This document shows positions 1 to 64,000 of a stretch of DNA of 64,000 bases, piece after piece. Source of the stretch: an uncultured Kordia sp. (GTDB taxonomy: Bacteria > Bacteroidota > Bacteroidia > Flavobacteriales > Flavobacteriaceae). The notes beneath the pieces were generated by a model that did no database searches, had not been told where the DNA came from, and saw only the letters and a list, made by a program, of their open reading frames with translations. The stretch lies in NCBI RefSeq assembly GCF_947489565.1, contig NZ_CANLEA010000002.1, forward strand, positions 62,001 to 126,000, read 5' to 3'. Both the position numbers and the translations under genes were made by a program. How positions within the stretch are numbered: the first letter of the stretch is position 1; every line of letters starts with the position of its first letter.

Positions 1-431
1 GCTTGGTCTTTAAATATGTTTGCCATGCCTTCCTCATTCTTTTTTCCTAAAAAGCCTTCATAGATATATTTATATCCATCATACACCAAAAAATGTCTTA
101 ATTCGTCTTCAGACTTATCCCATTTAGGTTCAAACGTTTTATATGCTTCATTGGTGACTACTGCTTCTTCTGGAAGTAAAGAAAAAGGTAATTTTTGCGA
201 ATAGTCATCGAAAAACTTTTTGTGAAATTTTTCTAGCATTGGTGTTAAATTAAAATCACGATTGTCACTTAAATTTAGAACCGCCTCGATGAGTCCTTCG
301 TTTCCAAGTCCTAATTCTTCGAAACCAATTATTTTATCGGTATAAAATGATACCACTGCAACTTTCTTATCTTGAGAAAAAGATAGTGATGCATAAAGAA
401 TACATAATAATAGCGTAATGTTTTTTTTCAT
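1..431 (-). CDS. Secreted protein of unknown function, C-terminus cut by window edge
   Basis: Translating the minus strand from the ATG at 431 gives an open frame to the window edge (143 codons seen). It starts with a Sec signal peptide (MKKNITLLLCILYASLSFSQ, probable cleavage after SFSQ), then a soluble region starting DKKVAVVSFYTDKIIGFEEL that is rich in aromatic and charged residues. I recognise no domain. It is divergent from the lipoprotein gene at 637, with about 205 AT-rich bases between them. The signal peptide and continuous frame make it a real gene; function unknown. Confidence 0.75.
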   Translation of the reverse strand, partial: MKKNITLLLCILYASLSFSQDKKVAVVSFYTDKIIGFEELGLGNEGLIEAVLNLSDNRDFNLTPMLEKFHKKFFDDYSQKLPFSLLPEEAVVTNEAYKTFEPKWDKSEDELRHFLVYDGYKYIYEGFLGKKNEEGMANIFKDQ

Positions 432-636
432 GTTATTGTTTTTTGATTGTTGATAAAACTATGATAATCTAAACTCGCATCAAAACAGATCTGCAACTTA
501 AATTCACATCTAATATATTTTTTCGAGAAGTAACAAAAATGATGCCTTAATTAATTTTCTTTGATTTTTCAATCAGATTGTTATAGCTTTAAAGACAACT
601 CTTTCAATAGAATAGCACCCATTAAGTCCTAGAAAA

Positions 637-1437
637 ATGAAATTAAAAACCATACTCCTACTTGCCATATTCATATCCATGATTGGATGTAAACAACAAG
701 AACAAAAAAAAGAAAACACCTCCAAATCCACTTTGGAAATACCTCAACCTGAAAAAACTTCTAGTCATTTAACCAATTGGAAAAACGCCATTAATAGTTA
801 TAACCGTAATGCACTCAGAAATACTTATGAGACAAATGCTGTCAAAATTATTTCTGCCGATAATATTCTAACTAGTACTTCGGAAATTGCCAATTATTAT
901 GGAATACAAAAGGACAAAATCACTTCTGTGGAATCGCTCTTTAGTGTAGAAGCAAATAAAAAAAGAGGTATAACCTATGAGATAGTTCGTTATACATTAG
1001 ACAATCAAACAGCACATATTCAAATTGTAATTTGGAAAACAAAAGATGAAAAAGTAATTCGTGAATTTGAATTTACCGAAACATATACTGCTGCTGAGGT
1101 TAATTCCTCGGAAATTGCAAAAAGGCGAAAATTATGGATGGAGCTTTGCAATGCGCACAATGCTGAAAATCTTGTAAAACAACTCTATAGTAAGAATACG
1201 ATGTATTTTAATCATAAACCTTTAATACAAGGAACAGAAGCACTAACTAAAGAATATAATTATATGAATAATGAAAACTATTCTTTACAACTTGATCCAC
1301 TAAAACTAGCAATTGTGAATGCTAATTTTGCCTTTGAAATTGGACAATGTAGCGGAGGTTATGGAGGAAAATATATTCTTGTTTGGAAAAAAGAAGCAGA
1401 CGGAAATTGGTATGTGTATATTGATTCAAATATTTAA
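637..1437 (+). CDS. Lipoprotein with two NTF2/SnoaL-like domains
   Basis: 266 residues. The N-terminus is a lipoprotein signal peptide with lipobox ISMIGC (Cys18) followed by a Lys/Glu-rich tether, so the mature protein should be anchored in a membrane facing the periplasm. Two repeated halves follow (about 45-150 and 165-266), each starting with a helix of the type WKNAINSYNRNALRNTY / LWMELCNAHNAENLVKQLY and ending in a WKKEADGNWYVYIDSN-like strand. This is the usual appearance of DUF4440/SnoaL-like NTF2 folds. Such domains bind small ligands or act as enzyme-like scaffolds; no substrate can be assigned. It is convergent with the TauE/SafE-like gene, with only 7 bp between stops. Confidence 0.7.
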   Translation: MKLKTILLLAIFISMIGCKQQEQKKENTSKSTLEIPQPEKTSSHLTNWKNAINSYNRNALRNTYETNAVKIISADNILTSTSEIANYYGIQKDKITSVESLFSVEANKKRGITYEIVRYTLDNQTAHIQIVIWKTKDEKVIREFEFTETYTAAEVNSSEIAKRRKLWMELCNAHNAENLVKQLYSKNTMYFNHKPLIQGTEALTKEYNYMNNENYSLQLDPLKLAIVNANFAFEIGQCSGGYGGKYILVWKKEADGNWYVYIDSNI

Positions 1438-1444
1438 ATTCAGC

Positions 1445-2146
1445 TTAATGACAATTCATGGTATTGGTTACCATACCAACATTTGGCTTCGGAGAAATGT
1501 ACGGAATTCCTAAACCTAAACCACGAAGAATAAACAACATTCCAATGATAACGACAAAAATTGGAATTGCTTTTTGAATACGTTGTTTGATGGTTGTATT
1601 GAGGAATTTTCCAAGGTAAATCGCTGTCGTCATTAACGGAATGGTTCCTAAGCCAAAAAAGAGCATATATAAACTTCCTTCGAGCATATTTCCGGTGGCT
1701 ACGGCTCCAAAAACTGCCATATAGACCAATCCGCAAGGGAGAAATCCGTTTAAAAATCCGATTGTAAAAAAAGTATCTAAAGTCTTCTTTTTGAACTGTT
1801 TTCCTAAACTCGATTTGACTTTAGAGATGATTTTGAAAATAGGTTTTGAAAAATTGTACTTGCTAATTGTTTTGTACGGAATCAGCATCACCACAATCAT
1901 TAAAATTCCAATAGCAATAGACAAACGTTGTTGCATTCCGAAGATGTACAAGCTTTTTCCGAGCAGTCCAAAAATAAATCCGATCGTAGCATACGAAAGT
2001 AACCGTCCAATATGGTAAAGTAGAATTTGCGCTGCTTTTTTATACGTATTCGTACGATCTACAGGCAACATAAAAGCAATTGGTCCGCACATGCCTACAC
2101 AGTGTAAACTTCCTAATAATCCTAATATAAAACCTGCAACAATCAT
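1445..2146 (-). CDS. Sulfite exporter TauE/SafE family membrane protein of the cbb3 locus
   Basis: About 233 residues with six or so hydrophobic helices. The start MIVAGFILGLLGSLHCVGMC and the Gly/Pro-rich repeat GFLNGFLPCGLVYMAVFGA are typical of the TauE/SafE-like (DUF2892-adjacent, HMA-type) proteins that accompany cbb3 oxidase genes in Bacteroidota. The conserved HCVGMCGP and LPCG cysteines suggest metal, probably copper, handling during oxidase assembly; that is inference. I prefer the ATG at 2146, which starts right at the first helix; an in-frame GTG at 2176 would add ten polar residues. It is the last gene of the ccoS-to-ccoH direction and lies 94 bp after ccoH, with a small palindrome between. 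Confidence 0.8.
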   Translation of the reverse strand: MIVAGFILGLLGSLHCVGMCGPIAFMLPVDRTNTYKKAAQILLYHIGRLLSYATIGFIFGLLGKSLYIFGMQQRLSIAIGILMIVVMLIPYKTISKYNFSKPIFKIISKVKSSLGKQFKKKTLDTFFTIGFLNGFLPCGLVYMAVFGAVATGNMLEGSLYMLFFGLGTIPLMTTAIYLGKFLNTTIKQRIQKAIPIFVVIIGMLFILRGLGLGIPYISPKPNVGMVTNTMNCH

Positions 2147-2205
2147 TATAAAAATTTTATTTTTATAATTCCGCACTTGATGCGAAATCTACTTCGTAAC
2201 ACATT

Positions 2206-2230
2206 GGATTCCTGTCTACGCAAGAATGAC
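2206..2230. repeat. Short intergenic palindrome of the 'ATTCCTG...CAAGAAT' type
   Basis: Between ccoH and the TauE-like gene lies GATTCCTG-TCTACG-CAAGAATGAC, an imperfect inverted repeat (7-bp arms, one mismatch). It resembles dispersed intergenic palindromes seen in many low-GC genomes. It could form a small hairpin in the ccoH-TauE transcript. Whether it is repeated in this genome cannot be tested here. Confidence 0.45.
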
Positions 2231-2239
2231 AATCTATAT

Positions 2240-2686
2240 CTAATAATTAATTTCTTCCTTAAACAAATAATCCGTGTTGTTATAACTCCAATCTACTTGA
2301 ATGTTCCAACGACCATCTAACAAACGATTGTCAGGTATGAGCAATGTGTGATGAGATAATGAAATCGGAATTTCGAAATCAAATTGTTTGTTTGATGGTC
2401 GATATAGGAACACGTTTCCTTTTATTTTTTGAATGTCAAACGCTGAAGGAAACTTAATTTGTATGCCTGAATTTGTATGTGTTAAGCGTATATTTTCTGT
2501 TAATTTTTGTGCGTTGCGTTGTTTGTCAATACTCGATTGATATTGCAATTCTTCTTCGTAGTAGGAATCGGTCACCAAATCATGATCGTACTTGGATTGC
2601 ACATTCATATTCACAATGAAATACATGATAAAGCTAATAAATGCGATAAACGCGATTACAATTCCTGTTCCCCAATTTATTTTCAT
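2240..2686 (-). CDS. ccoH: FixH/CcoH family cbb3 oxidase assembly protein
   Basis: 148 residues: one N-terminal transmembrane helix (about 7-27, GIVIAFIAFISFIMYFIV), then a periplasmic domain. The segment VTDSYYEEELQYQSSIDKQRNAQKL is the characteristic FixH signature region, followed by a beta-rich domain ending RWNIQVDWSYNNTDYLFKEE. CcoH stabilises the assembling cbb3 oxidase, probably with the CcoI copper ATPase. It lies downstream of ccoG in the same direction but across a 360-bp repeat-bearing gap, wider than usual within a cco operon. Length fits the family. Confidence 0.9.
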   Translation of the reverse strand: MKINWGTGIVIAFIAFISFIMYFIVNMNVQSKYDHDLVTDSYYEEELQYQSSIDKQRNAQKLTENIRLTHTNSGIQIKFPSAFDIQKIKGNVFLYRPSNKQFDFEIPISLSHHTLLIPDNRLLDGRWNIQVDWSYNNTDYLFKEEINY

Positions 2687-3046
2687 CTTTTCGTTTTTTA
2701 TATTTTTTATGGCATTTCCTCCGATTCCTCTTCGGTCAGGCTATCGGCTATATCTTTTTTTGATTCGTCATTGCGAGACAAATTTTAATTTGTTGTGACA
2801 ATTTGTTTCTCTAAAAACAGCTTACTTCGTCGCAAACTCCTCGTAATGACGTTTCATATTAAAAAAAGGATGCCGCCTCTATCCTTAATGCAATTCTCGT
2901 TTCAAAGCTGTTCTCGATACTATTTTGTCTGTTTCAACTGCACTCAACATGACAAAATCACTCGAATTGACGTTTGCGAACAACAAACATCACCAACACC
3001 TAACACCCAACACCTAAGACCCAAAACCTAAGACCTAAGACCTAAT
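2687..3046. other. 360-bp non-coding gap between ccoG and ccoH with degenerate repeats
   Basis: No credible coding frame: the short frames present show no family resemblance. It holds an inverted repeat (CGTCATTGCGA at 2766-2776 and TCGTAATGACG at 2841-2851) and, at about 2990-3045 directly after the ccoG stop, a low-complexity stretch of ACCTAACACC/AAGACCT-type units (AAGACCT repeated at 3030-3043). Transcription of ccoH must either read through this or start inside it; I could not identify a convincing promoter. Confidence 0.6.
2766..2851. repeat. REP/MITE-like intergenic repeat, 11-bp terminal inverted repeats
   Basis: CGTCATTGCGA at the left end and TCGTAATGACG at the right end are inverted copies with one mismatch, enclosing about 64 bp that includes CTTCGTCGCAAACTCC. 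This 'GTCATTGCGAG ... CTTCGTCGC ... CTCGCAATGAC' appearance is a well-known type of dispersed intergenic repeat in Bacteroidota and other genomes. The copy is degenerate, consistent with an old insertion in the cco operon. Confidence 0.5.
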
Positions 3047-4471
3047 TTAGTTATAACTCGACGGCCCAAGAAATCTTACGGAAGTCGTTTCTATCAGTTT
3101 TCCTTCGCTATAGACTTCAATCGTCAGGTTTCGTTTTCCATTTTCAATTTGATGTTCTGGGATTTCTATAAACATCGTTCCTTCTGCTATTCCTTGTTTT
3201 GGAATTACAAATTCGTTGCTGGTAGACACGAGTTTTATCGTTCCTGGTACTTTTCGTATTCTAAATTCTACATGCGGAATGTTTTCTGTGGTTTTGTTGA
3301 TGACTTTGTATGTGAACACATTGCTTATAATGTCGTTCGCTTTTCGTTCATATAATTGCCCGCGTAATCGTAAAATATTTGCTTCTACATCGTTTCGCAA
3401 TAATAACATTCCAACTAATATTCCGATTAAAATGACCAATACTGCGGTATATCCTTTTAATCGCGGTGTAAATTTGAATTTTTCTTTGTTTTCAATACCT
3501 GCTTCACTGTCATAACGAATCAATCCTTTTGGTAAGTTTACCTTTTCCATAATGGTATCGCATTCATCAATACACGCGGTACAGTTGACACATTCGAGTT
3601 GTGTTCCATTTCGAATGTCAATTCCGGTAGGACATACATTTACACATTGAAAACAATCAATACAATCGCCAAAACCTAATTCGTATCTGTCTTCATTTTT
3701 ACGGAATTTTTTACGTCCATTTTCACCTTCTCCACGTTTATGATCATACGCAACTACAATAGATTTTTCATCGAGTAATACACCTTGCAATCTTCCGTAA
3801 GGACATGCTATAATACAAACCTGCTCACGAAACCATGCAAAGACAAAGTAGAATACGGCTGTAAATATGAGTAGCGGAAATAAGGTTCCTAAATGCTTAA
3901 AAGGACCATCCAAAATATCTTGAATGAGTGCGTCACTTCCTATCAAATATGCTAAAAACACATTCGCTATTGCAAAAGAAATTACTAAAAAAATGAACCA
4001 TTTTAGCAGTCGTTTTTTAATTTTTTCAGCATTCCATTTTTGTTTGTCTAAACGAATTTGTTTCCCTCGATCGCCTTCAATCCAATATTCAATACGTCGA
4101 AAGACCATTTCCATGAAAATGGTTTGTGGACACATCCAACCGCAAAATATACGTCCAAAAGCGACCGTAAATAGTGTGATGAAAATGACGCCAATAATCA
4201 TAGAAATCACCATCAAATGAAAGTCCTGTGGCCAAAATGGAAATCCGAAAATATTGAAACGACGTTCCAACACATTGAACAGTAAAAATTGATTTCCATT
4301 AATTTTTACAAAAGGAGCAGCAAATAAGAAGAGTAGCAATACATAACTAACAATCTTTCGCCATTCATAATATTTGCCGCTCGGTTTTTTTGGATACACC
4401 CAAGCACGTTTTCCTTCATCATTGATGGTTCCGAGGGAATCTCTGAATTTTTCGTTTTCTGGTGTTTCCAC
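3047..4471 (-). CDS. ccoG: Cytochrome c oxidase accessory protein CcoG (FixG/RdxA family)
   Basis: 474 residues. About five transmembrane helices, the CGWMCPQTIFMEM motif near residues 110-122, then two [4Fe-4S] cysteine clusters at about 270-305 (CIDCFQCVNVCP and CVNCTACIDECD), and a C-terminal immunoglobulin-like FixG domain (about 355-470). CcoG is a membrane iron-sulfur protein implicated in copper reduction for cbb3 oxidase biogenesis. It starts 20 bp after the ccoP stop, so it is transcribed with ccoNO, ccoQ and ccoP. Length and motif order are standard. Confidence 0.95.
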   Translation of the reverse strand: METPENEKFRDSLGTINDEGKRAWVYPKKPSGKYYEWRKIVSYVLLLFLFAAPFVKINGNQFLLFNVLERRFNIFGFPFWPQDFHLMVISMIIGVIFITLFTVAFGRIFCGWMCPQTIFMEMVFRRIEYWIEGDRGKQIRLDKQKWNAEKIKKRLLKWFIFLVISFAIANVFLAYLIGSDALIQDILDGPFKHLGTLFPLLIFTAVFYFVFAWFREQVCIIACPYGRLQGVLLDEKSIVVAYDHKRGEGENGRKKFRKNEDRYELGFGDCIDCFQCVNVCPTGIDIRNGTQLECVNCTACIDECDTIMEKVNLPKGLIRYDSEAGIENKEKFKFTPRLKGYTAVLVILIGILVGMLLLRNDVEANILRLRGQLYERKANDIISNVFTYKVINKTTENIPHVEFRIRKVPGTIKLVSTSNEFVIPKQGIAEGTMFIEIPEHQIENGKRNLTIEVYSEGKLIETTSVRFLGPSSYN

Positions 4472-4490
4472 AATGTGTTTTTTTATTTGA

Positions 4491-5444
4491 TTATTTGACT
4501 TCCTCAGTTTCTATTTTTACAGAGTCATTGACTTTTTCATCGTTGATTTTCTCTGTTGGAGTTGACGTTTCCCAAATGTCTCCTTCTGGCTTTTTGGCGC
4601 CTTCCGCAGGTGTTGTTCCTTGAAAGGTGAGCACATAACTTGCCACTTGCTGAATTTGTTTAGGTTTTAGTCCAGCTTTTGACCATGCTGCCATTCCTTT
4701 TCCTGGTCGTCCTCCTAGTGAAATAGTTTTGAATATATTTTTAATTCCGCCACCTAAAATCCAGTTTTTATCGGTTAAGTTTGGACCAATTCCTCCTCCT
4801 CCGTCTATTCTGTGGCAGGAAATACAACTTTTTGAGTAGACCTGTTTTCCTGCACTAATATCAGATGCATCCGTCAATAATGTAACTGCATCATAGTCTA
4901 TTACATTGTTGGTATTCTTGGCGTTGTACAAGTCAATTTCAATTTGTGCTTCGACATATTCGCGTTCGAGTTCTACAAGTTGTCCTTCGCCGTCAAACAC
5001 ATGGTATTTTAGCATATAAAATACTGCAAATATGATAGAAGCGTAGAATCCGTACAACCACCATGGCGGTAAGTTATTGTCTAACTCTTTGATGCCGTCA
5101 TAGTTATGATCGAGGATGATTTCTGTTTCTTCCTCCACAGGTTTTGAGTCCATCAAACGATCATACAGTTTTTTAAGCTTTGTAAACTTTGGCTTTCTGG
5201 TTTTTACTTCCAGATAGCGTTCTTTACCTTTTTCATCTAAACTATTGAATAAGATATTTTCTACCGCGCCAATAATTCCTTCAATAGCAATTAGGATGAG
5301 TAATACGAGTAATAAAAACAGCATGATCATTGGATTTTCAATAAATGCTGGTTTATCTCCAGATTCAACAAAGTATTCGATTCCTATCATAATTAGGAAA
5401 AAAACGACGAGTACGCGTACCCAAGATGGAATTGAATTTCTCAT
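4491..5444 (-). CDS. ccoP: cbb3-type cytochrome c oxidase subunit III, single c-type heme
   Basis: 317 residues: two N-terminal transmembrane helices, a charged linker with EEETEIILDHNYDGIKELDNNLPPWW (the CcoP N-terminal domain signature), another helix (WLYGFYASIIFAVFYMLKY), and one cytochrome c domain with CISCH at about 208-212 and a distal GKGMAAW methionine. Only one CxxCH is present, whereas the proteobacterial subunit has two. It passes electrons to the CcoO/CcoN core. The start overlaps the ccoQ stop by 4 bp, indicating translational coupling. The C-terminus is an acidic low-complexity tail. Confidence 0.93.
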   Translation of the reverse strand: MRNSIPSWVRVLVVFFLIMIGIEYFVESGDKPAFIENPMIMLFLLLVLLILIAIEGIIGAVENILFNSLDEKGKERYLEVKTRKPKFTKLKKLYDRLMDSKPVEEETEIILDHNYDGIKELDNNLPPWWLYGFYASIIFAVFYMLKYHVFDGEGQLVELEREYVEAQIEIDLYNAKNTNNVIDYDAVTLLTDASDISAGKQVYSKSCISCHRIDGGGGIGPNLTDKNWILGGGIKNIFKTISLGGRPGKGMAAWSKAGLKPKQIQQVASYVLTFQGTTPAEGAKKPEGDIWETSTPTEKINDEKVNDSVKIETEEVK

Positions 5445-5629
5445 GATATTTGATTATTTTTTGGATTGTCTAATGGTATATTACTCACTTTCGTGATGTA
5501 TTCTTTTTTGGCAGTCACAACCCACCAAAACAACACCACAAAAAAGGTAAAGAAGATGACTAAGGAAATCAGCGGATAAATCTCAATTCCCGTAATGGTT
5601 TCCAAATGATTTTTTACATATTTCAACAT
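5441..5629 (-). CDS. ccoQ: CcoQ-like small subunit of cbb3 oxidase
   Basis: 62 residues with one transmembrane helix (ISLVIFFTFFVVLFWWVVTA) followed by the short basic motif KKEYI typical of CcoQ-type proteins. It lies between ccoNO and ccoP, 8 bp after the former and overlapping the latter by 4 bp. CcoQ stabilises the complex between CcoP and the core. Sequence conservation in this family is low, so the call rests mostly on position, size and topology. Confidence 0.85.
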   Translation of the reverse strand: MLKYVKNHLETITGIEIYPLISLVIFFTFFVVLFWWVVTAKKEYITKVSNIPLDNPKNNQIS

Positions 5630-5637
5630 GATATTTA

Positions 5638-7842
5638 CTATTTATTTTCTGATGTTAGCTTTTGTGAATCTTTTACTTTTATGTCTGTTCCCAATCGTTG
5701 CAAATAGGCAATTAAGGCAACGATTTCACGATCTTTAATCTCTATAAATTCTGTTCCTTCTGCGGCTGCTTTTTCGCTACCAGTTTTGAACGATTTTAAT
5801 AAGTCAGGATCTTCTTTTAAGTTTTCAACAATTCCTTCGGCTTGCTCTTCCATGTATTGCAAAGCTTTTTCTATTTCTTCTTCGGTATATGGAACGCCCA
5901 AGGTTACCATAGCGCGCATTTTGTCTTGTGTTCCCGATGTATCAAGTTCATCTCTAATCAACCAAGGATATGCTGGCATGATGGAGTTTTCTTCAATTCC
6001 TCTTGGATCATACATGTGTTTGTAATGCCAAGCATCATTTCGCAATCCGCCTTCTCGGTGCAAATCAGGTCCGGTACGTTTACTTCCCCATAAGAATGGA
6101 TGATCGTATACAAATTCTCCTGCTTTTGAATATTCACCGTAACGTTCTACTTCGCTTCTAAATGGACGAATCATTTGCGAGTGACAACCTACACAACCTT
6201 CTCGGATGTAAATATCTCTTCCTTCCAATTCTAATGGCGTATAGGGTTTGACTTCCGTAATGGTTGGAATATTTGAATCAATCATAATCGTCGGTACAAT
6301 TTGTACAATTCCACCAATTAAGATTGCAATCGTAGCATAAATAGTTAGTTTGATTGGCTTACGCTCTAACCAAGTGTGCCATCCTTCTCCTTTGGTACGT
6401 CTTTTAGAGACACGTTGCAATGCTGGCGCTTCTGCTAATTCATCCGTTACTTTATCTTTCGCTTTCACAATTGTCATTACAATGTTATAAGCTAAGATGA
6501 ACATTCCTATGATGAATAATGAACCTCCTATAGCACGCATCCAATACATTGGAATGATTTCCGTAACCGTTTCCAAGAAGTTTGGATATACTAAGTTTCC
6601 GTCTGGCGTAAATTGTTTCCACATGAATGCTTGGGTAAATCCTGCTACATACATTGGTAAGGCGTAAATCACAATTCCCAAGGTTCCAATCCAGAAGTGT
6701 GCATTTGCCAAACCTCTAGAGTATAGTTTTGTTTTAAATAATCTTGGCACTAACCAATAGATCATACCAAAGGTTAAGAAACCGTTCCAAGCCAAGGCGC
6801 CAACGTGTACGTGGGCAATCACCCAATCCGAGAAGTGTGCAATTGCATTTACATTTTTTAAGGATAATAATGGTCCTTCAAAGGTTGCCATACCATATCC
6901 TGTAATTGCTACTACCATGAATTTCAACACAGGATCGGTTCGTACTTTGTCCCAGGCTCCACGTAAAGTCAGTAATCCGTTGATCATTCCTCCCCAAGAA
7001 GGCATTAATAACATTACCGAGAAGGCAACTCCTAAGTTTTGTGCCCATTCAGGCAAGGCTGTATATAGTAAATGGTGTGGTCCTGCCCAGATATAGATAA
7101 AAATGAGCGACCAAAAGTGGACTATGGAAAGTCGATACGAATAAATAGGTCTGTTCGCAGCTTTAGGCACGAAGTAGTACATCAATCCTAAGAATGGTGT
7201 TGTAAGGAAGAACGCTACCGCATTGTGTCCGTACCACCATTGTACTAAGGCATCTTGCACACCTGCATATACAGAATAACTTTTTAAACCACTTACTGGC
7301 AATTCTAAACTATTAAATATGTGCAATACTGCGACTGTTACAAACGTTGCCAAATAGAACCAAACGGCCACGTATAAGTGACGTTGTCTTCTTTTTAGAA
7401 TCGTCCAAATCATATTCGCTCCAAAAGCAACCCAAATTACAGCAATGGCAATATCAAACGGCCATTCGAGTTCGGCATATTCTTTTGAGGTTGTGTAGCC
7501 TAATGGTAAGGTAATCGCAGCACCTACAATGATTAATTGCCATCCCCAAAAGTTGACTTTACTCAGGAAATCGCTTGCCATTCTTGTTTTTAATAATCGT
7601 TGAAGCGAATAGTAAACACCCGCAAAAATGGCGTTCCCCACAAAGGCAAAAATTACTGCATTTGTGTGTAGTGGACGTAAACGACCAAAACTCAGCCATG
7701 AAACACCTTCAAACCAAGTTGGAAACATGAATAAGAATGCTAGTAACAATCCTATTGCCATTCCCACAATTCCCCAAACTATGGTTGCATAGATGAAGTT
7801 TTTAACGATTTTATTATCGTAATAAAACTGTTGGATTTCCAT
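5638..7842 (-). CDS. ccoN: Fused cbb3 oxidase catalytic subunit CcoN-CcoO
   Basis: 734 residues. The N-terminal ~480 form the 12-helix CcoN heme-copper subunit; conserved pieces include LRPLHTNAVIFAFVGN (heme ligand His), WWYGHNAVAFFLTTPFLGLMY (copper B and cross-link His region), AGPHHLLY and IAHVHVGALAWNGFL. A hydrophobic linker leads to the CcoO cytochrome c domain with CVGCHSQMIRPFRSEVERYG at about 549 and the distal methionine near ENSIMPAYPWL. The fusion of CcoN and CcoO into one chain is usual in Bacteroidota. The enzyme reduces O2 with high affinity and pumps protons. It follows ccoS by 87 bp. Confidence 0.96.
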   Translation of the reverse strand: MEIQQFYYDNKIVKNFIYATIVWGIVGMAIGLLLAFLFMFPTWFEGVSWLSFGRLRPLHTNAVIFAFVGNAIFAGVYYSLQRLLKTRMASDFLSKVNFWGWQLIIVGAAITLPLGYTTSKEYAELEWPFDIAIAVIWVAFGANMIWTILKRRQRHLYVAVWFYLATFVTVAVLHIFNSLELPVSGLKSYSVYAGVQDALVQWWYGHNAVAFFLTTPFLGLMYYFVPKAANRPIYSYRLSIVHFWSLIFIYIWAGPHHLLYTALPEWAQNLGVAFSVMLLMPSWGGMINGLLTLRGAWDKVRTDPVLKFMVVAITGYGMATFEGPLLSLKNVNAIAHFSDWVIAHVHVGALAWNGFLTFGMIYWLVPRLFKTKLYSRGLANAHFWIGTLGIVIYALPMYVAGFTQAFMWKQFTPDGNLVYPNFLETVTEIIPMYWMRAIGGSLFIIGMFILAYNIVMTIVKAKDKVTDELAEAPALQRVSKRRTKGEGWHTWLERKPIKLTIYATIAILIGGIVQIVPTIMIDSNIPTITEVKPYTPLELEGRDIYIREGCVGCHSQMIRPFRSEVERYGEYSKAGEFVYDHPFLWGSKRTGPDLHREGGLRNDAWHYKHMYDPRGIEENSIMPAYPWLIRDELDTSGTQDKMRAMVTLGVPYTEEEIEKALQYMEEQAEGIVENLKEDPDLLKSFKTGSEKAAAEGTEFIEIKDREIVALIAYLQRLGTDIKVKDSQKLTSENK

Positions 7843-7929
7843 AATACTGTTTATTTATTTTATAGTTAGTTCTGTTTTTTTGACTCGATAATCGAGATTT
7901 AAATGCTCAACGTTTGCTTCGAAATATTT

Positions 7930-8130
7930 TTAATTGTTTCCATTGAATGCTTCGTGAACTTGCTCCGAAGTCGTTGACTCTTTTTTTACCAATTCATCTT
8001 CAAATAGCATGCGAACCGATGGTGTATAACTATCGTCAAATTGTCCGTTTTTTACCGCGAGGATAAAAGCGACAAAGAAGAGTATTGCGACCACAATACT
8101 GATGGTTAGTAAAACATATATAACACTCAT
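7930..8130 (-). CDS. ccoS: cbb3-type oxidase assembly protein CcoS
   Basis: 66 residues: a single N-terminal transmembrane helix followed by FILAVKNGQFDDSYTPSVRML, the family signature (normally GQFDDLxxPAxRML). CcoS is needed for cofactor insertion into the cbb3 core. It is the first gene of the cco transcription unit, with a consensus -7 element and an Fnr-type palindrome upstream. The C-terminal 20 residues are a polar extension without known role. Confidence 0.93.
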   Translation of the reverse strand: MSVIYVLLTISIVVAILFFVAFILAVKNGQFDDSYTPSVRMLFEDELVKKESTTSEQVHEAFNGNN

Positions 8131-8149
8131 ACCTATTGAAGTTATAGCC

Positions 8150-8157
8150 CAAAATTA
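8150..8157 (-). promoter_or_regulatory. -7 promoter element upstream of ccoS
   Basis: On the minus strand this reads TAATTTTG, an exact match to the Bacteroidota -7 consensus TAnnTTTG. It lies 20 bp upstream of the ccoS ATG, and its implied start site (about 8145) places the palindrome at 8180-8193 near -41, the class II activator position. Confidence 0.6.
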
Positions 8158-8179
8158 CTGTGGTGTACTTTCCTAAAAA

Positions 8180-8193
8180 ATGACTTTTATCAT
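8180..8193. promoter_or_regulatory. Crp/Fnr-type operator upstream of ccoS
   Basis: ATGAC-TTTT-ATCAT is a palindrome with perfect 5-bp complementary arms, similar in size and spacing to the Fnr box TTGAT-N4-ATCAA. The same arms occur at 12087-12100 beside the Crp/Fnr regulator gene. Its distance from the -7 element fits activation of the cco operon. Binding is inferred. Confidence 0.6.
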
Positions 8194-8210
8194 GTTTTGG
8201 ATTTATTTTT

Positions 8211-8264
8211 TTGAAATTGAAACTGAATTTGAGCTTGAAATTGAAGTTGAAACTGAAATTGAAG
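8211..8264. repeat. Nine tandem copies of a degenerate hexamer YTGARN
   Basis: The sequence runs as TTGAAA, TTGAAA, CTGAAT, TTGAGC, TTGAAA, TTGAAG, TTGAAA, CTGAAA, TTGAAG without gaps. It lies between the divergent S41 peptidase gene and ccoS, just upstream of the Fnr-type box. It looks like a microsatellite that may vary in copy number. Confidence 0.75.
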
Positions 8265-8397
8265 TGTTTGTATTTTATTTTTGAAAAACACACGCTTAGA
8301 AACCAATACTATATTTTCAGAAGATCATTGTATACTTGTAATTGTATACTGTGTATTTTCAGCAAAAAGAATAGAAATTTCTTTATAGAAACGATAT

Positions 8398-9657
8398 ATG
8401 AAACAACCCATGAATTTTAACGTATTACCTTTTATTGCTACTTACAGGAAAGCTATTTTTTTACTGTTGTTCACTTTCTTTTTTGTGAATTTAGGTTGTG
8501 CACAAAAACAGTTATCTAAAAAAGAAAAAGTAGCTGATTTTGAGTATTTGTATGAAGAATTTAAGGCTTCATATCCTTATTTTGGAATCAACAAAAGAGT
8601 GTATCAAATTGATTGGCTTGCAAACAAAAAGAAATATCTCAAAACAATAAAAAACACAAAGAATGACACAGCCTTTTTTAAAGCAATTAATGATATTTTA
8701 AATGACTTACACAATGGGCATACAGATGCATATCCTACTATTATTTATAATTACTTTTATACAGGATATCAACAAGGTGTAGCTCAAGATTCTGTGTATT
8801 ATAATTATGTAAAAGAACTGGAGAAAACAGATTCTATCCGTTCTCAGTATTGGAAAGCAATTAATCACAAACTCTTTTTTTCTGACACTGATAGTGATGA
8901 GGTTGAAGTTGTAAAAATTGAAGAAGAAACTCCTAAAAATATAGAAGCATATTTTATAGATTCTTTGTCAACGGCAATTGTTCATATAAAATCGTTTAGT
9001 TATGAATATGTAACTCAAGATGCCGATACCTTAAAATCTCTTTTTCATAAAACAACTAATTATAAAAATCTAATTATAGACATACAAGGAAATGATGGTG
9101 GTAGTACGGAATATTGGTTGCAAAATATGATTCCATATCTGATTAAAGACACCATTACTTTTCCCGTAATTTATGCATTTAAAAATTCCAAGAGATTACA
9201 AAAATTCAAGCCTGATTATTTTGAAAATACACTTACTTATGAAGAAATAGGTTTGCCAAACATGCCAGAAGAATTGACCAATGGCAGCTATGTATTTAGA
9301 AAGGAAAATACAACTATTACTCCAATTTCTAATGATTATACACACGTACAAAACATCTATTTACTTGTAGATAATGCCGTATTTTCTAGTTCTGAAACGC
9401 TGGCCTATTTCTGTAAAGCTACAAACTTTGCTACCGTTGCTGGAGAAAAAACTAGTGGTGATGGTGTTGGAACTGATCCTTTGTTATTGACACTTCCTAA
9501 TAGTGGCATTGTAATTCGTTTTACTGGAGAAATGGGATTGAATCCAGATGGAAGTGCCAATGATGAAACAAAGACAGTTCCTGATTTAATACTCAAAGCT
9601 TCCAACAAAGAAGAAAGACGCAAAAAACTTCTTGATTATATAAAACAGAAAAATTAA
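8398..9657 (+). CDS. S41 family peptidase, predicted lipoprotein
   Basis: 419 residues. The hydrophobic N-terminus ends in VNLGCAQ (a lipobox with Cys near 34), so a membrane-anchored periplasmic protein is likely; a second in-frame Met at codon 5 is a possible start. The C-terminal half is a tail-specific protease (peptidase S41) domain: IIDIQGNDGGST, then VDNAVFSSSETLAYF (nucleophile Ser among 330-332), then AGEKTSGDGVG and a closing TVPDLIL. No PDZ domain is apparent, so it resembles the interphotoreceptor-retinoid-binding/tricorn-like secreted S41 group. It is inserted on the opposite strand between ccoI and ccoS, and its stop lies 2 bp from the ccoI stop. Confidence 0.88.
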   Translation: MKQPMNFNVLPFIATYRKAIFLLLFTFFFVNLGCAQKQLSKKEKVADFEYLYEEFKASYPYFGINKRVYQIDWLANKKKYLKTIKNTKNDTAFFKAINDILNDLHNGHTDAYPTIIYNYFYTGYQQGVAQDSVYYNYVKELEKTDSIRSQYWKAINHKLFFSDTDSDEVEVVKIEEETPKNIEAYFIDSLSTAIVHIKSFSYEYVTQDADTLKSLFHKTTNYKNLIIDIQGNDGGSTEYWLQNMIPYLIKDTITFPVIYAFKNSKRLQKFKPDYFENTLTYEEIGLPNMPEELTNGSYVFRKENTTITPISNDYTHVQNIYLLVDNAVFSSSETLAYFCKATNFATVAGEKTSGDGVGTDPLLLTLPNSGIVIRFTGEMGLNPDGSANDETKTVPDLILKASNKEERRKKLLDYIKQKN

Positions 9658-9659
9658 TG

Positions 9660-12044
9660 CTACGTTAGTTTTCTTCCCAAGATAGACGTACAAACCGTTG
9701 TGAATACGACAATACTAATTGAACTTAGTGGCATCAAAATAGCCGCAATGACAGGCGCTAACTGTCCTGTGATCGCAAAGTATAAACCGATAGAATTGTA
9801 GATAAACGACAATACAAAACTCCATTTTATGATTTTAATTGCCGATTTAGAAGCGTTGATATATTGATCCAATTGATTGAATTTGGAAGCATCTAAAATA
9901 GCGTCGCACGCAGGAGAAAATACATTTACATTTTCTGATAGTGCAATTCCAACATCACTTTGCGCCAAGGCTCCTGCATCATTTAAACCATCGCCCACCA
10001 TGAGCACTTTTGCGCCTTCTGCTTGATGATATTGTATGTATTCTAATTTGTCATTTGGCTTTTGATTGAAGATCAATTTGGTTTTTGCTGGCAATAGTTT
10101 TTTTAAGTTTTCACGCTCGCCTTCATTATCACCCGAAAGGATTGCTAGATCAAAGTTTTTCTTCAGATTGTTGAATAATTTTGCCAGTCCTTTTCGATAG
10201 CTATTATAAAAGGTATATTTTCCTTTGTACGTATTGTTAGCACTGATATGAACCGTTGTATTGAGCACTTTTGTTTCTTCTTGATGTCCTACAAATGTTG
10301 CGGCTCCGACTTTAATTTTATTTTCATGATAACTCGCTGTCATTCCTTTTCCGATGTGTTCTTCGAAATGATCGAGTGTGACAATATTTTGCGCGTCTAA
10401 AATGTCGTATAAGGTTCTACTTAATGGATGATTTGAACCACGCAAAGTACTTTTGAGCAAAGCAGATTCATCTGTTGTTAATTGCTCGCCTTCATAACTT
10501 GCCGTACTTTTTTTGTTGGATGTAATCGTTCCTGTTTTATCAAAAATAATTGTGTTTATAGAAGCAAGTTGTTCTAAAACACTTGCGTTTTTCACATAAA
10601 ATTTGAGTTTTCCGAAGATGCGCAATAGGTTTCCAAAGGTAAATGGCGCTGCTAAGGCAATGGCACACGGACACGCAATGATTAATACCGCTGTAAAGAC
10701 GTTCATTGCTTTGGAAGCATCAATAATCAGCCAAAAAGAAGTTGCTAAAACTGCAATGGATAATACCGTAATGGTAAAGTGTTTGCTAATGGCATTTGTT
10801 AAAGTGGTAAAGCTTTCTTCTTTGTTTTTTTCGAAAACATCATTGCTCCACAATTGTGTGAGATAACTTTGTTCCACCGATTTGACAGCTTCAATTTCAA
10901 TACTCCCTGAGGTTTGTTTTCCGCCAGCAAATACCTTGTCACCTGATTGCTTTTGAACCGTTTCAGATTCGCCCGTAACAAAACTATAATCGATCGTAGC
11001 ATTTCCATTGATCAGAATTCCATCCACTGGAATGAGTTCTTCGTTACGAATGAGCAAACGATCGCCTTTTTTGATATCGTAGACTTGAATTGGTGTTTCT
11101 TTCCCTTTCAGAATTTTGGTCACGGCAATTGGAAAGTATGATTTGTAATCGCGTTCAAACGACAAAAAAGTATAAGTTTTTTGCTGAAAGAACTTTCCTA
11201 GCAATAGAAAAAAGACCAATCCCGTAAGGCTATCAAAGAATCCGGTTCCTAAGTCAAAGATAATTTCCACAGAACTTCTCACAAATAATACTAAAATTCC
11301 CAATGCAATGGGCACATCAATGTTTAAGAATTTTGCACGCAAGCCTTTGTAAGCAGAGATAAAGTAATCTTGTGCTGCATAAAATACCACAGGAAGCGAA
11401 AAAGCAAACATTAACCAACGAAAGACGATTTTGTATTGTTCTATCCAAAATCCGCTGACTTGAAAGTATTCCGGAAACGATAGAAACATGACATTTCCGA
11501 ACGAAAATCCTGCAATTCCGAGTTTGTAAATGAGCGAACGATTGATTTTACTTTTTCCTGTACTATAATCTTCCAAACTGATATACGGTTCGTAGCCAAT
11601 TTTGCTTAAAAGCAATACCACTTCTTTTAGTGAAAATGTGGTAGCATTATAAGTAATTCGGACTGTTTTTTTACCAAAATTGACTTGCGAAGCTGTGATT
11701 TGTGTACTGAGTTTATGTAAGTTTTCTAGAATCCAAATACAAGAACTGCAGTGAATATGCGGAATGTACAAAGTGACAATTTGTATAGCATCATCGTTAA
11801 ATTCCAATAATTTATCAATGATATTTCGCTGCGTTAAAAAATCGTACTTCCCTTCTATTTCTTTGGGAATGGCGCCTGGTGAAGTTTCTAAATCGTAATA
11901 ACATACCAAATCGTTTTCTGAAAACAGTTCGTACACCGTTTTACATCCAAAACAACAAAAAGATTTTTCTTCAAGTTGAATGACTTGTTCTTCACATACA
12001 TCTCCACAATGAAAACATGTAGTTTCATTCATAACTTTGCTCAT
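9660..12044 (-). CDS. ccoI: Copper-translocating P-type ATPase CcoI/FixI for cbb3 oxidase assembly
   Basis: 794 residues. N-terminal cysteine-rich metal-binding region (CFHC at 10-13, FCCFGC at about 29-34), a heavy-metal-associated domain with HCSSC near residue 100, eight transmembrane helices, the copper-site motif ACPCAIALA at about 455, the phosphorylation motif DKTGTIT near 498 and the hinge MVGDGLNDAGAL. This is a complete P1B-type ATPase of the CopA2/FixI subgroup, which exports copper for the CcoN active site. It is divergent from the Crp/Fnr gene. An alternative start at codon 5 (MNETTCFHC, 12032) leaves more room for a leader. Confidence 0.95.
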   Translation of the reverse strand: MSKVMNETTCFHCGDVCEEQVIQLEEKSFCCFGCKTVYELFSENDLVCYYDLETSPGAIPKEIEGKYDFLTQRNIIDKLLEFNDDAIQIVTLYIPHIHCSSCIWILENLHKLSTQITASQVNFGKKTVRITYNATTFSLKEVVLLLSKIGYEPYISLEDYSTGKSKINRSLIYKLGIAGFSFGNVMFLSFPEYFQVSGFWIEQYKIVFRWLMFAFSLPVVFYAAQDYFISAYKGLRAKFLNIDVPIALGILVLFVRSSVEIIFDLGTGFFDSLTGLVFFLLLGKFFQQKTYTFLSFERDYKSYFPIAVTKILKGKETPIQVYDIKKGDRLLIRNEELIPVDGILINGNATIDYSFVTGESETVQKQSGDKVFAGGKQTSGSIEIEAVKSVEQSYLTQLWSNDVFEKNKEESFTTLTNAISKHFTITVLSIAVLATSFWLIIDASKAMNVFTAVLIIACPCAIALAAPFTFGNLLRIFGKLKFYVKNASVLEQLASINTIIFDKTGTITSNKKSTASYEGEQLTTDESALLKSTLRGSNHPLSRTLYDILDAQNIVTLDHFEEHIGKGMTASYHENKIKVGAATFVGHQEETKVLNTTVHISANNTYKGKYTFYNSYRKGLAKLFNNLKKNFDLAILSGDNEGERENLKKLLPAKTKLIFNQKPNDKLEYIQYHQAEGAKVLMVGDGLNDAGALAQSDVGIALSENVNVFSPACDAILDASKFNQLDQYINASKSAIKIIKWSFVLSFIYNSIGLYFAITGQLAPVIAAILMPLSSISIVVFTTVCTSILGRKLT

Positions 12045-12052
12045 TTATACCT

Positions 12053-12066
12053 GTAACAAAGGTTAC
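12053..12066. promoter_or_regulatory. Second palindrome next to the ccoI start
   Basis: GTAAC-AAAG-GTTAC has 5-bp perfectly complementary arms and lies 9 bp upstream of the ccoI ATG, overlapping the place where a -7 element would be expected (minus strand TAACCTTTG, one base too long for TAnnTTTG). It may be a repressor site or a chance palindrome overlapping the promoter. Confidence 0.3.
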
Positions 12067-12086
12067 AAATGAATTGCTGATAAAAT

Positions 12087-12100
12087 ATGATATTTGTCAT
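12087..12100. promoter_or_regulatory. Crp/Fnr-type operator between ccoI and the regulator gene
   Basis: ATGAT-ATTT-GTCAT, the same palindrome as upstream of ccoS (arms ATGAY/RTCAT, 4-bp spacer). It lies midway in the 93-bp divergent spacer, centred about 44 bp from the regulator start and 50 bp from the ccoI start, so one dimer could control both genes. Inferred autoregulation. Confidence 0.6.
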
Positions 12101-12137
12101 AGTTTGAGTAACTTTATAGATATGTAAATTTTCCATT

Positions 12138-12815
12138 ATGAGCAATTGTGAACACTGCATTGTCCGACAGTTTAATTCGTTAAAATCTTTGACGAAAGAA
12201 GAACTGGTTCGGATTTCCAATTGTAAAACTTCCAAAACCATCAAAAAAGGACAATTGATCTTCGATGAAGGCGAAAATGTGAATGGTGTGTATTGCATTC
12301 GAGAAGGCGTTTGCAAACTGACCAAGTTGAGCGCCAACGGAAAGGATCAGATTGTAAAATTGGTGGTAAAAGGTGACTTGATGGGACAACGTTCTTTGGT
12401 CTGTGACGAAGCCGCAAATTTGAGTGCGACTGCTTTGAGTGAAATGCAAGTTTGCTTTATTCCGAAACATGAAATCATGACCGATTTGCATGAAAATACT
12501 GAATTTACTTTTGATGTTTTAAAACACATGGCAAAGGATTTACGGGAAGCCGATAATGTGATTGTGAATATGGCACAGAAATCGGTACGACAACGTTTGG
12601 CAGAAGCATTGATGTATATTCACAGTACTTTTGGAACAACTGATGAAGGTATGCTTCGTGTGGTTTTATCCCGAGAAGATTATGCAAATATTGTGGGAAC
12701 AGCAACCGAATCGGCAATTCGAATTTTATCCCAATTCAAAAAAGAAGGCTTTATTTCTACCAAAGGCAAACAAATTAAGATTGAAGATTTGACTGCTTTG
12801 AAGCGTGTTTCGTAG
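12138..12815 (+). CDS. Crp/Fnr family transcriptional regulator
   Basis: 225 residues: cyclic-nucleotide-binding-like beta roll (about 20-130, including KKGQLIFDEGENVNGVYCIR and GDLMGQRSL), a long dimer helix, and a C-terminal winged helix (about 150-220) with LSREDYANIVGTATESAIRI as recognition region. N-terminal cysteines C4, C7 and C29 resemble the Fnr iron-sulfur ligands, but the C-x2-C-x5-C spacing of classical Fnr is not met, so O2 sensing by a cluster is possible rather than shown. Being next to ccoI and matching operators at two cco promoters suggests it is the local activator of the cbb3 genes. Confidence 0.9.
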   Translation: MSNCEHCIVRQFNSLKSLTKEELVRISNCKTSKTIKKGQLIFDEGENVNGVYCIREGVCKLTKLSANGKDQIVKLVVKGDLMGQRSLVCDEAANLSATALSEMQVCFIPKHEIMTDLHENTEFTFDVLKHMAKDLREADNVIVNMAQKSVRQRLAEALMYIHSTFGTTDEGMLRVVLSREDYANIVGTATESAIRILSQFKKEGFISTKGKQIKIEDLTALKRVS

Positions 12816-12911
12816 CTTCGAAATTGCTCAATTATCTATATAGTTTTTGACTTTTCTGCATTTTCCATCTTTTCGTTATCTTTAATCCGATCAAACATAC
12901 AACCAACCATC

Positions 12912-13616
12912 ATGGAAGCTGCTCATAAACAAAAATTGAAAGAAACCGTTATCATTATTTTAGTCATTGTGATTTTAACAGGAATTGGAATTTTCTTTTT
13001 AAGACAACACGCCAATAAACAAGGAAAAGAATTAATGAGTTCGATGGATGCTGTGAGTGTATTACACGCTGAAAAAGGCATACAAAATTGTAGTAATACT
13101 AGCGCCGTTGAAGCGGAACGATTGATTGTTTTAAATAATAATTTGCAATTATATAAGGAACAACATAAAGTCACATTTTTAAAATTATACACCTATCATT
13201 TTACATCAACAACTTTGTTTTTGTTTTTCTCGATACTTGCTGCATTAACCGTTTTTGTGATTACTCAAGAAGGTTGGAAAGGAACGGCATTTACGGTGAA
13301 GGTTTTATTTTTGATATTTACCTCGTTGAGTTCTTTTTTCGGATTGTCGGCAAGTACATTTGATCAAGAAAAGAGCATTCATAGAAATGGACTCGCGTAT
13401 ATTAATTATGATAATTTACAGAAGAAATTAGTCAATTATTGCGCTACAGGTCTTGACATTAATGGTGATTCTATTTCATTCAACAAACTACATTCTAACG
13501 TCATTAAAAAAGCTACAGAATTGCATGATTTTTATTTGGAGTTTGACGATCAAAATTTAGACACAAAAGGTATTTTTAATATTAATAAAAAAGAAAAGGA
13601 AGGAGAAGACCAATAA
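12912..13616 (+). CDS. Membrane protein of unknown function
   Basis: 234 residues. One N-terminal transmembrane helix (about 12-30), a polar segment with ISxVEAERLIVLNNNLQLYKEQ-like helix, two further helices (about 97-117 and 125-147), and a charged C-terminal domain ending in Lys/Glu. I recognise no family. It stands alone between the Crp/Fnr gene and the convergent TPR regulator. Confidence 0.65.
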   Translation: MEAAHKQKLKETVIIILVIVILTGIGIFFLRQHANKQGKELMSSMDAVSVLHAEKGIQNCSNTSAVEAERLIVLNNNLQLYKEQHKVTFLKLYTYHFTSTTLFLFFSILAALTVFVITQEGWKGTAFTVKVLFLIFTSLSSFFGLSASTFDQEKSIHRNGLAYINYDNLQKKLVNYCATGLDINGDSISFNKLHSNVIKKATELHDFYLEFDDQNLDTKGIFNINKKEKEGEDQ

Positions 13617-13667
13617 AAAAGAGTCATTTCATCTAAAAAAAGGTCTCTTTACAGATATACATTGATG

Positions 13668-15485
13668 TTAGAAGTCTTTTATAAAATCTCTAAGTGTAAT
13701 TGATTTATCTAATTCTAATTTGCGTCGGATTCTGTGTTGAGAAGATTTATAAGCATTCAAATTCACCTTCATTAAGTTCATGATTTCACTACGACTTCTA
13801 TCTAAATGAACGAGTAAGCAAAATTGTATTTCTCGTTTTGTAAGATTTGGAAATTTCTCGATTAACTTCTTTTGAAATAACGGATTTGCTTCGTCTAGAC
13901 TTTCAATAATATGGTTATAAGCACTGGTATCATTCAAACGCTCATTCGTATTGATGATGAGCGATTTCACATGTTTTTTTACATCTAAAATATCTTTAGT
14001 TCCTGCAATTTCTTTAAGATCTTTCAACCATGTTTTGAGCAGTTGATTTTTAACCAGATTATCTGACTTAATATTGTCTAACAGTGACTTGTTTGCTTCT
14101 AATTCTAGTTTTGACTGAACAAACTTCATTTCGGCAAGTTCAGCTTTAATTTTTTGATTGTTCTTTTGAGTTCTAATTCTTTTAATATAGATTCTGGAAG
14201 CAATTGCAATGCTAATTAAAACTACGACAAGTAATAGTAAGATTACTTTTGATTGATCACTGTTTCTTTTCTCGTTCTTTAATAAGTCGGATTCTATTTT
14301 TAGTTTTTCAGTAACATCATTATAAACCGTGCCGAAATACGATTTAGAAAATGAAATTTGAGCTTTTGATATTTCTTCATAATACGATTGAAGTAATAAA
14401 GTACCCAAATCTAAAGCATTATTTTTTGAGGTTTCTTTTGTTGCTTTTTTAGCATACGAATTCAAGAGATTACTAAACTTAAGCTTATCTTTTCTATCAA
14501 TTACTTCCGGAGTATCTTTATAGGTATTTAATAAACCATCCATATAAGTAACGAATTTAGATTCTGGATAATGATGTAAATACAATTCAGCTAAATACAG
14601 CTTTGCCCGAATGGATTTCGTCTTATGAAGTGTTCTATATTTTTGTACATTAATATAGGTTTCTTCAGCTAACGAAAAGTTTCCTTTTTCGACATACACA
14701 TGTGCCAAATTTTCTCTTACATTCCACATTGCTAGTGTATCTCTTTGCGAATTTTTTGAAGGAGACATCTCTATTAAGTTTTTCAATGCTTTATTAAAAC
14801 ATATTTCTGCTTTTAAAGTATTCTTTAATTGTCGTAATTGGAGATAGCCAAGATTATTGTAATACGTGGATAGTCTGAATGATTTTCGTTGTTTTTCTTC
14901 TATTTCAATCATTTCATTTAGTAATGATTCAGAAATAGTCCATTTGCCAGTTTCTCCTGCAATAGAGCTCAATATTCCTAAAACTTCTAAAGAATTAATT
15001 AAATCATCATTTCCGCAGTTTTCATGAAATATTTCCAAAAGTTTTTCTAGCATTTTTTGCGCAGGTTGATACATTTTTTGCGCTCTTAAATGCCTCACAT
15101 AATTTAGAGTAACAAAGTAGATATACCGATTGGATTTCTTTTTTAAAGCCAATGATAATGCTCTATGGAAATAAAGGTTTGTATCTCCATATTCCTTGAC
15201 TCTGTTACTGAGCGCTGCATACCAAACATAGAGTACAATCGTCTTCAAATCATCTTCACCATTCATGGCATTTTCTTGAAGAATGGCATACGTTCGTTCT
15301 CGTTCTATTTTTACGATTTCTCTATCACTATGCAATTCTTCAAACCAGTCCTTACCAACATAACTATTTAACTCTTCAACGGTAAGGTTCGGTATTTTAC
15401 AGAAATCAATTTCTTGAGTATCTGCAAGCATGTTTTTTGCACATAAAAAGAATAGTATCACAAGGGTTCTTTGCAGCATTCTCAA
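13668..15485 (-). CDS. TPR-containing membrane regulator with C-terminal HTH
   Basis: 605 residues: signal peptide (LVILFFLCAKNMLAD), five or more tetratricopeptide-like helical pairs (about 60-350), one transmembrane helix near 418-436 (VILLLLVVVLISIAIA), a cytoplasmic coiled coil, and a C-terminal LuxR/GerE-like helix-turn-helix beginning LTKREIQFCLLVHLDRSRSE. This one-piece sensor layout (periplasmic TPR, membrane pass, DNA-binding tail) is common in Bacteroidota. It is divergent from the 15-kb surface-protein operon and may regulate it. The gene at 43178 has the same architecture. Confidence 0.85.
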   Translation of the reverse strand: MRMLQRTLVILFFLCAKNMLADTQEIDFCKIPNLTVEELNSYVGKDWFEELHSDREIVKIERERTYAILQENAMNGEDDLKTIVLYVWYAALSNRVKEYGDTNLYFHRALSLALKKKSNRYIYFVTLNYVRHLRAQKMYQPAQKMLEKLLEIFHENCGNDDLINSLEVLGILSSIAGETGKWTISESLLNEMIEIEEKQRKSFRLSTYYNNLGYLQLRQLKNTLKAEICFNKALKNLIEMSPSKNSQRDTLAMWNVRENLAHVYVEKGNFSLAEETYINVQKYRTLHKTKSIRAKLYLAELYLHHYPESKFVTYMDGLLNTYKDTPEVIDRKDKLKFSNLLNSYAKKATKETSKNNALDLGTLLLQSYYEEISKAQISFSKSYFGTVYNDVTEKLKIESDLLKNEKRNSDQSKVILLLLVVVLISIAIASRIYIKRIRTQKNNQKIKAELAEMKFVQSKLELEANKSLLDNIKSDNLVKNQLLKTWLKDLKEIAGTKDILDVKKHVKSLIINTNERLNDTSAYNHIIESLDEANPLFQKKLIEKFPNLTKREIQFCLLVHLDRSRSEIMNLMKVNLNAYKSSQHRIRRKLELDKSITLRDFIKDF

Positions 15486-15938
15486 ATGGAAATATGTTAT
15501 TTTTTTAATAAATCATAATATACAACAATGAAACAAATAATTAACTAGATTTTAAAATTCTAACGATACTTTTTGCATAAAAGTACCCTTTTAAAACCCC
15601 TTTTAAAACCTTATATATCATGACTTCGTAAAGATTTACTCAATTCTTCATAAAATTTATTTTCTATTGAAAAGGCTGATCAAAAGAGGCTTAAACACCT
15701 TAAAAAATCATGAAACCCTATTAGTACCCTTCAAAAAACAGTCAAGTATTTAAGATTTGATTTTATTTGTTGTAAGATTTTTTGAAACCCCTAAAATTAT
15801 CCCCTTTTTTTTGAGGTATAATTATTTTCAAATTGAATAAAAACTTATAAAACCTACACATGTACAACTCTACTTTTTTAAACTCATTTTGGTTGCAATC
15901 CCTTTAGGTTTTATGCATAATTCATACTCAAGAGATTA
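15486..15938. other. 453-bp divergent promoter region with short direct repeats
   Basis: Non-coding and very AT-rich, between the TPR regulator and the surface-protein operon. It contains a perfect tandem duplication of CCTTTTAAAACC (15587-15598 and 15599-15610), each copy holding the palindrome TTTTAAAA, and two copies of AGTACCCTT (15582-15590 and 15723-15731). These are candidate binding sites for the adjacent regulator. I found no clear -7/-33 pair. Confidence 0.5.
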
Positions 15939-15956
15939 ATGTTTTACAGAAATAAT

Positions 15957-18830
15957 ATGAAAAAAATACTACTTATATTAATCGTGCTAATTCCAATTAT
16001 TAGTTTTTCACAAACTCCACAAGGTTTTAATTATCAATCTTTAGTGCGAGATGATTCGGGAAATGTTATCACAGACACAACAGTTGGTGTTCAGTTTGAG
16101 TTACATCAAACTTCAGCAACGGGAACGGTAGTGTATACAGAAACACATGTTGTTACAACTAATGCTTATGGTGTTTTTGCGGCTATTGTAGGTCAAGGAA
16201 CAACTTCAGATGATTTTACAGCAATAGATTGGTCTTCACATTCATACTTTATAGAAATAAGTGTTGATGTTACTGGCGGAACAGCTTATACTAGTGTAGG
16301 AACTTCTCAATTAATGAGTACACCTTATGCTTTAATGGCTAAAAATGTAGAAAATGGTGATGATTTGGGAAATCATACAGTCACAGAAAATCTAAAAATA
16401 GGAGGAAATTACATTTCTAATGATGGAGACGACGAAGGTTTGACGATAGATGAAGATGGTAGAATAGCAACCAGCAATGTCATTACTTTAGGGGAAAACG
16501 AAGCAGAGAGTGATGCCGTAGGTTCAATTCGTTACAATCCCGAAACAGATGATTTTGAAGGCTTTAAAAATGGAAAATGGCATTCGCTAACAGGATATTC
16601 ATTAGGGAGTAATACATTATCTGGCACTGCAACAGCACCAACCTTAGGAGCTTCAGAGGTTCAAGCGAGTAATGAATCTACAAACGATCGCTTTGGTGAT
16701 CGTGTAGCTATAGATGGCAATATAGCAGCTGTAACTGCATATAGTGATTCGTCCATTGCGGGTCAGGTATATATATTTATAAATGATGGCGTTGGAAATT
16801 GGACAGAACAAACCATTTTATCTGCAAGTGATGCTTTTGCAAATGATGACTTTGGTAGAAGTGTCACCTTAGAAGGAAATAAATTAGTAGTTGGCGCCAT
16901 ATCACAAACAAATACATCAGGAATAGCTAGTGGAAAGGCTTATCTATTTGAATATGATGGTGTAGGCACTTGGACAGAAACCGCCATTTTTGAGCCTAGT
17001 AATGGAGCAGATGGTGATCGATTTGGAGAAGATGTCGATATAGAAGGAAATATGGTATTGGTAGGCGCTAGAAATGCCTTTATTGGTGGAGGCGCTTATT
17101 CTTATGAGGATAACGGAAATGGTACTTGGACAGAAAATACATTAGAACCAACTATTGCTTCTAACTATGATCAAACACGATTTGGTGAAGCCGTTGTATT
17201 GTCTAATGGAAAAGCCTATGTAGGAGGACCAGATCGTTATAATAGTGGTAGTGCGCAAGTAGGAGCTGTTCAAATTTTTGAACAAGCTGGCGATGGTACT
17301 TGGTCCATTGCTCAAGATTTAAGAGGCGGCAATAGTTATCGTTTTTTTGGAACAAGTATAGCAGTAGATGGAGAATATATGGCAGTAGGAGCTGCTTGTC
17401 AATCGGATAGTTGTGACGGACGCGTATATATTTATAGAGCCGACGAAAATGGTGATTATTTAGAGACCAATCGTGTGATGGTTCAGAACGATGATAAAGA
17501 TAGTTTTAACAATCAGCAATTTGCTTCCGATGTTGTTTTAGACGGGAATTACCTATACGTATCCTGTTTTGGAGGCGGTTCTGGAACAGAAGGAGATGCT
17601 GTTTATGTATTTGAAAACGATGGAAATCATAACTGGACACAAATAGCAAAAATCACTCATGGAGCTGGTTATTTTACTTGGTTTGGAGGAAAGGCTATTA
17701 GTTTTTCAAATGGAACTTTAGTAGTAGGTGCTAAGTACACTAATTTCCCGAATGATTCTGGAGCAGTCTATTTTATTCCAATTCAAACGCAAATTCATCC
17801 AGGAGTAGCAGAATATAATTCAGAAACGAATGGAAATTGGATATCTGGAGACGGCGATGATGAAGGAATGTATGTAGATACTGGCGGAAATATTGGTGTA
17901 GGAACCGATGCTCCAAGTGCTAACTTACATGTTGTATCAACTTCAGAAAATGCTACAATCAAATTAACACCTCCTTCGGGATATAACCCACGCATTTTAT
18001 TTGACAAAGATGATGGTACTAATACAGTGTCTTGGAACTTAGGAACGAATAGTACTAATGATAGCTTTAATTTTTACGATAGTCTTAATGATAATTCTCC
18101 AGTTACTATAGAAACAGGTGCTAGAGCAAACTCATTATACATAGATACAAATGGCTATGTTGGCATAGGAGAAGCTGTCCCACAAACAAGCTTAGATGTT
18201 GTAGATACTGCTGTTATAGGAAACATAAGTATTGGCACAGAAAGTACAGATCAAGCTGCGTCAGGAAATAGTGGTTTAGGATTCACAACAACACCATGGA
18301 TATACACCAACGCTATTGAAGCTCAAAGTGAACGAGGAACAGGATCTACACTTATCACTATTGGAAACGATGGAACGTATGGAGGAAATGATGAAATTCA
18401 TTTTGTAACCGATGGAGATTCGCAAGTCAATATTACAGAAAATTTGTTGTACGTAGCTGGAAGTATAGAATACACAGGAACTATCACGGATGTTTCTGAT
18501 AGACGCTTAAAAGAAAATGTGAAGCCAGTAGAAAATGCTTTAGATAAGCTAAATGAAATTAATGGCTATAGCTACAATATGATTAATGATAAAACGAAAC
18601 AACGTGAATATGGAGTAATGGCTCAAGATGTTCAAAAAGTGTTTCCAGAAATGGTTAAAGAGCTTACAAATAAAGACGGGTATTTTGGTGTTAATTATAC
18701 ACAATTAATACCAGTTTTATTAGAAGGAATGAAAGAACAACAAAAGCTAATAGATAATCAAAATCTAGAAATAGAAAGCTTAAAAAAGGAAATAGAATTA
18801 ATCAAAGAATTGATAAAGAATAAAAAGTAA
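15957..18830 (+). CDS. Surface protein with FG-GAP-like propeller repeats and S74 chaperone domain
   Basis: 957 residues from the ATG at 15957, chosen because MKKILLILIVLIPIISFSQ is a clean signal peptide; an in-frame ATG at 15939 adds six residues. The first ~130 mature residues (TPQGFNYQSLVRDDSGNV...) form a beta domain common in Bacteroidota tail-fibre-like proteins. Residues ~230-620 contain at least six repeats with FGxxVAIDGNxxxVGA and YxFxxDGxGxW motifs, like FG-GAP/integrin propellers. The C-terminus has the peptidase S74 (intramolecular chaperone) motif SDRRLKENVKPVENAL, then a coiled coil (LIDNQNLEIESLKKEIELIK). S74 domains trimerise fibres and often self-cleave at that Ser-Asp. No T9SS sorting domain is seen. 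First gene of a three-gene operon. Confidence 0.85.
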   Translation: MKKILLILIVLIPIISFSQTPQGFNYQSLVRDDSGNVITDTTVGVQFELHQTSATGTVVYTETHVVTTNAYGVFAAIVGQGTTSDDFTAIDWSSHSYFIEISVDVTGGTAYTSVGTSQLMSTPYALMAKNVENGDDLGNHTVTENLKIGGNYISNDGDDEGLTIDEDGRIATSNVITLGENEAESDAVGSIRYNPETDDFEGFKNGKWHSLTGYSLGSNTLSGTATAPTLGASEVQASNESTNDRFGDRVAIDGNIAAVTAYSDSSIAGQVYIFINDGVGNWTEQTILSASDAFANDDFGRSVTLEGNKLVVGAISQTNTSGIASGKAYLFEYDGVGTWTETAIFEPSNGADGDRFGEDVDIEGNMVLVGARNAFIGGGAYSYEDNGNGTWTENTLEPTIASNYDQTRFGEAVVLSNGKAYVGGPDRYNSGSAQVGAVQIFEQAGDGTWSIAQDLRGGNSYRFFGTSIAVDGEYMAVGAACQSDSCDGRVYIYRADENGDYLETNRVMVQNDDKDSFNNQQFASDVVLDGNYLYVSCFGGGSGTEGDAVYVFENDGNHNWTQIAKITHGAGYFTWFGGKAISFSNGTLVVGAKYTNFPNDSGAVYFIPIQTQIHPGVAEYNSETNGNWISGDGDDEGMYVDTGGNIGVGTDAPSANLHVVSTSENATIKLTPPSGYNPRILFDKDDGTNTVSWNLGTNSTNDSFNFYDSLNDNSPVTIETGARANSLYIDTNGYVGIGEAVPQTSLDVVDTAVIGNISIGTESTDQAASGNSGLGFTTTPWIYTNAIEAQSERGTGSTLITIGNDGTYGGNDEIHFVTDGDSQVNITENLLYVAGSIEYTGTITDVSDRRLKENVKPVENALDKLNEINGYSYNMINDKTKQREYGVMAQDVQKVFPEMVKELTNKDGYFGVNYTQLIPVLLEGMKEQQKLIDNQNLEIESLKKEIELIKELIKNKK

Positions 18831-18864
18831 TTGTAAAAATTATACAATTTAAAATAACGAATCT

Positions 18865-21800
18865 ATGAATAGATCACTACTATTGTTATTGCCATTGTTA
18901 TTAAGTTTTAATTCAATTTTAGCTCAAGATAACTATGGGAAAGTTAGATTAAAAAAAATCAAGCAAGCAAATCAGCGAACCACAGATCAAAGTATTTTTC
19001 AATCTGAAATCCAACCTATATCTGGCACAGAGTTTCGATTAATTAAAACCGAAACCGACAAGTTAGGAATGCAACACTTTACCTATCAACAATATTACAA
19101 TGGTGTTAAGGTTGAATTTGGGATTCTAAAATCACATAAAATCAACGGTAATACACAGTCTTTTAATGGTGCTTATTTTAATCCAACCGGAATTTCTACA
19201 CAGGCACGGATTTCAAAAAGCTCTGTATATAACATTGCAAAAAATCACATGAGAACTAGTGATATTTTTTGGGTGAATGCAGATGGAATTTCAAAAGATA
19301 ACCAGCCAGAACCGGAATTGATTATTTTGCCGAACAGAAGAGATGAAATACTCAATTTAGCATATAGCATTGGTATTGGAACTTCTAAACCGGAACTAAA
19401 AATGGGCGTTTTATATATAGACGCTATCACGGGGAAGGTTTTAAAATATAAAAATTTAGTATTCTCATGTTTTGATGATCATGACGTAAATGATAACCAA
19501 GAAGCATCAAATACAATGAATACGCTTTCTCCTTTTGTATCTGGAACAGCCGCAACTGTATATTCTGGTTCTCAAAATATAGAAACTACGCTAGAGTCAT
19601 CAGATTATATTTTATACGATCAAACACGTGCAAATACTGGGCAAGCACATAATTATGGAAGTGGCCAACGAAATGGTATTGTAACTGTAAATTTTAATCA
19701 TAATGATGATTTGAATAATTATGGCAATTCAGCTATCGTTACCGATTTTACAGATGCGAACAATAATTGGACAGCGGCAGACATGAGCAATGATGAAGAT
19801 CAATATGCTTTAGATGCACATTGGGGCGCACAAGTAGTGTATGATTATTGGAAAAATGAACATGGTAGGAATAGTTATGATGACCTAAATTCTACCATAG
19901 CATCTTATGTACATTTTGACACAGATTACACAAATGCTGGTTGGGTAGCATTTAATAGTAGTAAAGGTTTTATGGTATACGGTGATGGCGCAGGTTCTTT
20001 TACACCATTAACAAATCTAGATGTAGTATCGCACGAAATAGGACATGGTGTTACGAACTCAAATTCGAATTTAGATTACGAGTTAGAATCTGGAGCATTG
20101 AACGAAGGTTTCTCAGATATTTGGGCAATAGCTATTGACAATTATTCAAATAACGCATACGGAACTTCTAAAAACTTTGAGTTATTAAATGATGAAAACG
20201 GAGGAGGCACTTTACGCTCTATGTCTAACCCAAACACCTATGGACAACCAGATACATATGGCGGAACGTATTGGTATGATGTAAGTGGTTGTACACCTAA
20301 TGGAACGGCTAATGATTATTGTGGCGTACATACCAATAGTGGTGTATTAGCGCACTGGTTTTGGTTACTATCTCAAGGAGGATCGGGAACAAATGATAAT
20401 GGAGACAGTTTTACTGTTACAGGAATAGGAATTGAAGCCGCCGCCGCCATCGCTGTACGAATGGAAAGTGTCTATTTAACAAGTACTAGTGATTATGCAG
20501 ATGCGCGTGATGCTGCCATACAAGCTGCTAAAGATATCTATGGCAACTGTTCTATTGAAGAAGAAGAAGTTACTTATGCATGGTATGCCGTAGGAGTTGG
20601 AAATACTTATAGTGGTAGCAATCCTGTAATTATAGTAGATAATTCAAATCTAAATGTATGCGTAGGCGGAACAGGAACATTCTATGCGGAAGCAGCATAT
20701 GCAGATAGTATGATTTGGCAAAATGATGTTGACGGATCTTGGACAGATTTGAGTAATGATACAACATATTCAGGAGTAACGACAAATACTTTAACCGTTA
20801 CAAATCCTGATGTATCATTAGATGGTGTGCGTTTTAGATTAAGATTTTCTAACGGTTGTGGTAATACTTCAACAACAAACTTTAAATTTCTTTATGTAAA
20901 AAGATTGCCTGATGTGACGAGTGTAGTACCAAGTGGCGCAGGCTGTACAAGTACTACAGACGGTTCACTAACTGTTAATTTTAATAATGTTGCAGAATTG
21001 AATACCATAGAATTCAGTATTGATGGAGGAACTACCTATCCTTATAGTTATGCAGATAATTCGGGAACCCAAACGATAACAGATTTGGCAACAGGCGACT
21101 ATAATGTATGGGCGAGACGCGGAGGAGATGAATGTCCAATAGAAGTTGGAACATATACAATAGAAACACTATCTAGTCCAACGGCTTCTGTAGATACAAT
21201 CATAGAAGCCAATATTGCTGAAGTTGATGGAATTATACAAGTTAGTTTTCCAGATGAAGCAACACAAACGCAAATAAAATTTAGTGTAGATGGAGGTATT
21301 TCATATCCTTTTGTATTTGATGATAGCATAGGTACAGGAGAATTAACAGGTTTAGCTGCTGATACGTATAATGTTTGGGTAACTTATGGAGATGAATTAT
21401 GTTTTAAAGACTTAGGAAACTTTACGATAACTGAAGTCGCCTACACGCAAATACCTGATGCAAATTTTGAAAATGCGCTATATAATTTAGGATATGACAA
21501 TTATCAGAATGATAACAAAGTACCAACTTCATTAATCAATACAATTACCTCTTTAAATGTACGTGTTGAAAACATTGCAGATTTAACTGGAATTGAAAAC
21601 TTTACAGCACTTGAAACGCTGTATGCAGACAATAATAGCTTAACTACTGTAGATGTTAGTAGTAATACTGCATTGAAGGAGTTAATAGCATACAACAATC
21701 CAAGCTTATCTTCTTTTAGCATAGCAGATCCATCAATTATTACACGAATAACATTGTCAAACTGTAATCTATCAGGAGGTTATGATTTTTCTGCATATAC

Positions 21801-24800
21801 TTCATTAGTCAATTTCTCTGTGCAAGGCAATGATCTTACAGGTTTAAATATAAAAAATGGTAATAATACAAACTTCACCTATTTTCATGCAGGAGGAAAC
21901 TCAAGTTTAACCTGTATTCTAGTGGATGATGCCGCATGGAGTACTACCAATTGGACTCAAAATGGTGGCGCAACTTTTAGTAGTACATTTTGTGACTATA
22001 CCGCTATTCCAGATCTAAATTTTGAAAATGCTTTAGAGGCTTTAGGCTATGATGATATTTCGAGTGACGGACAAGTGCCAACGTCTTTAATAGAAGTAGT
22101 AACAGAACTAGATGTATCTAATGAAGGTATTACTAATTTAACCGGAATCCAGGATTTTGTAGCTCTAGAATCATTAAGATTGAATAATAATAGCTTAACA
22201 TCCTTAGATGTATCGAATCTTATAAATTTAAGAACGCTTTGGGCAGCTAGTGGAAATGTTTTTAGTACAATAGATGTGAGTAATAATACGCTACTCGAAG
22301 ACTTTAGATTACGACAATATTCTGGAGCTACAATAGATTTATCTACAAATACTGCTTTAACCCGTTTTAACTGTACAAGTTGTGATTTTTTAACTGTAGA
22401 TACCAGCTCTAACACAAACTTAGTGAACTTAGATTTATGGAATTCAAATATTACATCACTAGATTTAAGCTTAAATACCAATCTTGAAACACTAGATGTT
22501 TATTCAACAAATCTTACAACACTAGATTTATCTAATAATACATCATTAACTACTTTAATTGCTAATGATATAACAACTTTATCAAGTTTAAACATTCAAA
22601 ACGGCGCGAATACTAGTATTACAGGTTTCAATACATCAGGAACACCCGTAAATTGTATTTTAGTTGATGATCCTGCATGGAGTACTACCAATTGGACCAA
22701 TATAGATGGCGCTTCTTATTTTAGTTTATACTGTGATAATTATACACTTATACCAGATTTAAATTTTGAAGCAGCTTTAGAAGCCTTAGGCCATGACGAT
22801 ATCTCTGGAGATGGGCAAGTGCCAACTGCTTTAATAGAAGTAGTCGCTAGTTTAGATGTAAGTAATCAATCTATTTCAGATTTAACAGGAATTGAAGATT
22901 TTACGGATTTAACCGATTTAATTTGTAGTAACAATTCGTTAACGAGTTTAGATGTTAGCAGCAACGTAAATCTTCAGAATTTAGATTTTGATAATAATAA
23001 TGTAGCTAACTTAGTTCTTGGAACAAATACAAACCTTAGTGAAGTATCTGGAAGATACAATCAATTAACATCAGTAGATGTAAGTGCAAATACAGGTTTA
23101 ACAAATTTGAATTTAAGGAACAACACCTTTTCAACGGTTGATGTTTCTAACAATACAAATCTTAGAACACTTAACCTGAACCAAACAGGAGTTACAAGTT
23201 TAGATGTAACGAATAATGTAGCTTTAGCCTACCTATATTTAAGCGGAAACGCACTAATGAGTATAGATTTTACACAAAATCCGTTATTAGAAAATGTAAA
23301 TTTAACGAATAGCGATTTAACTTCTATAGATCTATCTAATCAAACGGTTTTACGAATTATAAGGCTTTCTGGAAATAATTTAACGGAATTAGATCTTACC
23401 ACAAATGTTGCCCTGACACAAGTTGAATGCGCAGACAATAACTTGAGTTCTTTTAATTTTAAAAATGGTTTCAATCAAATTATAACAGACTTTGATGCTT
23501 CTGGAAATCCTAATCTAAACTGTATTTTAATAGACGATTTAAATAAAGATTATACCTTCTGGATTAAAGATGTTACCACAAGCTTCAGCGATACCTATTG
23601 TCGCTATACTGCTATTCCAGATGCAAATTTTGAAGCTGCTTTAGAAGCATTAGGTTATGATGATATTTCAGCAGATGGGCAGGTGCCAACAGCTTTAATA
23701 GAAGTTATTACAGACCTAAATGTAGACAGTGAAGGGATTTTAGATGTAACAGGAATAGAAGATTTTACAGCACTAGTATCATTATCATGCTTTAATAATG
23801 CTTTAACAACAATAGACCTTTCTAATAATTTAAATTTAGAAAGTTTGATGTTGAAGGAGAACTCGCTTTCAACACTAAACGTTCTTAATAATACGGAGTT
23901 GGTATCATTAAGAATATCAGATAATAACATAGCAACGCTTGATGTTTCTAATAACGTCAATTTATCAACATTGCGATGTGATACAAATAACTTAACTGCA
24001 TTAGATGTTTCAAATAATACACAATTAGTAAACCTTGATGTGTATAATATGGCAACATTAACCAGTTTAAATATTGATTCTAATGTAAATCTACAGTCAC
24101 TAAAAGCCAATAATACAGGTATTATGGCTATCGATTTTTCAAATAATCCACTATTAACATTAGCTTATCTGCATCAGACTTCTATTGCTAATGTAGATTT
24201 CAGTCAAAACCCTTTACTTGAAGAATTAAGGGTACAAAACACACAAATTACTTCGCTAGATCTATCGTTACAAACAGTATTGACAAGTTTAAATTGTTCT
24301 CAGAATAGTTTATTGTATTTAAATGTAAAGAATGGAAATAATGCAATTATTACTGAATTTGACGCTTCTGGAAATCCTAATTTAGCCTGTATTATAGTCG
24401 ATGATATAGTTAATAATGATTATAGCACATGGACTAAAGATGTTACCACAAATTTTAGTGAGACTTATTGTCGTTATACTGCCATACCAGATGCTAATTT
24501 TGAATCTAGATTAGATGCCTTAGGTTATGATGATATTTCTGGAGACAACCAAGTGCCCACCACTTTAATAGAGAATATCACAAACCTAGATATAAGTTAT
24601 GGCTTTGTAGATATTTCAGATTTAACAGGATTAGAAGATTTTACAGCTTTAGAAACCTTAGATGTAAGTGGGCATAATTTTGTTACTATAGATTTATCAC
24701 AGAACTTACAATTAGTAGACTTACAGACTAGTAATAATTCTAACCTAACAAGTTTAGATGTGTCAAACAATACACTTCTTAAATCATTAACGTGTACTGG

Positions 24801-27800
24801 AAACAGTTTTGCGAGTTTAGATACAACAAACAACATTGCTCTTGAATATTTAGGTATAACTGGTAATACTAATTTAACTTCAATTAATGTATCACAAAAT
24901 TTGAATTTAGAGACTTTAGGTCTTTCTGGTGTTAATCTTACAAGTCTTGATGTAACTAATAATACATTATTAACTGATTTATTGGTTATTGATGTTCCTA
25001 TTACAGATTTAGATTTAAGTAATAATGTGGCGCTTGAAGAAATTGAAATATCTCAAACGTCTTTATCTTTCCTAAACCTTAAAAATGGAACAAATACAGT
25101 TATTACTGATTTTTATTCAAATCAAAATCCAAGTTTAACATGTATTCTCGTAGATGACGCGACATACAGCGCAACTAATTGGACCAATGTTAATGGAACG
25201 GCAAGTTTTAGCGATACTTATTGTCGTTATACTTTAATACCAGATGGCAATTTTGAAACAGAACTAGAAGCATTAGGCTACGATGATATTTCTGGAGACG
25301 GACAAGTGCCAACACAACTCATTGAAGTTGTAGAAACTTTAGATGTAGAAAACAAAAGTATTGCCGATTTAACAGGTATTGAAGACTTCCGTGCGTTAAA
25401 AGTCTTAGATGTTGGTTATAACTCACTAAACACTATAAATCTCGCAAATAACACCGAATTAAGGCAATTAATTGTTAGAAGTAACAACCTCACAACTATT
25501 GACCTTTCAGCAAATACATTGCTAGTAGGATTTAAAGCAGAAAATTGCGGATTGACTAGTTTAGACGTAACCAATCTACTAGATTTAAAAATATTATGGA
25601 TAACAGGTAACGACTTAACCGCAATAGACGTAAGTAATAATATAGCATTAGCTTCTTTCTGGGGAAATGGAAATGACTTTATCTCGTTAGATTTATCCAA
25701 TAATCCAGCATTAAATTCATTTAGAGCAAGTAGTAATAGTTTAACAGCTCTAAACCTTCAGAATGGTACCAATACCAACATTACTGGAGGAACAAACTTC
25801 CAATTAACAGGAAATGCGGATTTAGGGTGTGTTTTAGTGGATGATGCAGCGTATTCAACAACCTATTGGTTGGGAATTGATGGATCCGTAAACTTTAGCG
25901 ATACAGATTGTGAGTATACATTAATTCCTGATGCTAATTTTGAAGCCAGATTAGAAACTCTTGGTTATGATGACATTTCTGGAGACGGAAAAGTACCAAC
26001 ACGACTGATTGAAGTTGTAACCAATCTAAACGTTTCCAATCAAGATATTACAGATTTAACAGGTATCGAAGACTTTACGGCTTTAGAAGTTTTATTATGT
26101 ACTAATAACAATTCACTTAGCACTATTAATCTTTCTAACAATACAAACTTACTGTCATTAAGTGCGTTCAATTGCGATTTAACAAATTTGGATGTTTCAA
26201 ATAATACAAGTCTTCAAAGCTTAATTTTATATGGAAACTCACTAACGAGTCTTGATGTTTCATTAAATACCCAATTAGTAGAATTAGATCTTTTAGCAAA
26301 TAATTTAACAGCATTAGATGTTTCAAACAATATACTATTACAAACACTATTTGTAGAAGATAACAATCTTTCACGCTTAGATTTGAGTAACAATACAGCA
26401 TTGACAGCATTAACCTGTAGCAACAATGCTAATTTAGCATATCTAAATGTTCAGAATGGAAATAATACGAATGTAACCAATTTTGTAGCTGACAACAATC
26501 CAAGTCTAACGTGTATAATAGTAGATGATTTAGCGAATGATTATACAGAGTGGACCAAAGACGTTGCAACAAGTTTTACGATCACCTATTGTCGTTACAC
26601 CGCAATTCCAGACGCAAACTTTGAAGCTGCATTAGAAGCCTTAGGATATGATGATATTTCTGCTGACGGACAAGTACCAACTGCCTTAATAGAAGTAGTG
26701 ACGTCATTAAATGTAAATAGCCAAGGAATTGCAGACTTAACTGGAATTGCAGATTTTACAGCCTTAGAAAATTTAGAATGTAGATCTAACTCATTAACAA
26801 CGTTAGATGTAGGAGCAAACTTGTCAATAGAAGTGTTAGATTGCCTTAGTAATGTGACGCTTAGTACTATTAACTTAGGTGCGAAAGCAAATTTCACCAC
26901 ACTTCGAGCGCACAATAACAACATAGAAAGCATCTACCTTGGTGGTTGTCCAGCCTTAACGGATCTTAATATCAGTTTTAATCCGCTTACTTCTTTAGAT
27001 CTATCTAACAATACCAATTTGGAAACTCTTTTTGCTGAAGAAACGGCTATTGTACAGGCAAATTTAAGCATGTTGCCAAACTTACTTGAAGTAGAGCTTA
27101 CAAACTGTAGTAATTTAACGTATCTAAATATTCAGAATGGAAACAATACTAATATTACAGACTTTCTAGCAACGGGCACACCTTCATTATTATGTATTAT
27201 AGTAGATGATATTGCGTATAGTTCAGGAAATGCTGATTGGGAAAAAGACAATGCCACAAATTATACGTTAACAGGATGTCGTTACACCGCAATACCAGAT
27301 GCAAATTTTGAAGCTGCACTAGAAGCTTTAGGCTATGATGATATTACAGCAGACGGACAAGTACCTACCTATTTAATAGAGACGGTAACGAATTTAGATG
27401 TAAAAAATCTTAGCATAGCTGATTTAACGGGAATCCAAGACTTTGCTGCGCTTACGACTTTAAACTGTTCGTCAAACTCATTAACTACTTTAAATGTAAA
27501 CTCAAATACAGCGTTGGAAAGTCTTAATTTTTCAAGAAATACCATTGCAGCAATAGATGTTACAAACAATGTAAATTTGAAAAGCATAAATGCTTTCGAG
27601 AATAATTTAACAACTATTGATCTTTCTCAAAACACGATATTAGAAAATTTAGACATTGATACTAATTTCCTTACTGCATTAGATGTTAGTGCCAATACAT
27701 TATTAGAATCATTAGATGCTTATAGCAATTCAATTGTTGAGGTCGATCTGTCTAATAACCTTCAACTAATAGGTGTTTATTTATCTTTTAATACAATTAC

Positions 27801-30171
27801 CAGTCTAGATTTAAGCAATCATACACTATTAGAAGATGTAGAATGTATTGATTGTGAATTGACATCACTAAACATTAAAAACGGGAATAATGGGATTATT
27901 GGTTATTTTGATATGACTTCGAATCCAAATTTAACCTGTATTCTAGTAGATGATGTAACGAACAATGACTATAGCTCATGGAGTAAAGATATCACAGCAA
28001 GTTTTAATGATACCTATTGTCATTATACGGCAATTCCAGATGCAAATTTTGAAGCTGCATTAGAAGCTTTAGGCTATGATGATATTACTAATGACGGACA
28101 AGTGCCTACTGCGTTAATTGAAGTAGTAACGAGTTTAGATGTCAGAAATGAAGGGATTACAGAGGTAACAGGAATAGAAGACTTTATAGCTTTAGAAACG
28201 TTCAATTGTAATCTTAACAATATAGCTGTTTTAGATGTTAGTACTAATGTGAATTTAACAGCGCTACAATGTACTGCAAACCCTATAGAGAGTTTAAATT
28301 TAACAAATAACACGTTATTGGAAGAGCTTAACTGTAGAGGTACAGACATCACGTCTTTGGATGTTACGAATAATACGCTATTGAAAAGATTAATATGTTT
28401 TGATACAGATATTGTAACGTTAGATTTATCACAGAACCTTTTATTAGAAGATTTATACTGTTATAATACAACCCTAACTAGTTTAAACCTTTCTTTAAAC
28501 ACAGCATTAGAAATAGTACAGATATATAACAATGAATTAGAAAACTTGGATGTTAAAAACGGTAACAATACGAATGTGAACAATTTTAATGCCTCGGGGA
28601 ACCCTAATTTATCCTGTATTAGAGTAGATGATTTAGTAAACGATTATACTACATGGACCAAAGACGCTACAGCCACTTTTACTGATACTTTTTGTCGTTA
28701 TACCACGATCCCAGATGCTAATTTTGAAGCTTGGCTAGATACTTTGGGTTACGACGATATTAGCAATGATGGTCTAGTTCCTACTGCGTTAATTGAGGCA
28801 GCAACTAATTTAAACGCTACAAATCAGAGTATTGCAAATTTAACAGGTATCGAAGATTTTGTAGCACTAGAGAACCTGTATGTAGGCAATAATTTATTAA
28901 CGACTTTAGATTTAAGTACTAATCTAAATCTAAAAATACTAGATGTTACAGATAACGCAAATCTAGCAACTATGAATGTAACAAATAATACAGCTTTAGA
29001 AGAGGTATTTGCATCTAATAGTGGATTAACAGTGGTGAATTTTAGTAATAATACAGCGTTAAAAATCCTTGCGATTTTTGATAATAACCTAACCGCATTA
29101 GATCTTAGTAACAATGTAAATCTTGAAAGTCTATTGTGCCAAAACAATGATATTGTAGACTTAGATTTAAGTTTGAATTCAGCATTAACATACATAGATG
29201 TATCTAATAATGCATTAACTAGTCTAAATTCCAAAAACGGAAATAATATAAATTTTACTGTATTCAATGCTTTAAATAATCCAAATTTGACTTGTATTTT
29301 AGTAGATGATGCCGCATGGAGTACTGATAATTGGACAAATAATAAAGATGTCACAGCAAGTTTTAACGAGATCAGCTGCGAGTATGTAATCGTGGATATC
29401 GATGTCTTTTTACAAGGTGCTTTATTAAATCCAAATGTAGGAGAAGAAAACCTAATGCGAGACGATTTAAGAGTAAATGGACATATTGATTCGGATACAC
29501 CATATACGGATGGAGCATCCATAAGTGAAGCAGTTGGAATAACCGATAACGGAAATAACTCAATAGTCGATTGGGTTTGGGTGGAATTACGAGATGCAAC
29601 TGATCCTACAATCGTAGTAGCTGGACAATCAGCCATATTACAACGTGATGGAGATGTCGTAGATGTTGCAGACGATTTAATAACACCACTAACCTTTCAT
29701 AATGTTGCAGCAGGTGATTATTATGTGGTCGTAAAACACAGAAACCACTTAGGAATCATGACGGCAAATACAATAGCTTTAAAAGAAGTAATAAGCACGG
29801 TAAACTTTACAGATGCTACAAATCAAATCACTTATGGTACCAATGCGCAAACAACTTTTGGAATGCCAAGCGGAATCGTGGCAATGTGGGCAGGAAATGT
29901 AAATGAAGATGCAATAGTACAATATTCAGGGACAACTCCAGACGTACCAAATATTTTATCGCTAGTATTAAATGATCCCGGAAACTTCTTAAACTTCCCT
30001 ACATACGCCGTAACAGGATACAATGCAAATGATATAAATATGGATGGTAACACACAATATTCAGGAACCAATCCAGATACGCCTTTCATTCTTCAGAATG
30101 TGTTAGCGCATCCAGGGAACTTCCTAAATTTTAGCACGTATCAAATACAAGAACAATTACCAGAAAATTAA
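18865..30171 (+). CDS. Giant secreted M4 metallopeptidase with 11 leucine-rich repeat domains
   Basis: 3768 residues. Signal peptide (1-21), an FTP-type propeptide (about 30-210), then a thermolysin-like M4 domain (about 225-590) with HEIGH at 390-394, third zinc ligand Glu414 in GALNEGFSDIW (the thermolysin spacing of 24), and catalytic His489 in GVHTNSGVL. Then an immunoglobulin-like domain and two SprB-like units with IEFSIDGGTTYPYSY / IKFSVDGGISYPFVF. Residues 860-3506 are 11 repeats of 185-290 residues, each made of a YTAIPDANFEAALEALGYDD cap, several LDVSNNTNL leucine-rich repeats and a CIxVDDxxW closing motif. Residues ~3507-3768 are a dockerin-like tail ending EQLPEN, shared with the next gene. 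Predicted extracellular protease/adhesin. Starts 34 bp after the S74 gene. Confidence 0.93.
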   Translation: MNRSLLLLLPLLLSFNSILAQDNYGKVRLKKIKQANQRTTDQSIFQSEIQPISGTEFRLIKTETDKLGMQHFTYQQYYNGVKVEFGILKSHKINGNTQSFNGAYFNPTGISTQARISKSSVYNIAKNHMRTSDIFWVNADGISKDNQPEPELIILPNRRDEILNLAYSIGIGTSKPELKMGVLYIDAITGKVLKYKNLVFSCFDDHDVNDNQEASNTMNTLSPFVSGTAATVYSGSQNIETTLESSDYILYDQTRANTGQAHNYGSGQRNGIVTVNFNHNDDLNNYGNSAIVTDFTDANNNWTAADMSNDEDQYALDAHWGAQVVYDYWKNEHGRNSYDDLNSTIASYVHFDTDYTNAGWVAFNSSKGFMVYGDGAGSFTPLTNLDVVSHEIGHGVTNSNSNLDYELESGALNEGFSDIWAIAIDNYSNNAYGTSKNFELLNDENGGGTLRSMSNPNTYGQPDTYGGTYWYDVSGCTPNGTANDYCGVHTNSGVLAHWFWLLSQGGSGTNDNGDSFTVTGIGIEAAAAIAVRMESVYLTSTSDYADARDAAIQAAKDIYGNCSIEEEEVTYAWYAVGVGNTYSGSNPVIIVDNSNLNVCVGGTGTFYAEAAYADSMIWQNDVDGSWTDLSNDTTYSGVTTNTLTVTNPDVSLDGVRFRLRFSNGCGNTSTTNFKFLYVKRLPDVTSVVPSGAGCTSTTDGSLTVNFNNVAELNTIEFSIDGGTTYPYSYADNSGTQTITDLATGDYNVWARRGGDECPIEVGTYTIETLSSPTASVDTIIEANIAEVDGIIQVSFPDEATQTQIKFSVDGGISYPFVFDDSIGTGELTGLAADTYNVWVTYGDELCFKDLGNFTITEVAYTQIPDANFENALYNLGYDNYQNDNKVPTSLINTITSLNVRVENIADLTGIENFTALETLYADNNSLTTVDVSSNTALKELIAYNNPSLSSFSIADPSIITRITLSNCNLSGGYDFSAYTSLVNFSVQGNDLTGLNIKNGNNTNFTYFHAGGNSSLTCILVDDAAWSTTNWTQNGGATFSSTFCDYTAIPDLNFENALEALGYDDISSDGQVPTSLIEVVTELDVSNEGITNLTGIQDFVALESLRLNNNSLTSLDVSNLINLRTLWAASGNVFSTIDVSNNTLLEDFRLRQYSGATIDLSTNTALTRFNCTSCDFLTVDTSSNTNLVNLDLWNSNITSLDLSLNTNLETLDVYSTNLTTLDLSNNTSLTTLIANDITTLSSLNIQNGANTSITGFNTSGTPVNCILVDDPAWSTTNWTNIDGASYFSLYCDNYTLIPDLNFEAALEALGHDDISGDGQVPTALIEVVASLDVSNQSISDLTGIEDFTDLTDLICSNNSLTSLDVSSNVNLQNLDFDNNNVANLVLGTNTNLSEVSGRYNQLTSVDVSANTGLTNLNLRNNTFSTVDVSNNTNLRTLNLNQTGVTSLDVTNNVALAYLYLSGNALMSIDFTQNPLLENVNLTNSDLTSIDLSNQTVLRIIRLSGNNLTELDLTTNVALTQVECADNNLSSFNFKNGFNQIITDFDASGNPNLNCILIDDLNKDYTFWIKDVTTSFSDTYCRYTAIPDANFEAALEALGYDDISADGQVPTALIEVITDLNVDSEGILDVTGIEDFTALVSLSCFNNALTTIDLSNNLNLESLMLKENSLSTLNVLNNTELVSLRISDNNIATLDVSNNVNLSTLRCDTNNLTALDVSNNTQLVNLDVYNMATLTSLNIDSNVNLQSLKANNTGIMAIDFSNNPLLTLAYLHQTSIANVDFSQNPLLEELRVQNTQITSLDLSLQTVLTSLNCSQNSLLYLNVKNGNNAIITEFDASGNPNLACIIVDDIVNNDYSTWTKDVTTNFSETYCRYTAIPDANFESRLDALGYDDISGDNQVPTTLIENITNLDISYGFVDISDLTGLEDFTALETLDVSGHNFVTIDLSQNLQLVDLQTSNNSNLTSLDVSNNTLLKSLTCTGNSFASLDTTNNIALEYLGITGNTNLTSINVSQNLNLETLGLSGVNLTSLDVTNNTLLTDLLVIDVPITDLDLSNNVALEEIEISQTSLSFLNLKNGTNTVITDFYSNQNPSLTCILVDDATYSATNWTNVNGTASFSDTYCRYTLIPDGNFETELEALGYDDISGDGQVPTQLIEVVETLDVENKSIADLTGIEDFRALKVLDVGYNSLNTINLANNTELRQLIVRSNNLTTIDLSANTLLVGFKAENCGLTSLDVTNLLDLKILWITGNDLTAIDVSNNIALASFWGNGNDFISLDLSNNPALNSFRASSNSLTALNLQNGTNTNITGGTNFQLTGNADLGCVLVDDAAYSTTYWLGIDGSVNFSDTDCEYTLIPDANFEARLETLGYDDISGDGKVPTRLIEVVTNLNVSNQDITDLTGIEDFTALEVLLCTNNNSLSTINLSNNTNLLSLSAFNCDLTNLDVSNNTSLQSLILYGNSLTSLDVSLNTQLVELDLLANNLTALDVSNNILLQTLFVEDNNLSRLDLSNNTALTALTCSNNANLAYLNVQNGNNTNVTNFVADNNPSLTCIIVDDLANDYTEWTKDVATSFTITYCRYTAIPDANFEAALEALGYDDISADGQVPTALIEVVTSLNVNSQGIADLTGIADFTALENLECRSNSLTTLDVGANLSIEVLDCLSNVTLSTINLGAKANFTTLRAHNNNIESIYLGGCPALTDLNISFNPLTSLDLSNNTNLETLFAEETAIVQANLSMLPNLLEVELTNCSNLTYLNIQNGNNTNITDFLATGTPSLLCIIVDDIAYSSGNADWEKDNATNYTLTGCRYTAIPDANFEAALEALGYDDITADGQVPTYLIETVTNLDVKNLSIADLTGIQDFAALTTLNCSSNSLTTLNVNSNTALESLNFSRNTIAAIDVTNNVNLKSINAFENNLTTIDLSQNTILENLDIDTNFLTALDVSANTLLESLDAYSNSIVEVDLSNNLQLIGVYLSFNTITSLDLSNHTLLEDVECIDCELTSLNIKNGNNGIIGYFDMTSNPNLTCILVDDVTNNDYSSWSKDITASFNDTYCHYTAIPDANFEAALEALGYDDITNDGQVPTALIEVVTSLDVRNEGITEVTGIEDFIALETFNCNLNNIAVLDVSTNVNLTALQCTANPIESLNLTNNTLLEELNCRGTDITSLDVTNNTLLKRLICFDTDIVTLDLSQNLLLEDLYCYNTTLTSLNLSLNTALEIVQIYNNELENLDVKNGNNTNVNNFNASGNPNLSCIRVDDLVNDYTTWTKDATATFTDTFCRYTTIPDANFEAWLDTLGYDDISNDGLVPTALIEAATNLNATNQSIANLTGIEDFVALENLYVGNNLLTTLDLSTNLNLKILDVTDNANLATMNVTNNTALEEVFASNSGLTVVNFSNNTALKILAIFDNNLTALDLSNNVNLESLLCQNNDIVDLDLSLNSALTYIDVSNNALTSLNSKNGNNINFTVFNALNNPNLTCILVDDAAWSTDNWTNNKDVTASFNEISCEYVIVDIDVFLQGALLNPNVGEENLMRDDLRVNGHIDSDTPYTDGASISEAVGITDNGNNSIVDWVWVELRDATDPTIVVAGQSAILQRDGDVVDVADDLITPLTFHNVAAGDYYVVVKHRNHLGIMTANTIALKEVISTVNFTDATNQITYGTNAQTTFGMPSGIVAMWAGNVNEDAIVQYSGTTPDVPNILSLVLNDPGNFLNFPTYAVTGYNANDINMDGNTQYSGTNPDTPFILQNVLAHPGNFLNFSTYQIQEQLPEN
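21442..29382 (+). repeat. Eleven tandem large repeats (0.55-0.87 kb) encoding LRR domains
   Basis: Repeat starts, taken at the conserved Tyr-Thr codons, are 21442, 21997, 22741, 23605, 24475, 25228, 25915, 26596, 27283, 28024 and 28699; the last ends near 29382. Units range from 555 to 870 bp because the number of inner LDVSNNxxL repeats (22-23 residues each) varies. The caps are far better conserved than the interiors, suggesting duplication followed by gain and loss of inner repeats. All units stay in frame. Confidence 0.9.
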
Positions 30172-30175
30172 AACT

Positions 30176-31174
30176 ATGAAACATTACTTTTTATTTTTGG
30201 GAATTATATGCATAAGCTTTTTTAGTCAAGCTCAGGATATTGAACGTCAAGTTGTAGCCTCATCAGGAGAAACAATCGCTAATGGAACTGTTAGTCTAAA
30301 TTTTACAGTAGGAGAACTTGCGGTTACAACTATTACTGATGGCAATTCGACTTTAACTCAAGGTTTCCATCAAACAACTATTCTTTTAGGCATAAAAATA
30401 GATCTAATCGTGTTTTTACAAGGCGCATTATTAAATAGTTCTAATAATTTAATGCGAGATGATTTACGTAGTACTCTTTTAACAACAACGTCTCCATACA
30501 GCGATGGTTTAACCTGTGCTGCTAGTGTTTTAAACACAGGCGGTACATCAGGAACAGGAATGGATAATGATGATATTGTAGATTGGGTTTTTATTGAGCT
30601 TCGTGATGCTGTAGATAATACCATAGTAGCGTCAAGTCAATCAGCCTTATTACAACGCGATGGCGATATTGTAGCAACAGATGGATTATCTGATATTGAA
30701 ATAGAAGTAAGAGCAGATGATTATTATGTGGTTATAAAACACAGAAGCCATTTAGGAATTATGACAGCAAATACAGTAGCATTATCAGGTACAAGCGCTA
30801 CTGTAGACTTTACAAATGCGACAAATCAGATTACTTTTGGCTCTAATGCACAAACGACCTTTGGAATGCCAAGCGGAATTGTAGCCATGTGGGCAGGAAA
30901 TGTAAATGAAGATGCTGTTATACAATACTCAGGAACAAATCCTGATGTACCAAGCATACTTTCATTAGTATTAAATGATGCTGGGAACTTCTTAAATTTA
31001 CCAACCTATGCTGTATTAGGATACAATAATTCTGATGTCGATATGAATGGTACAATTCAATACACAGGTACTACACCAGATACGCCATTCATTCTTCAGA
31101 ATGTTTTAGCACATCCAGAAAACTTCCTGAATTTTAGTACATATCAAATACAAGAACAATTACCAGAAAACTAA
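30176..31174 (+). CDS. Secreted protein with the same dockerin-like tail as the M4-LRR giant
   Basis: 332 residues. Signal peptide (1-19), then a short beta domain (SSGETIANGTVSLNFTVGEL ... LTQGFHQ) of a type usually found in front of T9SS tails. The remaining ~260 residues are paralogous to the C-terminus of the preceding protein: VFLQGALL, LMRDDLR, DYYVVxKHRxHLGIMTANT, and two repeats GNVNEDAxxQYSGTxPDVPxIL / DxxMxGxxQYxGTxPDTPFIL ending EQLPEN. The Asx-rich repeat loops look like dockerin/EF-hand calcium sites. It starts 4 bp after the giant gene, so it is co-translated; it may be a partner using the same export or anchoring signal. Confidence 0.85.
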   Translation: MKHYFLFLGIICISFFSQAQDIERQVVASSGETIANGTVSLNFTVGELAVTTITDGNSTLTQGFHQTTILLGIKIDLIVFLQGALLNSSNNLMRDDLRSTLLTTTSPYSDGLTCAASVLNTGGTSGTGMDNDDIVDWVFIELRDAVDNTIVASSQSALLQRDGDIVATDGLSDIEIEVRADDYYVVIKHRSHLGIMTANTVALSGTSATVDFTNATNQITFGSNAQTTFGMPSGIVAMWAGNVNEDAVIQYSGTNPDVPSILSLVLNDAGNFLNLPTYAVLGYNNSDVDMNGTIQYTGTTPDTPFILQNVLAHPENFLNFSTYQIQEQLPEN

Positions 31175-31314
31175 ATAGTATGAAAAAAAATCCCCGTTAG
31201 TATTCACGTTAATATATGGTTTTTCAAACAGTTATCCAGTCTTGCTTATCAGAAGAAGTCTCCATAAGTAAATAATTACAACAGATAACTATCTTTAGAA
31301 TAACTGGGATTTAA

Positions 31315-31346
31315 AAAGAGGCTGATTCCCAACAACCAGCCTCTTT
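31315..31346 (-). terminator. Rho-independent terminator of the truncated ssb
   Basis: AAAGAGGCTG, a 12-nt loop, then CAGCCTCTTT: a perfect 10-bp stem, followed on the minus strand by TTAAATCCC, giving a TTTTT run across the stem end. It lies 27 bp downstream of the ssb stop on the minus strand and now would end the recombinase transcript. Confidence 0.75.
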
Positions 31347-31372
31347 ACAGATAAGCAATAGATGTCCCAAAT

Positions 31373-31548
31373 CTATCTCCCTAACATTAATATTTCATTG
31401 ACCAAAATCTCGGTTACATACTTTGTCTCACCTTCGTCAGTTTCATACGTACGATTGGTCAACTTCCCTTCCACTGCAATTTCTTTTCCTTTCAATAAAT
31501 ATTTTTCAACGATTTCGGCCGTTTTGTTCCAAGCGATTAGGTTGTGCC
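31373..31548 (-). pseudogene. ssb: ssb paralogue, 3' fragment (5' part absent)
   Basis: The minus strand encodes HNLIAWNKTAEIVEKYLLKG, continuing through KEIAVEGKLTNRTYETDEGE to NEILMLGR and a TAG stop at 31373. This matches the second half of a single-stranded-DNA-binding OB-fold (typically W-H-x-x-x-A-W-x-K-T-A-E). The frame runs upstream only to 31548; there the codon for the conserved Trp reads AGG, and sequence further up belongs to the recombinase gene. The start and first ~55 residues are not anywhere in the window. The protein would end without the acidic tip that recruits partners, so it is likely a paralogue and not the housekeeping SSB. The break is interpreted as integration of the element to the right. 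Confidence 0.85.
31537..31548. other. Probable attachment-site core shared by ssb and the recombinase gene end
   Basis: On the minus strand GGCACAACCTAA reads GG-CAC-AAC-CTA-A.. in the ssb frame (W)HNL and GGC-ACA-ACC-TAA in the recombinase frame (GTT-stop). Homology to ssb stops at its left edge, so the recombination crossover must lie in or beside it. Exact core length needs the other junction. Confidence 0.6.
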
Positions 31549-33018
31549 TTTACGTTGGTCATTCTGACCCAATTCTAAAGAAGATAGCGGAGCTATTTGC
31601 TTTAAGTTGAATTTGATATTGTGACCATCAAATTCAATGCGATTGACTACAGACTGTACAATGTATCGTTTCTCGGGACGATCTAGTGTGTGCCATTTAG
31701 CATATAAATCTTTTGATTGTGTAAGTACATTTGGTAAGAAACCTTGTGTTTCTTTCATCTCTTGAAGTTCTCCTTTTAAAACGGCGATATTTGATATGAT
31801 CTGTTCTTTCTGTTCAAACAATGGTTCATAATGTTTCTTAAAACCTTTGATCGGTAATTCACCTTCAATATTAAGCGTAAGCAATCGATCCATTTTCGCT
31901 TCAACTTCTTCCAAATGATTTTCTGCAAATTCAATCTCATCTTGTTTCAATTTCATTTCCTCATTACTTGATTGATTATACGAATTGAGTTCTTCTTCTG
32001 AGATGATGAATTGTTCTAATCGTGTTTTGAAAATTTCTTCTAAATCATCTTTATCTATTCTAACTTTACAGGCAACACAAGTATATTTATTTGTCTTTGT
32101 AGTCAAAGACATTTTGTGTCCATTGTGGCAATACAGATAACTTGTAAAAATATGCACACGTTGGTTTAATGGTTTTCGTTGATTACTCTTGGCTTCTTGT
32201 TCCCTTAAAATTGCATTACATGAGTCCCATAGTTCTTCTGAAATAATAGCAGGACATGGATCAAATCGCCATTCTGATTTAGGTTTTATACCATCTGGAT
32301 TATCCTCTGTTCGTTTTGCTGTATGATTGGATTTACGAATACCTTTCGCATCTGAGTTTTTAATAAGTCGTGAAATCGTCATATCTGACCATTTTTTATT
32401 CTTCCGAGTTCTATATCCTCGTTCATTGAGAATACGAGCAACCGTTGTTCTTCGTTTATGTTCTAGAAAAAGTTCATAAATCAATTTTCGTATAGGAGCC
32501 TCTTCTTCATTGATAACTACAAAAGAGTTTTCAACCTTATATCCGTATGATGGAATACCGCCAACAAATTTTCCCATTTCTCTGCGTGTCTCAATTGATG
32601 CCATCATACGTTCCAAATTGTTCTCACGCTCCCATTGTCCCATCGCTCCAATCATCGTATAGAACAACCTTCCACTTGCGGTAGATGTATCAATATGTTC
32701 TCCAAGAGAAACCATATTGGCTTCATGTTTTTGAAAGTAATTTGAGTAATAGATTAACTCTTCTGTATTACGGGCTAATCGAGCAAGTTTACTGAAGATA
32801 AGTGTTTGGATAGTTCCACTTTTAATATCTTCAAGCATTCGTTGTGTTTCTTTGTGATTGATTGTTGATTTACCAGAAATACTAGGAAGTGTATATACTT
32901 TTTTCACATTCCATCCTTTTAATTCTGCGTATTTCCGTCCTCTATTTTCGTGTATTTCGGGACTCTCTTGATTCTTGGCATCAATAAAGCTTACACGCAC
33001 ATATATACCTACATTCAT
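31537..33018 (-). CDS. Large serine recombinase (integrase of the element)
   Basis: 493 residues. Resolvase catalytic domain at 1-150 with nucleophile Ser10 in GIYVRVS, the LIFSKLARLARNTEEL helix and a MIGAMGQWERENNLERM segment; a 'Recombinase' domain (about 160-270) with GGIPSYGYKVENS; a zinc-ribbon (LYCHNGHKM ... YTCVACKVR, about 305-335); a coiled coil (about 350-440); and a short C-terminus. This is the layout of large serine integrases, which recombine attP and attB in one direction unless a directionality factor is present. The last codons and stop overlap ssb-derived sequence. It is the last gene of a minus-strand run starting at the RHS gene. Confidence 0.93.
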   Translation of the reverse strand: MNVGIYVRVSFIDAKNQESPEIHENRGRKYAELKGWNVKKVYTLPSISGKSTINHKETQRMLEDIKSGTIQTLIFSKLARLARNTEELIYYSNYFQKHEANMVSLGEHIDTSTASGRLFYTMIGAMGQWERENNLERMMASIETRREMGKFVGGIPSYGYKVENSFVVINEEEAPIRKLIYELFLEHKRRTTVARILNERGYRTRKNKKWSDMTISRLIKNSDAKGIRKSNHTAKRTEDNPDGIKPKSEWRFDPCPAIISEELWDSCNAILREQEAKSNQRKPLNQRVHIFTSYLYCHNGHKMSLTTKTNKYTCVACKVRIDKDDLEEIFKTRLEQFIISEEELNSYNQSSNEEMKLKQDEIEFAENHLEEVEAKMDRLLTLNIEGELPIKGFKKHYEPLFEQKEQIISNIAVLKGELQEMKETQGFLPNVLTQSKDLYAKWHTLDRPEKRYIVQSVVNRIEFDGHNIKFNLKQIAPLSSLELGQNDQRKGTT

Positions 33019-33087
33019 ATTATTGCTTTTTTACGTTTATATCAATTTATAAAGAGTGTAAAGTGAATCCAAGGTAATATTGAAGTT

Positions 33088-36000
33088 TTATTTTTTCTTC
33101 GAGAGAATCTTCAGAATTCGATCTCTAATACTCTTTCCATCATTTGATAGTGTGGCATTTATTTCAGTTGTGATTCTGAATCCTTTGATGATTTCTTGTC
33201 GTGGTTGTCTATTCACATTAAAACTATCTAATACCTCAACAATCTTATTCGGTTGGATAAATACAACATGAGAAAAATCTTTTTTGGAGAGCTGCTCTTT
33301 TGCTAATTTTTCAATTTTATCCAAGTGATGTTTATTCTTGGAAATCATAATTACAGGAAGATATCCATTAAGCAAACATTTTTTAATGTTTTTGACTTCG
33401 TATTCTGGTGTATTAGTTATGGAGATTTCAAAAGCGATTTGTACACCTTCTTTTTCCAAGGTAATATCTATTCTTCCGCCCTCTTTTGTTTCTTTTTCAA
33501 TCGTAGAAATGAAATTACGCTCCTGTCCTATTTTCTTAATTAGCCTTTGTAGATATTGATGATCACGATTACGTCTTGAAACTTCTTCGGCTTCTATGAG
33601 TTTTTCTTTTTCTTCTTCTGAAACAGTTTTTCTTTGCTCTTGACTTGTATCGGTATCAACGCGCACTTCTTGCTGTGGATTCTTTTTTGACTCTACTTTT
33701 TTAGTTTCTAATTTCTCTTCCTTTTTCTCAGTTTTACTTGTCTTTCTGTTTATTGTTTTGGGTAATAGTTCTTTCAGCAGTTCTTCAATTTCTGCCCTAG
33801 GTTTTCCGTAGGTAGTTTGTGAATGTTCAATAACTGACTGACGAATGATGTCGGATATGTCACTTGGTTCAGATAGATTACTTGTAGTTATATTACAATC
33901 ATCTTGCGAACTTCCAATCCGCACTATTGCTTCTCCAATACCGAGGCTTTGAAGGTCATCCATATCAAAAGCTGAAAAACCACTTTCAAGCTGTTTGGCG
34001 TCACGATCACCCAAGCGGAAACAAATACGGATATATGGATTTGAAATAACCGAGTTGAGAATTTTTGGATCATCAATTTGTGCTAATTCTTGATGAGCAA
34101 GGATCAACCCAAGACCATATTTTCTTGCACCACTCAATATTGAGGTGATTGAGTTTGTCATGAAGTTTTGAAATTCATCAAGGTAGATGTAATACGGATG
34201 GCGTTCGTGCTTTGAAAGTTGTTGCCGTCCTTGTGCTACTTGATTGAATTTAGAAAGGAACAACGAACCTAAGAGATAGCTATTTTCTTCTCCAATGAGT
34301 CCTTGTGATAATTTGATGAGGAGAATCTTTTTTTCTTCAATACAGGCTCTAAAATCAACGCCATGCTGTTGTGCAAACATATAACGAATGATCTTTGGAC
34401 GTAAAAACGTATCTATACGAGTTAACAATGGTGCAATCCCTTTCCGTACAAATTGATACTCGTTATTCCAGTAGTAATGAATTGATGGATCATGTACATG
34501 TTCTAAAAAATCATGTCTAAAATCATCTTCAAGTAAGAAACGTTTTAATTCAATGAGTGTTCCGCCTTTAGTACTTTCCAAAAACGTATTAATCGCTTGC
34601 GACAATACCGCACTCATATTATCTCCCCATGAGGTTGCAAAACGTTTAAATGCTCCGACTAAATCTGAACTTAGCACCATCTTTTCAGCTTCAGTGCTTG
34701 CATGAAGAAGATTAAAGCCAATAGGGGAGTCAAGGTGCGACGGATCAATTAAAATCACATCGTTTTTTCGGTATTCAGGAATACGTATTAAAATATCAGA
34801 GACTATGTCGCCATGTGGATCAAATATGCAACAACCATTACCTTGTTGCATATCGTCTAACATCATATTAGCTATCAAAGTTGATTTACCAACACCAGTT
34901 GCCCCAATAATATGGATATGACGTAAACGTGCTTCATCATTTACTCCAACTTTGTATGATTCGCCATAATGCTCATTGATACCAAGCGTATATTTTCCAT
35001 TGATATATTCTTGAGCAACTCGTTTCGTTACTTTTCCTTGTATACCTAATTTAGTTGATACAACTGTTTTGTTTGGATAATGAGCGAAGGTTGATAGTTC
35101 TTTGGCATTGAGGATAAAACCAAGGCGATTACTTGTTCTATGATGAAGATTAAAATGATGAAAGTCATATGCATATCCTTCGTTTGATAATGGTATCAAC
35201 TTGTTATATTCTGATTGCGAAATGCTCGTAATACTTCGTGATAATTCTTGAGCAAGATATTGACTACGATAGTTACTATTTCCTTGCGTTGCTACTCGCA
35301 TAACAACAGAGAATAGTGGTTGAGATATTTTTTCTTTCGCACATTGAGGCATCTCTGGTGCATCTGAAAAGAATGATCCACCAGTACCATCAGAAACGGC
35401 ATAAGGAATGTCTTTTGCAAGTAGAGATGTGATTCCTTTAAAAAGCATTTGAAATACAACTACATCGTCTTGTTTTAATGAATCCATTGTTGCAATGATT
35501 GAGGTCAACGGATCAATGCTAAATGAATCGGCAGAGGTGATTGTTCGCATAAATTCATTATTCAAACCAAAATCAGCGATAGCAACTTCGTATCTATCGT
35601 CAAAACCGAAACTCTGAATATCAACCTCACGGATGATCGCTGTTGGGAAATATGCTGATAGTTGAGACGAAATACGTTCTTTATCTTGTATCCTACATAC
35701 TATTTGTACCTGAATATCATCATACGTACCGACTATTTCAAAGGAAATTGGGTAATCCGAAAACGATAGCATACTCAGGAATTCAATATTCCTATGTGGG
35801 AGAATATCTGATCCGTTCGGGAATGAAAGGGAAAATCCACTAAAAAGAGGAATGTCGTTGATGTCAATAAAGCGAGGATCGAGAGGGAAACTATCTTGTT
35901 CTATCTTCGGTATTTCGGGCTTTGAAGGTTTGAATAAATTTCCAATCTGCTCAAAGATTGAAGGAACACGTCCGTCATCAACGGAATAGGAATCTGCAAA

Positions 36001-36123
36001 ACTTTTGTGATAAAAGGGAAGATATGGCGGTTCAATATCAACAGGTGTACCGAAAAGATAGTAACCACGATTTCGGTACTCCCATTGATAGAAATGAAGA
36101 GTTGCTAATTCACTTGCCGTCAT
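33088..36123 (-). CDS. VirD4/TraD-like conjugative-type ATPase fused to a nuclease-like domain
   Basis: 1011 residues, no N-terminal transmembrane helices. Residues 1-390 form an unassigned domain with a ferredoxin-like look. An ATPase core follows: Walker A GATGVGKST at about 406-414, DPHGDIVSDIL, Walker B YYIYLDEFQNF near 645, and a LILAHQELAQID sensor region. This is the TraD/VirD4-HerA class (type IV secretion DNA-binding/TraM-recognition). After a Lys/Glu-rich linker (about 790-860) the last ~150 residues carry GGRIDITLEKEGVQIAFEIS and VIMISKNK, resembling a PD-(D/E)xK core. It probably moves or processes DNA for the element. Next to the recombinase (69 bp) and a membrane protein (11 bp) that may anchor it. 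Confidence 0.85.
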   Translation of the reverse strand: MTASELATLHFYQWEYRNRGYYLFGTPVDIEPPYLPFYHKSFADSYSVDDGRVPSIFEQIGNLFKPSKPEIPKIEQDSFPLDPRFIDINDIPLFSGFSLSFPNGSDILPHRNIEFLSMLSFSDYPISFEIVGTYDDIQVQIVCRIQDKERISSQLSAYFPTAIIREVDIQSFGFDDRYEVAIADFGLNNEFMRTITSADSFSIDPLTSIIATMDSLKQDDVVVFQMLFKGITSLLAKDIPYAVSDGTGGSFFSDAPEMPQCAKEKISQPLFSVVMRVATQGNSNYRSQYLAQELSRSITSISQSEYNKLIPLSNEGYAYDFHHFNLHHRTSNRLGFILNAKELSTFAHYPNKTVVSTKLGIQGKVTKRVAQEYINGKYTLGINEHYGESYKVGVNDEARLRHIHIIGATGVGKSTLIANMMLDDMQQGNGCCIFDPHGDIVSDILIRIPEYRKNDVILIDPSHLDSPIGFNLLHASTEAEKMVLSSDLVGAFKRFATSWGDNMSAVLSQAINTFLESTKGGTLIELKRFLLEDDFRHDFLEHVHDPSIHYYWNNEYQFVRKGIAPLLTRIDTFLRPKIIRYMFAQQHGVDFRACIEEKKILLIKLSQGLIGEENSYLLGSLFLSKFNQVAQGRQQLSKHERHPYYIYLDEFQNFMTNSITSILSGARKYGLGLILAHQELAQIDDPKILNSVISNPYIRICFRLGDRDAKQLESGFSAFDMDDLQSLGIGEAIVRIGSSQDDCNITTSNLSEPSDISDIIRQSVIEHSQTTYGKPRAEIEELLKELLPKTINRKTSKTEKKEEKLETKKVESKKNPQQEVRVDTDTSQEQRKTVSEEEKEKLIEAEEVSRRNRDHQYLQRLIKKIGQERNFISTIEKETKEGGRIDITLEKEGVQIAFEISITNTPEYEVKNIKKCLLNGYLPVIMISKNKHHLDKIEKLAKEQLSKKDFSHVVFIQPNKIVEVLDSFNVNRQPRQEIIKGFRITTEINATLSNDGKSIRDRILKILSKKK

Positions 36124-36134
36124 TTACAAGTAAT

Positions 36135-36719
36135 TTAACGTATAAAAATATTTTTCATTATTGGTTTTCGATCTTCATCAGGAATTAATCGCATGCCTTT
36201 TTCTTTCATAATAGCATCTACCACTGATTTAATAACTGCATCGCCGTAAGTCATAAACATGCTTGCACTATCATGACGATAAAAAGTATCAGGATATAGT
36301 AGCTTTACCAATCTGTGTCCAACAGCTGGAATTTTACTGAGAAGTATTTGGAATGCTGAATTTCTATTGATAAGCCAATAGGATACAAAAAAACCTTTTC
36401 CAAATGGAGCTCCACAGATGTAGAAGTCAAATTCTTTCCATGTAACTTTTAAATAGAGTCGTACGCTAGAAAATTGAGCACCTTCATAAAGTTGCACTTC
36501 ATCAAATTGAATTCCTTTGATGCCTTTTGACTTTAACTCTTCTTCAATAAGTTTATAAAATTCTTTAGTAGAAAATTTAAAATCATCAATTAAGGTACTC
36601 CAATGCGAATGGTAATTTTTCAAAAGTTTTCCAAAAATTGAAGCAATGACAAATATGATAATGATAGCAAATAAAAGATATCTACCATATTCCATGAGGT
36701 AGTAAATGACGTAATTCAT
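36135..36719 (-). CDS. Membrane-anchored protein of unknown function, partner of the VirD4-like ATPase
   Basis: 194 residues: one N-terminal transmembrane helix (YLLFAIIIIFVIASIFGKLL, about 14-33), then a cytoplasmic alpha/beta domain with FKFSTKEFYKLIEEELKSKG and FYICGAPFGKGFFVSYWL, and a C-terminal stretch MTYGDAVIKSVVDAIMKEKG. No family recognised. It ends 11 bp upstream of the ATPase start, so the two are surely coupled; since the ATPase has no membrane helices, this protein may supply the anchor. Inference only. Confidence 0.75.
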   Translation of the reverse strand: MNYVIYYLMEYGRYLLFAIIIIFVIASIFGKLLKNYHSHWSTLIDDFKFSTKEFYKLIEEELKSKGIKGIQFDEVQLYEGAQFSSVRLYLKVTWKEFDFYICGAPFGKGFFVSYWLINRNSAFQILLSKIPAVGHRLVKLLYPDTFYRHDSASMFMTYGDAVIKSVVDAIMKEKGMRLIPDEDRKPIMKNIFIR

Positions 36720-36742
36720 AGTTTATAATTTTTGGTTAGATA

Positions 36743-37729
36743 TTATTGAACAAGAAATGTTTGTATATCTCCAACATTGGTTGCTCCATCTCCATCAGTA
36801 ACATAGATCAACCACTGATATTCAGTTCCTGTTTGAAGATTATTAAATGTATACTGAATACTATTTCCTTCTTGTAATAGATTAAGGCTAGAACCTATTT
36901 CAGAAGCATAAACTCTATAACTGAGATCAGAATTATTAGTTTCAAGATCATCTCCAATCCATGATAGGGTAATTGAGTTTCCAGTAACAATTGCGCCATC
37001 TTGTGGACTTAAGTATTGAAGTTGGGGAGCAGTATTTATTACGCCATCACCTTGAGTATATAAGCTACGAGCTTCACTATAACTACTATTATTCCCATTA
37101 GTTGCTTCTACAATCCAATACAACGCCGTTCCTTGTGGTAAGGTTACATTATATTCTGTGTCATACGTAGTATAGATATATTGTGCTTGATTAAAATCAG
37201 GAACATCAGATATATAGAGATTATACTCAATAGTATTTCCAGATGGATTATCAGATGCATTCCATTGAAAAGTCAAATTATCATTAGAACATTCTGTTTC
37301 ATGAAGTGGAAAAATAAGGGTTGGTGCTGATGGATATAAACCATCTTCTAAATAGAACGACCATGTTTGGCTATAATTGCTAATATTTCCATTACTATCA
37401 CGTGTAGTTACTCTCCAATAATATGTTTGATTTGGAGTTAAGTATGCTGTCGTGCTATTTGTTTCACTAAAATGATGAAAAGGATTACTGAAATTGGGAT
37501 CGGTATCAGCATACCAACGATAACCAATAATATCATTATCAGGATCAGATGCTACAGTCCATTCAAAAGAAATTTCTTGATTTACTTCTTGTGTGATTAT
37601 AGTACTTCCATCATTTGGTGATATAAGACTTGGTGCGCTTGGTGTAATATTGTTGTTAGTTATCGTTTCTTCCTCATCAGAGCAAGAATAAATCAGAATT
37701 ATCGATAATAAGAGAACTATTTTTTTCAT
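36743..37729 (-). CDS. Lipoprotein with three fibronectin type III-like domains
   Basis: 328 residues. Lipobox LIYSC (Cys16) followed by SDEEE, an acidic start typical of surface-exposed Bacteroidota lipoproteins. Three similar ~95-residue beta domains follow (about 32-130, 132-225, 233-328), each starting PSxPxLIxPxDGxxI and containing YRWYADTDPNF / YNLYISDVPDF and YYWRVTTRDSNGN motifs, i.e. FN3 folds. Likely a surface binding or structural protein. Its start overlaps the preceding gene by 4 bp. Confidence 0.8.
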   Translation of the reverse strand: MKKIVLLLSIILIYSCSDEEETITNNNITPSAPSLISPNDGSTIITQEVNQEISFEWTVASDPDNDIIGYRWYADTDPNFSNPFHHFSETNSTTAYLTPNQTYYWRVTTRDSNGNISNYSQTWSFYLEDGLYPSAPTLIFPLHETECSNDNLTFQWNASDNPSGNTIEYNLYISDVPDFNQAQYIYTTYDTEYNVTLPQGTALYWIVEATNGNNSSYSEARSLYTQGDGVINTAPQLQYLSPQDGAIVTGNSITLSWIGDDLETNNSDLSYRVYASEIGSSLNLLQEGNSIQYTFNNLQTGTEYQWLIYVTDGDGATNVGDIQTFLVQ

Positions 37730-38664
37730 TCTTTGATAATTTTAAAAGTTTTATCTCCAAGCGTTGGGAAAGTCGCAACATATACGCCACTTGGTAAATG
37801 TTGAATTGATATTTCTATTTGTTTATTTTTTATCGTTGGTGTAAACACACCTATTAAGCGTCCACTTAGATCATAGAGTTCTACATTTATGGAAGTAATA
37901 TTTTCTATTTTCGGAATTGAAAAGTGCACTTTATCGCGAGTTGGATTTGGATAAAGTGTAACGGTATCTAGTATTGATATTGTTTTGCTAAATGTTCCTT
38001 CACATGCCTTTGCCGTTGATATTTCTACAAGATCACCATGATTTACATCAAAGCTGAATTCTGAATCATTGGTATTCAGAATGATTTCATTGTTTATTCT
38101 TACCGTGTACGGCGCTGTTCCTGCGTTTATATTAACAGCATATCTATTCGCACCGCTATCATTACCATTCCACGTTGCATCAACATCAAGTAATTCAGGC
38201 TCGTCAATATTAAGAATGAATGTTTTTTGATAGGTGCTTTCTGGTATGTCTTGAATTGTGATGTACAAGTAATATTCGCCACTATCTAGGTTTTCAAATT
38301 GCAACTCCCAATTATTTATTGGATTTGCTGTTATGGTCTCGTCAACATTATTATCACTGCCAACAAGGCGAGCAACATACTTATTTCTTCGCAATGCTTC
38401 GATAGTTATAATTCCATCATTTGAATTAATACAGGTAAGTCCAATCGCATTAATACTATAGTTATTGTATGGTAGTTCTACATCAATCGTTCTTCCTAAA
38501 CGATTACCAAGATTATCGTAATTATATTCATATACAATTCCGCTATAATAAACAACCTTCACCAAACGGTTCAGGTTGTCGTATTCATAGATTCTACTTT
38601 CTTCGTGGATTTGGGCGAAGAGTGCTATTGGCGTAAGAAAGATTAAAAACAATATTTTTTTCAT
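37726..38664 (-). CDS. T9SS-secreted protein with a minimal YD-repeat segment
   Basis: 312 residues from MKKILFLIFLTPIALFAQ, chosen as the cleanest signal peptide and because it avoids the upstream stop; an ATG three codons earlier (38673) would overlap that gene. Right after the signal come two YD repeats, RIYEYDNLNRLVKVVYYSG and VYEYNYDNLGNRLGRTIDV, the unit from which RHS shells are built. Two small beta domains follow, and the last ~75 residues are a type A T9SS sorting domain (TLYPNPTRDKVHFSIP ... LPSGVYVATF). Exported to the cell surface by the Por system. It lies downstream of the RHS gene, 2 bp after a small gene. Confidence 0.82.
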   Translation of the reverse strand: MKKILFLIFLTPIALFAQIHEESRIYEYDNLNRLVKVVYYSGIVYEYNYDNLGNRLGRTIDVELPYNNYSINAIGLTCINSNDGIITIEALRRNKYVARLVGSDNNVDETITANPINNWELQFENLDSGEYYLYITIQDIPESTYQKTFILNIDEPELLDVDATWNGNDSGANRYAVNINAGTAPYTVRINNEIILNTNDSEFSFDVNHGDLVEISTAKACEGTFSKTISILDTVTLYPNPTRDKVHFSIPKIENITSINVELYDLSGRLIGVFTPTIKNKQIEISIQHLPSGVYVATFPTLGDKTFKIIKE

Positions 38665-38666
38665 TA

Positions 38667-39008
38667 TTAACAAATTTTAATTCTTTTTATTTCTTTATCT
38701 GTGTGTAAGGTAATTTCTAATGAATCTTGTTCCTTTACAACAAAATCACCCTTATTTGCCATATCAGCAAAACGATTACCGTTCTTATCTATACAACTAT
38801 AAAACTTAATCTTTTTATGATTATCTTCAAGAGTAAGAAATTCTCCTGTTCTAGTAAAAGCAACACTTTCTACAGTCCCCTCAAATTCAAGTGTTAACAT
38901 TTTCTCTCTATTTTGATTTTGTCTTACCAGAACACTATTATCTTGCAGTAATAAAAATGCCAAACCAGTAAAAATGTAAATTCCTGTTATTGTTATTATT
39001 TTTTTCAT
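38667..39008 (-). CDS. Small membrane-anchored protein, candidate immunity protein for the left RHS
   Basis: 113 residues: an N-terminal hydrophobic helix (ITITGIYIFTGLAFLLLQ), then a small beta-rich domain with EFEGTVESVAFTRTGEFLTL and EQDSLEITLHTDKEIKRI. No family recognised. It begins 5 bp after the stop of the RHS gene, the position expected for an immunity gene of a polymorphic toxin, and the helix would keep it in the periplasm or membrane. The immunity role is inferred from position only. Confidence 0.6.
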   Translation of the reverse strand: MKKIITITGIYIFTGLAFLLLQDNSVLVRQNQNREKMLTLEFEGTVESVAFTRTGEFLTLEDNHKKIKFYSCIDKNGNRFADMANKGDFVVKEQDSLEITLHTDKEIKRIKIC

Positions 39009-39013
39009 AATAA

Positions 39014-42000
39014 TTATCTACAAAGTATCTTATCCAATCCAAAAAAATTTAAAAAGCCACGAACTCTGTTAGTATCTAAAAGTATCCTTTCACCAGTTGT
39101 AGACGCATGAAATCCTAAACCAGGCCCATAGCTAGCTCCAATTTCATATAGGTTACCATTACCAATACCATTTGGTTCAGATTTTCCTGCTTGAAAACCA
39201 CCAGCAGCAAGATCTAGAGAAATGCTTGCAGCTTCCTCCTGAAATAAGTTTGAATTAATAAATTCTTTTTGATAGCCTCCTTCACCAGTAAATTCTTGTC
39301 CAGAAATCCCTATATCAGCTCCAGCATAAACACCTCCATTTATCTGAAAAGAACCAGAAATTATTGGGCAAGAAGACTTATCTTCTCCTGAAAGTATGTA
39401 AGTTGACGAAAGTCCTAAAGAAATTCCTACAGGTGCAGCAAATCCTGCACTTGCGTTTATGCTGACAGCATCCAATCCTGAAGCCTCTGCTAAATTTAAA
39501 ATATTCTTAAAATCTTTACCATTTACATCAATTCTACTAATAGGATTATTCCCTGAATATGGATACAAATTCGTACTCCAAATAGGGTCTTGGGTTAGAA
39601 ATCGTCCAATACGAGCATCGTAGTATCTTGCACGGATATAATAGAGTCCTTTGTCTCTATCATCTTCGACTATACCATATTTGCCTAAAAAAGTAAATGA
39701 ATTATGGTCAGGAATATGCCCTACACTAAAAGGTCGTGTATTGCCAAAATCATCATATATATAATCTCGGTATTCTTCAGCATCAGAATTACTTATAATA
39801 ACAACATTACCTCTTAAATCACCGTGATAGTAAAGAATGCCTCCTGCGGGTAAGATGCTTGCTTCCAAGCCTAAACCATAAACATGATTGCGTCTAACAC
39901 CCGCTCCATTTACATTCAGCTCTTGAATAATATTTTGACCAATAATATCCCAGATGTATCGGCGTGTTCCTAAATTTGGAGTATCAGTTTTTAAGACTCG
40001 ATTACCATAAGCATCGTACTCAAACACAAAACTTTCTCCAGAAGCTGTACGACTGATAAGTTGATCGTCTATATTATATACATGTGATGCGTAACCATCA
40101 GAAACTAAGTTCCCATCATCATTGAAAGCATACGATCCGTCTATATGATTGTTTTCATTATAACTGAAGTTCTGCTCCTCTTTATTTGGACTGAAATGTA
40201 AGTGTTCATAACTAACTTCATATTCAACATCTTGATTGGTTATGTTTCCTCTGTCATCAATAGTAACAGCTTCTTTATACAAAGGGTTATCAGCAGGCCC
40301 AACATGGTTGACTCCTGTTCTTCTTCCTGCTTCATCATAGAAAAAGATTGTTCTAACACCATTTCCATAAAGAATATTACTCACCAAATCGTCTTGTCGA
40401 TATTGATAATCTGCTATGGTAGTATAATTTCCATTGATTCTAACACGAACCCGTGTTAAGCGGTTTTTTGCATCGTAGGTGTAAAAGACTTTTACATCAT
40501 CTCCTATATCAGCGTTTGGGTATTCTATTTCAGTTATATTACCTACATCATCATAATCATACTTTACCTTTTCGTTTGTTTCATCATTTTCTACTTCATC
40601 CAGTCTATTCAGATAATCATAATCTAAGTTATAGCGTACATCACTAGAGGCTATACTTTTTATTAGTCCTTCTTTTTTTCCACCACTACTACCGTAATAG
40701 TCAATATCAGTAATTGTTCCTGCATCATTGAGCTTTCCATTACTTAAATAGTCATAGTGAATGACATCTCCGCTTGGTTTAATATAGTTATCGAGTGTAC
40801 CATTTTCATTGTATTCATATTGCTTTACTAATGAACCAAAAGTTTCACTTGTGACTTGATCGTCTTCATTATAAGTAAATAATGTAGAAACGTTGTTGGC
40901 ATTAATAATTTCAATTAAATTATCATTTGCATCGTAGTTAAAACTTGTTGTGAGTCCACCAATATTAGTATGTGTCAGTAGATTATCATTTGCATCATAA
41001 TTATATGATGACGTTTGCCCATTGATAGTTTTCGACAACATTCTATTGACACCGTCATACGTAAATGAAGAAGTTAGATCTTCTGGTGCTGTTATTGTCG
41101 AGACTGCTCCATCATCTTCATACGTATAATTGACGGTAATTCCTTCTTGGTTAGTAATTGATGTTAATTGACCATGATTGTCATAGGTAAGGTATATGAA
41201 GTTTCCTAGAGCATCCTCAATAGATGTAAGATTACTATTATTGTCATAATTAAACCGTGTTTCATTTCCATTTTCATCTCGATAACGGATTAAATTGTTA
41301 TCGTTGTCATACCAAAAATCTTCGTCTTCATTACTTTCTATCCTTCGTGATTTAACATTTCCCTTATCGTCATAGGTATAATAGGTATCTAATCCATTGA
41401 CGTCTATATTAGTTGGTAAGAGTGCATTAGTGTTCGTTGGTGATGGATACTCTATATCAATATCTTGAGTGTCATTTTGAAACTCTGTTACCATTCCGTC
41501 AACATTGAACTCATAATTAAATTGTTGAGTATTGCCTGTATTTGGCATAGGAACTTCTAACTCAGCAGTCATTGGAGTTGATGAATTTGAATAATCAAAT
41601 TGGACATCGACGCCTACTGCTGGATTATCATTTATTTGGTATTCTTTGAGTTTTCCATCATCATCTTCGTCGTAGCTAGCTTCAATAGTATTTCCCAGAG
41701 GAAGTTTTACTTTTCTTAGTAGAAATCGTTTGTACTGATGCTGATCTGGAATATCTTCATCATTTGAAACATAGAAATACTTTGTTCGTTGATTTTTTGC
41801 ATCATAAAATTTCTTGAGACGTTCTTCATTGTATTCAAAACGTATAATTCTATCTATTGGATCTTCTATGTAGTCAATAAAGTCAGTATTATTATGGTAG
41901 TAAAAACGTAGCTTCTTTCCTGAAGGTGCTTCAACCCATTTAATTCGCTCAAGATCGTTATCAACATCACTCGTTTCGTATTCAATATTTATTACATTTC

Positions 42001-43045
42001 CATTACTGTCTTCAATACGATAGAGATAAAATATTTCTAAGGAATTATCGAGCCGTTCAAAGAAGTAATGCATTTGATCTTTGGTAGTAATTTCTATATT
42101 ATCACCGCCATCAAATTCATCCAAATCATCATATACGCCTTTAGTGAGGTATTCATTTTCATTATCGTTGTATATATGAATCGTACCGTCTGACCATTTT
42201 ATATAATACAGATCATCGTTTCCTATAACATTTTCTTCACGAATGATGTATGAATTATAAGTATGTGTCCAACCACGTCCAAGCGGTTGGATAGGAAAAT
42301 ATGATTGTGGTAACTCTACAAGTTGCGTGCTGTAGTAATGAGAAAAGTTCAAACTCATTTTTCTATCAGGAATGACAAAGCTATTTTTTGCATAATGACT
42401 AAATACGCCTTGTTCGAGTCCTCTTAGAAATCCCATATTTTCAGGTTGATAATTATTTGGTGTGAAATAATTATTTGGATTGAGTAGAGCTGAATTTGAA
42501 ACGGGATGATAATCGGTATTTTGAATACGATTAATAATTGTCAACAATTCATTTGTAGTAATACCAAAATCTCCATTTAAGTTACTTCCGAAAAGTCCGT
42601 CAAGTAAATCTAAATCATCTGCCTCATTGATATAACCAAAATAAGGATGACTGGAATCTACATCATTAAATGTAACAGTACCTGTGTAGTCAGGTTGAAT
42701 GTTCCATGCTTCAAGTAATGCTACAATTGCCTCTGTTCGTCCAACAGCACCAGTTGTCAGTAAATAATCACCTGCGGCTAGGTGTCCAAGTACGGTGACA
42801 CCGTCATTATAATCAAGATAGCTGACTAAACTGATTTTCTTTTGTAATGTTGTTGAAAAGTTTAAATCAACAAATGCAATGGGATAATCGACCATTGGTT
42901 GATAATCATCAGGATCATTTTGATCATAAACGACTTCATAAATGAGTCCTGCTAATACTGCGCGTGACACACAATCATTTGTACATTGAGAATACGTATA
43001 TTGTGAAAAAAATAAAAGAAAAAGGAGAAGTAATTTTTTGTTCAT
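39014..43045 (-). CDS. RHS/YD-repeat protein with S-layer-homology-like N-terminus and variable C-terminal tip
   Basis: 1343 residues. Signal peptide (1-19); residues ~25-175 resemble one or two S-layer homology repeats (GRTEAIVALLEAW, VTFNDVDSSHPYFGYINEA, GITTNELLTIINRI). An RHS N-terminal domain follows (about 190-540), then some twenty YD repeats (FNYDANDNLLTHTNIGG type, about 545-1060), and the RHS core end GLYYIRARYYDARIGRFLTQ at about 1135, followed by YSGNNPISRIDVNG. The last ~165 residues, after the core, are a Gly/Ala/Ser-rich unrecognised domain with LGLSSTYIL and LDLAAGGFQAG stretches, the place where RHS proteins carry toxins. Heads a minus-strand gene run to the recombinase. Confidence 0.9.
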   Translation of the reverse strand: MNKKLLLLFLLFFSQYTYSQCTNDCVSRAVLAGLIYEVVYDQNDPDDYQPMVDYPIAFVDLNFSTTLQKKISLVSYLDYNDGVTVLGHLAAGDYLLTTGAVGRTEAIVALLEAWNIQPDYTGTVTFNDVDSSHPYFGYINEADDLDLLDGLFGSNLNGDFGITTNELLTIINRIQNTDYHPVSNSALLNPNNYFTPNNYQPENMGFLRGLEQGVFSHYAKNSFVIPDRKMSLNFSHYYSTQLVELPQSYFPIQPLGRGWTHTYNSYIIREENVIGNDDLYYIKWSDGTIHIYNDNENEYLTKGVYDDLDEFDGGDNIEITTKDQMHYFFERLDNSLEIFYLYRIEDSNGNVINIEYETSDVDNDLERIKWVEAPSGKKLRFYYHNNTDFIDYIEDPIDRIIRFEYNEERLKKFYDAKNQRTKYFYVSNDEDIPDQHQYKRFLLRKVKLPLGNTIEASYDEDDDGKLKEYQINDNPAVGVDVQFDYSNSSTPMTAELEVPMPNTGNTQQFNYEFNVDGMVTEFQNDTQDIDIEYPSPTNTNALLPTNIDVNGLDTYYTYDDKGNVKSRRIESNEDEDFWYDNDNNLIRYRDENGNETRFNYDNNSNLTSIEDALGNFIYLTYDNHGQLTSITNQEGITVNYTYEDDGAVSTITAPEDLTSSFTYDGVNRMLSKTINGQTSSYNYDANDNLLTHTNIGGLTTSFNYDANDNLIEIINANNVSTLFTYNEDDQVTSETFGSLVKQYEYNENGTLDNYIKPSGDVIHYDYLSNGKLNDAGTITDIDYYGSSGGKKEGLIKSIASSDVRYNLDYDYLNRLDEVENDETNEKVKYDYDDVGNITEIEYPNADIGDDVKVFYTYDAKNRLTRVRVRINGNYTTIADYQYRQDDLVSNILYGNGVRTIFFYDEAGRRTGVNHVGPADNPLYKEAVTIDDRGNITNQDVEYEVSYEHLHFSPNKEEQNFSYNENNHIDGSYAFNDDGNLVSDGYASHVYNIDDQLISRTASGESFVFEYDAYGNRVLKTDTPNLGTRRYIWDIIGQNIIQELNVNGAGVRRNHVYGLGLEASILPAGGILYYHGDLRGNVVIISNSDAEEYRDYIYDDFGNTRPFSVGHIPDHNSFTFLGKYGIVEDDRDKGLYYIRARYYDARIGRFLTQDPIWSTNLYPYSGNNPISRIDVNGKDFKNILNLAEASGLDAVSINASAGFAAPVGISLGLSSTYILSGEDKSSCPIISGSFQINGGVYAGADIGISGQEFTGEGGYQKEFINSNLFQEEAASISLDLAAGGFQAGKSEPNGIGNGNLYEIGASYGPGLGFHASTTGERILLDTNRVRGFLNFFGLDKILCR

Positions 43046-43088
43046 ATTGATACACTTTTGGGATTTGATGTATTCAATACTAATAAAA

Positions 43089-43131
43089 ATTAGCCTTTAA
43101 AAACTATGGTTTTGATAGTTATGTGGCTAAT
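43089..43131 (-). terminator. Nested hairpin with T-run between the TPR regulator and the RHS gene
   Basis: Outer arms ATTAGCC/GGCTAAT and inner arms AACTAT/ATAGTT around a 7-nt loop; on the minus strand the structure is followed by TTTTATTAG. It lies between the regulator stop (43178) and the RHS start (43045), so it should end the regulator transcript or act as a leader structure for the RHS mRNA. Confidence 0.55.
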
Positions 43132-43177
43132 GGAAATAAAAAGTAACCCTTATGGGATACTTCTTGTAAAGCATAAG

Positions 43178-44872
43178 TTAATCATTAAATTCCTTTAACT
43201 TTTTTATATAATGATTTTTCAGAAATTGTTTATCAATATTATCAATATTATCAACTTCTTTAATCTTTTCAATTAATCGTGCCCCTCGTTTTTTAGCAGC
43301 AAATTCTGTTATGTGTAATTTTTCTCCGATCTGTTTATTTGTAAATCTTTGTGCTCTTAACATCCAATATTCAATAAAAAGATCATTAATTCCATACTGT
43401 TTTTTTAATTTTTGATGATGTTTAGCTATGTCCTCTTGATTTGAAGTTGCTCCTTTTTGGATTTGTTCAAATAATTTACTATCACTTTTTTGTAACTGTG
43501 ATTCTGTTTCTTTGAGTTTTTTGCCTTGTTTTCTTTTTCTGTAAACAAGAAAAGCTAACACTATCAACAAACCTGCACTACCTACAAATAATATATTGCG
43601 ATAGTTTTTTTCTTCTTTATTAATTGCTTTGAGTTTATTATTTTCTTCTGCTATTTTGTCATAGTTATATTTATGAGCTGCTATTTTTCCATTGTAATCT
43701 TGCTCAAACTCATCAAGCTTCTTTCTTATAGCTATATGGCGTTTCGATACTGTTTTGATCATATTATCTGGATATACATCAATTAATAACTCCAATGACT
43801 CTAAATGATGACGATACAGATTTTTTTGCTCTGCCAGGCTATCTGCTTTCTCAGCATACATCCGCGCATTTTTTAAATCATTTTTTGCTTTGTAGTATTC
43901 AGCGAGATGTATATAAACCACTAGCATCCCTTCATCTCGTTGTAATTCAGTATGAATATCAAGTGCACGCATAAAAGCAGGCAATACATCTGGTTTTGGG
44001 TTTTCTCTGAAATATGCTTTTGCTTTGTTATCAATGAGCGTTGCTTTAAGCCAACGCTTTTTTGGTTGTGATAATAATGAATCATAGGCTAATGCTTCAT
44101 CAAAATACTCATGCGCTAGTTTAAAATCACCTGTATTAGAATAGACAATACCAATATTATTTAGCGTTTGTAGATAATAGAATGTATTGTCGAGATTTTT
44201 GCGTAGATCGTATGCTTTTAAATTATATTTCAATGCTTCTTTCCAGTTCTTCTGATGCTTATAAATCAACCCAATATTATTATAAATGGAAGCAATTCTT
44301 CTTTTTTGGTTTGTACCTTCAAAAAATTTAAGTGCGTCAATCGATGTTATTAAAGCAGCACCATCAACACCAATCTTTTTCTGGCTGATAGCAATATTTA
44401 AAAGTGCTTTCCCTGCACCAAGTGAATCACCTATACGCGCAAATACTTCTGAACTTTTTGCAAAGTAATAATAGGTACTATCAGGATGCGTTTTATCGAT
44501 ATAATGATAATAACCACCATAATAAAGTGATCGTGCCCATGCTAAAGAGTCTCCATATTGTTCAGCAATCTGAATATGTTCGGTAATATATTTTCGCATT
44601 TTTTCTTTGTCACCAATCTTATAGCTATATCTAACACAATTTTTCAATACCTTGTTTTTCAACGAATCATGTTGTACAGAATCTAATAGTATGTACGCGT
44701 CCTTACTGAATACATATTTTAGCGAATCTGAAATGGTAGTATCGTTGATTTTCTTGAGAAAGGTTTTAATACGTTCTTCATTACTAACGTATTGTTTTTG
44801 ATCACTTTGAGCAATTCCAAGACTAGTAAGGGTAAGAATAACGATAATAATAGCAATACGATAATTATTCAT
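43178..44872 (-). CDS. TPR-containing membrane regulator with C-terminal HTH
   Basis: 564 residues: signal peptide or membrane helix (IAIIIVILTLTSLGIAQS), about six tetratricopeptide repeats (about 90-350, e.g. RRIASIYNNIGLIYKHQKNW and YLQTLNNIGIVYSNTGDF), one transmembrane helix (NILFVGSAGLLIVLAFLVY, near 427-445), a coiled coil, and a C-terminal helix-turn-helix with RAQRFTNKQIGEKLHITEFA. Periplasmic sensing would be passed directly to a DNA-binding tail. Same layout as the protein at 13668 but not closely similar in sequence. It is immediately upstream of the left RHS gene on the same strand, so it may control it. Confidence 0.85.
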   Translation of the reverse strand: MNNYRIAIIIVILTLTSLGIAQSDQKQYVSNEERIKTFLKKINDTTISDSLKYVFSKDAYILLDSVQHDSLKNKVLKNCVRYSYKIGDKEKMRKYITEHIQIAEQYGDSLAWARSLYYGGYYHYIDKTHPDSTYYYFAKSSEVFARIGDSLGAGKALLNIAISQKKIGVDGAALITSIDALKFFEGTNQKRRIASIYNNIGLIYKHQKNWKEALKYNLKAYDLRKNLDNTFYYLQTLNNIGIVYSNTGDFKLAHEYFDEALAYDSLLSQPKKRWLKATLIDNKAKAYFRENPKPDVLPAFMRALDIHTELQRDEGMLVVYIHLAEYYKAKNDLKNARMYAEKADSLAEQKNLYRHHLESLELLIDVYPDNMIKTVSKRHIAIRKKLDEFEQDYNGKIAAHKYNYDKIAEENNKLKAINKEEKNYRNILFVGSAGLLIVLAFLVYRKRKQGKKLKETESQLQKSDSKLFEQIQKGATSNQEDIAKHHQKLKKQYGINDLFIEYWMLRAQRFTNKQIGEKLHITEFAAKKRGARLIEKIKEVDNIDNIDKQFLKNHYIKKLKEFND

Positions 44873-44932
44873 AATTATAAAGAAAATTATTTCATCTAAT
44901 ATAAATAAATATTGTAATTTTAATACTAATAC

Positions 44933-44964
44933 AAGAACAAATCCCTAGTAAAGGATTTGTTCTT
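44933..44964 (-). terminator. Hairpin terminator after the small lipoprotein gene
   Basis: AAGAACAAATCC, an 8-nt loop, then GGATTTGTTCTT: a perfect 12-bp stem, 8 bp beyond the lipoprotein stop on the minus strand. The T-run after it is weak (TTGTATTAG), stronger on the plus strand (TTTT). Confidence 0.6.
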
Positions 44965-44971
44965 TTGAAAA

Positions 44972-45130
44972 CTATTGAAAGTCATCCTCATCTGGTTTAG
45001 CTGGATCATCAGCTTCTCCATCAGTTGATTGTTCAACAGGAACCTCCAAATGATCATCATCTGTAGTACAAGAAGTTTGTAAAGCTATTGTGAAACACAA
45101 TAGAAAAAGTAATTTAATTTTTTTAATCAT
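44972..45130 (-). CDS. Small lipoprotein with acidic tail
   Basis: 52 residues from MIKKIKLLFLLCFTIALQTS-Cys, a complete lipoprotein signal with lipobox LQTSC, followed by TTDDD and a short Asp/Glu/Pro-rich mature peptide ending DEDDFQ. The upstream in-frame ATG at 45205 would add 25 residues before the signal and is unlikely. No domain. It is divergent from the kinase genes. Such tiny acidic lipoproteins are common in Bacteroidota and have no assigned role. Confidence 0.6.
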   Translation of the reverse strand: MIKKIKLLFLLCFTIALQTSCTTDDDHLEVPVEQSTDGEADDPAKPDEDDFQ

Positions 45131-45359
45131 GACATTTACATTTAAAAATGTCCTGATCCGGATTTGGCTCGCCACCAACGGACTAAAAGACGAGTCTTTG
45201 TGCACAAAGTTGTATTTACATTGAATACTATGATGTGAAAGTATTTAAATCTAATAGCTTAGAATAACTAGAATGAAAATGTTCCTTATTAAAAGGAAAA
45301 TCGCGTGGAAACAAATGAAAATATTATTGTGCCTATTCACTAACTTCAATTTACAGCCT

Positions 45360-47342
45360 ATGAGACAGTTATATATTTCCTTAATTTTTTCTTTTTTCTC
45401 TCTTTTTCTTTTTGGACAAAGCAATAACATTAAAATATCTCCTTCTCAGATAATAGATAAAGATGTAATTCAAAATCAGTTATTGGAATTTAAATCTAAA
45501 ACAGACTCTATACTTCTTATTGAAGATAAAAATGCAAATGCCTATAGAATTTCTGCATTTATTGATATTATTCAATTTCAATTTCCAATGGTAAAAAAGA
45601 AAATAAAGAAGGCTATATACTTAGATTCAATTACTAACAATGAAATTGGGTTAGCTGAAGATTATGATATTCTCGCAAGATACTACAAGGACTTAGGGAA
45701 AAATGACAGCGCATATATTTTTTGTAAAAAAGCACTATCATTACCTAAAAATAAAAATCCGAAACAAGCAGGTAGGCATTTAAAGAACCTGATGGCAATT
45801 TATAGTAATCGTGGGCAAAAAGATTCAGCCATGATTGTAATTAAAGATGCTATAGAATTTAGCTTACAAGCTCATGATTCATTAAATCTATTAATATTAA
45901 AAGCTGAGGAAAAAAATTTATTAACAAGAGGCACGCATGATTTAAAGACTGCATTTGATATATATTATTATGGGGAAAAGATAAATAACAATTTTGTAAA
46001 AGCTTTAGCCTATGGAAATATTGGAAAATATTATCAAAAAAAGAAAGACTCTATAGGTTTTAGTGTAAAATATCTCGACTCTGCCATTGTATTTTTCAAA
46101 AAATCAAAGAACTTTTATTTTCTAAACATAACATACCCTTCAAGAGCTTATGTAGCATCTAGAGATAGTTTAAGTAAAAAGAAACCGATAGACTATTATA
46201 AATTACAATATGATATGGTAAAAAATACAGAACATATCTATAAAGAAATGACAATGATTAACCTTGCAACAAAATATTATAAAATTGGAAGAGTTGATGA
46301 ATCAATAGCCATTTACAAATCAATTATAGAGCTATCAAAGAAAAAAGAAATCCAAAAAATACTAATTGCAATAAGTCATCAAAACTTATCTTCAATTTAT
46401 GAATACCAAAAAAATTATAAAGAAGCTTTGATTGAATATAAAGAACTTTATAAGAATGAAATGGAAGCATATTCAACAAAAGTTACTGATCAAGCAAATA
46501 AATATAAAATAGAATTTGAAACAGAAAAAAAGGAAAAAGAAAATCTCCAACTAAAAAATGACAATATTGAGCAAGAGTTATTAACACAAAAAGCAACTAC
46601 ACGAAATTGGATATTATTATTAGGTCTACTCATACTTAGTATCTCAGCTTTTTTCATTTGGAAGCGTTACAAGTCAGAAGCAAAAGCTAAAAAAACGATC
46701 AGTCAGCAAAAAAATGAAATTGAAAAGCAAAAGAACCTCGTTGAAACACTACAAAAAGAGCTACACCATAGAATGAAAAACAACCTTTCGTTTATAGACT
46801 TATTCATTAATCTTGCAAAAGGACGTTTCTCTAATAACAAGTATCAAACCAAGCTCAATGAGCTACAGAATAGAATGCGTAGTATGTTTGAAATACATAA
46901 ACAGCTTTTTAAAAAAGAGGATATTACATCAGTGCTGGCAAAAAAATATATAGATACATTGGTAGAAAATGTATGTGAAGCTTACAACAAGAATAATATC
47001 ATTATAACAAATGATACTCATGAAAATGAAACATTATTATCAAGCACCTCATTTCCTGTAGGATTGATTATTAATGAATTTGTAACCAATACTTTTAAAT
47101 ATGCTTTTAATGATAATGAAAACGGAACTATAAATATCAATTTAACATCTGATAGTAGTAATTATCATTTAACATTACATGATAATGGAAAGGGATTACC
47201 GCAAGATTTTGATATTAAAGACCTAGATTCATTTGGTATGGAAATAATACAGCTATTAACAAAGGAATATGGAGGTAAACTCACCCTCAATGGAGCTGGT
47301 GGAGTTTCTATGGATATATATTTACCTAAAATTGCTGCTTAA
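45360..47342 (+). CDS. TPR sensor histidine kinase (HisKA_2/HATPase), copy 1
   Basis: 660 residues from the ATG at 45360, which begins a proper signal peptide (MRQLYISLIFSFFSLFLFGQ); an ATG at 45273 adds 29 non-signal residues. TPR-like helices fill about 60-370, then a coiled coil, one transmembrane helix (WILLLGLLILSISAFFIW, about 418-435), a HisKA_2 dimerisation domain with ELHHRMKNNL (phospho-acceptor His469/470) and a HATPase domain with NEFVTNTFKYAF and DNGKGLP. Ends 54 bp before a close paralogue; the LytTR response regulator after that is the likely target. Confidence 0.9.
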   Translation: MRQLYISLIFSFFSLFLFGQSNNIKISPSQIIDKDVIQNQLLEFKSKTDSILLIEDKNANAYRISAFIDIIQFQFPMVKKKIKKAIYLDSITNNEIGLAEDYDILARYYKDLGKNDSAYIFCKKALSLPKNKNPKQAGRHLKNLMAIYSNRGQKDSAMIVIKDAIEFSLQAHDSLNLLILKAEEKNLLTRGTHDLKTAFDIYYYGEKINNNFVKALAYGNIGKYYQKKKDSIGFSVKYLDSAIVFFKKSKNFYFLNITYPSRAYVASRDSLSKKKPIDYYKLQYDMVKNTEHIYKEMTMINLATKYYKIGRVDESIAIYKSIIELSKKKEIQKILIAISHQNLSSIYEYQKNYKEALIEYKELYKNEMEAYSTKVTDQANKYKIEFETEKKEKENLQLKNDNIEQELLTQKATTRNWILLLGLLILSISAFFIWKRYKSEAKAKKTISQQKNEIEKQKNLVETLQKELHHRMKNNLSFIDLFINLAKGRFSNNKYQTKLNELQNRMRSMFEIHKQLFKKEDITSVLAKKYIDTLVENVCEAYNKNNIIITNDTHENETLLSSTSFPVGLIINEFVTNTFKYAFNDNENGTININLTSDSSNYHLTLHDNGKGLPQDFDIKDLDSFGMEIIQLLTKEYGGKLTLNGAGGVSMDIYLPKIAA

Positions 47343-47396
47343 TCTAATGGAAACATATTTACAAAGCTATATTATTAATAACTTATTCTTTAGAGT

Positions 47397-49454
47397 ATGA
47401 AACAGGTTTATCTTTTTATAATTTTGACTTTCTTTTCTACTTCACTTTTTGGTCAGCAAAATAATATAGACAGTTTATTATTAGTTTACAAAGAGCATAA
47501 AATTGATAGTTTAAGAATTAACACCTTAAATAGAATATGCCGTTACTACTATCAGATAAATCCAGAAGAAGGACTTGTATATGCAGATACATTATCAGCT
47601 CTCGCATTAAAGAATAATAAAAAAGAGTTGATTAGTTTTAATCATAATTACAAAGGTTCAATCCTAATTAGAAAAGGAGAGCTTCAAAAAGGAATAATTG
47701 AATTTAAAAATGGAGTCAAATTAATCGATAGTGTTGGTGAAGAAAAAGATAAATACAAATTCTATTCCAATATTGCTAGTGCTTACAGGTATACTAGAGA
47801 TTTTGAGCAAGCAACTTTATACTACAATAAAGCTATTGATATTGTTAATCGTTATGACATGAAAGACCGTCTAATTGCAATTTATAATAATCTTGGAGCA
47901 ATGGCACAATCACAGGAAAATTATAATATTGCTGTAGATTATTTCATGAAATCTTTAGAAAATAGAGAGTTTAATAAGAATCCTAGAAAATTAGCTATTA
48001 CATTAGTTAATTTAGGTACGATACATCATATTCTTGAGCAACCAGAAAAAGTTCTTAGCTATTCATACGAAGCTTTGAAAATTTCTGAAGAAGATAATTA
48101 TCTTACTGGTATTGCAGATAGCAAGAGAAATATTGGAAAATCTTTTATTTGGCAAAATAAAAATATAAATGATGCCATTTCTTATCTCAAAGAAGCAGCT
48201 GAAATTTATTTACAGTTGAATGACAATGTTTTTCTGATTGAAGCATATTCTTCTTTAGGAGATGCTTTAGAATTAATCAATGATTTAGATAATTCAATCA
48301 ACTACCACACTAAAGCTCTAGAGTTATCTCAAGATATTAAAATGCAGGATAATATACTTGGAATACGAGCAGCTTTAGCTAGAGCTTTAATTAAAAATGG
48401 AGATATAAAAAAAGCTGAGGTCGAATTAAAAATAGTTTTGAAAGACACAACTAATAGTAATCTTCTTCAAGATCATTTACTCATTGCTTACAAAGCATAT
48501 TCCGACCTTAACAGCCAACGAGGTAATTATAAAGACGCACTTCATTACCATAAACTTTATAAAGAGGTAAATGATAAAAAGTTATCTATTGAAAAGACAA
48601 AGGATGTAAATGAACTTGAAACTAAATATGAAACTGAAAAAACAGAAAAAGAGAACCTCCAATTAAAAAATGACAATATTGAGCAAGAACTACTAACGCA
48701 AAAAGCAAATACACGAAATTGGGTTTTACTATTTAGTTTACTTATTCTAAGTACATCTGCCTTTTTCATCTGGAGACGCTATAAATCAGAAGCTAAAGCT
48801 AAGAAAACCATCAGCAAGCAAAAAAATCAAATTGAAAAGCAAAAGAACATTGTTGAAGCACTACAAAAAGAACTACACCATAGAATGAAAAACAACCTTT
48901 CGTTCATAGACTTATTCATTAATCTTGCAAAAGAACGTTTTTCGGATAATATCTACCGAACCAAACTAAATGAATTACAGAATAGAATGCGTAGTATGTT
49001 TGAGATACACAAACAATTATTTAAAAAAGAAGATATTACATCAGTAAAAGCAAAAAGATATATTGATACTTTAGTGCAAAATGTGCAGGAAGTATACAAC
49101 AAAAAAAATATTACCATTACGAATGATACTCATGATAATGTAAATTTATTATCCAGCACATCGTTTCCTGTTGGTCTCATTGTCAATGAATTTGTAACCA
49201 ATACCTATAAATATGCTTTTAGTGATGATGAAGATGGAATTATAAATATTAGCTTAACCTCTGACGACGTTAACTACCATTTGACTTTACAAGACAATGG
49301 AAAAGGCTTACCTCAGGATTTCAACATTGAAGATTTAGATTCCTTCGGTATGGAAATAATACAATTACTGACAAAAGAATATGATGGAGAATTCACCTTA
49401 AACGGAAAAGGTGGAGTTACTATGAACATACAATTACCTAAAACTGCTGCATAA
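47397..49454 (+). CDS. TPR sensor histidine kinase (HisKA_2/HATPase), copy 2
   Basis: 685 residues: signal peptide (YLFIILTFFSTSLFGQ), clear TPR repeats (about 85-370, e.g. IAIYNNLGAMAQSQENYNIA), coiled coil with EKENLQLKNDNIEQELLTQK, one transmembrane helix, HisKA_2 with ELHHRMKNNLSFIDLF (His494/495) and HATPase. From the coiled coil onward it is nearly identical to copy 1, while the sensor half differs strongly. The stop codon overlaps the start of the LytTR regulator gene by one base, so the pair is translationally coupled. Confidence 0.92.
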   Translation: MKQVYLFIILTFFSTSLFGQQNNIDSLLLVYKEHKIDSLRINTLNRICRYYYQINPEEGLVYADTLSALALKNNKKELISFNHNYKGSILIRKGELQKGIIEFKNGVKLIDSVGEEKDKYKFYSNIASAYRYTRDFEQATLYYNKAIDIVNRYDMKDRLIAIYNNLGAMAQSQENYNIAVDYFMKSLENREFNKNPRKLAITLVNLGTIHHILEQPEKVLSYSYEALKISEEDNYLTGIADSKRNIGKSFIWQNKNINDAISYLKEAAEIYLQLNDNVFLIEAYSSLGDALELINDLDNSINYHTKALELSQDIKMQDNILGIRAALARALIKNGDIKKAEVELKIVLKDTTNSNLLQDHLLIAYKAYSDLNSQRGNYKDALHYHKLYKEVNDKKLSIEKTKDVNELETKYETEKTEKENLQLKNDNIEQELLTQKANTRNWVLLFSLLILSTSAFFIWRRYKSEAKAKKTISKQKNQIEKQKNIVEALQKELHHRMKNNLSFIDLFINLAKERFSDNIYRTKLNELQNRMRSMFEIHKQLFKKEDITSVKAKRYIDTLVQNVQEVYNKKNITITNDTHDNVNLLSSTSFPVGLIVNEFVTNTYKYAFSDDEDGIINISLTSDDVNYHLTLQDNGKGLPQDFNIEDLDSFGMEIIQLLTKEYDGEFTLNGKGGVTMNIQLPKTAA

Positions 49455-50356
49455 TGAAATCCAAAGCTCGTATACTTGTTGTAGAAGATAAGTCACTTAT
49501 ATACAAAAGACTTAAAAAAGTACTTAAAGAAAATTACTATTCTGTAGATTCTTATACTCCAAGTGTTAAAGATGCAATTGATAATATAGATCAAAAACGA
49601 CCAGACCTTGTATTACTTGATATTGATTTACAAGGTAATCATAATGGTATTTATCTTGGTAATTTGCTACAAAAGGAATATTCCATTCCTTTTATTTATG
49701 TTACAGATTTTGATGACGATCAAACATTTTATGAAAGTCTTAAAACTAAACATGACGATTTTGTTTCTAAGAAAGATATCAATCTTGACGAAACAGAGCC
49801 TTTGGTTATTCAAACTAAGCCATATCTTGATGAAAAGAGACTTATTCGTTCTATTCAGACGGTATTAGAACGAAATAAAAACAAACAATTCAAATACATA
49901 CAGAAAAAATCTATCATAGGGTTTGTAGATTATGTTAGTGAAACCAAGAACCTTCCTAAAGACCAATCACAGCAAAAAACTGTTGAACTAAAAGATATTA
50001 TACTTTTTACTCGAAACTCGACACAAATTAACGAAGCAGCATCAATTGGGAAAGATTACAAAGAATTTATCAAGCTTAAAGATAACTACATACGATTTTT
50101 CGATTGGCAGGGAACATCATTGTATCTACCGTGTAATCTAAAAAGCATACTACCTCATTTGCCAGACTATTTCGTTCAAATAAGTGACCACATGATCGTA
50201 AATATAAATCCTGATGGATTAGAAGGAACTATTAATGGTTCATTTTTTAAATTACGAGATGGAGAGAAATATAAAATTTCAGAAACCTATAAAACTGAAG
50301 TTAAAAAACGTATTTCTCAATTCTATATAACTAAGGATTCTATAAAAGATAAGTAG
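49454..50356 (+). CDS. LytTR-family response regulator
   Basis: 300 residues: receiver domain (1-130) with acidic pair ED near 11-12, phospho-acceptor Asp56 in LVLLDIDL and the conserved Lys-Pro in IQTKPYLDEK; C-terminal LytTR DNA-binding domain (about 190-295) with IKLKDNYIRFFDWQG, SILPHLPDYFVQISDHMIVN and LRDGEKYKIS. Partner of the two upstream histidine kinases. LytTR regulators bind pairs of direct repeats; a candidate lies at 53285-53316. Convergent with the small XRE gene. Confidence 0.92.
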   Translation: MKSKARILVVEDKSLIYKRLKKVLKENYYSVDSYTPSVKDAIDNIDQKRPDLVLLDIDLQGNHNGIYLGNLLQKEYSIPFIYVTDFDDDQTFYESLKTKHDDFVSKKDINLDETEPLVIQTKPYLDEKRLIRSIQTVLERNKNKQFKYIQKKSIIGFVDYVSETKNLPKDQSQQKTVELKDIILFTRNSTQINEAASIGKDYKEFIKLKDNYIRFFDWQGTSLYLPCNLKSILPHLPDYFVQISDHMIVNINPDGLEGTINGSFFKLRDGEKYKISETYKTEVKKRISQFYITKDSIKDK

Positions 50357-50376
50357 TTTTCAAAATATAATTGACA

Positions 50377-50616
50377 CTATTCAAATCCTTCTTTAAAAAA
50401 CTCTTCCAAAGAAATATCAAACGCTTTCAAAACTTTAAGTAGGGAAGAAAAGCGTAAATCTTGCCCTTGCTCATATCTACCATACTGAGCACGCGGTAAG
50501 TTGTGTTCAAATGCAAATTGTTCATAATTAGAAAAGCCTTTTTCAATACGTAGTTTACGTAGTTTTTCTCCAAGGTTTTTAAGTTGCTCCTCTGTGTATT
50601 TGTCTTTTTTAACCAT
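50377..50616 (-). CDS. Small XRE-family DNA-binding protein
   Basis: 79 residues from MVKKDKYTEEQLK; an in-frame ATG six codons earlier is possible. The HTH is EKLRKLRIEKGFSNYEQFAFEHNLPRAQYGRYEQG, a Cro/C1-type fold with the usual 'YERG'-like ending, followed by SLLKVLKAFDISLEEFF. Such single-domain proteins are typical of mobile elements. It is convergent with the LytTR regulator and divergent from the metalloprotease gene at 50768, which it may repress. Confidence 0.88.
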   Translation of the reverse strand: MVKKDKYTEEQLKNLGEKLRKLRIEKGFSNYEQFAFEHNLPRAQYGRYEQGQDLRFSSLLKVLKAFDISLEEFFKEGFE

Positions 50617-50698
50617 GAAACAAATTAATTCCAATTCACATTAATTTGTTACCATTTATAAATTCATACTTATAAGTAGTATTTTTAAAAATAAAAAC

Positions 50699-50706
50699 TA
50701 TATTTG
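50699..50706 (+). promoter_or_regulatory. -7 promoter element upstream of the metzincin gene
   Basis: TATATTTG matches the Bacteroidota -7 consensus TAnnTTTG exactly, 61 bp upstream of the ATG at 50768. No good -33 TTTG is seen at the right distance, so the call is tentative. Confidence 0.35.
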
Positions 50707-50767
50707 AACTATAAATGACTCATTACTAACGCTTCCTTCAAATAAAGAAGCACCAAAACTTTAAAAA

Positions 50768-52957
50768 ATGAAAAAAACGATACTTAGTCTGTGCTTTTTT
50801 GTCTGTTCAATATTCGTTCAGGCACAGCAAAAACCATTAGTTCTTATGGAGATGATCTCTACAAAGGTTGAACAAAACAAACTCTCTAAGCATTTTTCGA
50901 ATTACACATTACTTACGACAAATCAACAGTACAGTCATAGTGAAAATAGCCATATTATTATACAGCTATCAAATAATCAAACTATTGAATTGGATTTCGG
51001 AAACTCACAACAAGAAACAAATACCTTTCCTGTATATATCGATGGTATGGCTAGAGAATCTATGGATGGGGATAATACTGTAAAATCATTTCAGAAGGAG
51101 ATTGGTAATGGATATATACAAGGATTAGTAAATGATAATAAGCTGTACTCTTTAAGTTATAAAAATAATATAAGTACATATTACATAGAACGATTACAAA
51201 AGTTCATTCCTAACAGCAATGAAAATCTCTACGTTCTGTATGCTGATGGTGATTCTGTTATAAAAGATAACACCTGTTCTGTATCAAGTACAGAAGAATA
51301 TACCAAGCAATTACAATCACGAATACATTCGTATTTAGAAAATCAAGAAATGGCAAACGAATGTATTAATATTAAGCTTGCCATTGCCTGTCCATCAAAT
51401 ATGTTTACTCATTATGGCTCTACTCCTAATGTAGAAAGTGAAATAACAACGATCATAAATAATATTACATCTAATTTTGATACTGATTTTAATAAGCGAA
51501 TTGATTTTGAAATTACAAGTATTAATGTAGCTACTTCATCATCATCGGGCTTAGATACTGATTTAGGAACACTTACTGACTACATTGATATTTTAAATAC
51601 CTTTAAAGATTGGTCAAATAACGGGAACCTTACAGCACAAGATTATGATATAGGAATATTATTTACACGTACTGATTTTGATGGAACAACAGTTGGCGGT
51701 GCATTTACTGATGCCTTATGCTCAAATCCACAAAATAGATATATCGTAATACAAGATGTTTATTCTGGAGGGCTTACGAAAAATCAAGTAAGCCATGAGA
51801 TTGGTCATAGTTTTGGATCTCCACATACTTCAAGCGGTATTATGACTCCATCTGTAAGTACTTCTACTTCATGGGATGCAAGCTCAATTGCAATCATTAA
51901 TGCAAAAGAGCAAGCAAGTGATTGTAATTTTGGCACTAATGCAATTGAAGGAACACCTAACGCCCATTTTGTTTTGGCAGAAAAAGCGTGTAAGGATGAA
52001 ATAATTATCTTAAATGGTGCTGAATCACGTAATACGACAATGTGGAACTGGTCATTTTCTGAAGGAGCACCACAATCTGGACAAGAAGTAACCACTTCTT
52101 TCAATACAATAGGGGATAAAGATATATCATTAATAGTTCAGAATAGTTATACAGCGTGTAATAATACGTCAACAATCAATACCCAATCAATTGAAGTTGT
52201 AGATTTAGTTCCGCCACAGGAAGCTTCATGTACTACCAACTATGATTCAAATCAAGGAATGAATAATGAATTACAAGCAGGAATTGTTAATGTAAGTTTT
52301 GGCTCCATTGATAATGATAGTGAAGATGTATTTGTGAATAAGCTTGTGCTTGAAAATCATACTTGCTCGAATACTACTATTGAAGATGAAAATTCTACCG
52401 TAACGTTATCTGTAACAAAAGGAACATCTAACTTTAATATTTTCACTAAAGCATGGCTTGATTATAATAATGACGGAAATTTTACCGTTGACGAATTAAT
52501 ACTTGATAGCGATAGTAGTGATCTGACCGTTTCCGAAAACATTGTATTAACTAATGCAAACACCACCCTTGGGACGCTCCTTCGATTACGCGTTATTACT
52601 GACTTAAATTCAATAAGTAATGCTTGTGTCAAACCCACCTTTGGACAAGTTGAAGATTATGGCGTTATTATTCAAGACCCATTGAGTGTAGATGAGTTTG
52701 GTATAGCTGATGACATACATCTTACCGAAAACCCATTTAGTGAACAAGCAACTATTTTTATTCCAACAAATACCCAATTTGAAAGTGTAACAATACGTTT
52801 GTACGATAATTTAGGTAAATGGCATGAAACACAAATATTTCTTCCGAACAGTAATCATTACACAATTCAAACTAAAGGATTAAGTAGTGGAATATATTAC
52901 ATAGCTATTGAAACTAATGGAAAAGTGAATAAGGTCATTAAAGGAATTAAAGAATAA
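50768..52957 (+). CDS. Secreted metzincin-type metalloprotease with GEVED and T9SS domains
   Basis: 729 residues. Signal peptide (1-19); propeptide-like region (20-190); reprolysin/M12-like catalytic domain (about 195-385) with the metzincin zinc motif HEIGHSFGSPH at 343-353 and the Met-turn SSGIMTPS a few residues later; a PKD-like segment (EIIILNGAESRNTTMWNWSF region); a GEVED domain (about 560-650: WLDYNNDGNF, GQVEDYGV); and a type A T9SS sorting domain (last ~75 residues, LTENPFSEQATIFIP ... LSSGIYYIAI). Exported over the outer membrane; proteolysis of extracellular proteins likely. Monocistronic, followed by a strong hairpin. Confidence 0.92.
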   Translation: MKKTILSLCFFVCSIFVQAQQKPLVLMEMISTKVEQNKLSKHFSNYTLLTTNQQYSHSENSHIIIQLSNNQTIELDFGNSQQETNTFPVYIDGMARESMDGDNTVKSFQKEIGNGYIQGLVNDNKLYSLSYKNNISTYYIERLQKFIPNSNENLYVLYADGDSVIKDNTCSVSSTEEYTKQLQSRIHSYLENQEMANECINIKLAIACPSNMFTHYGSTPNVESEITTIINNITSNFDTDFNKRIDFEITSINVATSSSSGLDTDLGTLTDYIDILNTFKDWSNNGNLTAQDYDIGILFTRTDFDGTTVGGAFTDALCSNPQNRYIVIQDVYSGGLTKNQVSHEIGHSFGSPHTSSGIMTPSVSTSTSWDASSIAIINAKEQASDCNFGTNAIEGTPNAHFVLAEKACKDEIIILNGAESRNTTMWNWSFSEGAPQSGQEVTTSFNTIGDKDISLIVQNSYTACNNTSTINTQSIEVVDLVPPQEASCTTNYDSNQGMNNELQAGIVNVSFGSIDNDSEDVFVNKLVLENHTCSNTTIEDENSTVTLSVTKGTSNFNIFTKAWLDYNNDGNFTVDELILDSDSSDLTVSENIVLTNANTTLGTLLRLRVITDLNSISNACVKPTFGQVEDYGVIIQDPLSVDEFGIADDIHLTENPFSEQATIFIPTNTQFESVTIRLYDNLGKWHETQIFLPNSNHYTIQTKGLSSGIYYIAIETNGKVNKVIKGIKE

Positions 52958-52993
52958 TTCCACGCTTCTGTAAAACTGTACAATAATGATTCC

Positions 52994-53039
52994 CCCAACA
53001 TTCTTAGCTGACTTATAAAAGTCAGTTTTGAGTGTTGGG
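52994..53039 (+). terminator. Long hairpin terminator after the metzincin gene
   Basis: Inner stem CTGACTT-ATAA-AAGTCAG (53008-53025) followed by TTTT, nested within outer arms CCCAACA/TGTTGGG. It starts 37 bp after the stop. Strong rho-independent terminator shape. Confidence 0.75.
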
Positions 53040-53277
53040 TAATTTCTTAAACTCATTTAAAGATATCGTTTATAATATAAATTGCTTTATATACTCAATT
53101 CTAATTGCATATTAGTTTCGGAGTTTACTTCTTTGCATTCAATAAAACTACTGCAACTACAAATTCATAATTAAATATTGACCATCAAAATAAGTCATTT
53201 TTTAGATGTTTGCAGAAGATAAGCGTGAGTCTAAAAAATACTGTTAACATTTTATTAATAAGAAAAAACACTAAAAA

Positions 53278-53316
53278 GAGCGTCAAATTCAACGCTCGTT
53301 GGTGAAATTCAACGCT
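53278..53316. promoter_or_regulatory. Candidate LytTR operator: direct repeat with 20-bp phase
   Basis: AAATTCAACGCT occurs twice, starts 20 bp apart (about two helical turns), 117 bp upstream of the LytTR gene. LytTR proteins bind two ~9-bp direct repeats about two turns apart. The first copy also sits in an inverted repeat GAGCGT/ACGCTC. Binding is inferred. Confidence 0.4.
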
Positions 53317-53432
53317 TATAAAATAATGTTGCACTAAAATGGAAAAGTACTTTCCTTTAATACACAAAAGAAAAACTCAACTGCCTTTTCCCAAATCCAT
53401 TTTAAATGAGTTATTAATTAAAAACATTACAC

Positions 53433-53828
53433 ATGATACATAAGAAAAAACGAAGGCAGTGCCTTAAAGATAGTAAAGACCATCTTTTGATAGGTACAAA
53501 AAGTCAAGGGAAATATATTATAAAATCAGATATTGTCTATATCCAAGCCTGTGAGTGTTATTCATGGATATTTACACGGGACGGTTTAAAATTTCTTAGC
53601 AGTAAGGCTATTGGATACTATGAGGAGCTATTTTCAAATCAAAATTTTTCACGTATTCACCGCTCATTTTTAATCAATCTTTCCCATTTAAAACAGTATG
53701 AACCAAGTTATCGTTTGGTCCATTTAAAAGGTGAAATAGTTTTATCTGTGAGCCACCGAAAGAATCGTATCATCTCAAAGATGATTAATAATCAAGAATT
53801 AAATACGCTGCTGACAAAAGCTATATAA
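53433..53828 (+). CDS. Stand-alone LytTR DNA-binding protein
   Basis: 131 residues consisting almost only of a LytTR domain (about 18-120): IKSDIVYIQACECYSWIFTR, FSRIHRSFLINLSHLKQYEP and LSVSHRKNRIISKM. No receiver domain and no membrane segment, so it either acts constitutively or is controlled by its level. It is 40 bp upstream of the right RHS pair on the same strand and is probably its dedicated regulator. Possibly cross-talks with the kinase/LytTR system 3 kb upstream. Confidence 0.9.
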   Translation: MIHKKKRRQCLKDSKDHLLIGTKSQGKYIIKSDIVYIQACECYSWIFTRDGLKFLSSKAIGYYEELFSNQNFSRIHRSFLINLSHLKQYEPSYRLVHLKGEIVLSVSHRKNRIISKMINNQELNTLLTKAI

Positions 53829-53867
53829 GTAAAACAATAAAACGAAAATTAATTAATTTCAAACTAT

Positions 53868-56800
53868 ATGAGAAATATCACTGTATTGTTATGTGTTTTG
53901 ATCGGAATATGTTCCGTACAAGCACAGAATGTGGACTCTAATCCTTTTGATTATGACGGAGAACTAGGTCGCATTCTAAATATTCCTAATTCTCCCGAAG
54001 CAGAAGCTTTCACAAAATATGGAAACACTTCTGTAAATATGTACACAGGGTCACCAAATATAGGCGTTCCAATATTTACATTAAAAGGAAGAGAATTAGA
54101 TTTGCCATTAGCTTTAAATTACGATGCTTCTGGTGTGAAGGTAGAACAAAGAGCTACCCAAGTAGGACTTAGTTGGAGTTTTTCTGGCGGAGGACGAATC
54201 TCTAGAATAGTAAATGGTCTTCCTGATGATTATTTCCATTCAAATAATGGTTACAAAACAATTATGGAATCTGTAACTCGCAACAAAATAAATAATTATA
54301 TTGAGGATAATCTCACATTTGATAGTGAGCAAAATATGATTAATTATTTTTATTTTTTATTTGATGTAAGTAAAAATATCATAGATCTTGAGCCAGATTA
54401 TTTTAGTCTTAACGCAATGGGACTTAGTGAGCATATCGTATTTGATTTACAAACACTTCAACCAAAGTCATTAACTAATCCGCGTACAAAAATTGAAGTT
54501 GTTTATGCTGACCCTAATGCTTCCCAATTACTAATTTCAGAATGGATTGTTACAAGTGAAGATGGAACAAAATATTATTTTGAAGAAAAAGAACATACAC
54601 ACGCGTACGGAGATTCAGGAGGATACGGATATGATAGAAAATATTATTCTTCATGGGTACTAACTAAAATGGAATCTAAAAATAGAAAAGATGTTTATGA
54701 ATTTAGTTATACTCATACTGGATACTGGCAACAACCACTACCAGCTACTCGTGTATCTCATGTTACAAATAATATATCTCCAGCATTACCATCCTTAGTA
54801 AATGAACCAACAGGGCAAACTACTAATGCTTCATTTTATAAAATTGATCAAGTTTATTTATCTGAAATTAAACATAATAGTAACTTAATTATATCTACTG
54901 ATATGTCCAGTAGGTATGATATCGATTCAAAAGTAAAAAAGCTTGATAAAATTACAATACATAAACCTTGTTATGCGTCACCCAATAATTGTACATCTGA
55001 TATTCTAAAAGAATTTATTTTTAATTATTCTTATTTTGGAATTGAAGAGCATGAAAATCCAGCTTTAGAAAATCCTTCTGATATCCGCTTAAAATTAGAT
55101 ACTGTAACTGTTAAAGGAATGTCGAATTATGATTATCAAACTTATAGTTTCAGTTATTATGAGCCAGAACAAATTCCATTTACCAATTCAACATCACAAG
55201 ACTATCTAGGCTATTTCAATGGAGCAAATAATGGAGACATACTGTATCCTTCCTATGTATTAGACGCAGGCTTACCAAATGCTATAACCTTTGCTGGAGC
55301 AGATAGAAATCCAAGCGAGTTTCATGCTAGAATAGGAATGTTAAAGAGATTGACTTATCCTACAGGAGGCTTCACAGAATATGAGTTTGAATTACATGAT
55401 TTAACAGAACCTACTGAAAATACTCAAAATGTATATTATTTATCAGAAACAGTGGGCGGTTCAACACAAGTTGATGTAACATTATATCAAGATCAGAATG
55501 GAAACCCTTGTGATGATAGACATTTAGATGGTGGACCTTATCCTGATAATTACCCACGAATTAAGATTGGTGAATTTTATTTACCTGAAGATGGTACGTA
55601 CCGTATAGAATTTAATGGTTCTGGGACACGAAATACAGAAGGAAAAATTAAATATATTCCTTTTGATATCCCTTGTACATCTGAACCATGTCAACGTCCT
55701 TCCGATTTAACCAATTATAGTAACTACTGTAATTTTTATCAATCTCCTTTTATAATAAATAGTTATTCTGATATTGACCGTTTTCAATATTTGCAAAAAG
55801 GCTGGTATGTTTATATGGTTTTGACTGATGAATCTGATGATGGTGGATGGAGCAATGCAAGTATTAAAGTTAGTAAAGAAGTAACCACGACTATTGCAAG
55901 TCCAATAAAAAAAGCTGGATTAAGAATAGCTACAATAACAGATTATTCAGATGAAAATACTATTGCACTTAAAAAAAACTATAGATATCGAACAGAGTTT
56001 AATGGCAATTATTCGTCAGGAATAGAACTGTTTTCTCCTAAGTTTTCATATACAACTACTTATGAAAAATATGTACCTAGAACTGGAGAAACTTTTCTTG
56101 AACAAACATTGCATCGTAATACAACAGCTATTGGTAATAGTCAACAGCCACATGTTGTATATGAGAAGATATACGAGATAATAGGCAATTACCGAGATGA
56201 AGATGTATTAACACCTAATGGTTACACTGAGTATTCATTTTATGCTGGTGAGACTGGAATAGTAAATTCAAGACGTTTACCGCCTTTCACTAATAGTTTT
56301 TATGGAAATTATGAAGCAGGAAAACAAAAAAATACTAAGCTGTATGATAATTCATCAACTGTATTATCTAATTCAGCAACAACATATTATGATACTACCA
56401 TATTTTCACAACAAGGAATTAGTTTAATCAATAAAGATGAATTGAAATATAAATATCTAGTATCCCAATTAGATGAAACAACAGGGAGATACAAATATTT
56501 TTATCAAGATGCATGTTGGCAATGTTTTAGTGGAGGTTCAGGAGGTTCTTCTACTAGTTGTAATCCACAACCTCACTGCCCAACGGAGTGTTCTGGAGGT
56601 ACAGGGACAGCTTATAATTGCCTTTTAGGTGATCTTAAATATAGCCCATTGTCGATTTACCGATATCTTACTAATGGAAAAACGGGTAATACTTTAAAAG
56701 TGGTTACCAAAGAATATTTTGAAGGAATAGAAGTTGAAAGGAAAATTGATAACATATATGCAGGAGCAGAAAACTATCATTTATTGAAAGAAATGATAAC

Positions 56801-57470
56801 TACTGATAGTAAACAAGAGCAAATGAAAGTTTCCTATAAGTATCCATCAGATTTTAACGAAATAGTATATGGTGAAATGGTAGCAAATAATCAATTGATG
56901 GAAATAATCGAAACAGAAACATCTATTAATAATAATAAAACTTCTAATCGTAAGAATAGATTTGAAGGTAGTACTATTGCTGGGTTTAAATTATTTGAAG
57001 TTTTATCTGCAAAAGGAGACAATTCTTTGGAGCCAAGAGTTAAATTTATTTATAATGAGCATAATAACATAATACAATCTAATAAAATTATAACAGCAAA
57101 TACAAGTATTAATACCGCTTATATATGGGGTTATAACCATACAGTTCCTATTGCTAAAATTGAAAATTTAGCTATTGCTTCGATCCCTACATCAACAATA
57201 ACATTATTAGAAAATCTATCTAACTCAGATATAGATGAAGAAACTGAAGAATCACTCAAAGTAGCGTTAAATAATTTAAGGAATGTATTTCCTCAAGCAA
57301 TGATTTCAACTTATACATACGATCCTCTAATTGGTATTACAAGCATGACTGATTCAAAGGGTTATACTGTATATTACAAGTATGATGAGGCACATAGACT
57401 CAAAGAGATTACAGATGCAGATGGAAATATAATTAATAGAACACAATATAATTATAAAACACAAAACTAA
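53868..57470 (+). CDS. RHS shell partner protein (SpvB/TcB-like N-terminal half of a two-gene RHS)
   Basis: 1200 residues. Signal peptide (1-19), then GSPNIGVPIFTLKGRELDLP and GLSWSFSGGGRISR near 60-110, a beta domain found at the start of secreted Bacteroidota YD-repeat proteins. The middle is long and beta-rich; a cysteine-rich knuckle lies near 880-918 (CWQC, SC, HC, EC, NC). The last ~45 residues are YD repeats (STYTYDPLIGITSMTDSKG). It has no toxin tip. With the next gene, 7 bp downstream, it resembles TcB/TcC partners that together close a toxin cocoon; that analogy is inference. Confidence 0.85.
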   Translation: MRNITVLLCVLIGICSVQAQNVDSNPFDYDGELGRILNIPNSPEAEAFTKYGNTSVNMYTGSPNIGVPIFTLKGRELDLPLALNYDASGVKVEQRATQVGLSWSFSGGGRISRIVNGLPDDYFHSNNGYKTIMESVTRNKINNYIEDNLTFDSEQNMINYFYFLFDVSKNIIDLEPDYFSLNAMGLSEHIVFDLQTLQPKSLTNPRTKIEVVYADPNASQLLISEWIVTSEDGTKYYFEEKEHTHAYGDSGGYGYDRKYYSSWVLTKMESKNRKDVYEFSYTHTGYWQQPLPATRVSHVTNNISPALPSLVNEPTGQTTNASFYKIDQVYLSEIKHNSNLIISTDMSSRYDIDSKVKKLDKITIHKPCYASPNNCTSDILKEFIFNYSYFGIEEHENPALENPSDIRLKLDTVTVKGMSNYDYQTYSFSYYEPEQIPFTNSTSQDYLGYFNGANNGDILYPSYVLDAGLPNAITFAGADRNPSEFHARIGMLKRLTYPTGGFTEYEFELHDLTEPTENTQNVYYLSETVGGSTQVDVTLYQDQNGNPCDDRHLDGGPYPDNYPRIKIGEFYLPEDGTYRIEFNGSGTRNTEGKIKYIPFDIPCTSEPCQRPSDLTNYSNYCNFYQSPFIINSYSDIDRFQYLQKGWYVYMVLTDESDDGGWSNASIKVSKEVTTTIASPIKKAGLRIATITDYSDENTIALKKNYRYRTEFNGNYSSGIELFSPKFSYTTTYEKYVPRTGETFLEQTLHRNTTAIGNSQQPHVVYEKIYEIIGNYRDEDVLTPNGYTEYSFYAGETGIVNSRRLPPFTNSFYGNYEAGKQKNTKLYDNSSTVLSNSATTYYDTTIFSQQGISLINKDELKYKYLVSQLDETTGRYKYFYQDACWQCFSGGSGGSSTSCNPQPHCPTECSGGTGTAYNCLLGDLKYSPLSIYRYLTNGKTGNTLKVVTKEYFEGIEVERKIDNIYAGAENYHLLKEMITTDSKQEQMKVSYKYPSDFNEIVYGEMVANNQLMEIIETETSINNNKTSNRKNRFEGSTIAGFKLFEVLSAKGDNSLEPRVKFIYNEHNNIIQSNKIITANTSINTAYIWGYNHTVPIAKIENLAIASIPTSTITLLENLSNSDIDEETEESLKVALNNLRNVFPQAMISTYTYDPLIGITSMTDSKGYTVYYKYDEAHRLKEITDADGNIINRTQYNYKTQN

Positions 57471-57477
57471 TAACACT

Positions 57478-60400
57478 ATGAAAAATTACATATTATTAGT
57501 GCTATTAGCACTACCTATATTTCTTGCTGGACAGACCGATTCAGAGAATTATATAAAAATCACAACTTATAAAAAAAAGACACAAGATGGAACAATAACA
57601 AACTCATTTGATGCTGTCGAAACCATTACTTATTATGATGGGCTAGGAAGACCGATTCAAGAAGTTGGTAAAAAAGCAGGTGGTCAAGGGCAAGATATAA
57701 TAGTTCCTTTTACCTATGATGAATTTAGTAGAAAAACAAAGCAATATTTACCTTATGTCGATGTAAATCAAACTTTAAATACATCGTCATTAGATTATAG
57801 AGAAAATAGTGATTTACTAGATAACAATCTACTTTCTAGTTATTATTATGATAAATATAGTAATGATTTCAGTGATCTTCAAAACACCAATGCATATAGT
57901 GAAATAGGTTTTGAAAAATCTCCTTTAAATAGAGTTTTAAAACAATCTTTCCCTGGAGAAGATTGGAAAATTAGTAATAGTGGAGATGATCATACAGTAA
58001 AAATAAATTATAGAACAAATACTTTAGATGTAAATGACCCAAATAAAGATAATGTAAAGTTATTCAAAGTTTTTCACCCTTCTAATAATACAGAAATGAC
58101 AATGATAACTATTGCTGGGTATTATGCAGAAGGAACTTTATACAAAACCATAACTAAAGATGAAAATTGGCAGTCTAACCAAGGTGCTTTTTTAGATAAA
58201 GACAATACAACCGAAGAATTTAAAAATAAGGCAGGACAAGTTCTTTTATCTCGTTCTTATAATCAAGGAGGGCAACACGACACATATTATATATATGATG
58301 ATTTTGCGAATTTAACATATATAATTCCTCCTCTAGTAAATACAAGCGACGGAGTCTCTACAGATGAACTTAATAAACTTTGCTATCAATATAATTATGA
58401 TTACAGAAACAGAATTATATCGAAAAAGCTTCCTGCCAAGGGAGAAGAGTTAATAGTTTATGATTTATTAGACCGTCCAGTCTTAACGCAAGATGCTAAC
58501 TTAAGGCTAGAAAATAAATGGATTTTCACTAAATATGATGTATTTGGAAGAATTATCTATTCAGGGAAAATTACCTCTTCTTCTAACAGAGAGACATTAC
58601 AAGAATTATTTAATGCAAATTCTTTAGTTTACGAAAGTCGTACAACAAATCCAATATCTATCGATGGATTAAATGTTTATTATTCAAACAATAATTTTCC
58701 AAACGACAATTCAGTTGAATTATTAAGTGTGAACTATTTTGATGATTACTTATGGAATCCACAAAATTCACTTGAAGCAAATTATAGCCTTACTTTTGAG
58801 GGAATTGAATTAGAAGATAATGTTATTTCTAAAACTGCTTCTAATGGCTGGAATAATGCAGGGTTTGTTACAGATGGTAAGATAGAAGGGGATGGTTATA
58901 TTCAATTTACCGTTTCAGCAACTAATCAACGTAGTATGATTGGTCTCTCAGCAATTGATTCAGCAGAAGATAATCACTATAACACGATTGATTATGCTAT
59001 CTATACAGGATATGGTACAGATAATCGAGTATATATTTATAATGAAGGAGTGTATGTATCTTCACCAGCTATTACCTTTGTATCAGGAGATACTTTTAAA
59101 GTAGAACGTTCAGGAAATCAAATATTATTTAAAAAGAATGATGAAGTATTCCATGCTATAGAAGTTTCCTATCAAGGTGTTCTCATCGGAGATGGTTCAT
59201 TATTTCAAGAAGGTATGAAGATAAGTGATGTACATATTGGCTATTCATCACAAGGTCAAGCATTTGGAAACCCAAAAGGGTTACTAACTGGAAATATTCT
59301 TAAAATATTAACAACAGATAAGTGGACTACTTCTTTTTTATATTATGATAATAAAGGAAGAGAAATTCACAGCACATCAAAAAATGAATATTTAGATACG
59401 CAAGATGCTATGAGTACTTTACTAGATTTTACGGGAAAACCTATAAATAATAAGGCTACACATATAAAAGGGAAAAATATCCCTATTGTAACGGAAGATC
59501 AATTTATTTATGATAACATGTCCCGTCTTTTGTATCAAACTAAGCAAATTAACGGCTTTAATAAGGAATTAATTGCAAAGAACAACTACGATGAATTAGG
59601 TCAATTAATTAAAAAACAAGTAGGAGGATCATTACCTAGTCGTAATAGTTATGTTAATGTAAGTAATATTAGTGTTAATGGAAATGTTTTAGAAAAAATC
59701 TCTGAAAATGATTGGAATGGTGGACTTAATACTGCTGAGACAATTTCAGGTGATGGTTTTTTTAGTTTTACTCCACAACAAGTAAATAGAACCATTATCG
59801 CAGGATTATCAGATGTAGCAGGAAATAATAGCTATCAAAGTATCAAATATGCCATCTATGCTACTCCATCAGGAGAAATTCGATTATTTGATAACGGTAA
59901 TTATCATTCTAATATTACAAGTTATACAGTTGGTGATGAGCTTAAAGTTGAGCGAAGAGGAACTCAAATTCACTATATAAAAAACGGTGAGACATTTTTT
60001 GTCTCAGCTACTATTGATAATGGACAACCATTATTAGGAGATGTAGCTCTATATTATTTAGGGACAAAAATAAAAAATGTAGTTTTAATAGATTTAGATA
60101 ATGGACTTCAAGAAGTAGACTTCACCTACAATATCCGAGGATGGTTAAAAGGAATCAATACCAATGAGCAAAGCGATGATTTGTTTAGCTTTAATTTAAC
60201 TTATAATAATATTACTGACCCCTCGAAAAAGCTATTTAATGGAAATATAAGTGGTGCTTCTTGGAAAACTAAAGGGCAAGATAATTCTATGAAAAACTAT
60301 ATATATGAATATGATGCACTAAATAGAATTAAGAGCGCTTTTGATAATACAGGAAACTATAATCTTGATCAACTGAATTATGATAAAAATGGAAATATTA

Positions 60401-62097
60401 TTTCATTAAGAAGGACTGGTCCTCTTAATGAACAAGAAACAGATTTTGGAATAATGGACAACCTTTCATATGATTATCATGGTAATCAATTACTTAATGT
60501 TACAGATACTAATGCTATAGAATTTGGATTTAAAGATGGGAACATTCATACAAGTTTAGACCCTGAAAATGTGAACAATGATTATATGTATGACGAAAAT
60601 GGAAATATTATTAAGGATAAAAATAAAGGAATTAATCTTATCACTTATAATCATTTAGACTTACCAGAACAAATAACGTTTGATAATAATAATACTATTA
60701 CTTATATTTACGATGCTACTGGTGTAAAGTTAGAAAAACGTATAAATGATTATAGTTTATCAAGTATCCAAAGCACCTACTACATAGGTAAATATATTTA
60801 TAATAAAGGAAGTGGATTAAGTTCTGAAAAACTTACTTTTTTTAACACTTCTGAAGGATATGTGGAGCCTATTTATGAGCTTTCTGGAGGAGAACCTTTA
60901 GGTAATGGGGTACAGGGAACAACGCCAATTGTTGAGACAATAACAGGATTTGATTTTACTTATCAATATAAAGATCATTTAGAAAATATTCGACTTTCAT
61001 ATCAAGACATGAATGGAGATGGATATATTGATCCTATATCTGAAATTAAGCAAGAAAATCATTATTATCCCTTTGGATTAAAACATAAAGGGTATAATGG
61101 TACAATAATTGGTAGAAATCATAATTATGCATATAACAACAAGGAAGTACAGAGTGAATTAGAACTTAACTTGATTGATTATGGAGCAAGAAACTATGAT
61201 CCAAGTTTGGCAAGATGGGTAAATATTGACCCTTTAGCTGAAAATTATTTTAATACTAGCCCATATACTTATGTAGCCAATACGCCAATAGTAGCGTATG
61301 ACCCTGATGGAAAGCGAATATCAATTCAAGGAAGTGAAGAGTATAGAAATAAGGTATTATTTCAGCTTGCCAAATTGGCAGCAACTTCTAAAACAGGTAA
61401 TAAATTAGTAATGGATGCTATCAAGAGTGATAAATTATTAGTCATCGTAAATACAGAGTCATTTACTGAAAAGCAAATTAATCAACTTGATAGAACTGGT
61501 GGGGAAGGTGGACTCGGTGGAGTTGCCGAAGGCGAGTATAATGTTTTGGCATATGATGCTAACGGGTATAAAAAAGGATTTGATGCAAAAGACGGGCATT
61601 ATGGAAAAAAATTGAAAAGAAGTTCATCTACAGATTTAGCGCACGAGATTGGACATTTTTTAGATCCTAATCCTTCAGGGAGTGTTGGAAAAAAATCCCC
61701 TAGTGGAAAGCGTTTTTTAAGTAGCATAAACTTTGGGTCTTCTGAGTTTTATGCGGTCGAAATGGAGAATAAAGTTAGACTAGAATTAGGGATGAAAGTG
61801 AGAACACATTTTGACGGTACTCTTGTATATGGAATGGAACTAAAAAAAGTAGATTGGGGGGGAAGAAAAGTAGGAGGACATTATTATAACCTAGTAAGAA
61901 AAAAGAATTATGCAGAATACTCTAAAAGTATCTTTCCTCAACATAGAATAGATGATATTTTTGATGATATTTATTCTGACGGAGTGTTGATAAAAGCCAC
62001 GAATGGCTATTATTTTAGATGGAAAAAATTAGAACATACAACAAAAAAACCATTACCACAACAACAATTAATATTAGATGGAAAAAGATCGAATTAA
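57478..62097 (+). CDS. DUF6443/RHS toxin with C-terminal M91-like zincin
   Basis: 1539 residues. Signal peptide (1-19), DUF6443 (about 25-190, ETITYYDGLGRPIQEVGKKA), YD repeats, two copies of a ~155-residue lectin/LamG-like domain (about 431-589 and 724-876), more YD repeats, and the RHS core end (about 1232-1279, LIDYGARNYDPSLARWVNID). The tip (1280-1539) contains HEIGH at 1389-1393 and EFYAVEMENKVRLELG at about 1423-1438, the pattern of peptidase family M91 (NleD-like effectors: HExxH, then a Glu-rich VxxENxxRxELG helix). Predicted protease toxin released from the RHS shell. Overlaps the following gene by 20 bp. Confidence 0.9.
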   Translation: MKNYILLVLLALPIFLAGQTDSENYIKITTYKKKTQDGTITNSFDAVETITYYDGLGRPIQEVGKKAGGQGQDIIVPFTYDEFSRKTKQYLPYVDVNQTLNTSSLDYRENSDLLDNNLLSSYYYDKYSNDFSDLQNTNAYSEIGFEKSPLNRVLKQSFPGEDWKISNSGDDHTVKINYRTNTLDVNDPNKDNVKLFKVFHPSNNTEMTMITIAGYYAEGTLYKTITKDENWQSNQGAFLDKDNTTEEFKNKAGQVLLSRSYNQGGQHDTYYIYDDFANLTYIIPPLVNTSDGVSTDELNKLCYQYNYDYRNRIISKKLPAKGEELIVYDLLDRPVLTQDANLRLENKWIFTKYDVFGRIIYSGKITSSSNRETLQELFNANSLVYESRTTNPISIDGLNVYYSNNNFPNDNSVELLSVNYFDDYLWNPQNSLEANYSLTFEGIELEDNVISKTASNGWNNAGFVTDGKIEGDGYIQFTVSATNQRSMIGLSAIDSAEDNHYNTIDYAIYTGYGTDNRVYIYNEGVYVSSPAITFVSGDTFKVERSGNQILFKKNDEVFHAIEVSYQGVLIGDGSLFQEGMKISDVHIGYSSQGQAFGNPKGLLTGNILKILTTDKWTTSFLYYDNKGREIHSTSKNEYLDTQDAMSTLLDFTGKPINNKATHIKGKNIPIVTEDQFIYDNMSRLLYQTKQINGFNKELIAKNNYDELGQLIKKQVGGSLPSRNSYVNVSNISVNGNVLEKISENDWNGGLNTAETISGDGFFSFTPQQVNRTIIAGLSDVAGNNSYQSIKYAIYATPSGEIRLFDNGNYHSNITSYTVGDELKVERRGTQIHYIKNGETFFVSATIDNGQPLLGDVALYYLGTKIKNVVLIDLDNGLQEVDFTYNIRGWLKGINTNEQSDDLFSFNLTYNNITDPSKKLFNGNISGASWKTKGQDNSMKNYIYEYDALNRIKSAFDNTGNYNLDQLNYDKNGNIISLRRTGPLNEQETDFGIMDNLSYDYHGNQLLNVTDTNAIEFGFKDGNIHTSLDPENVNNDYMYDENGNIIKDKNKGINLITYNHLDLPEQITFDNNNTITYIYDATGVKLEKRINDYSLSSIQSTYYIGKYIYNKGSGLSSEKLTFFNTSEGYVEPIYELSGGEPLGNGVQGTTPIVETITGFDFTYQYKDHLENIRLSYQDMNGDGYIDPISEIKQENHYYPFGLKHKGYNGTIIGRNHNYAYNNKEVQSELELNLIDYGARNYDPSLARWVNIDPLAENYFNTSPYTYVANTPIVAYDPDGKRISIQGSEEYRNKVLFQLAKLAATSKTGNKLVMDAIKSDKLLVIVNTESFTEKQINQLDRTGGEGGLGGVAEGEYNVLAYDANGYKKGFDAKDGHYGKKLKRSSSTDLAHEIGHFLDPNPSGSVGKKSPSGKRFLSSINFGSSEFYAVEMENKVRLELGMKVRTHFDGTLVYGMELKKVDWGGRKVGGHYYNLVRKKNYAEYSKSIFPQHRIDDIFDDIYSDGVLIKATNGYYFRWKKLEHTTKKPLPQQQLILDGKRSN

Positions 62098-62692
62098 AAA
62101 AATAATCGTAGTACTAACATGCTTCTTTTTTTTACAATGCGTAAAAAAAGATAATGTTAAAGACGTTTTGGAAGGAATAAATCTAAAAGAATGGGATAAA
62201 TCTACATCAGATTTTGTATTAAATCAATGTAATTTAGATGATGCAACACTTAATTATAAAGATGGAGATATATCGTTATCAACTAAAATTGAAGGCGTAG
62301 AGATAACTAATCTTCAAGATCATATAAACTATTATTTATCAAAAAGAAAAAATCTTATAGATTATCTTAAATCTTCTGAGCCTCTATTAAAAAGACTGAA
62401 AGGAGAAGAATTAACTATTATAGAAATATATGGGAATGATTTTCAATTCATAATCTATAGTGATGAAATGGAAAAAATGTTTCGTTATGAATATGATAAA
62501 CAGAAAAAAGTTTTCTTTTTTGAATTATTAGATAAAGCTACTTCTGGTGATTATTATCTAGGAAAAAGTTTTGAAGAAACATCATGTACAGGAAAGATTA
62601 ATAGCATGCTCAAATATTTAACAATCTTCTCAACAATGAAGGTAAACGATGAAAATATTGAGTATCAAATAAAAAACGTACACTTAGAGTAA
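62078..62692 (+). CDS. Lipoprotein, candidate immunity protein for the zincin RHS toxin
   Basis: 204 residues. N-terminus MEKDRIKKIIVVLTCFFFLQ-Cys is a lipoprotein signal with lipobox FFLQC. The mature part is an unrecognised alpha/beta domain with ISLSTKIEGVEITNLQDHIN and FQFIIYSDEMEKMFRYEYD. Its start lies inside the toxin gene (20-bp overlap), the tight coupling typical of toxin-immunity pairs, and the lipid anchor would place it in the periplasm where an incoming or self toxin could be neutralised. Function inferred from context. Confidence 0.75.
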   Translation: MEKDRIKKIIVVLTCFFFLQCVKKDNVKDVLEGINLKEWDKSTSDFVLNQCNLDDATLNYKDGDISLSTKIEGVEITNLQDHINYYLSKRKNLIDYLKSSEPLLKRLKGEELTIIEIYGNDFQFIIYSDEMEKMFRYEYDKQKKVFFFELLDKATSGDYYLGKSFEETSCTGKINSMLKYLTIFSTMKVNDENIEYQIKNVHLE

Positions 62693-62707
62693 ATATTATT
62701 TATTAAT

Positions 62708-62732
62708 AAAAGGTGGGATTATCCCACCTTTT
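62708..62732 (+). terminator. Rho-independent terminator of the right RHS operon
   Basis: AAAAGGTGGGA-TTA-TCCCACCTTTT: a perfect 11-bp stem with a 3-nt loop, 16 bp after the immunity gene stop and followed by T. Symmetric A/T flanks let it work for both strands, so it may also end the minus-strand gene at 62777. Confidence 0.9.
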
Positions 62733-62776
62733 TCATTTTATGAAGTAACATATTTTTATTACTTATTCAATTATTT

Positions 62777-63247
62777 TCAACTCTTATTTTTCATAATAAT
62801 ACTGGTACGTGACGATTTCGGATCACTTCCTTCTTTACGTAACAATCGCTGATTGTTAAATAACGGACGACATTTGATATTGAATGCTGTATAACTAACT
62901 GCTTTCTCTTTATCATCCAATGTATCAATATACGCTTTGTAAAGTTCCTCGTTAGTCATGCTCTTTTTCTTGCTATTAAGCATAATATCAAAAGCTGTTG
63001 TAGCTACTGAATTCAATCCTTGTTTGGATTCTGACAAATCTAAATCAAGTGCTTCAAGTTTTTGAATTTGCTCATCACTTGCATATTTCATCATAGCAGT
63101 AGCATCTTTCTGATACTCTTTGATACGATTGGTAATTGTTCGTTTTTCTTCTTTGGCTTGTTCAATTTTTTCATCTGCTGTTTCTAGCAGTTTTTGATCA
63201 TCGCTAATATTCTGTATTAGCGTGTCGATAATGTTGTGATTACTCAT
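62777..63247 (-). CDS. Coiled-coil protein of unknown function next to the methyltransferase
   Basis: 156 residues from MSNHNIIDTLIQ (an ATG two codons earlier is equally possible). Residues ~10-60 form a coiled coil (LLETADEKIEQAKEEKRTIT), and the C-terminal ~70 resemble a small winged-helix unit (SMTNEELYKAYIDTLDDKEKAVSYTAFN) ending in a basic tail. No family recognised. It starts 33 bp after the Dam-like gene stop and is likely co-transcribed; a DNA-binding accessory of the element is plausible. Confidence 0.65.
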   Translation of the reverse strand: MSNHNIIDTLIQNISDDQKLLETADEKIEQAKEEKRTITNRIKEYQKDATAMMKYASDEQIQKLEALDLDLSESKQGLNSVATTAFDIMLNSKKKSMTNEELYKAYIDTLDDKEKAVSYTAFNIKCRPLFNNQRLLRKEGSDPKSSRTSIIMKNKS

Positions 63248-63280
63248 AATCATTAATTTTTAAAGGTTTATGTTTATTTT

Positions 63281-64000
63281 TTAAATAGGATAATTAGCCG
63301 TCAAGACTTCAATCTTGCGTTTCCGCTTTTTCTCATGTGCGCCATTACTTGCAACAAGTGGTTTATCAACCATCATCGTATGCCAACCATACTTCTTACT
63401 ATATTCTTCAAGTATTTCAGAAGGGTATGAACTCAAAAGAAATTTTCCTTTGATGGCAGAAAGTGTGTCAAGAAGTTTGATAAAATCAGCTTTACTATAT
63501 CCATCATAATGTCCCATGTCAGCGTTGTAATACGGTGGATCAACATAATGGAATGCATCATCGGTATCATAGGTTTCAATCACTTTACACGCATCGTTAT
63601 TTTCAATTTGTGTATGCTCCAAGCGTTTGGAAATAGTTTCATCAAATCGAAGTTTCTTGTTCCGTACTGTTTTCAATCGCTTCCCATACTTATCAAATCC
63701 CCAACTTCCGATCTTGCACGCGAATCCCATATTCGTAGCGATATAGAATGCCCATGCTTGTTGTAATTTTTTAAACAAGTGTGGCATTCGATAGATCGTA
63801 TGTGCTACGGTATAAGTTGCACGTGAGAAGAGTGTAGCTTCTACTTTTGCTTTGAGATTATCAAAATCAGATTTACACACTTCGAAGAAGTTGATGACCA
63901 TATTATTGGTATCATTAATGATTTCTGATTGAGCAGGCTCTTTCGCAAAGAAAACGGCTCCACCACCGAAAAAACTTTCGGTATAAATAGTATGTTCGGG
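63281..64000 (-). CDS. DNA adenine methyltransferase (Dam/D12 class), 5' end beyond window
   Basis: 240 codons are seen; the frame stays open to the right edge, past the internal Met at 63901. Upstream residues ESFFGGGAVFFAKEPAQSEI carry the FxGxG AdoMet-binding motif, followed by INDTNNMVINFFE, and the catalytic motif is DPPY in AFHYVDPPYYNADMGHYDGY. This is the D12/Dam (MethyltransfD12) family, N6-adenine methylation. Found on phages and mobile elements, where it protects from restriction. No cognate restriction enzyme is visible in the window. Only the extreme N-terminus is missing. Confidence 0.9.
   Translation of the reverse strand, partial: PEHTIYTESFFGGGAVFFAKEPAQSEIINDTNNMVINFFEVCKSDFDNLKAKVEATLFSRATYTVAHTIYRMPHLFKKLQQAWAFYIATNMGFACKIGSWGFDKYGKRLKTVRNKKLRFDETISKRLEHTQIENNDACKVIETYDTDDAFHYVDPPYYNADMGHYDGYSKADFIKLLDTLSAIKGKFLLSSYPSEILEEYSKKYGWHTMMVDKPLVASNGAHEKKRKRKIEVLTANYPI

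Follow-up and report, generated by a model that had tools for sequence, protein, structure and literature searches.

What becomes of an integrase gene when its reading frame is closed by the very target that it has broken? The question arises in a 6.42-Mb draft genome of Kordia, of which we analysed one stretch of 64,000 nucleotides (C2:62001-126000, hereafter the window). On its minus strand the 3′ part of an ssb gene runs directly into the end of a gene for a large serine recombinase. A first-pass annotation, made from the letters alone, had read this as an element integrated within an accessory ssb copy and had proposed that excision might operate a reversible gene switch. We found that the anatomy is as it described and that the far end of the element holds a domain to which the recombinase gene would be joined in a circular form. 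The switch is treated in the Discussion.

The host ssb gene is split by an integrated element

The window encodes the end of a 110-aa SSB (..LIAWNKTAEIVEKYLLKGKEIAVEGKLTNRTYETDEGETKYVTEILVNEILMLGR, followed by its stop codon; Table 1). The annotation had suggested that the missing 5′ half be sought beyond the right-hand end of the window; it is indeed there, separated from the 3′ half by 44.55 kb. When the two flanks are joined, an element of 44,553 bp drops out and an uninterrupted 110-aa SSB results, in which ..ENTYWHN is followed directly by LIAWNKT.. The four bases GGCA of the core are kept across the whole group of ssb-targeting elements described below, the sole exception being AGCA at attL of G763.

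Table 1. Features of the element and its target, in positions of the window or of the contig (C2).
Feature	Location	Strand	Remark
Host ssb 3′ half with stop codon (attL, left-hand host/element junction)	window 31373..31548	-	flanks join to intact SSB
Large serine recombinase, 493 aa integrated	window 31537..33018	-	last codons and stop (31537-31544) from host ssb
Core GGCACAAC, common to attL and attR	window 31541..31548	-	GGCA at 31545-31548; dyad centre CA
Element, left 32.5 kb	window 31545..64000		remainder of the 44.55 kb outside the window, to C2:138101
attP left arm, inside recombinase coding sequence	window 31549..31570	-	imperfect inverted repeat with right arm at C2:138093 and below
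TrwB/HerA-like ATPase, coupling-protein-like, 1011 aa	window 33088..36123	-	PF10412; directly upstream of recombinase
RHS-repeat proteins, PF05593 in three ORFs	window 37726-43045; 53868-57470	-; +	element cargo
Two TPR histidine kinases and response regulator	window 45273-50356		element cargo
Secreted reprolysin-like metallopeptidase	window 50768-52957		element cargo
Element's intact ssb	C2:137482-137814	-	behind tail, near right end of element
HTH tail	C2:137826-138101	-	open frame from core, 91 codons, just inside attR, recombinase strand
Host ssb 5′ half	C2:138094-138258	-	12.1 kb right of window end; stops at same core

Most related strains carry the locus in its unoccupied form: the small ssb is intact, beside the same GNAT gene, in 8 of the 10 other genomes of the genus Kordia. 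The remaining two are G005, which has its own copy of the element at the locus, and G007, whose contig breaks off within the small ssb, at codon 53. This contig end (L046, G007:C12:1-159) falls near the integration core, in a genome without a match to a P0001-like recombinase. A second, longer ssb is present in all 11 genomes of the genus (open frames of 157-187 codons), which agrees with the suggestion that the split copy is accessory. The possibility that the fragment is an old, decayed gene unconnected with the recombinase can be set aside; it ends exactly at the recombination core, and the nine close relatives of the recombinase, together with G826, show the same arrangement.

The same GNAT gene is present in the genome of the window, about 4 kb further out than in its relatives. 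The stretch of about 4 kb between the ssb upstream region and this gene lies outside the window (C2:~138370-142360; L003, L004), carries a second RadC and is probably another insertion adjoining the element. About 100 nt immediately 5′ of the host ssb are conserved among relatives in the genus, which makes it probable that the host promoter is still present at attR. To the left of the ssb fragment, a 3768-codon ORF on the plus strand is followed by a 332-aa ORF (window 18865-31174 together; the shorter ORF at 30176-31174) whose sequence matches the last part of the giant ORF (29341-30168) at 63% identity. This shorter ORF is a partial duplication of recent date, lying next to the integration site.

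The recombinase frame is predicted to continue into a helix-turn-helix tail

The end of the recombinase gene overlaps the ssb 3′ half out of frame and reaches the crossover core without a stop codon of its own. Its final codons, GGC ACA ACC TAA, use host ssb bases, and the claim that the frame is completed by target DNA therefore stands. Judged by its domains, by short att sites with a dyad round a central dinucleotide and by the splitting of the target at the core, the enzyme is a large serine recombinase: it matches Resolvase (PF00239, 100.1 bits against a cut-off of 23.3) and Recombinase (PF07508, 71.5 bits against 21.1), as well as solved serine integrases. XisF and Ccr are the closest curated NCBIfam families, with scores that fall far short of the thresholds set for them (89.1 of 375 and 122.8 of 900 bits).

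The putative attP is a near-palindrome within the coding sequence. Across the ssb group, synonymous sites show more constraint in the last 26 recombinase codons, the part with the left att arm, than in the remainder of the gene (0.66 vs 0.51, permutation p = 0.01). A motif similar to that of the ATPase directly upstream occurs no more than 1200 nt upstream of the recombinase in 10/10 ssb-group genomes. Of the transfer genes that mark an ICE or IME (relaxase and coupling protein), the element shows the TrwB-like ATPase that adjoins the recombinase; no relaxase was found among the element proteins scanned, a subset of its ORFs.

At the other end of the element, an open frame starts at the core on the recombinase strand and in the recombinase phase. 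Its product matches the XRE-family HTH_3 domain (27.3 bits, gathering score 23; 32.7 bits for the homologue in Zhouia). The first-pass annotation had remarked that the circular form would have a different C-terminus unless attP carried the same bases. The predicted difference is the gain of this entire 91-residue domain: across the circle junction ...NDQRKGTT would give way to ALTICTLELTAKAPPKKGYP...ITI and a stop codon, with a product of 581 aa vs 493 aa in the integrated state. As far as sequence comparison goes, the recombinase is complete without this tail, and the alignment to the XisF profile reaches its end at residue 465.

The second Kordia copy, in G005, has the same arrangement round a more divergent ssb, with recombinase and tail 84% and 86% identical to those of the window genome. 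Between the two tails, differences fall 10/10/27 at codon positions 1/2/3. Over nine pairs of tails, pN/pS ranges from 0.05 to 0.56 for codons 8-30 and from 0.07 to 0.42 for codons 31-84; by these measures the tail is under purifying selection. The conservation starts upstream of any conserved ATG, which indicates that the tail protein is made in some state. Within the ssb group, the tails have an in-frame TTG near the core; at 10 of 15 attR sites there is no ATG in the tail frame between the last stop codon and the core, and at the other 5 an upstream ATG is present in that frame.

The same anatomy in the ssb-targeting group

A scan of a species-genome collection (84,980 genomes) for the recombinase returned 10 loci. 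Nine belong to close relatives (52-83% identity) in Kordia, Polaribacter, Flavivirga, Zhouia, Aequorivita and other Flavobacteriaceae, and in 9/9 of these the recombinase ends inside an ssb 3′ half, as it does in G826; the tenth, a Ruminococcus locus with 26% identity (L104), is left out of this count. In seven of these genomes no tail had been sought earlier; it was predicted there and then found in every one. It is rare overall, occurring in 7/397 genomes of the family and 3/395 of the order, the window genome being included in both.

The order ssb 5′ half, core, tail and intact element ssb holds at 15/15 attR copies, two of them from G763 and one with a decayed tail (G684). The element ssb starts 280-288 nt past the core throughout; its start overlaps the tail end by 14-17 nt in 11 of the 15 and lies 11-12 nt beyond it in 3, the last being the decayed tail. 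Both ends could be located in 11 genomes. They lie on the same contig and strand, 30 to 52 kb apart, in seven (G000, G005, G298, G761, G764, G765, G767), on different contigs in three (G762, G763, G766), and in opposite orientation in G296. In this last genome attR and attL are 54 kb apart (L062/L086, G296:C1:2546502 and 2601091), a layout that suggests an inversion after integration, or two elements.

The recombinase frame is in phase 0 at the core and continues into the tail in 10/10 ssb-group genomes, an agreement that partly reflects common descent within the subfamily. G296 is left out of this count, G762, G763 and G766 were paired by genome, and one of the two G763 tails was used. The integrated proteins, of 493-516 aa, have 10 different ends, from GTT to 25 residues. 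The predicted circle ORFs are 581-590 aa long.

A second subfamily with other targets

Among 166 genomes of the genus of G764 (Polaribacter), 15 have recombinases over the threshold, several of which form a second subfamily with 36-44% identity to the Polaribacter query. Their tails are longer, with two HTH-like regions, and were predicted and then found in 12 of the 13 genomes searched; tail and recombinase share one contig and strand in 9/13. Recombinase and tail are in the same phase in 8/8 scored pairs (circle ORFs of 639-649 aa), here too partly a reflection of descent. The unscored genomes are G815 (recombinase locus partly masked), G848 (not collinear), G131 and G171 (parts on different contigs) and G919 (no tail). 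An ATG lies just past the core in 4/8 of these tails.

Cores in this subfamily were picked by eye, with shared bases, a dyad and a restored target as guides, those of G779, G874 and G803 resting on the dyad and a shared TATA. The attP arms are palindromic (GGGGGACAAAAC/GTTTTGTCCCCC in G928). Rebuilding the empty sites restores long frames in G330, G928, G847 and G765, which we take to be dprA (G330), comM (G928 and G847) and a gene for a calcium-repeat protein (G765); no long frame is restored by the rebuilt sites of G779, G874 and G803, and G134 was left out of the comparison.

Fused and decayed copies, and a search for free ones

One genome, G131, has the two parts joined: at locus L094 one open frame takes in a recombinase end, 69% identical to its counterpart in G765, and a tail homologue with 42% identity to L127, the layout predicted for attP. 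This copy is decayed, its recombinase gene having stops elsewhere. A search for further fusions with the L094 junction matched 3 of 397 family genomes, of which only G131 itself spanned the junction, and no circular or excised form was seen in the assemblies examined. We also considered whether free copies reside in viruses or plasmids, and rejected this: pattern scans of IMG/VR gave no relative of the recombinase or of the tail, and plasmid and phage collections gave no tail and only recombinase matches below 60% identity (20.6-31.9% among the matches listed). Decayed tails occur in G684 and G355. In the latter (L063, G355:C6) what is left of the tail stands directly against the end of a tyrosine recombinase ORF (..SCTATLTICTI and stop), with a broken ssb behind it, as if another type of recombinase had used or captured the same site; a clean fusion with the tyrosine recombinase was rejected because of stops and a frameshift.

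Cargo of the element

The cargo within the window is listed in Table 1. The right part of the element (L003:5284-17414 = C2:125284-137414) looks like a defence island, with a helicase matching PADLOC PDC-S28, a NACHT ATPase, a D12 DNA methyltransferase and RadC. It also holds a second integrase, of the tyrosine type (L003:8143-9123).

Discussion

What makes serine integrases act in one direction, and what makes them reversible, is a central question about these enzymes, and their use as tools depends on it. For excision, ordinary serine integrases require a separate recombination directionality factor (RDF; PMC3783163). The elements described here suggest an arrangement in which the state of the DNA itself decides which form of the enzyme is encoded. 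In the circle, which we infer to form, a complete serine recombinase would lead through a short linker, which doubles as the near-palindromic attP, into an XRE-type HTH tail; the element ssb would follow, overlapping the tail or starting 11-12 nt later. Crossover with attB, in the Trp-His-Asn codons of the host ssb, would cut the integrase gene at the linker. The recombinase would remain at attL, its C-terminus made up of whatever host codons follow, and the tail would be stranded at attR, where it has no conserved start codon. With attP inside the integrase gene, integration necessarily removes the tail. The free element would thus encode a tailed recombinase and the resident element a tailless one, excision rebuilding the tailed form. 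The fusion protein would be produced in the circle, the state in which the element itself supplies the upstream reading frame.

That integration swaps the C-terminal domain of the integrase in this way is, on the DNA evidence, very probable, notwithstanding that the only fused copy lies in a recombinase gene with internal stops, that the ends are inverted in G296 and that G848 is not collinear. To the explanation as a whole, in which the tail is shed on integration from an attP-in-gene integrase and the tailed and tailless forms are functionally different, we give a probability of roughly 0.7. The two forms most likely differ in recombination direction or in regulation. Our tentative preference, at somewhat less than even odds and drawn from the anatomy, is for a direct part in recombination direction, since presence of the tail would track the substrate of the enzyme, which is attP for the circle and attL with attR for the integrated element. 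The tail would then be a DNA-binding module that enables the circle form to integrate or biases it towards integration, and its loss would turn the resident enzyme into a different catalyst. Such an integrase might represent a new, self-editing class among bacterial integrases, in that recombination would remove and restore a DNA-binding domain and two proteins from one gene would carry out integration and excision; it could have a built-in direction control, whether in place of a separate directionality factor or in addition to one, a suggestion we likewise put forward tentatively.

The main rival to a direction role keeps the swap and makes the tail a transcription regulator. The tailed circle form would repress its own operon of ATPase, recombinase, tail and ssb, which would form a single gene run in the circle, and integration would both lift this self-repression and place the element ssb behind the host ssb promoter, probably kept at attR. 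The HTH is of the XRE/Cro type, which is typical of repressors. However, no operator was identified, and a separate repressor would need neither fusion to the enzyme nor an attP between the two, both of which are predicted in two subfamilies; we regard this reading as a serious candidate that is nevertheless doubtful. A free tail protein made from a TTG or ATG near the core is possible, and the start codons available in the ssb group, in half of the second-subfamily tails and at a third of the ssb-type attR sites might be taken to mean that the HTH is simply a separate small gene whose frame match with the recombinase is incidental. This is unlikely given that 10/10 ssb-group recombinases lack a stop of their own ahead of the core, that the frame is kept in 18/18 scored pairs, that conservation begins upstream of any conserved ATG and that L094 is fused. 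We give almost no weight to an assembly artefact or an old remnant without meaning. Decay is seen in some tails (G684, G355), and for both members of the Kordia pair the assembly is a draft, but the same anatomy recurs in many genomes and at several targets, with purifying selection on the tail and a distance of 280-288 nt from core to element ssb.

Much the same fate befalls the switch proposed in the first-pass annotation, in which excision would restore ssb and alter host physiology in the manner of comK or sigK. The target is split precisely, excision would indeed restore it, and the recombinase is distantly like XisF, the enzyme that excises the fdxN element. Against this, a complete element ssb stands just behind the broken one at all 15 attR sites, and other elements of the class lie in dprA or comM, or in what seem to be intergenic sites. 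Because the element brings its own ssb, an on/off switch of ssb is very unlikely: SSB would be supplied in both states, and the target function would not be absent while the element is integrated, as it is in a developmental gene switch. The element brings a whole replacement for what it breaks. We also considered that the element ssb might serve as a general guard against re-insertion, and rejected this; although 9 of 15 copies carry Ser or Pro at the core instead of Asn, Asn is kept in the other 6 (TGGCATAAT), and GGCATAAT occurs at sites that have been used.

Several known systems share parts of this anatomy. The archaeal 'suicidal' integrases of SSV1, pTN3 and pT26-2 likewise have attP inside the integrase gene, which integration splits and excision would restore (PMC8371274). 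Our predicted circle ORFs cross attP in 10/10 ssb-group and 8/8 second-subfamily pairs, the circle being known by prediction. The archaeal enzymes, however, are tyrosine recombinases split into inactive parts, whereas the Flavobacteriaceae serine recombinase keeps its recognised domains in one frame and would lose only the HTH tail. That 2021 review describes self-disrupting recombinases as exclusively archaeal (PMC8371274), and our elements would extend the principle from archaeal tyrosine to bacterial serine enzymes. In the integration-dependent immunity of mycobacteriophage BPs, attP also lies in a coding sequence and integration changes a C-terminus and an activity through the loss of 33 residues; there the altered protein is a repressor and the lost part a degradation tag, in contrast to a recombinase and a folded DNA-binding domain here (PMC4557955). 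Destruction of a target gene with a whole replacement carried along is known from tRNA-dependent lysogeny, where the target is a tRNA and the enzyme a tyrosine integrase rather than the protein gene ssb and a serine recombinase, for which the need of a replacement is putative (PMC10865867). In synthetic integrase-RDF fusions, a domain added to a serine integrase changes the direction of recombination (PMC5737554). Those fusions are artificial and permanent, whereas the join in Kordia would be made and broken by recombination itself, with an HTH-like tail whose RDF function is putative. If the tail does set direction, it would be their natural counterpart and a new kind of switch. Searches of an open-access library turned up no account of a serine integrase losing a C-terminal domain when it integrates, which is weak evidence of absence.

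In two subfamilies and several target genes, then, an attP inside the gene seems to couple the form of the enzyme to the state of the DNA. One practical consequence is that annotation of integrated copies will divide a single gene into two puzzling parts, a recombinase whose end is random and an HTH protein without a start. Finally, ssb, dprA and comM are DNA-processing genes linked to natural transformation, and their repeated appearance as targets (L093/L152 in G330, L135/L156 in G928, L140/L155 in G847 and the ssb group) may not be due to chance.
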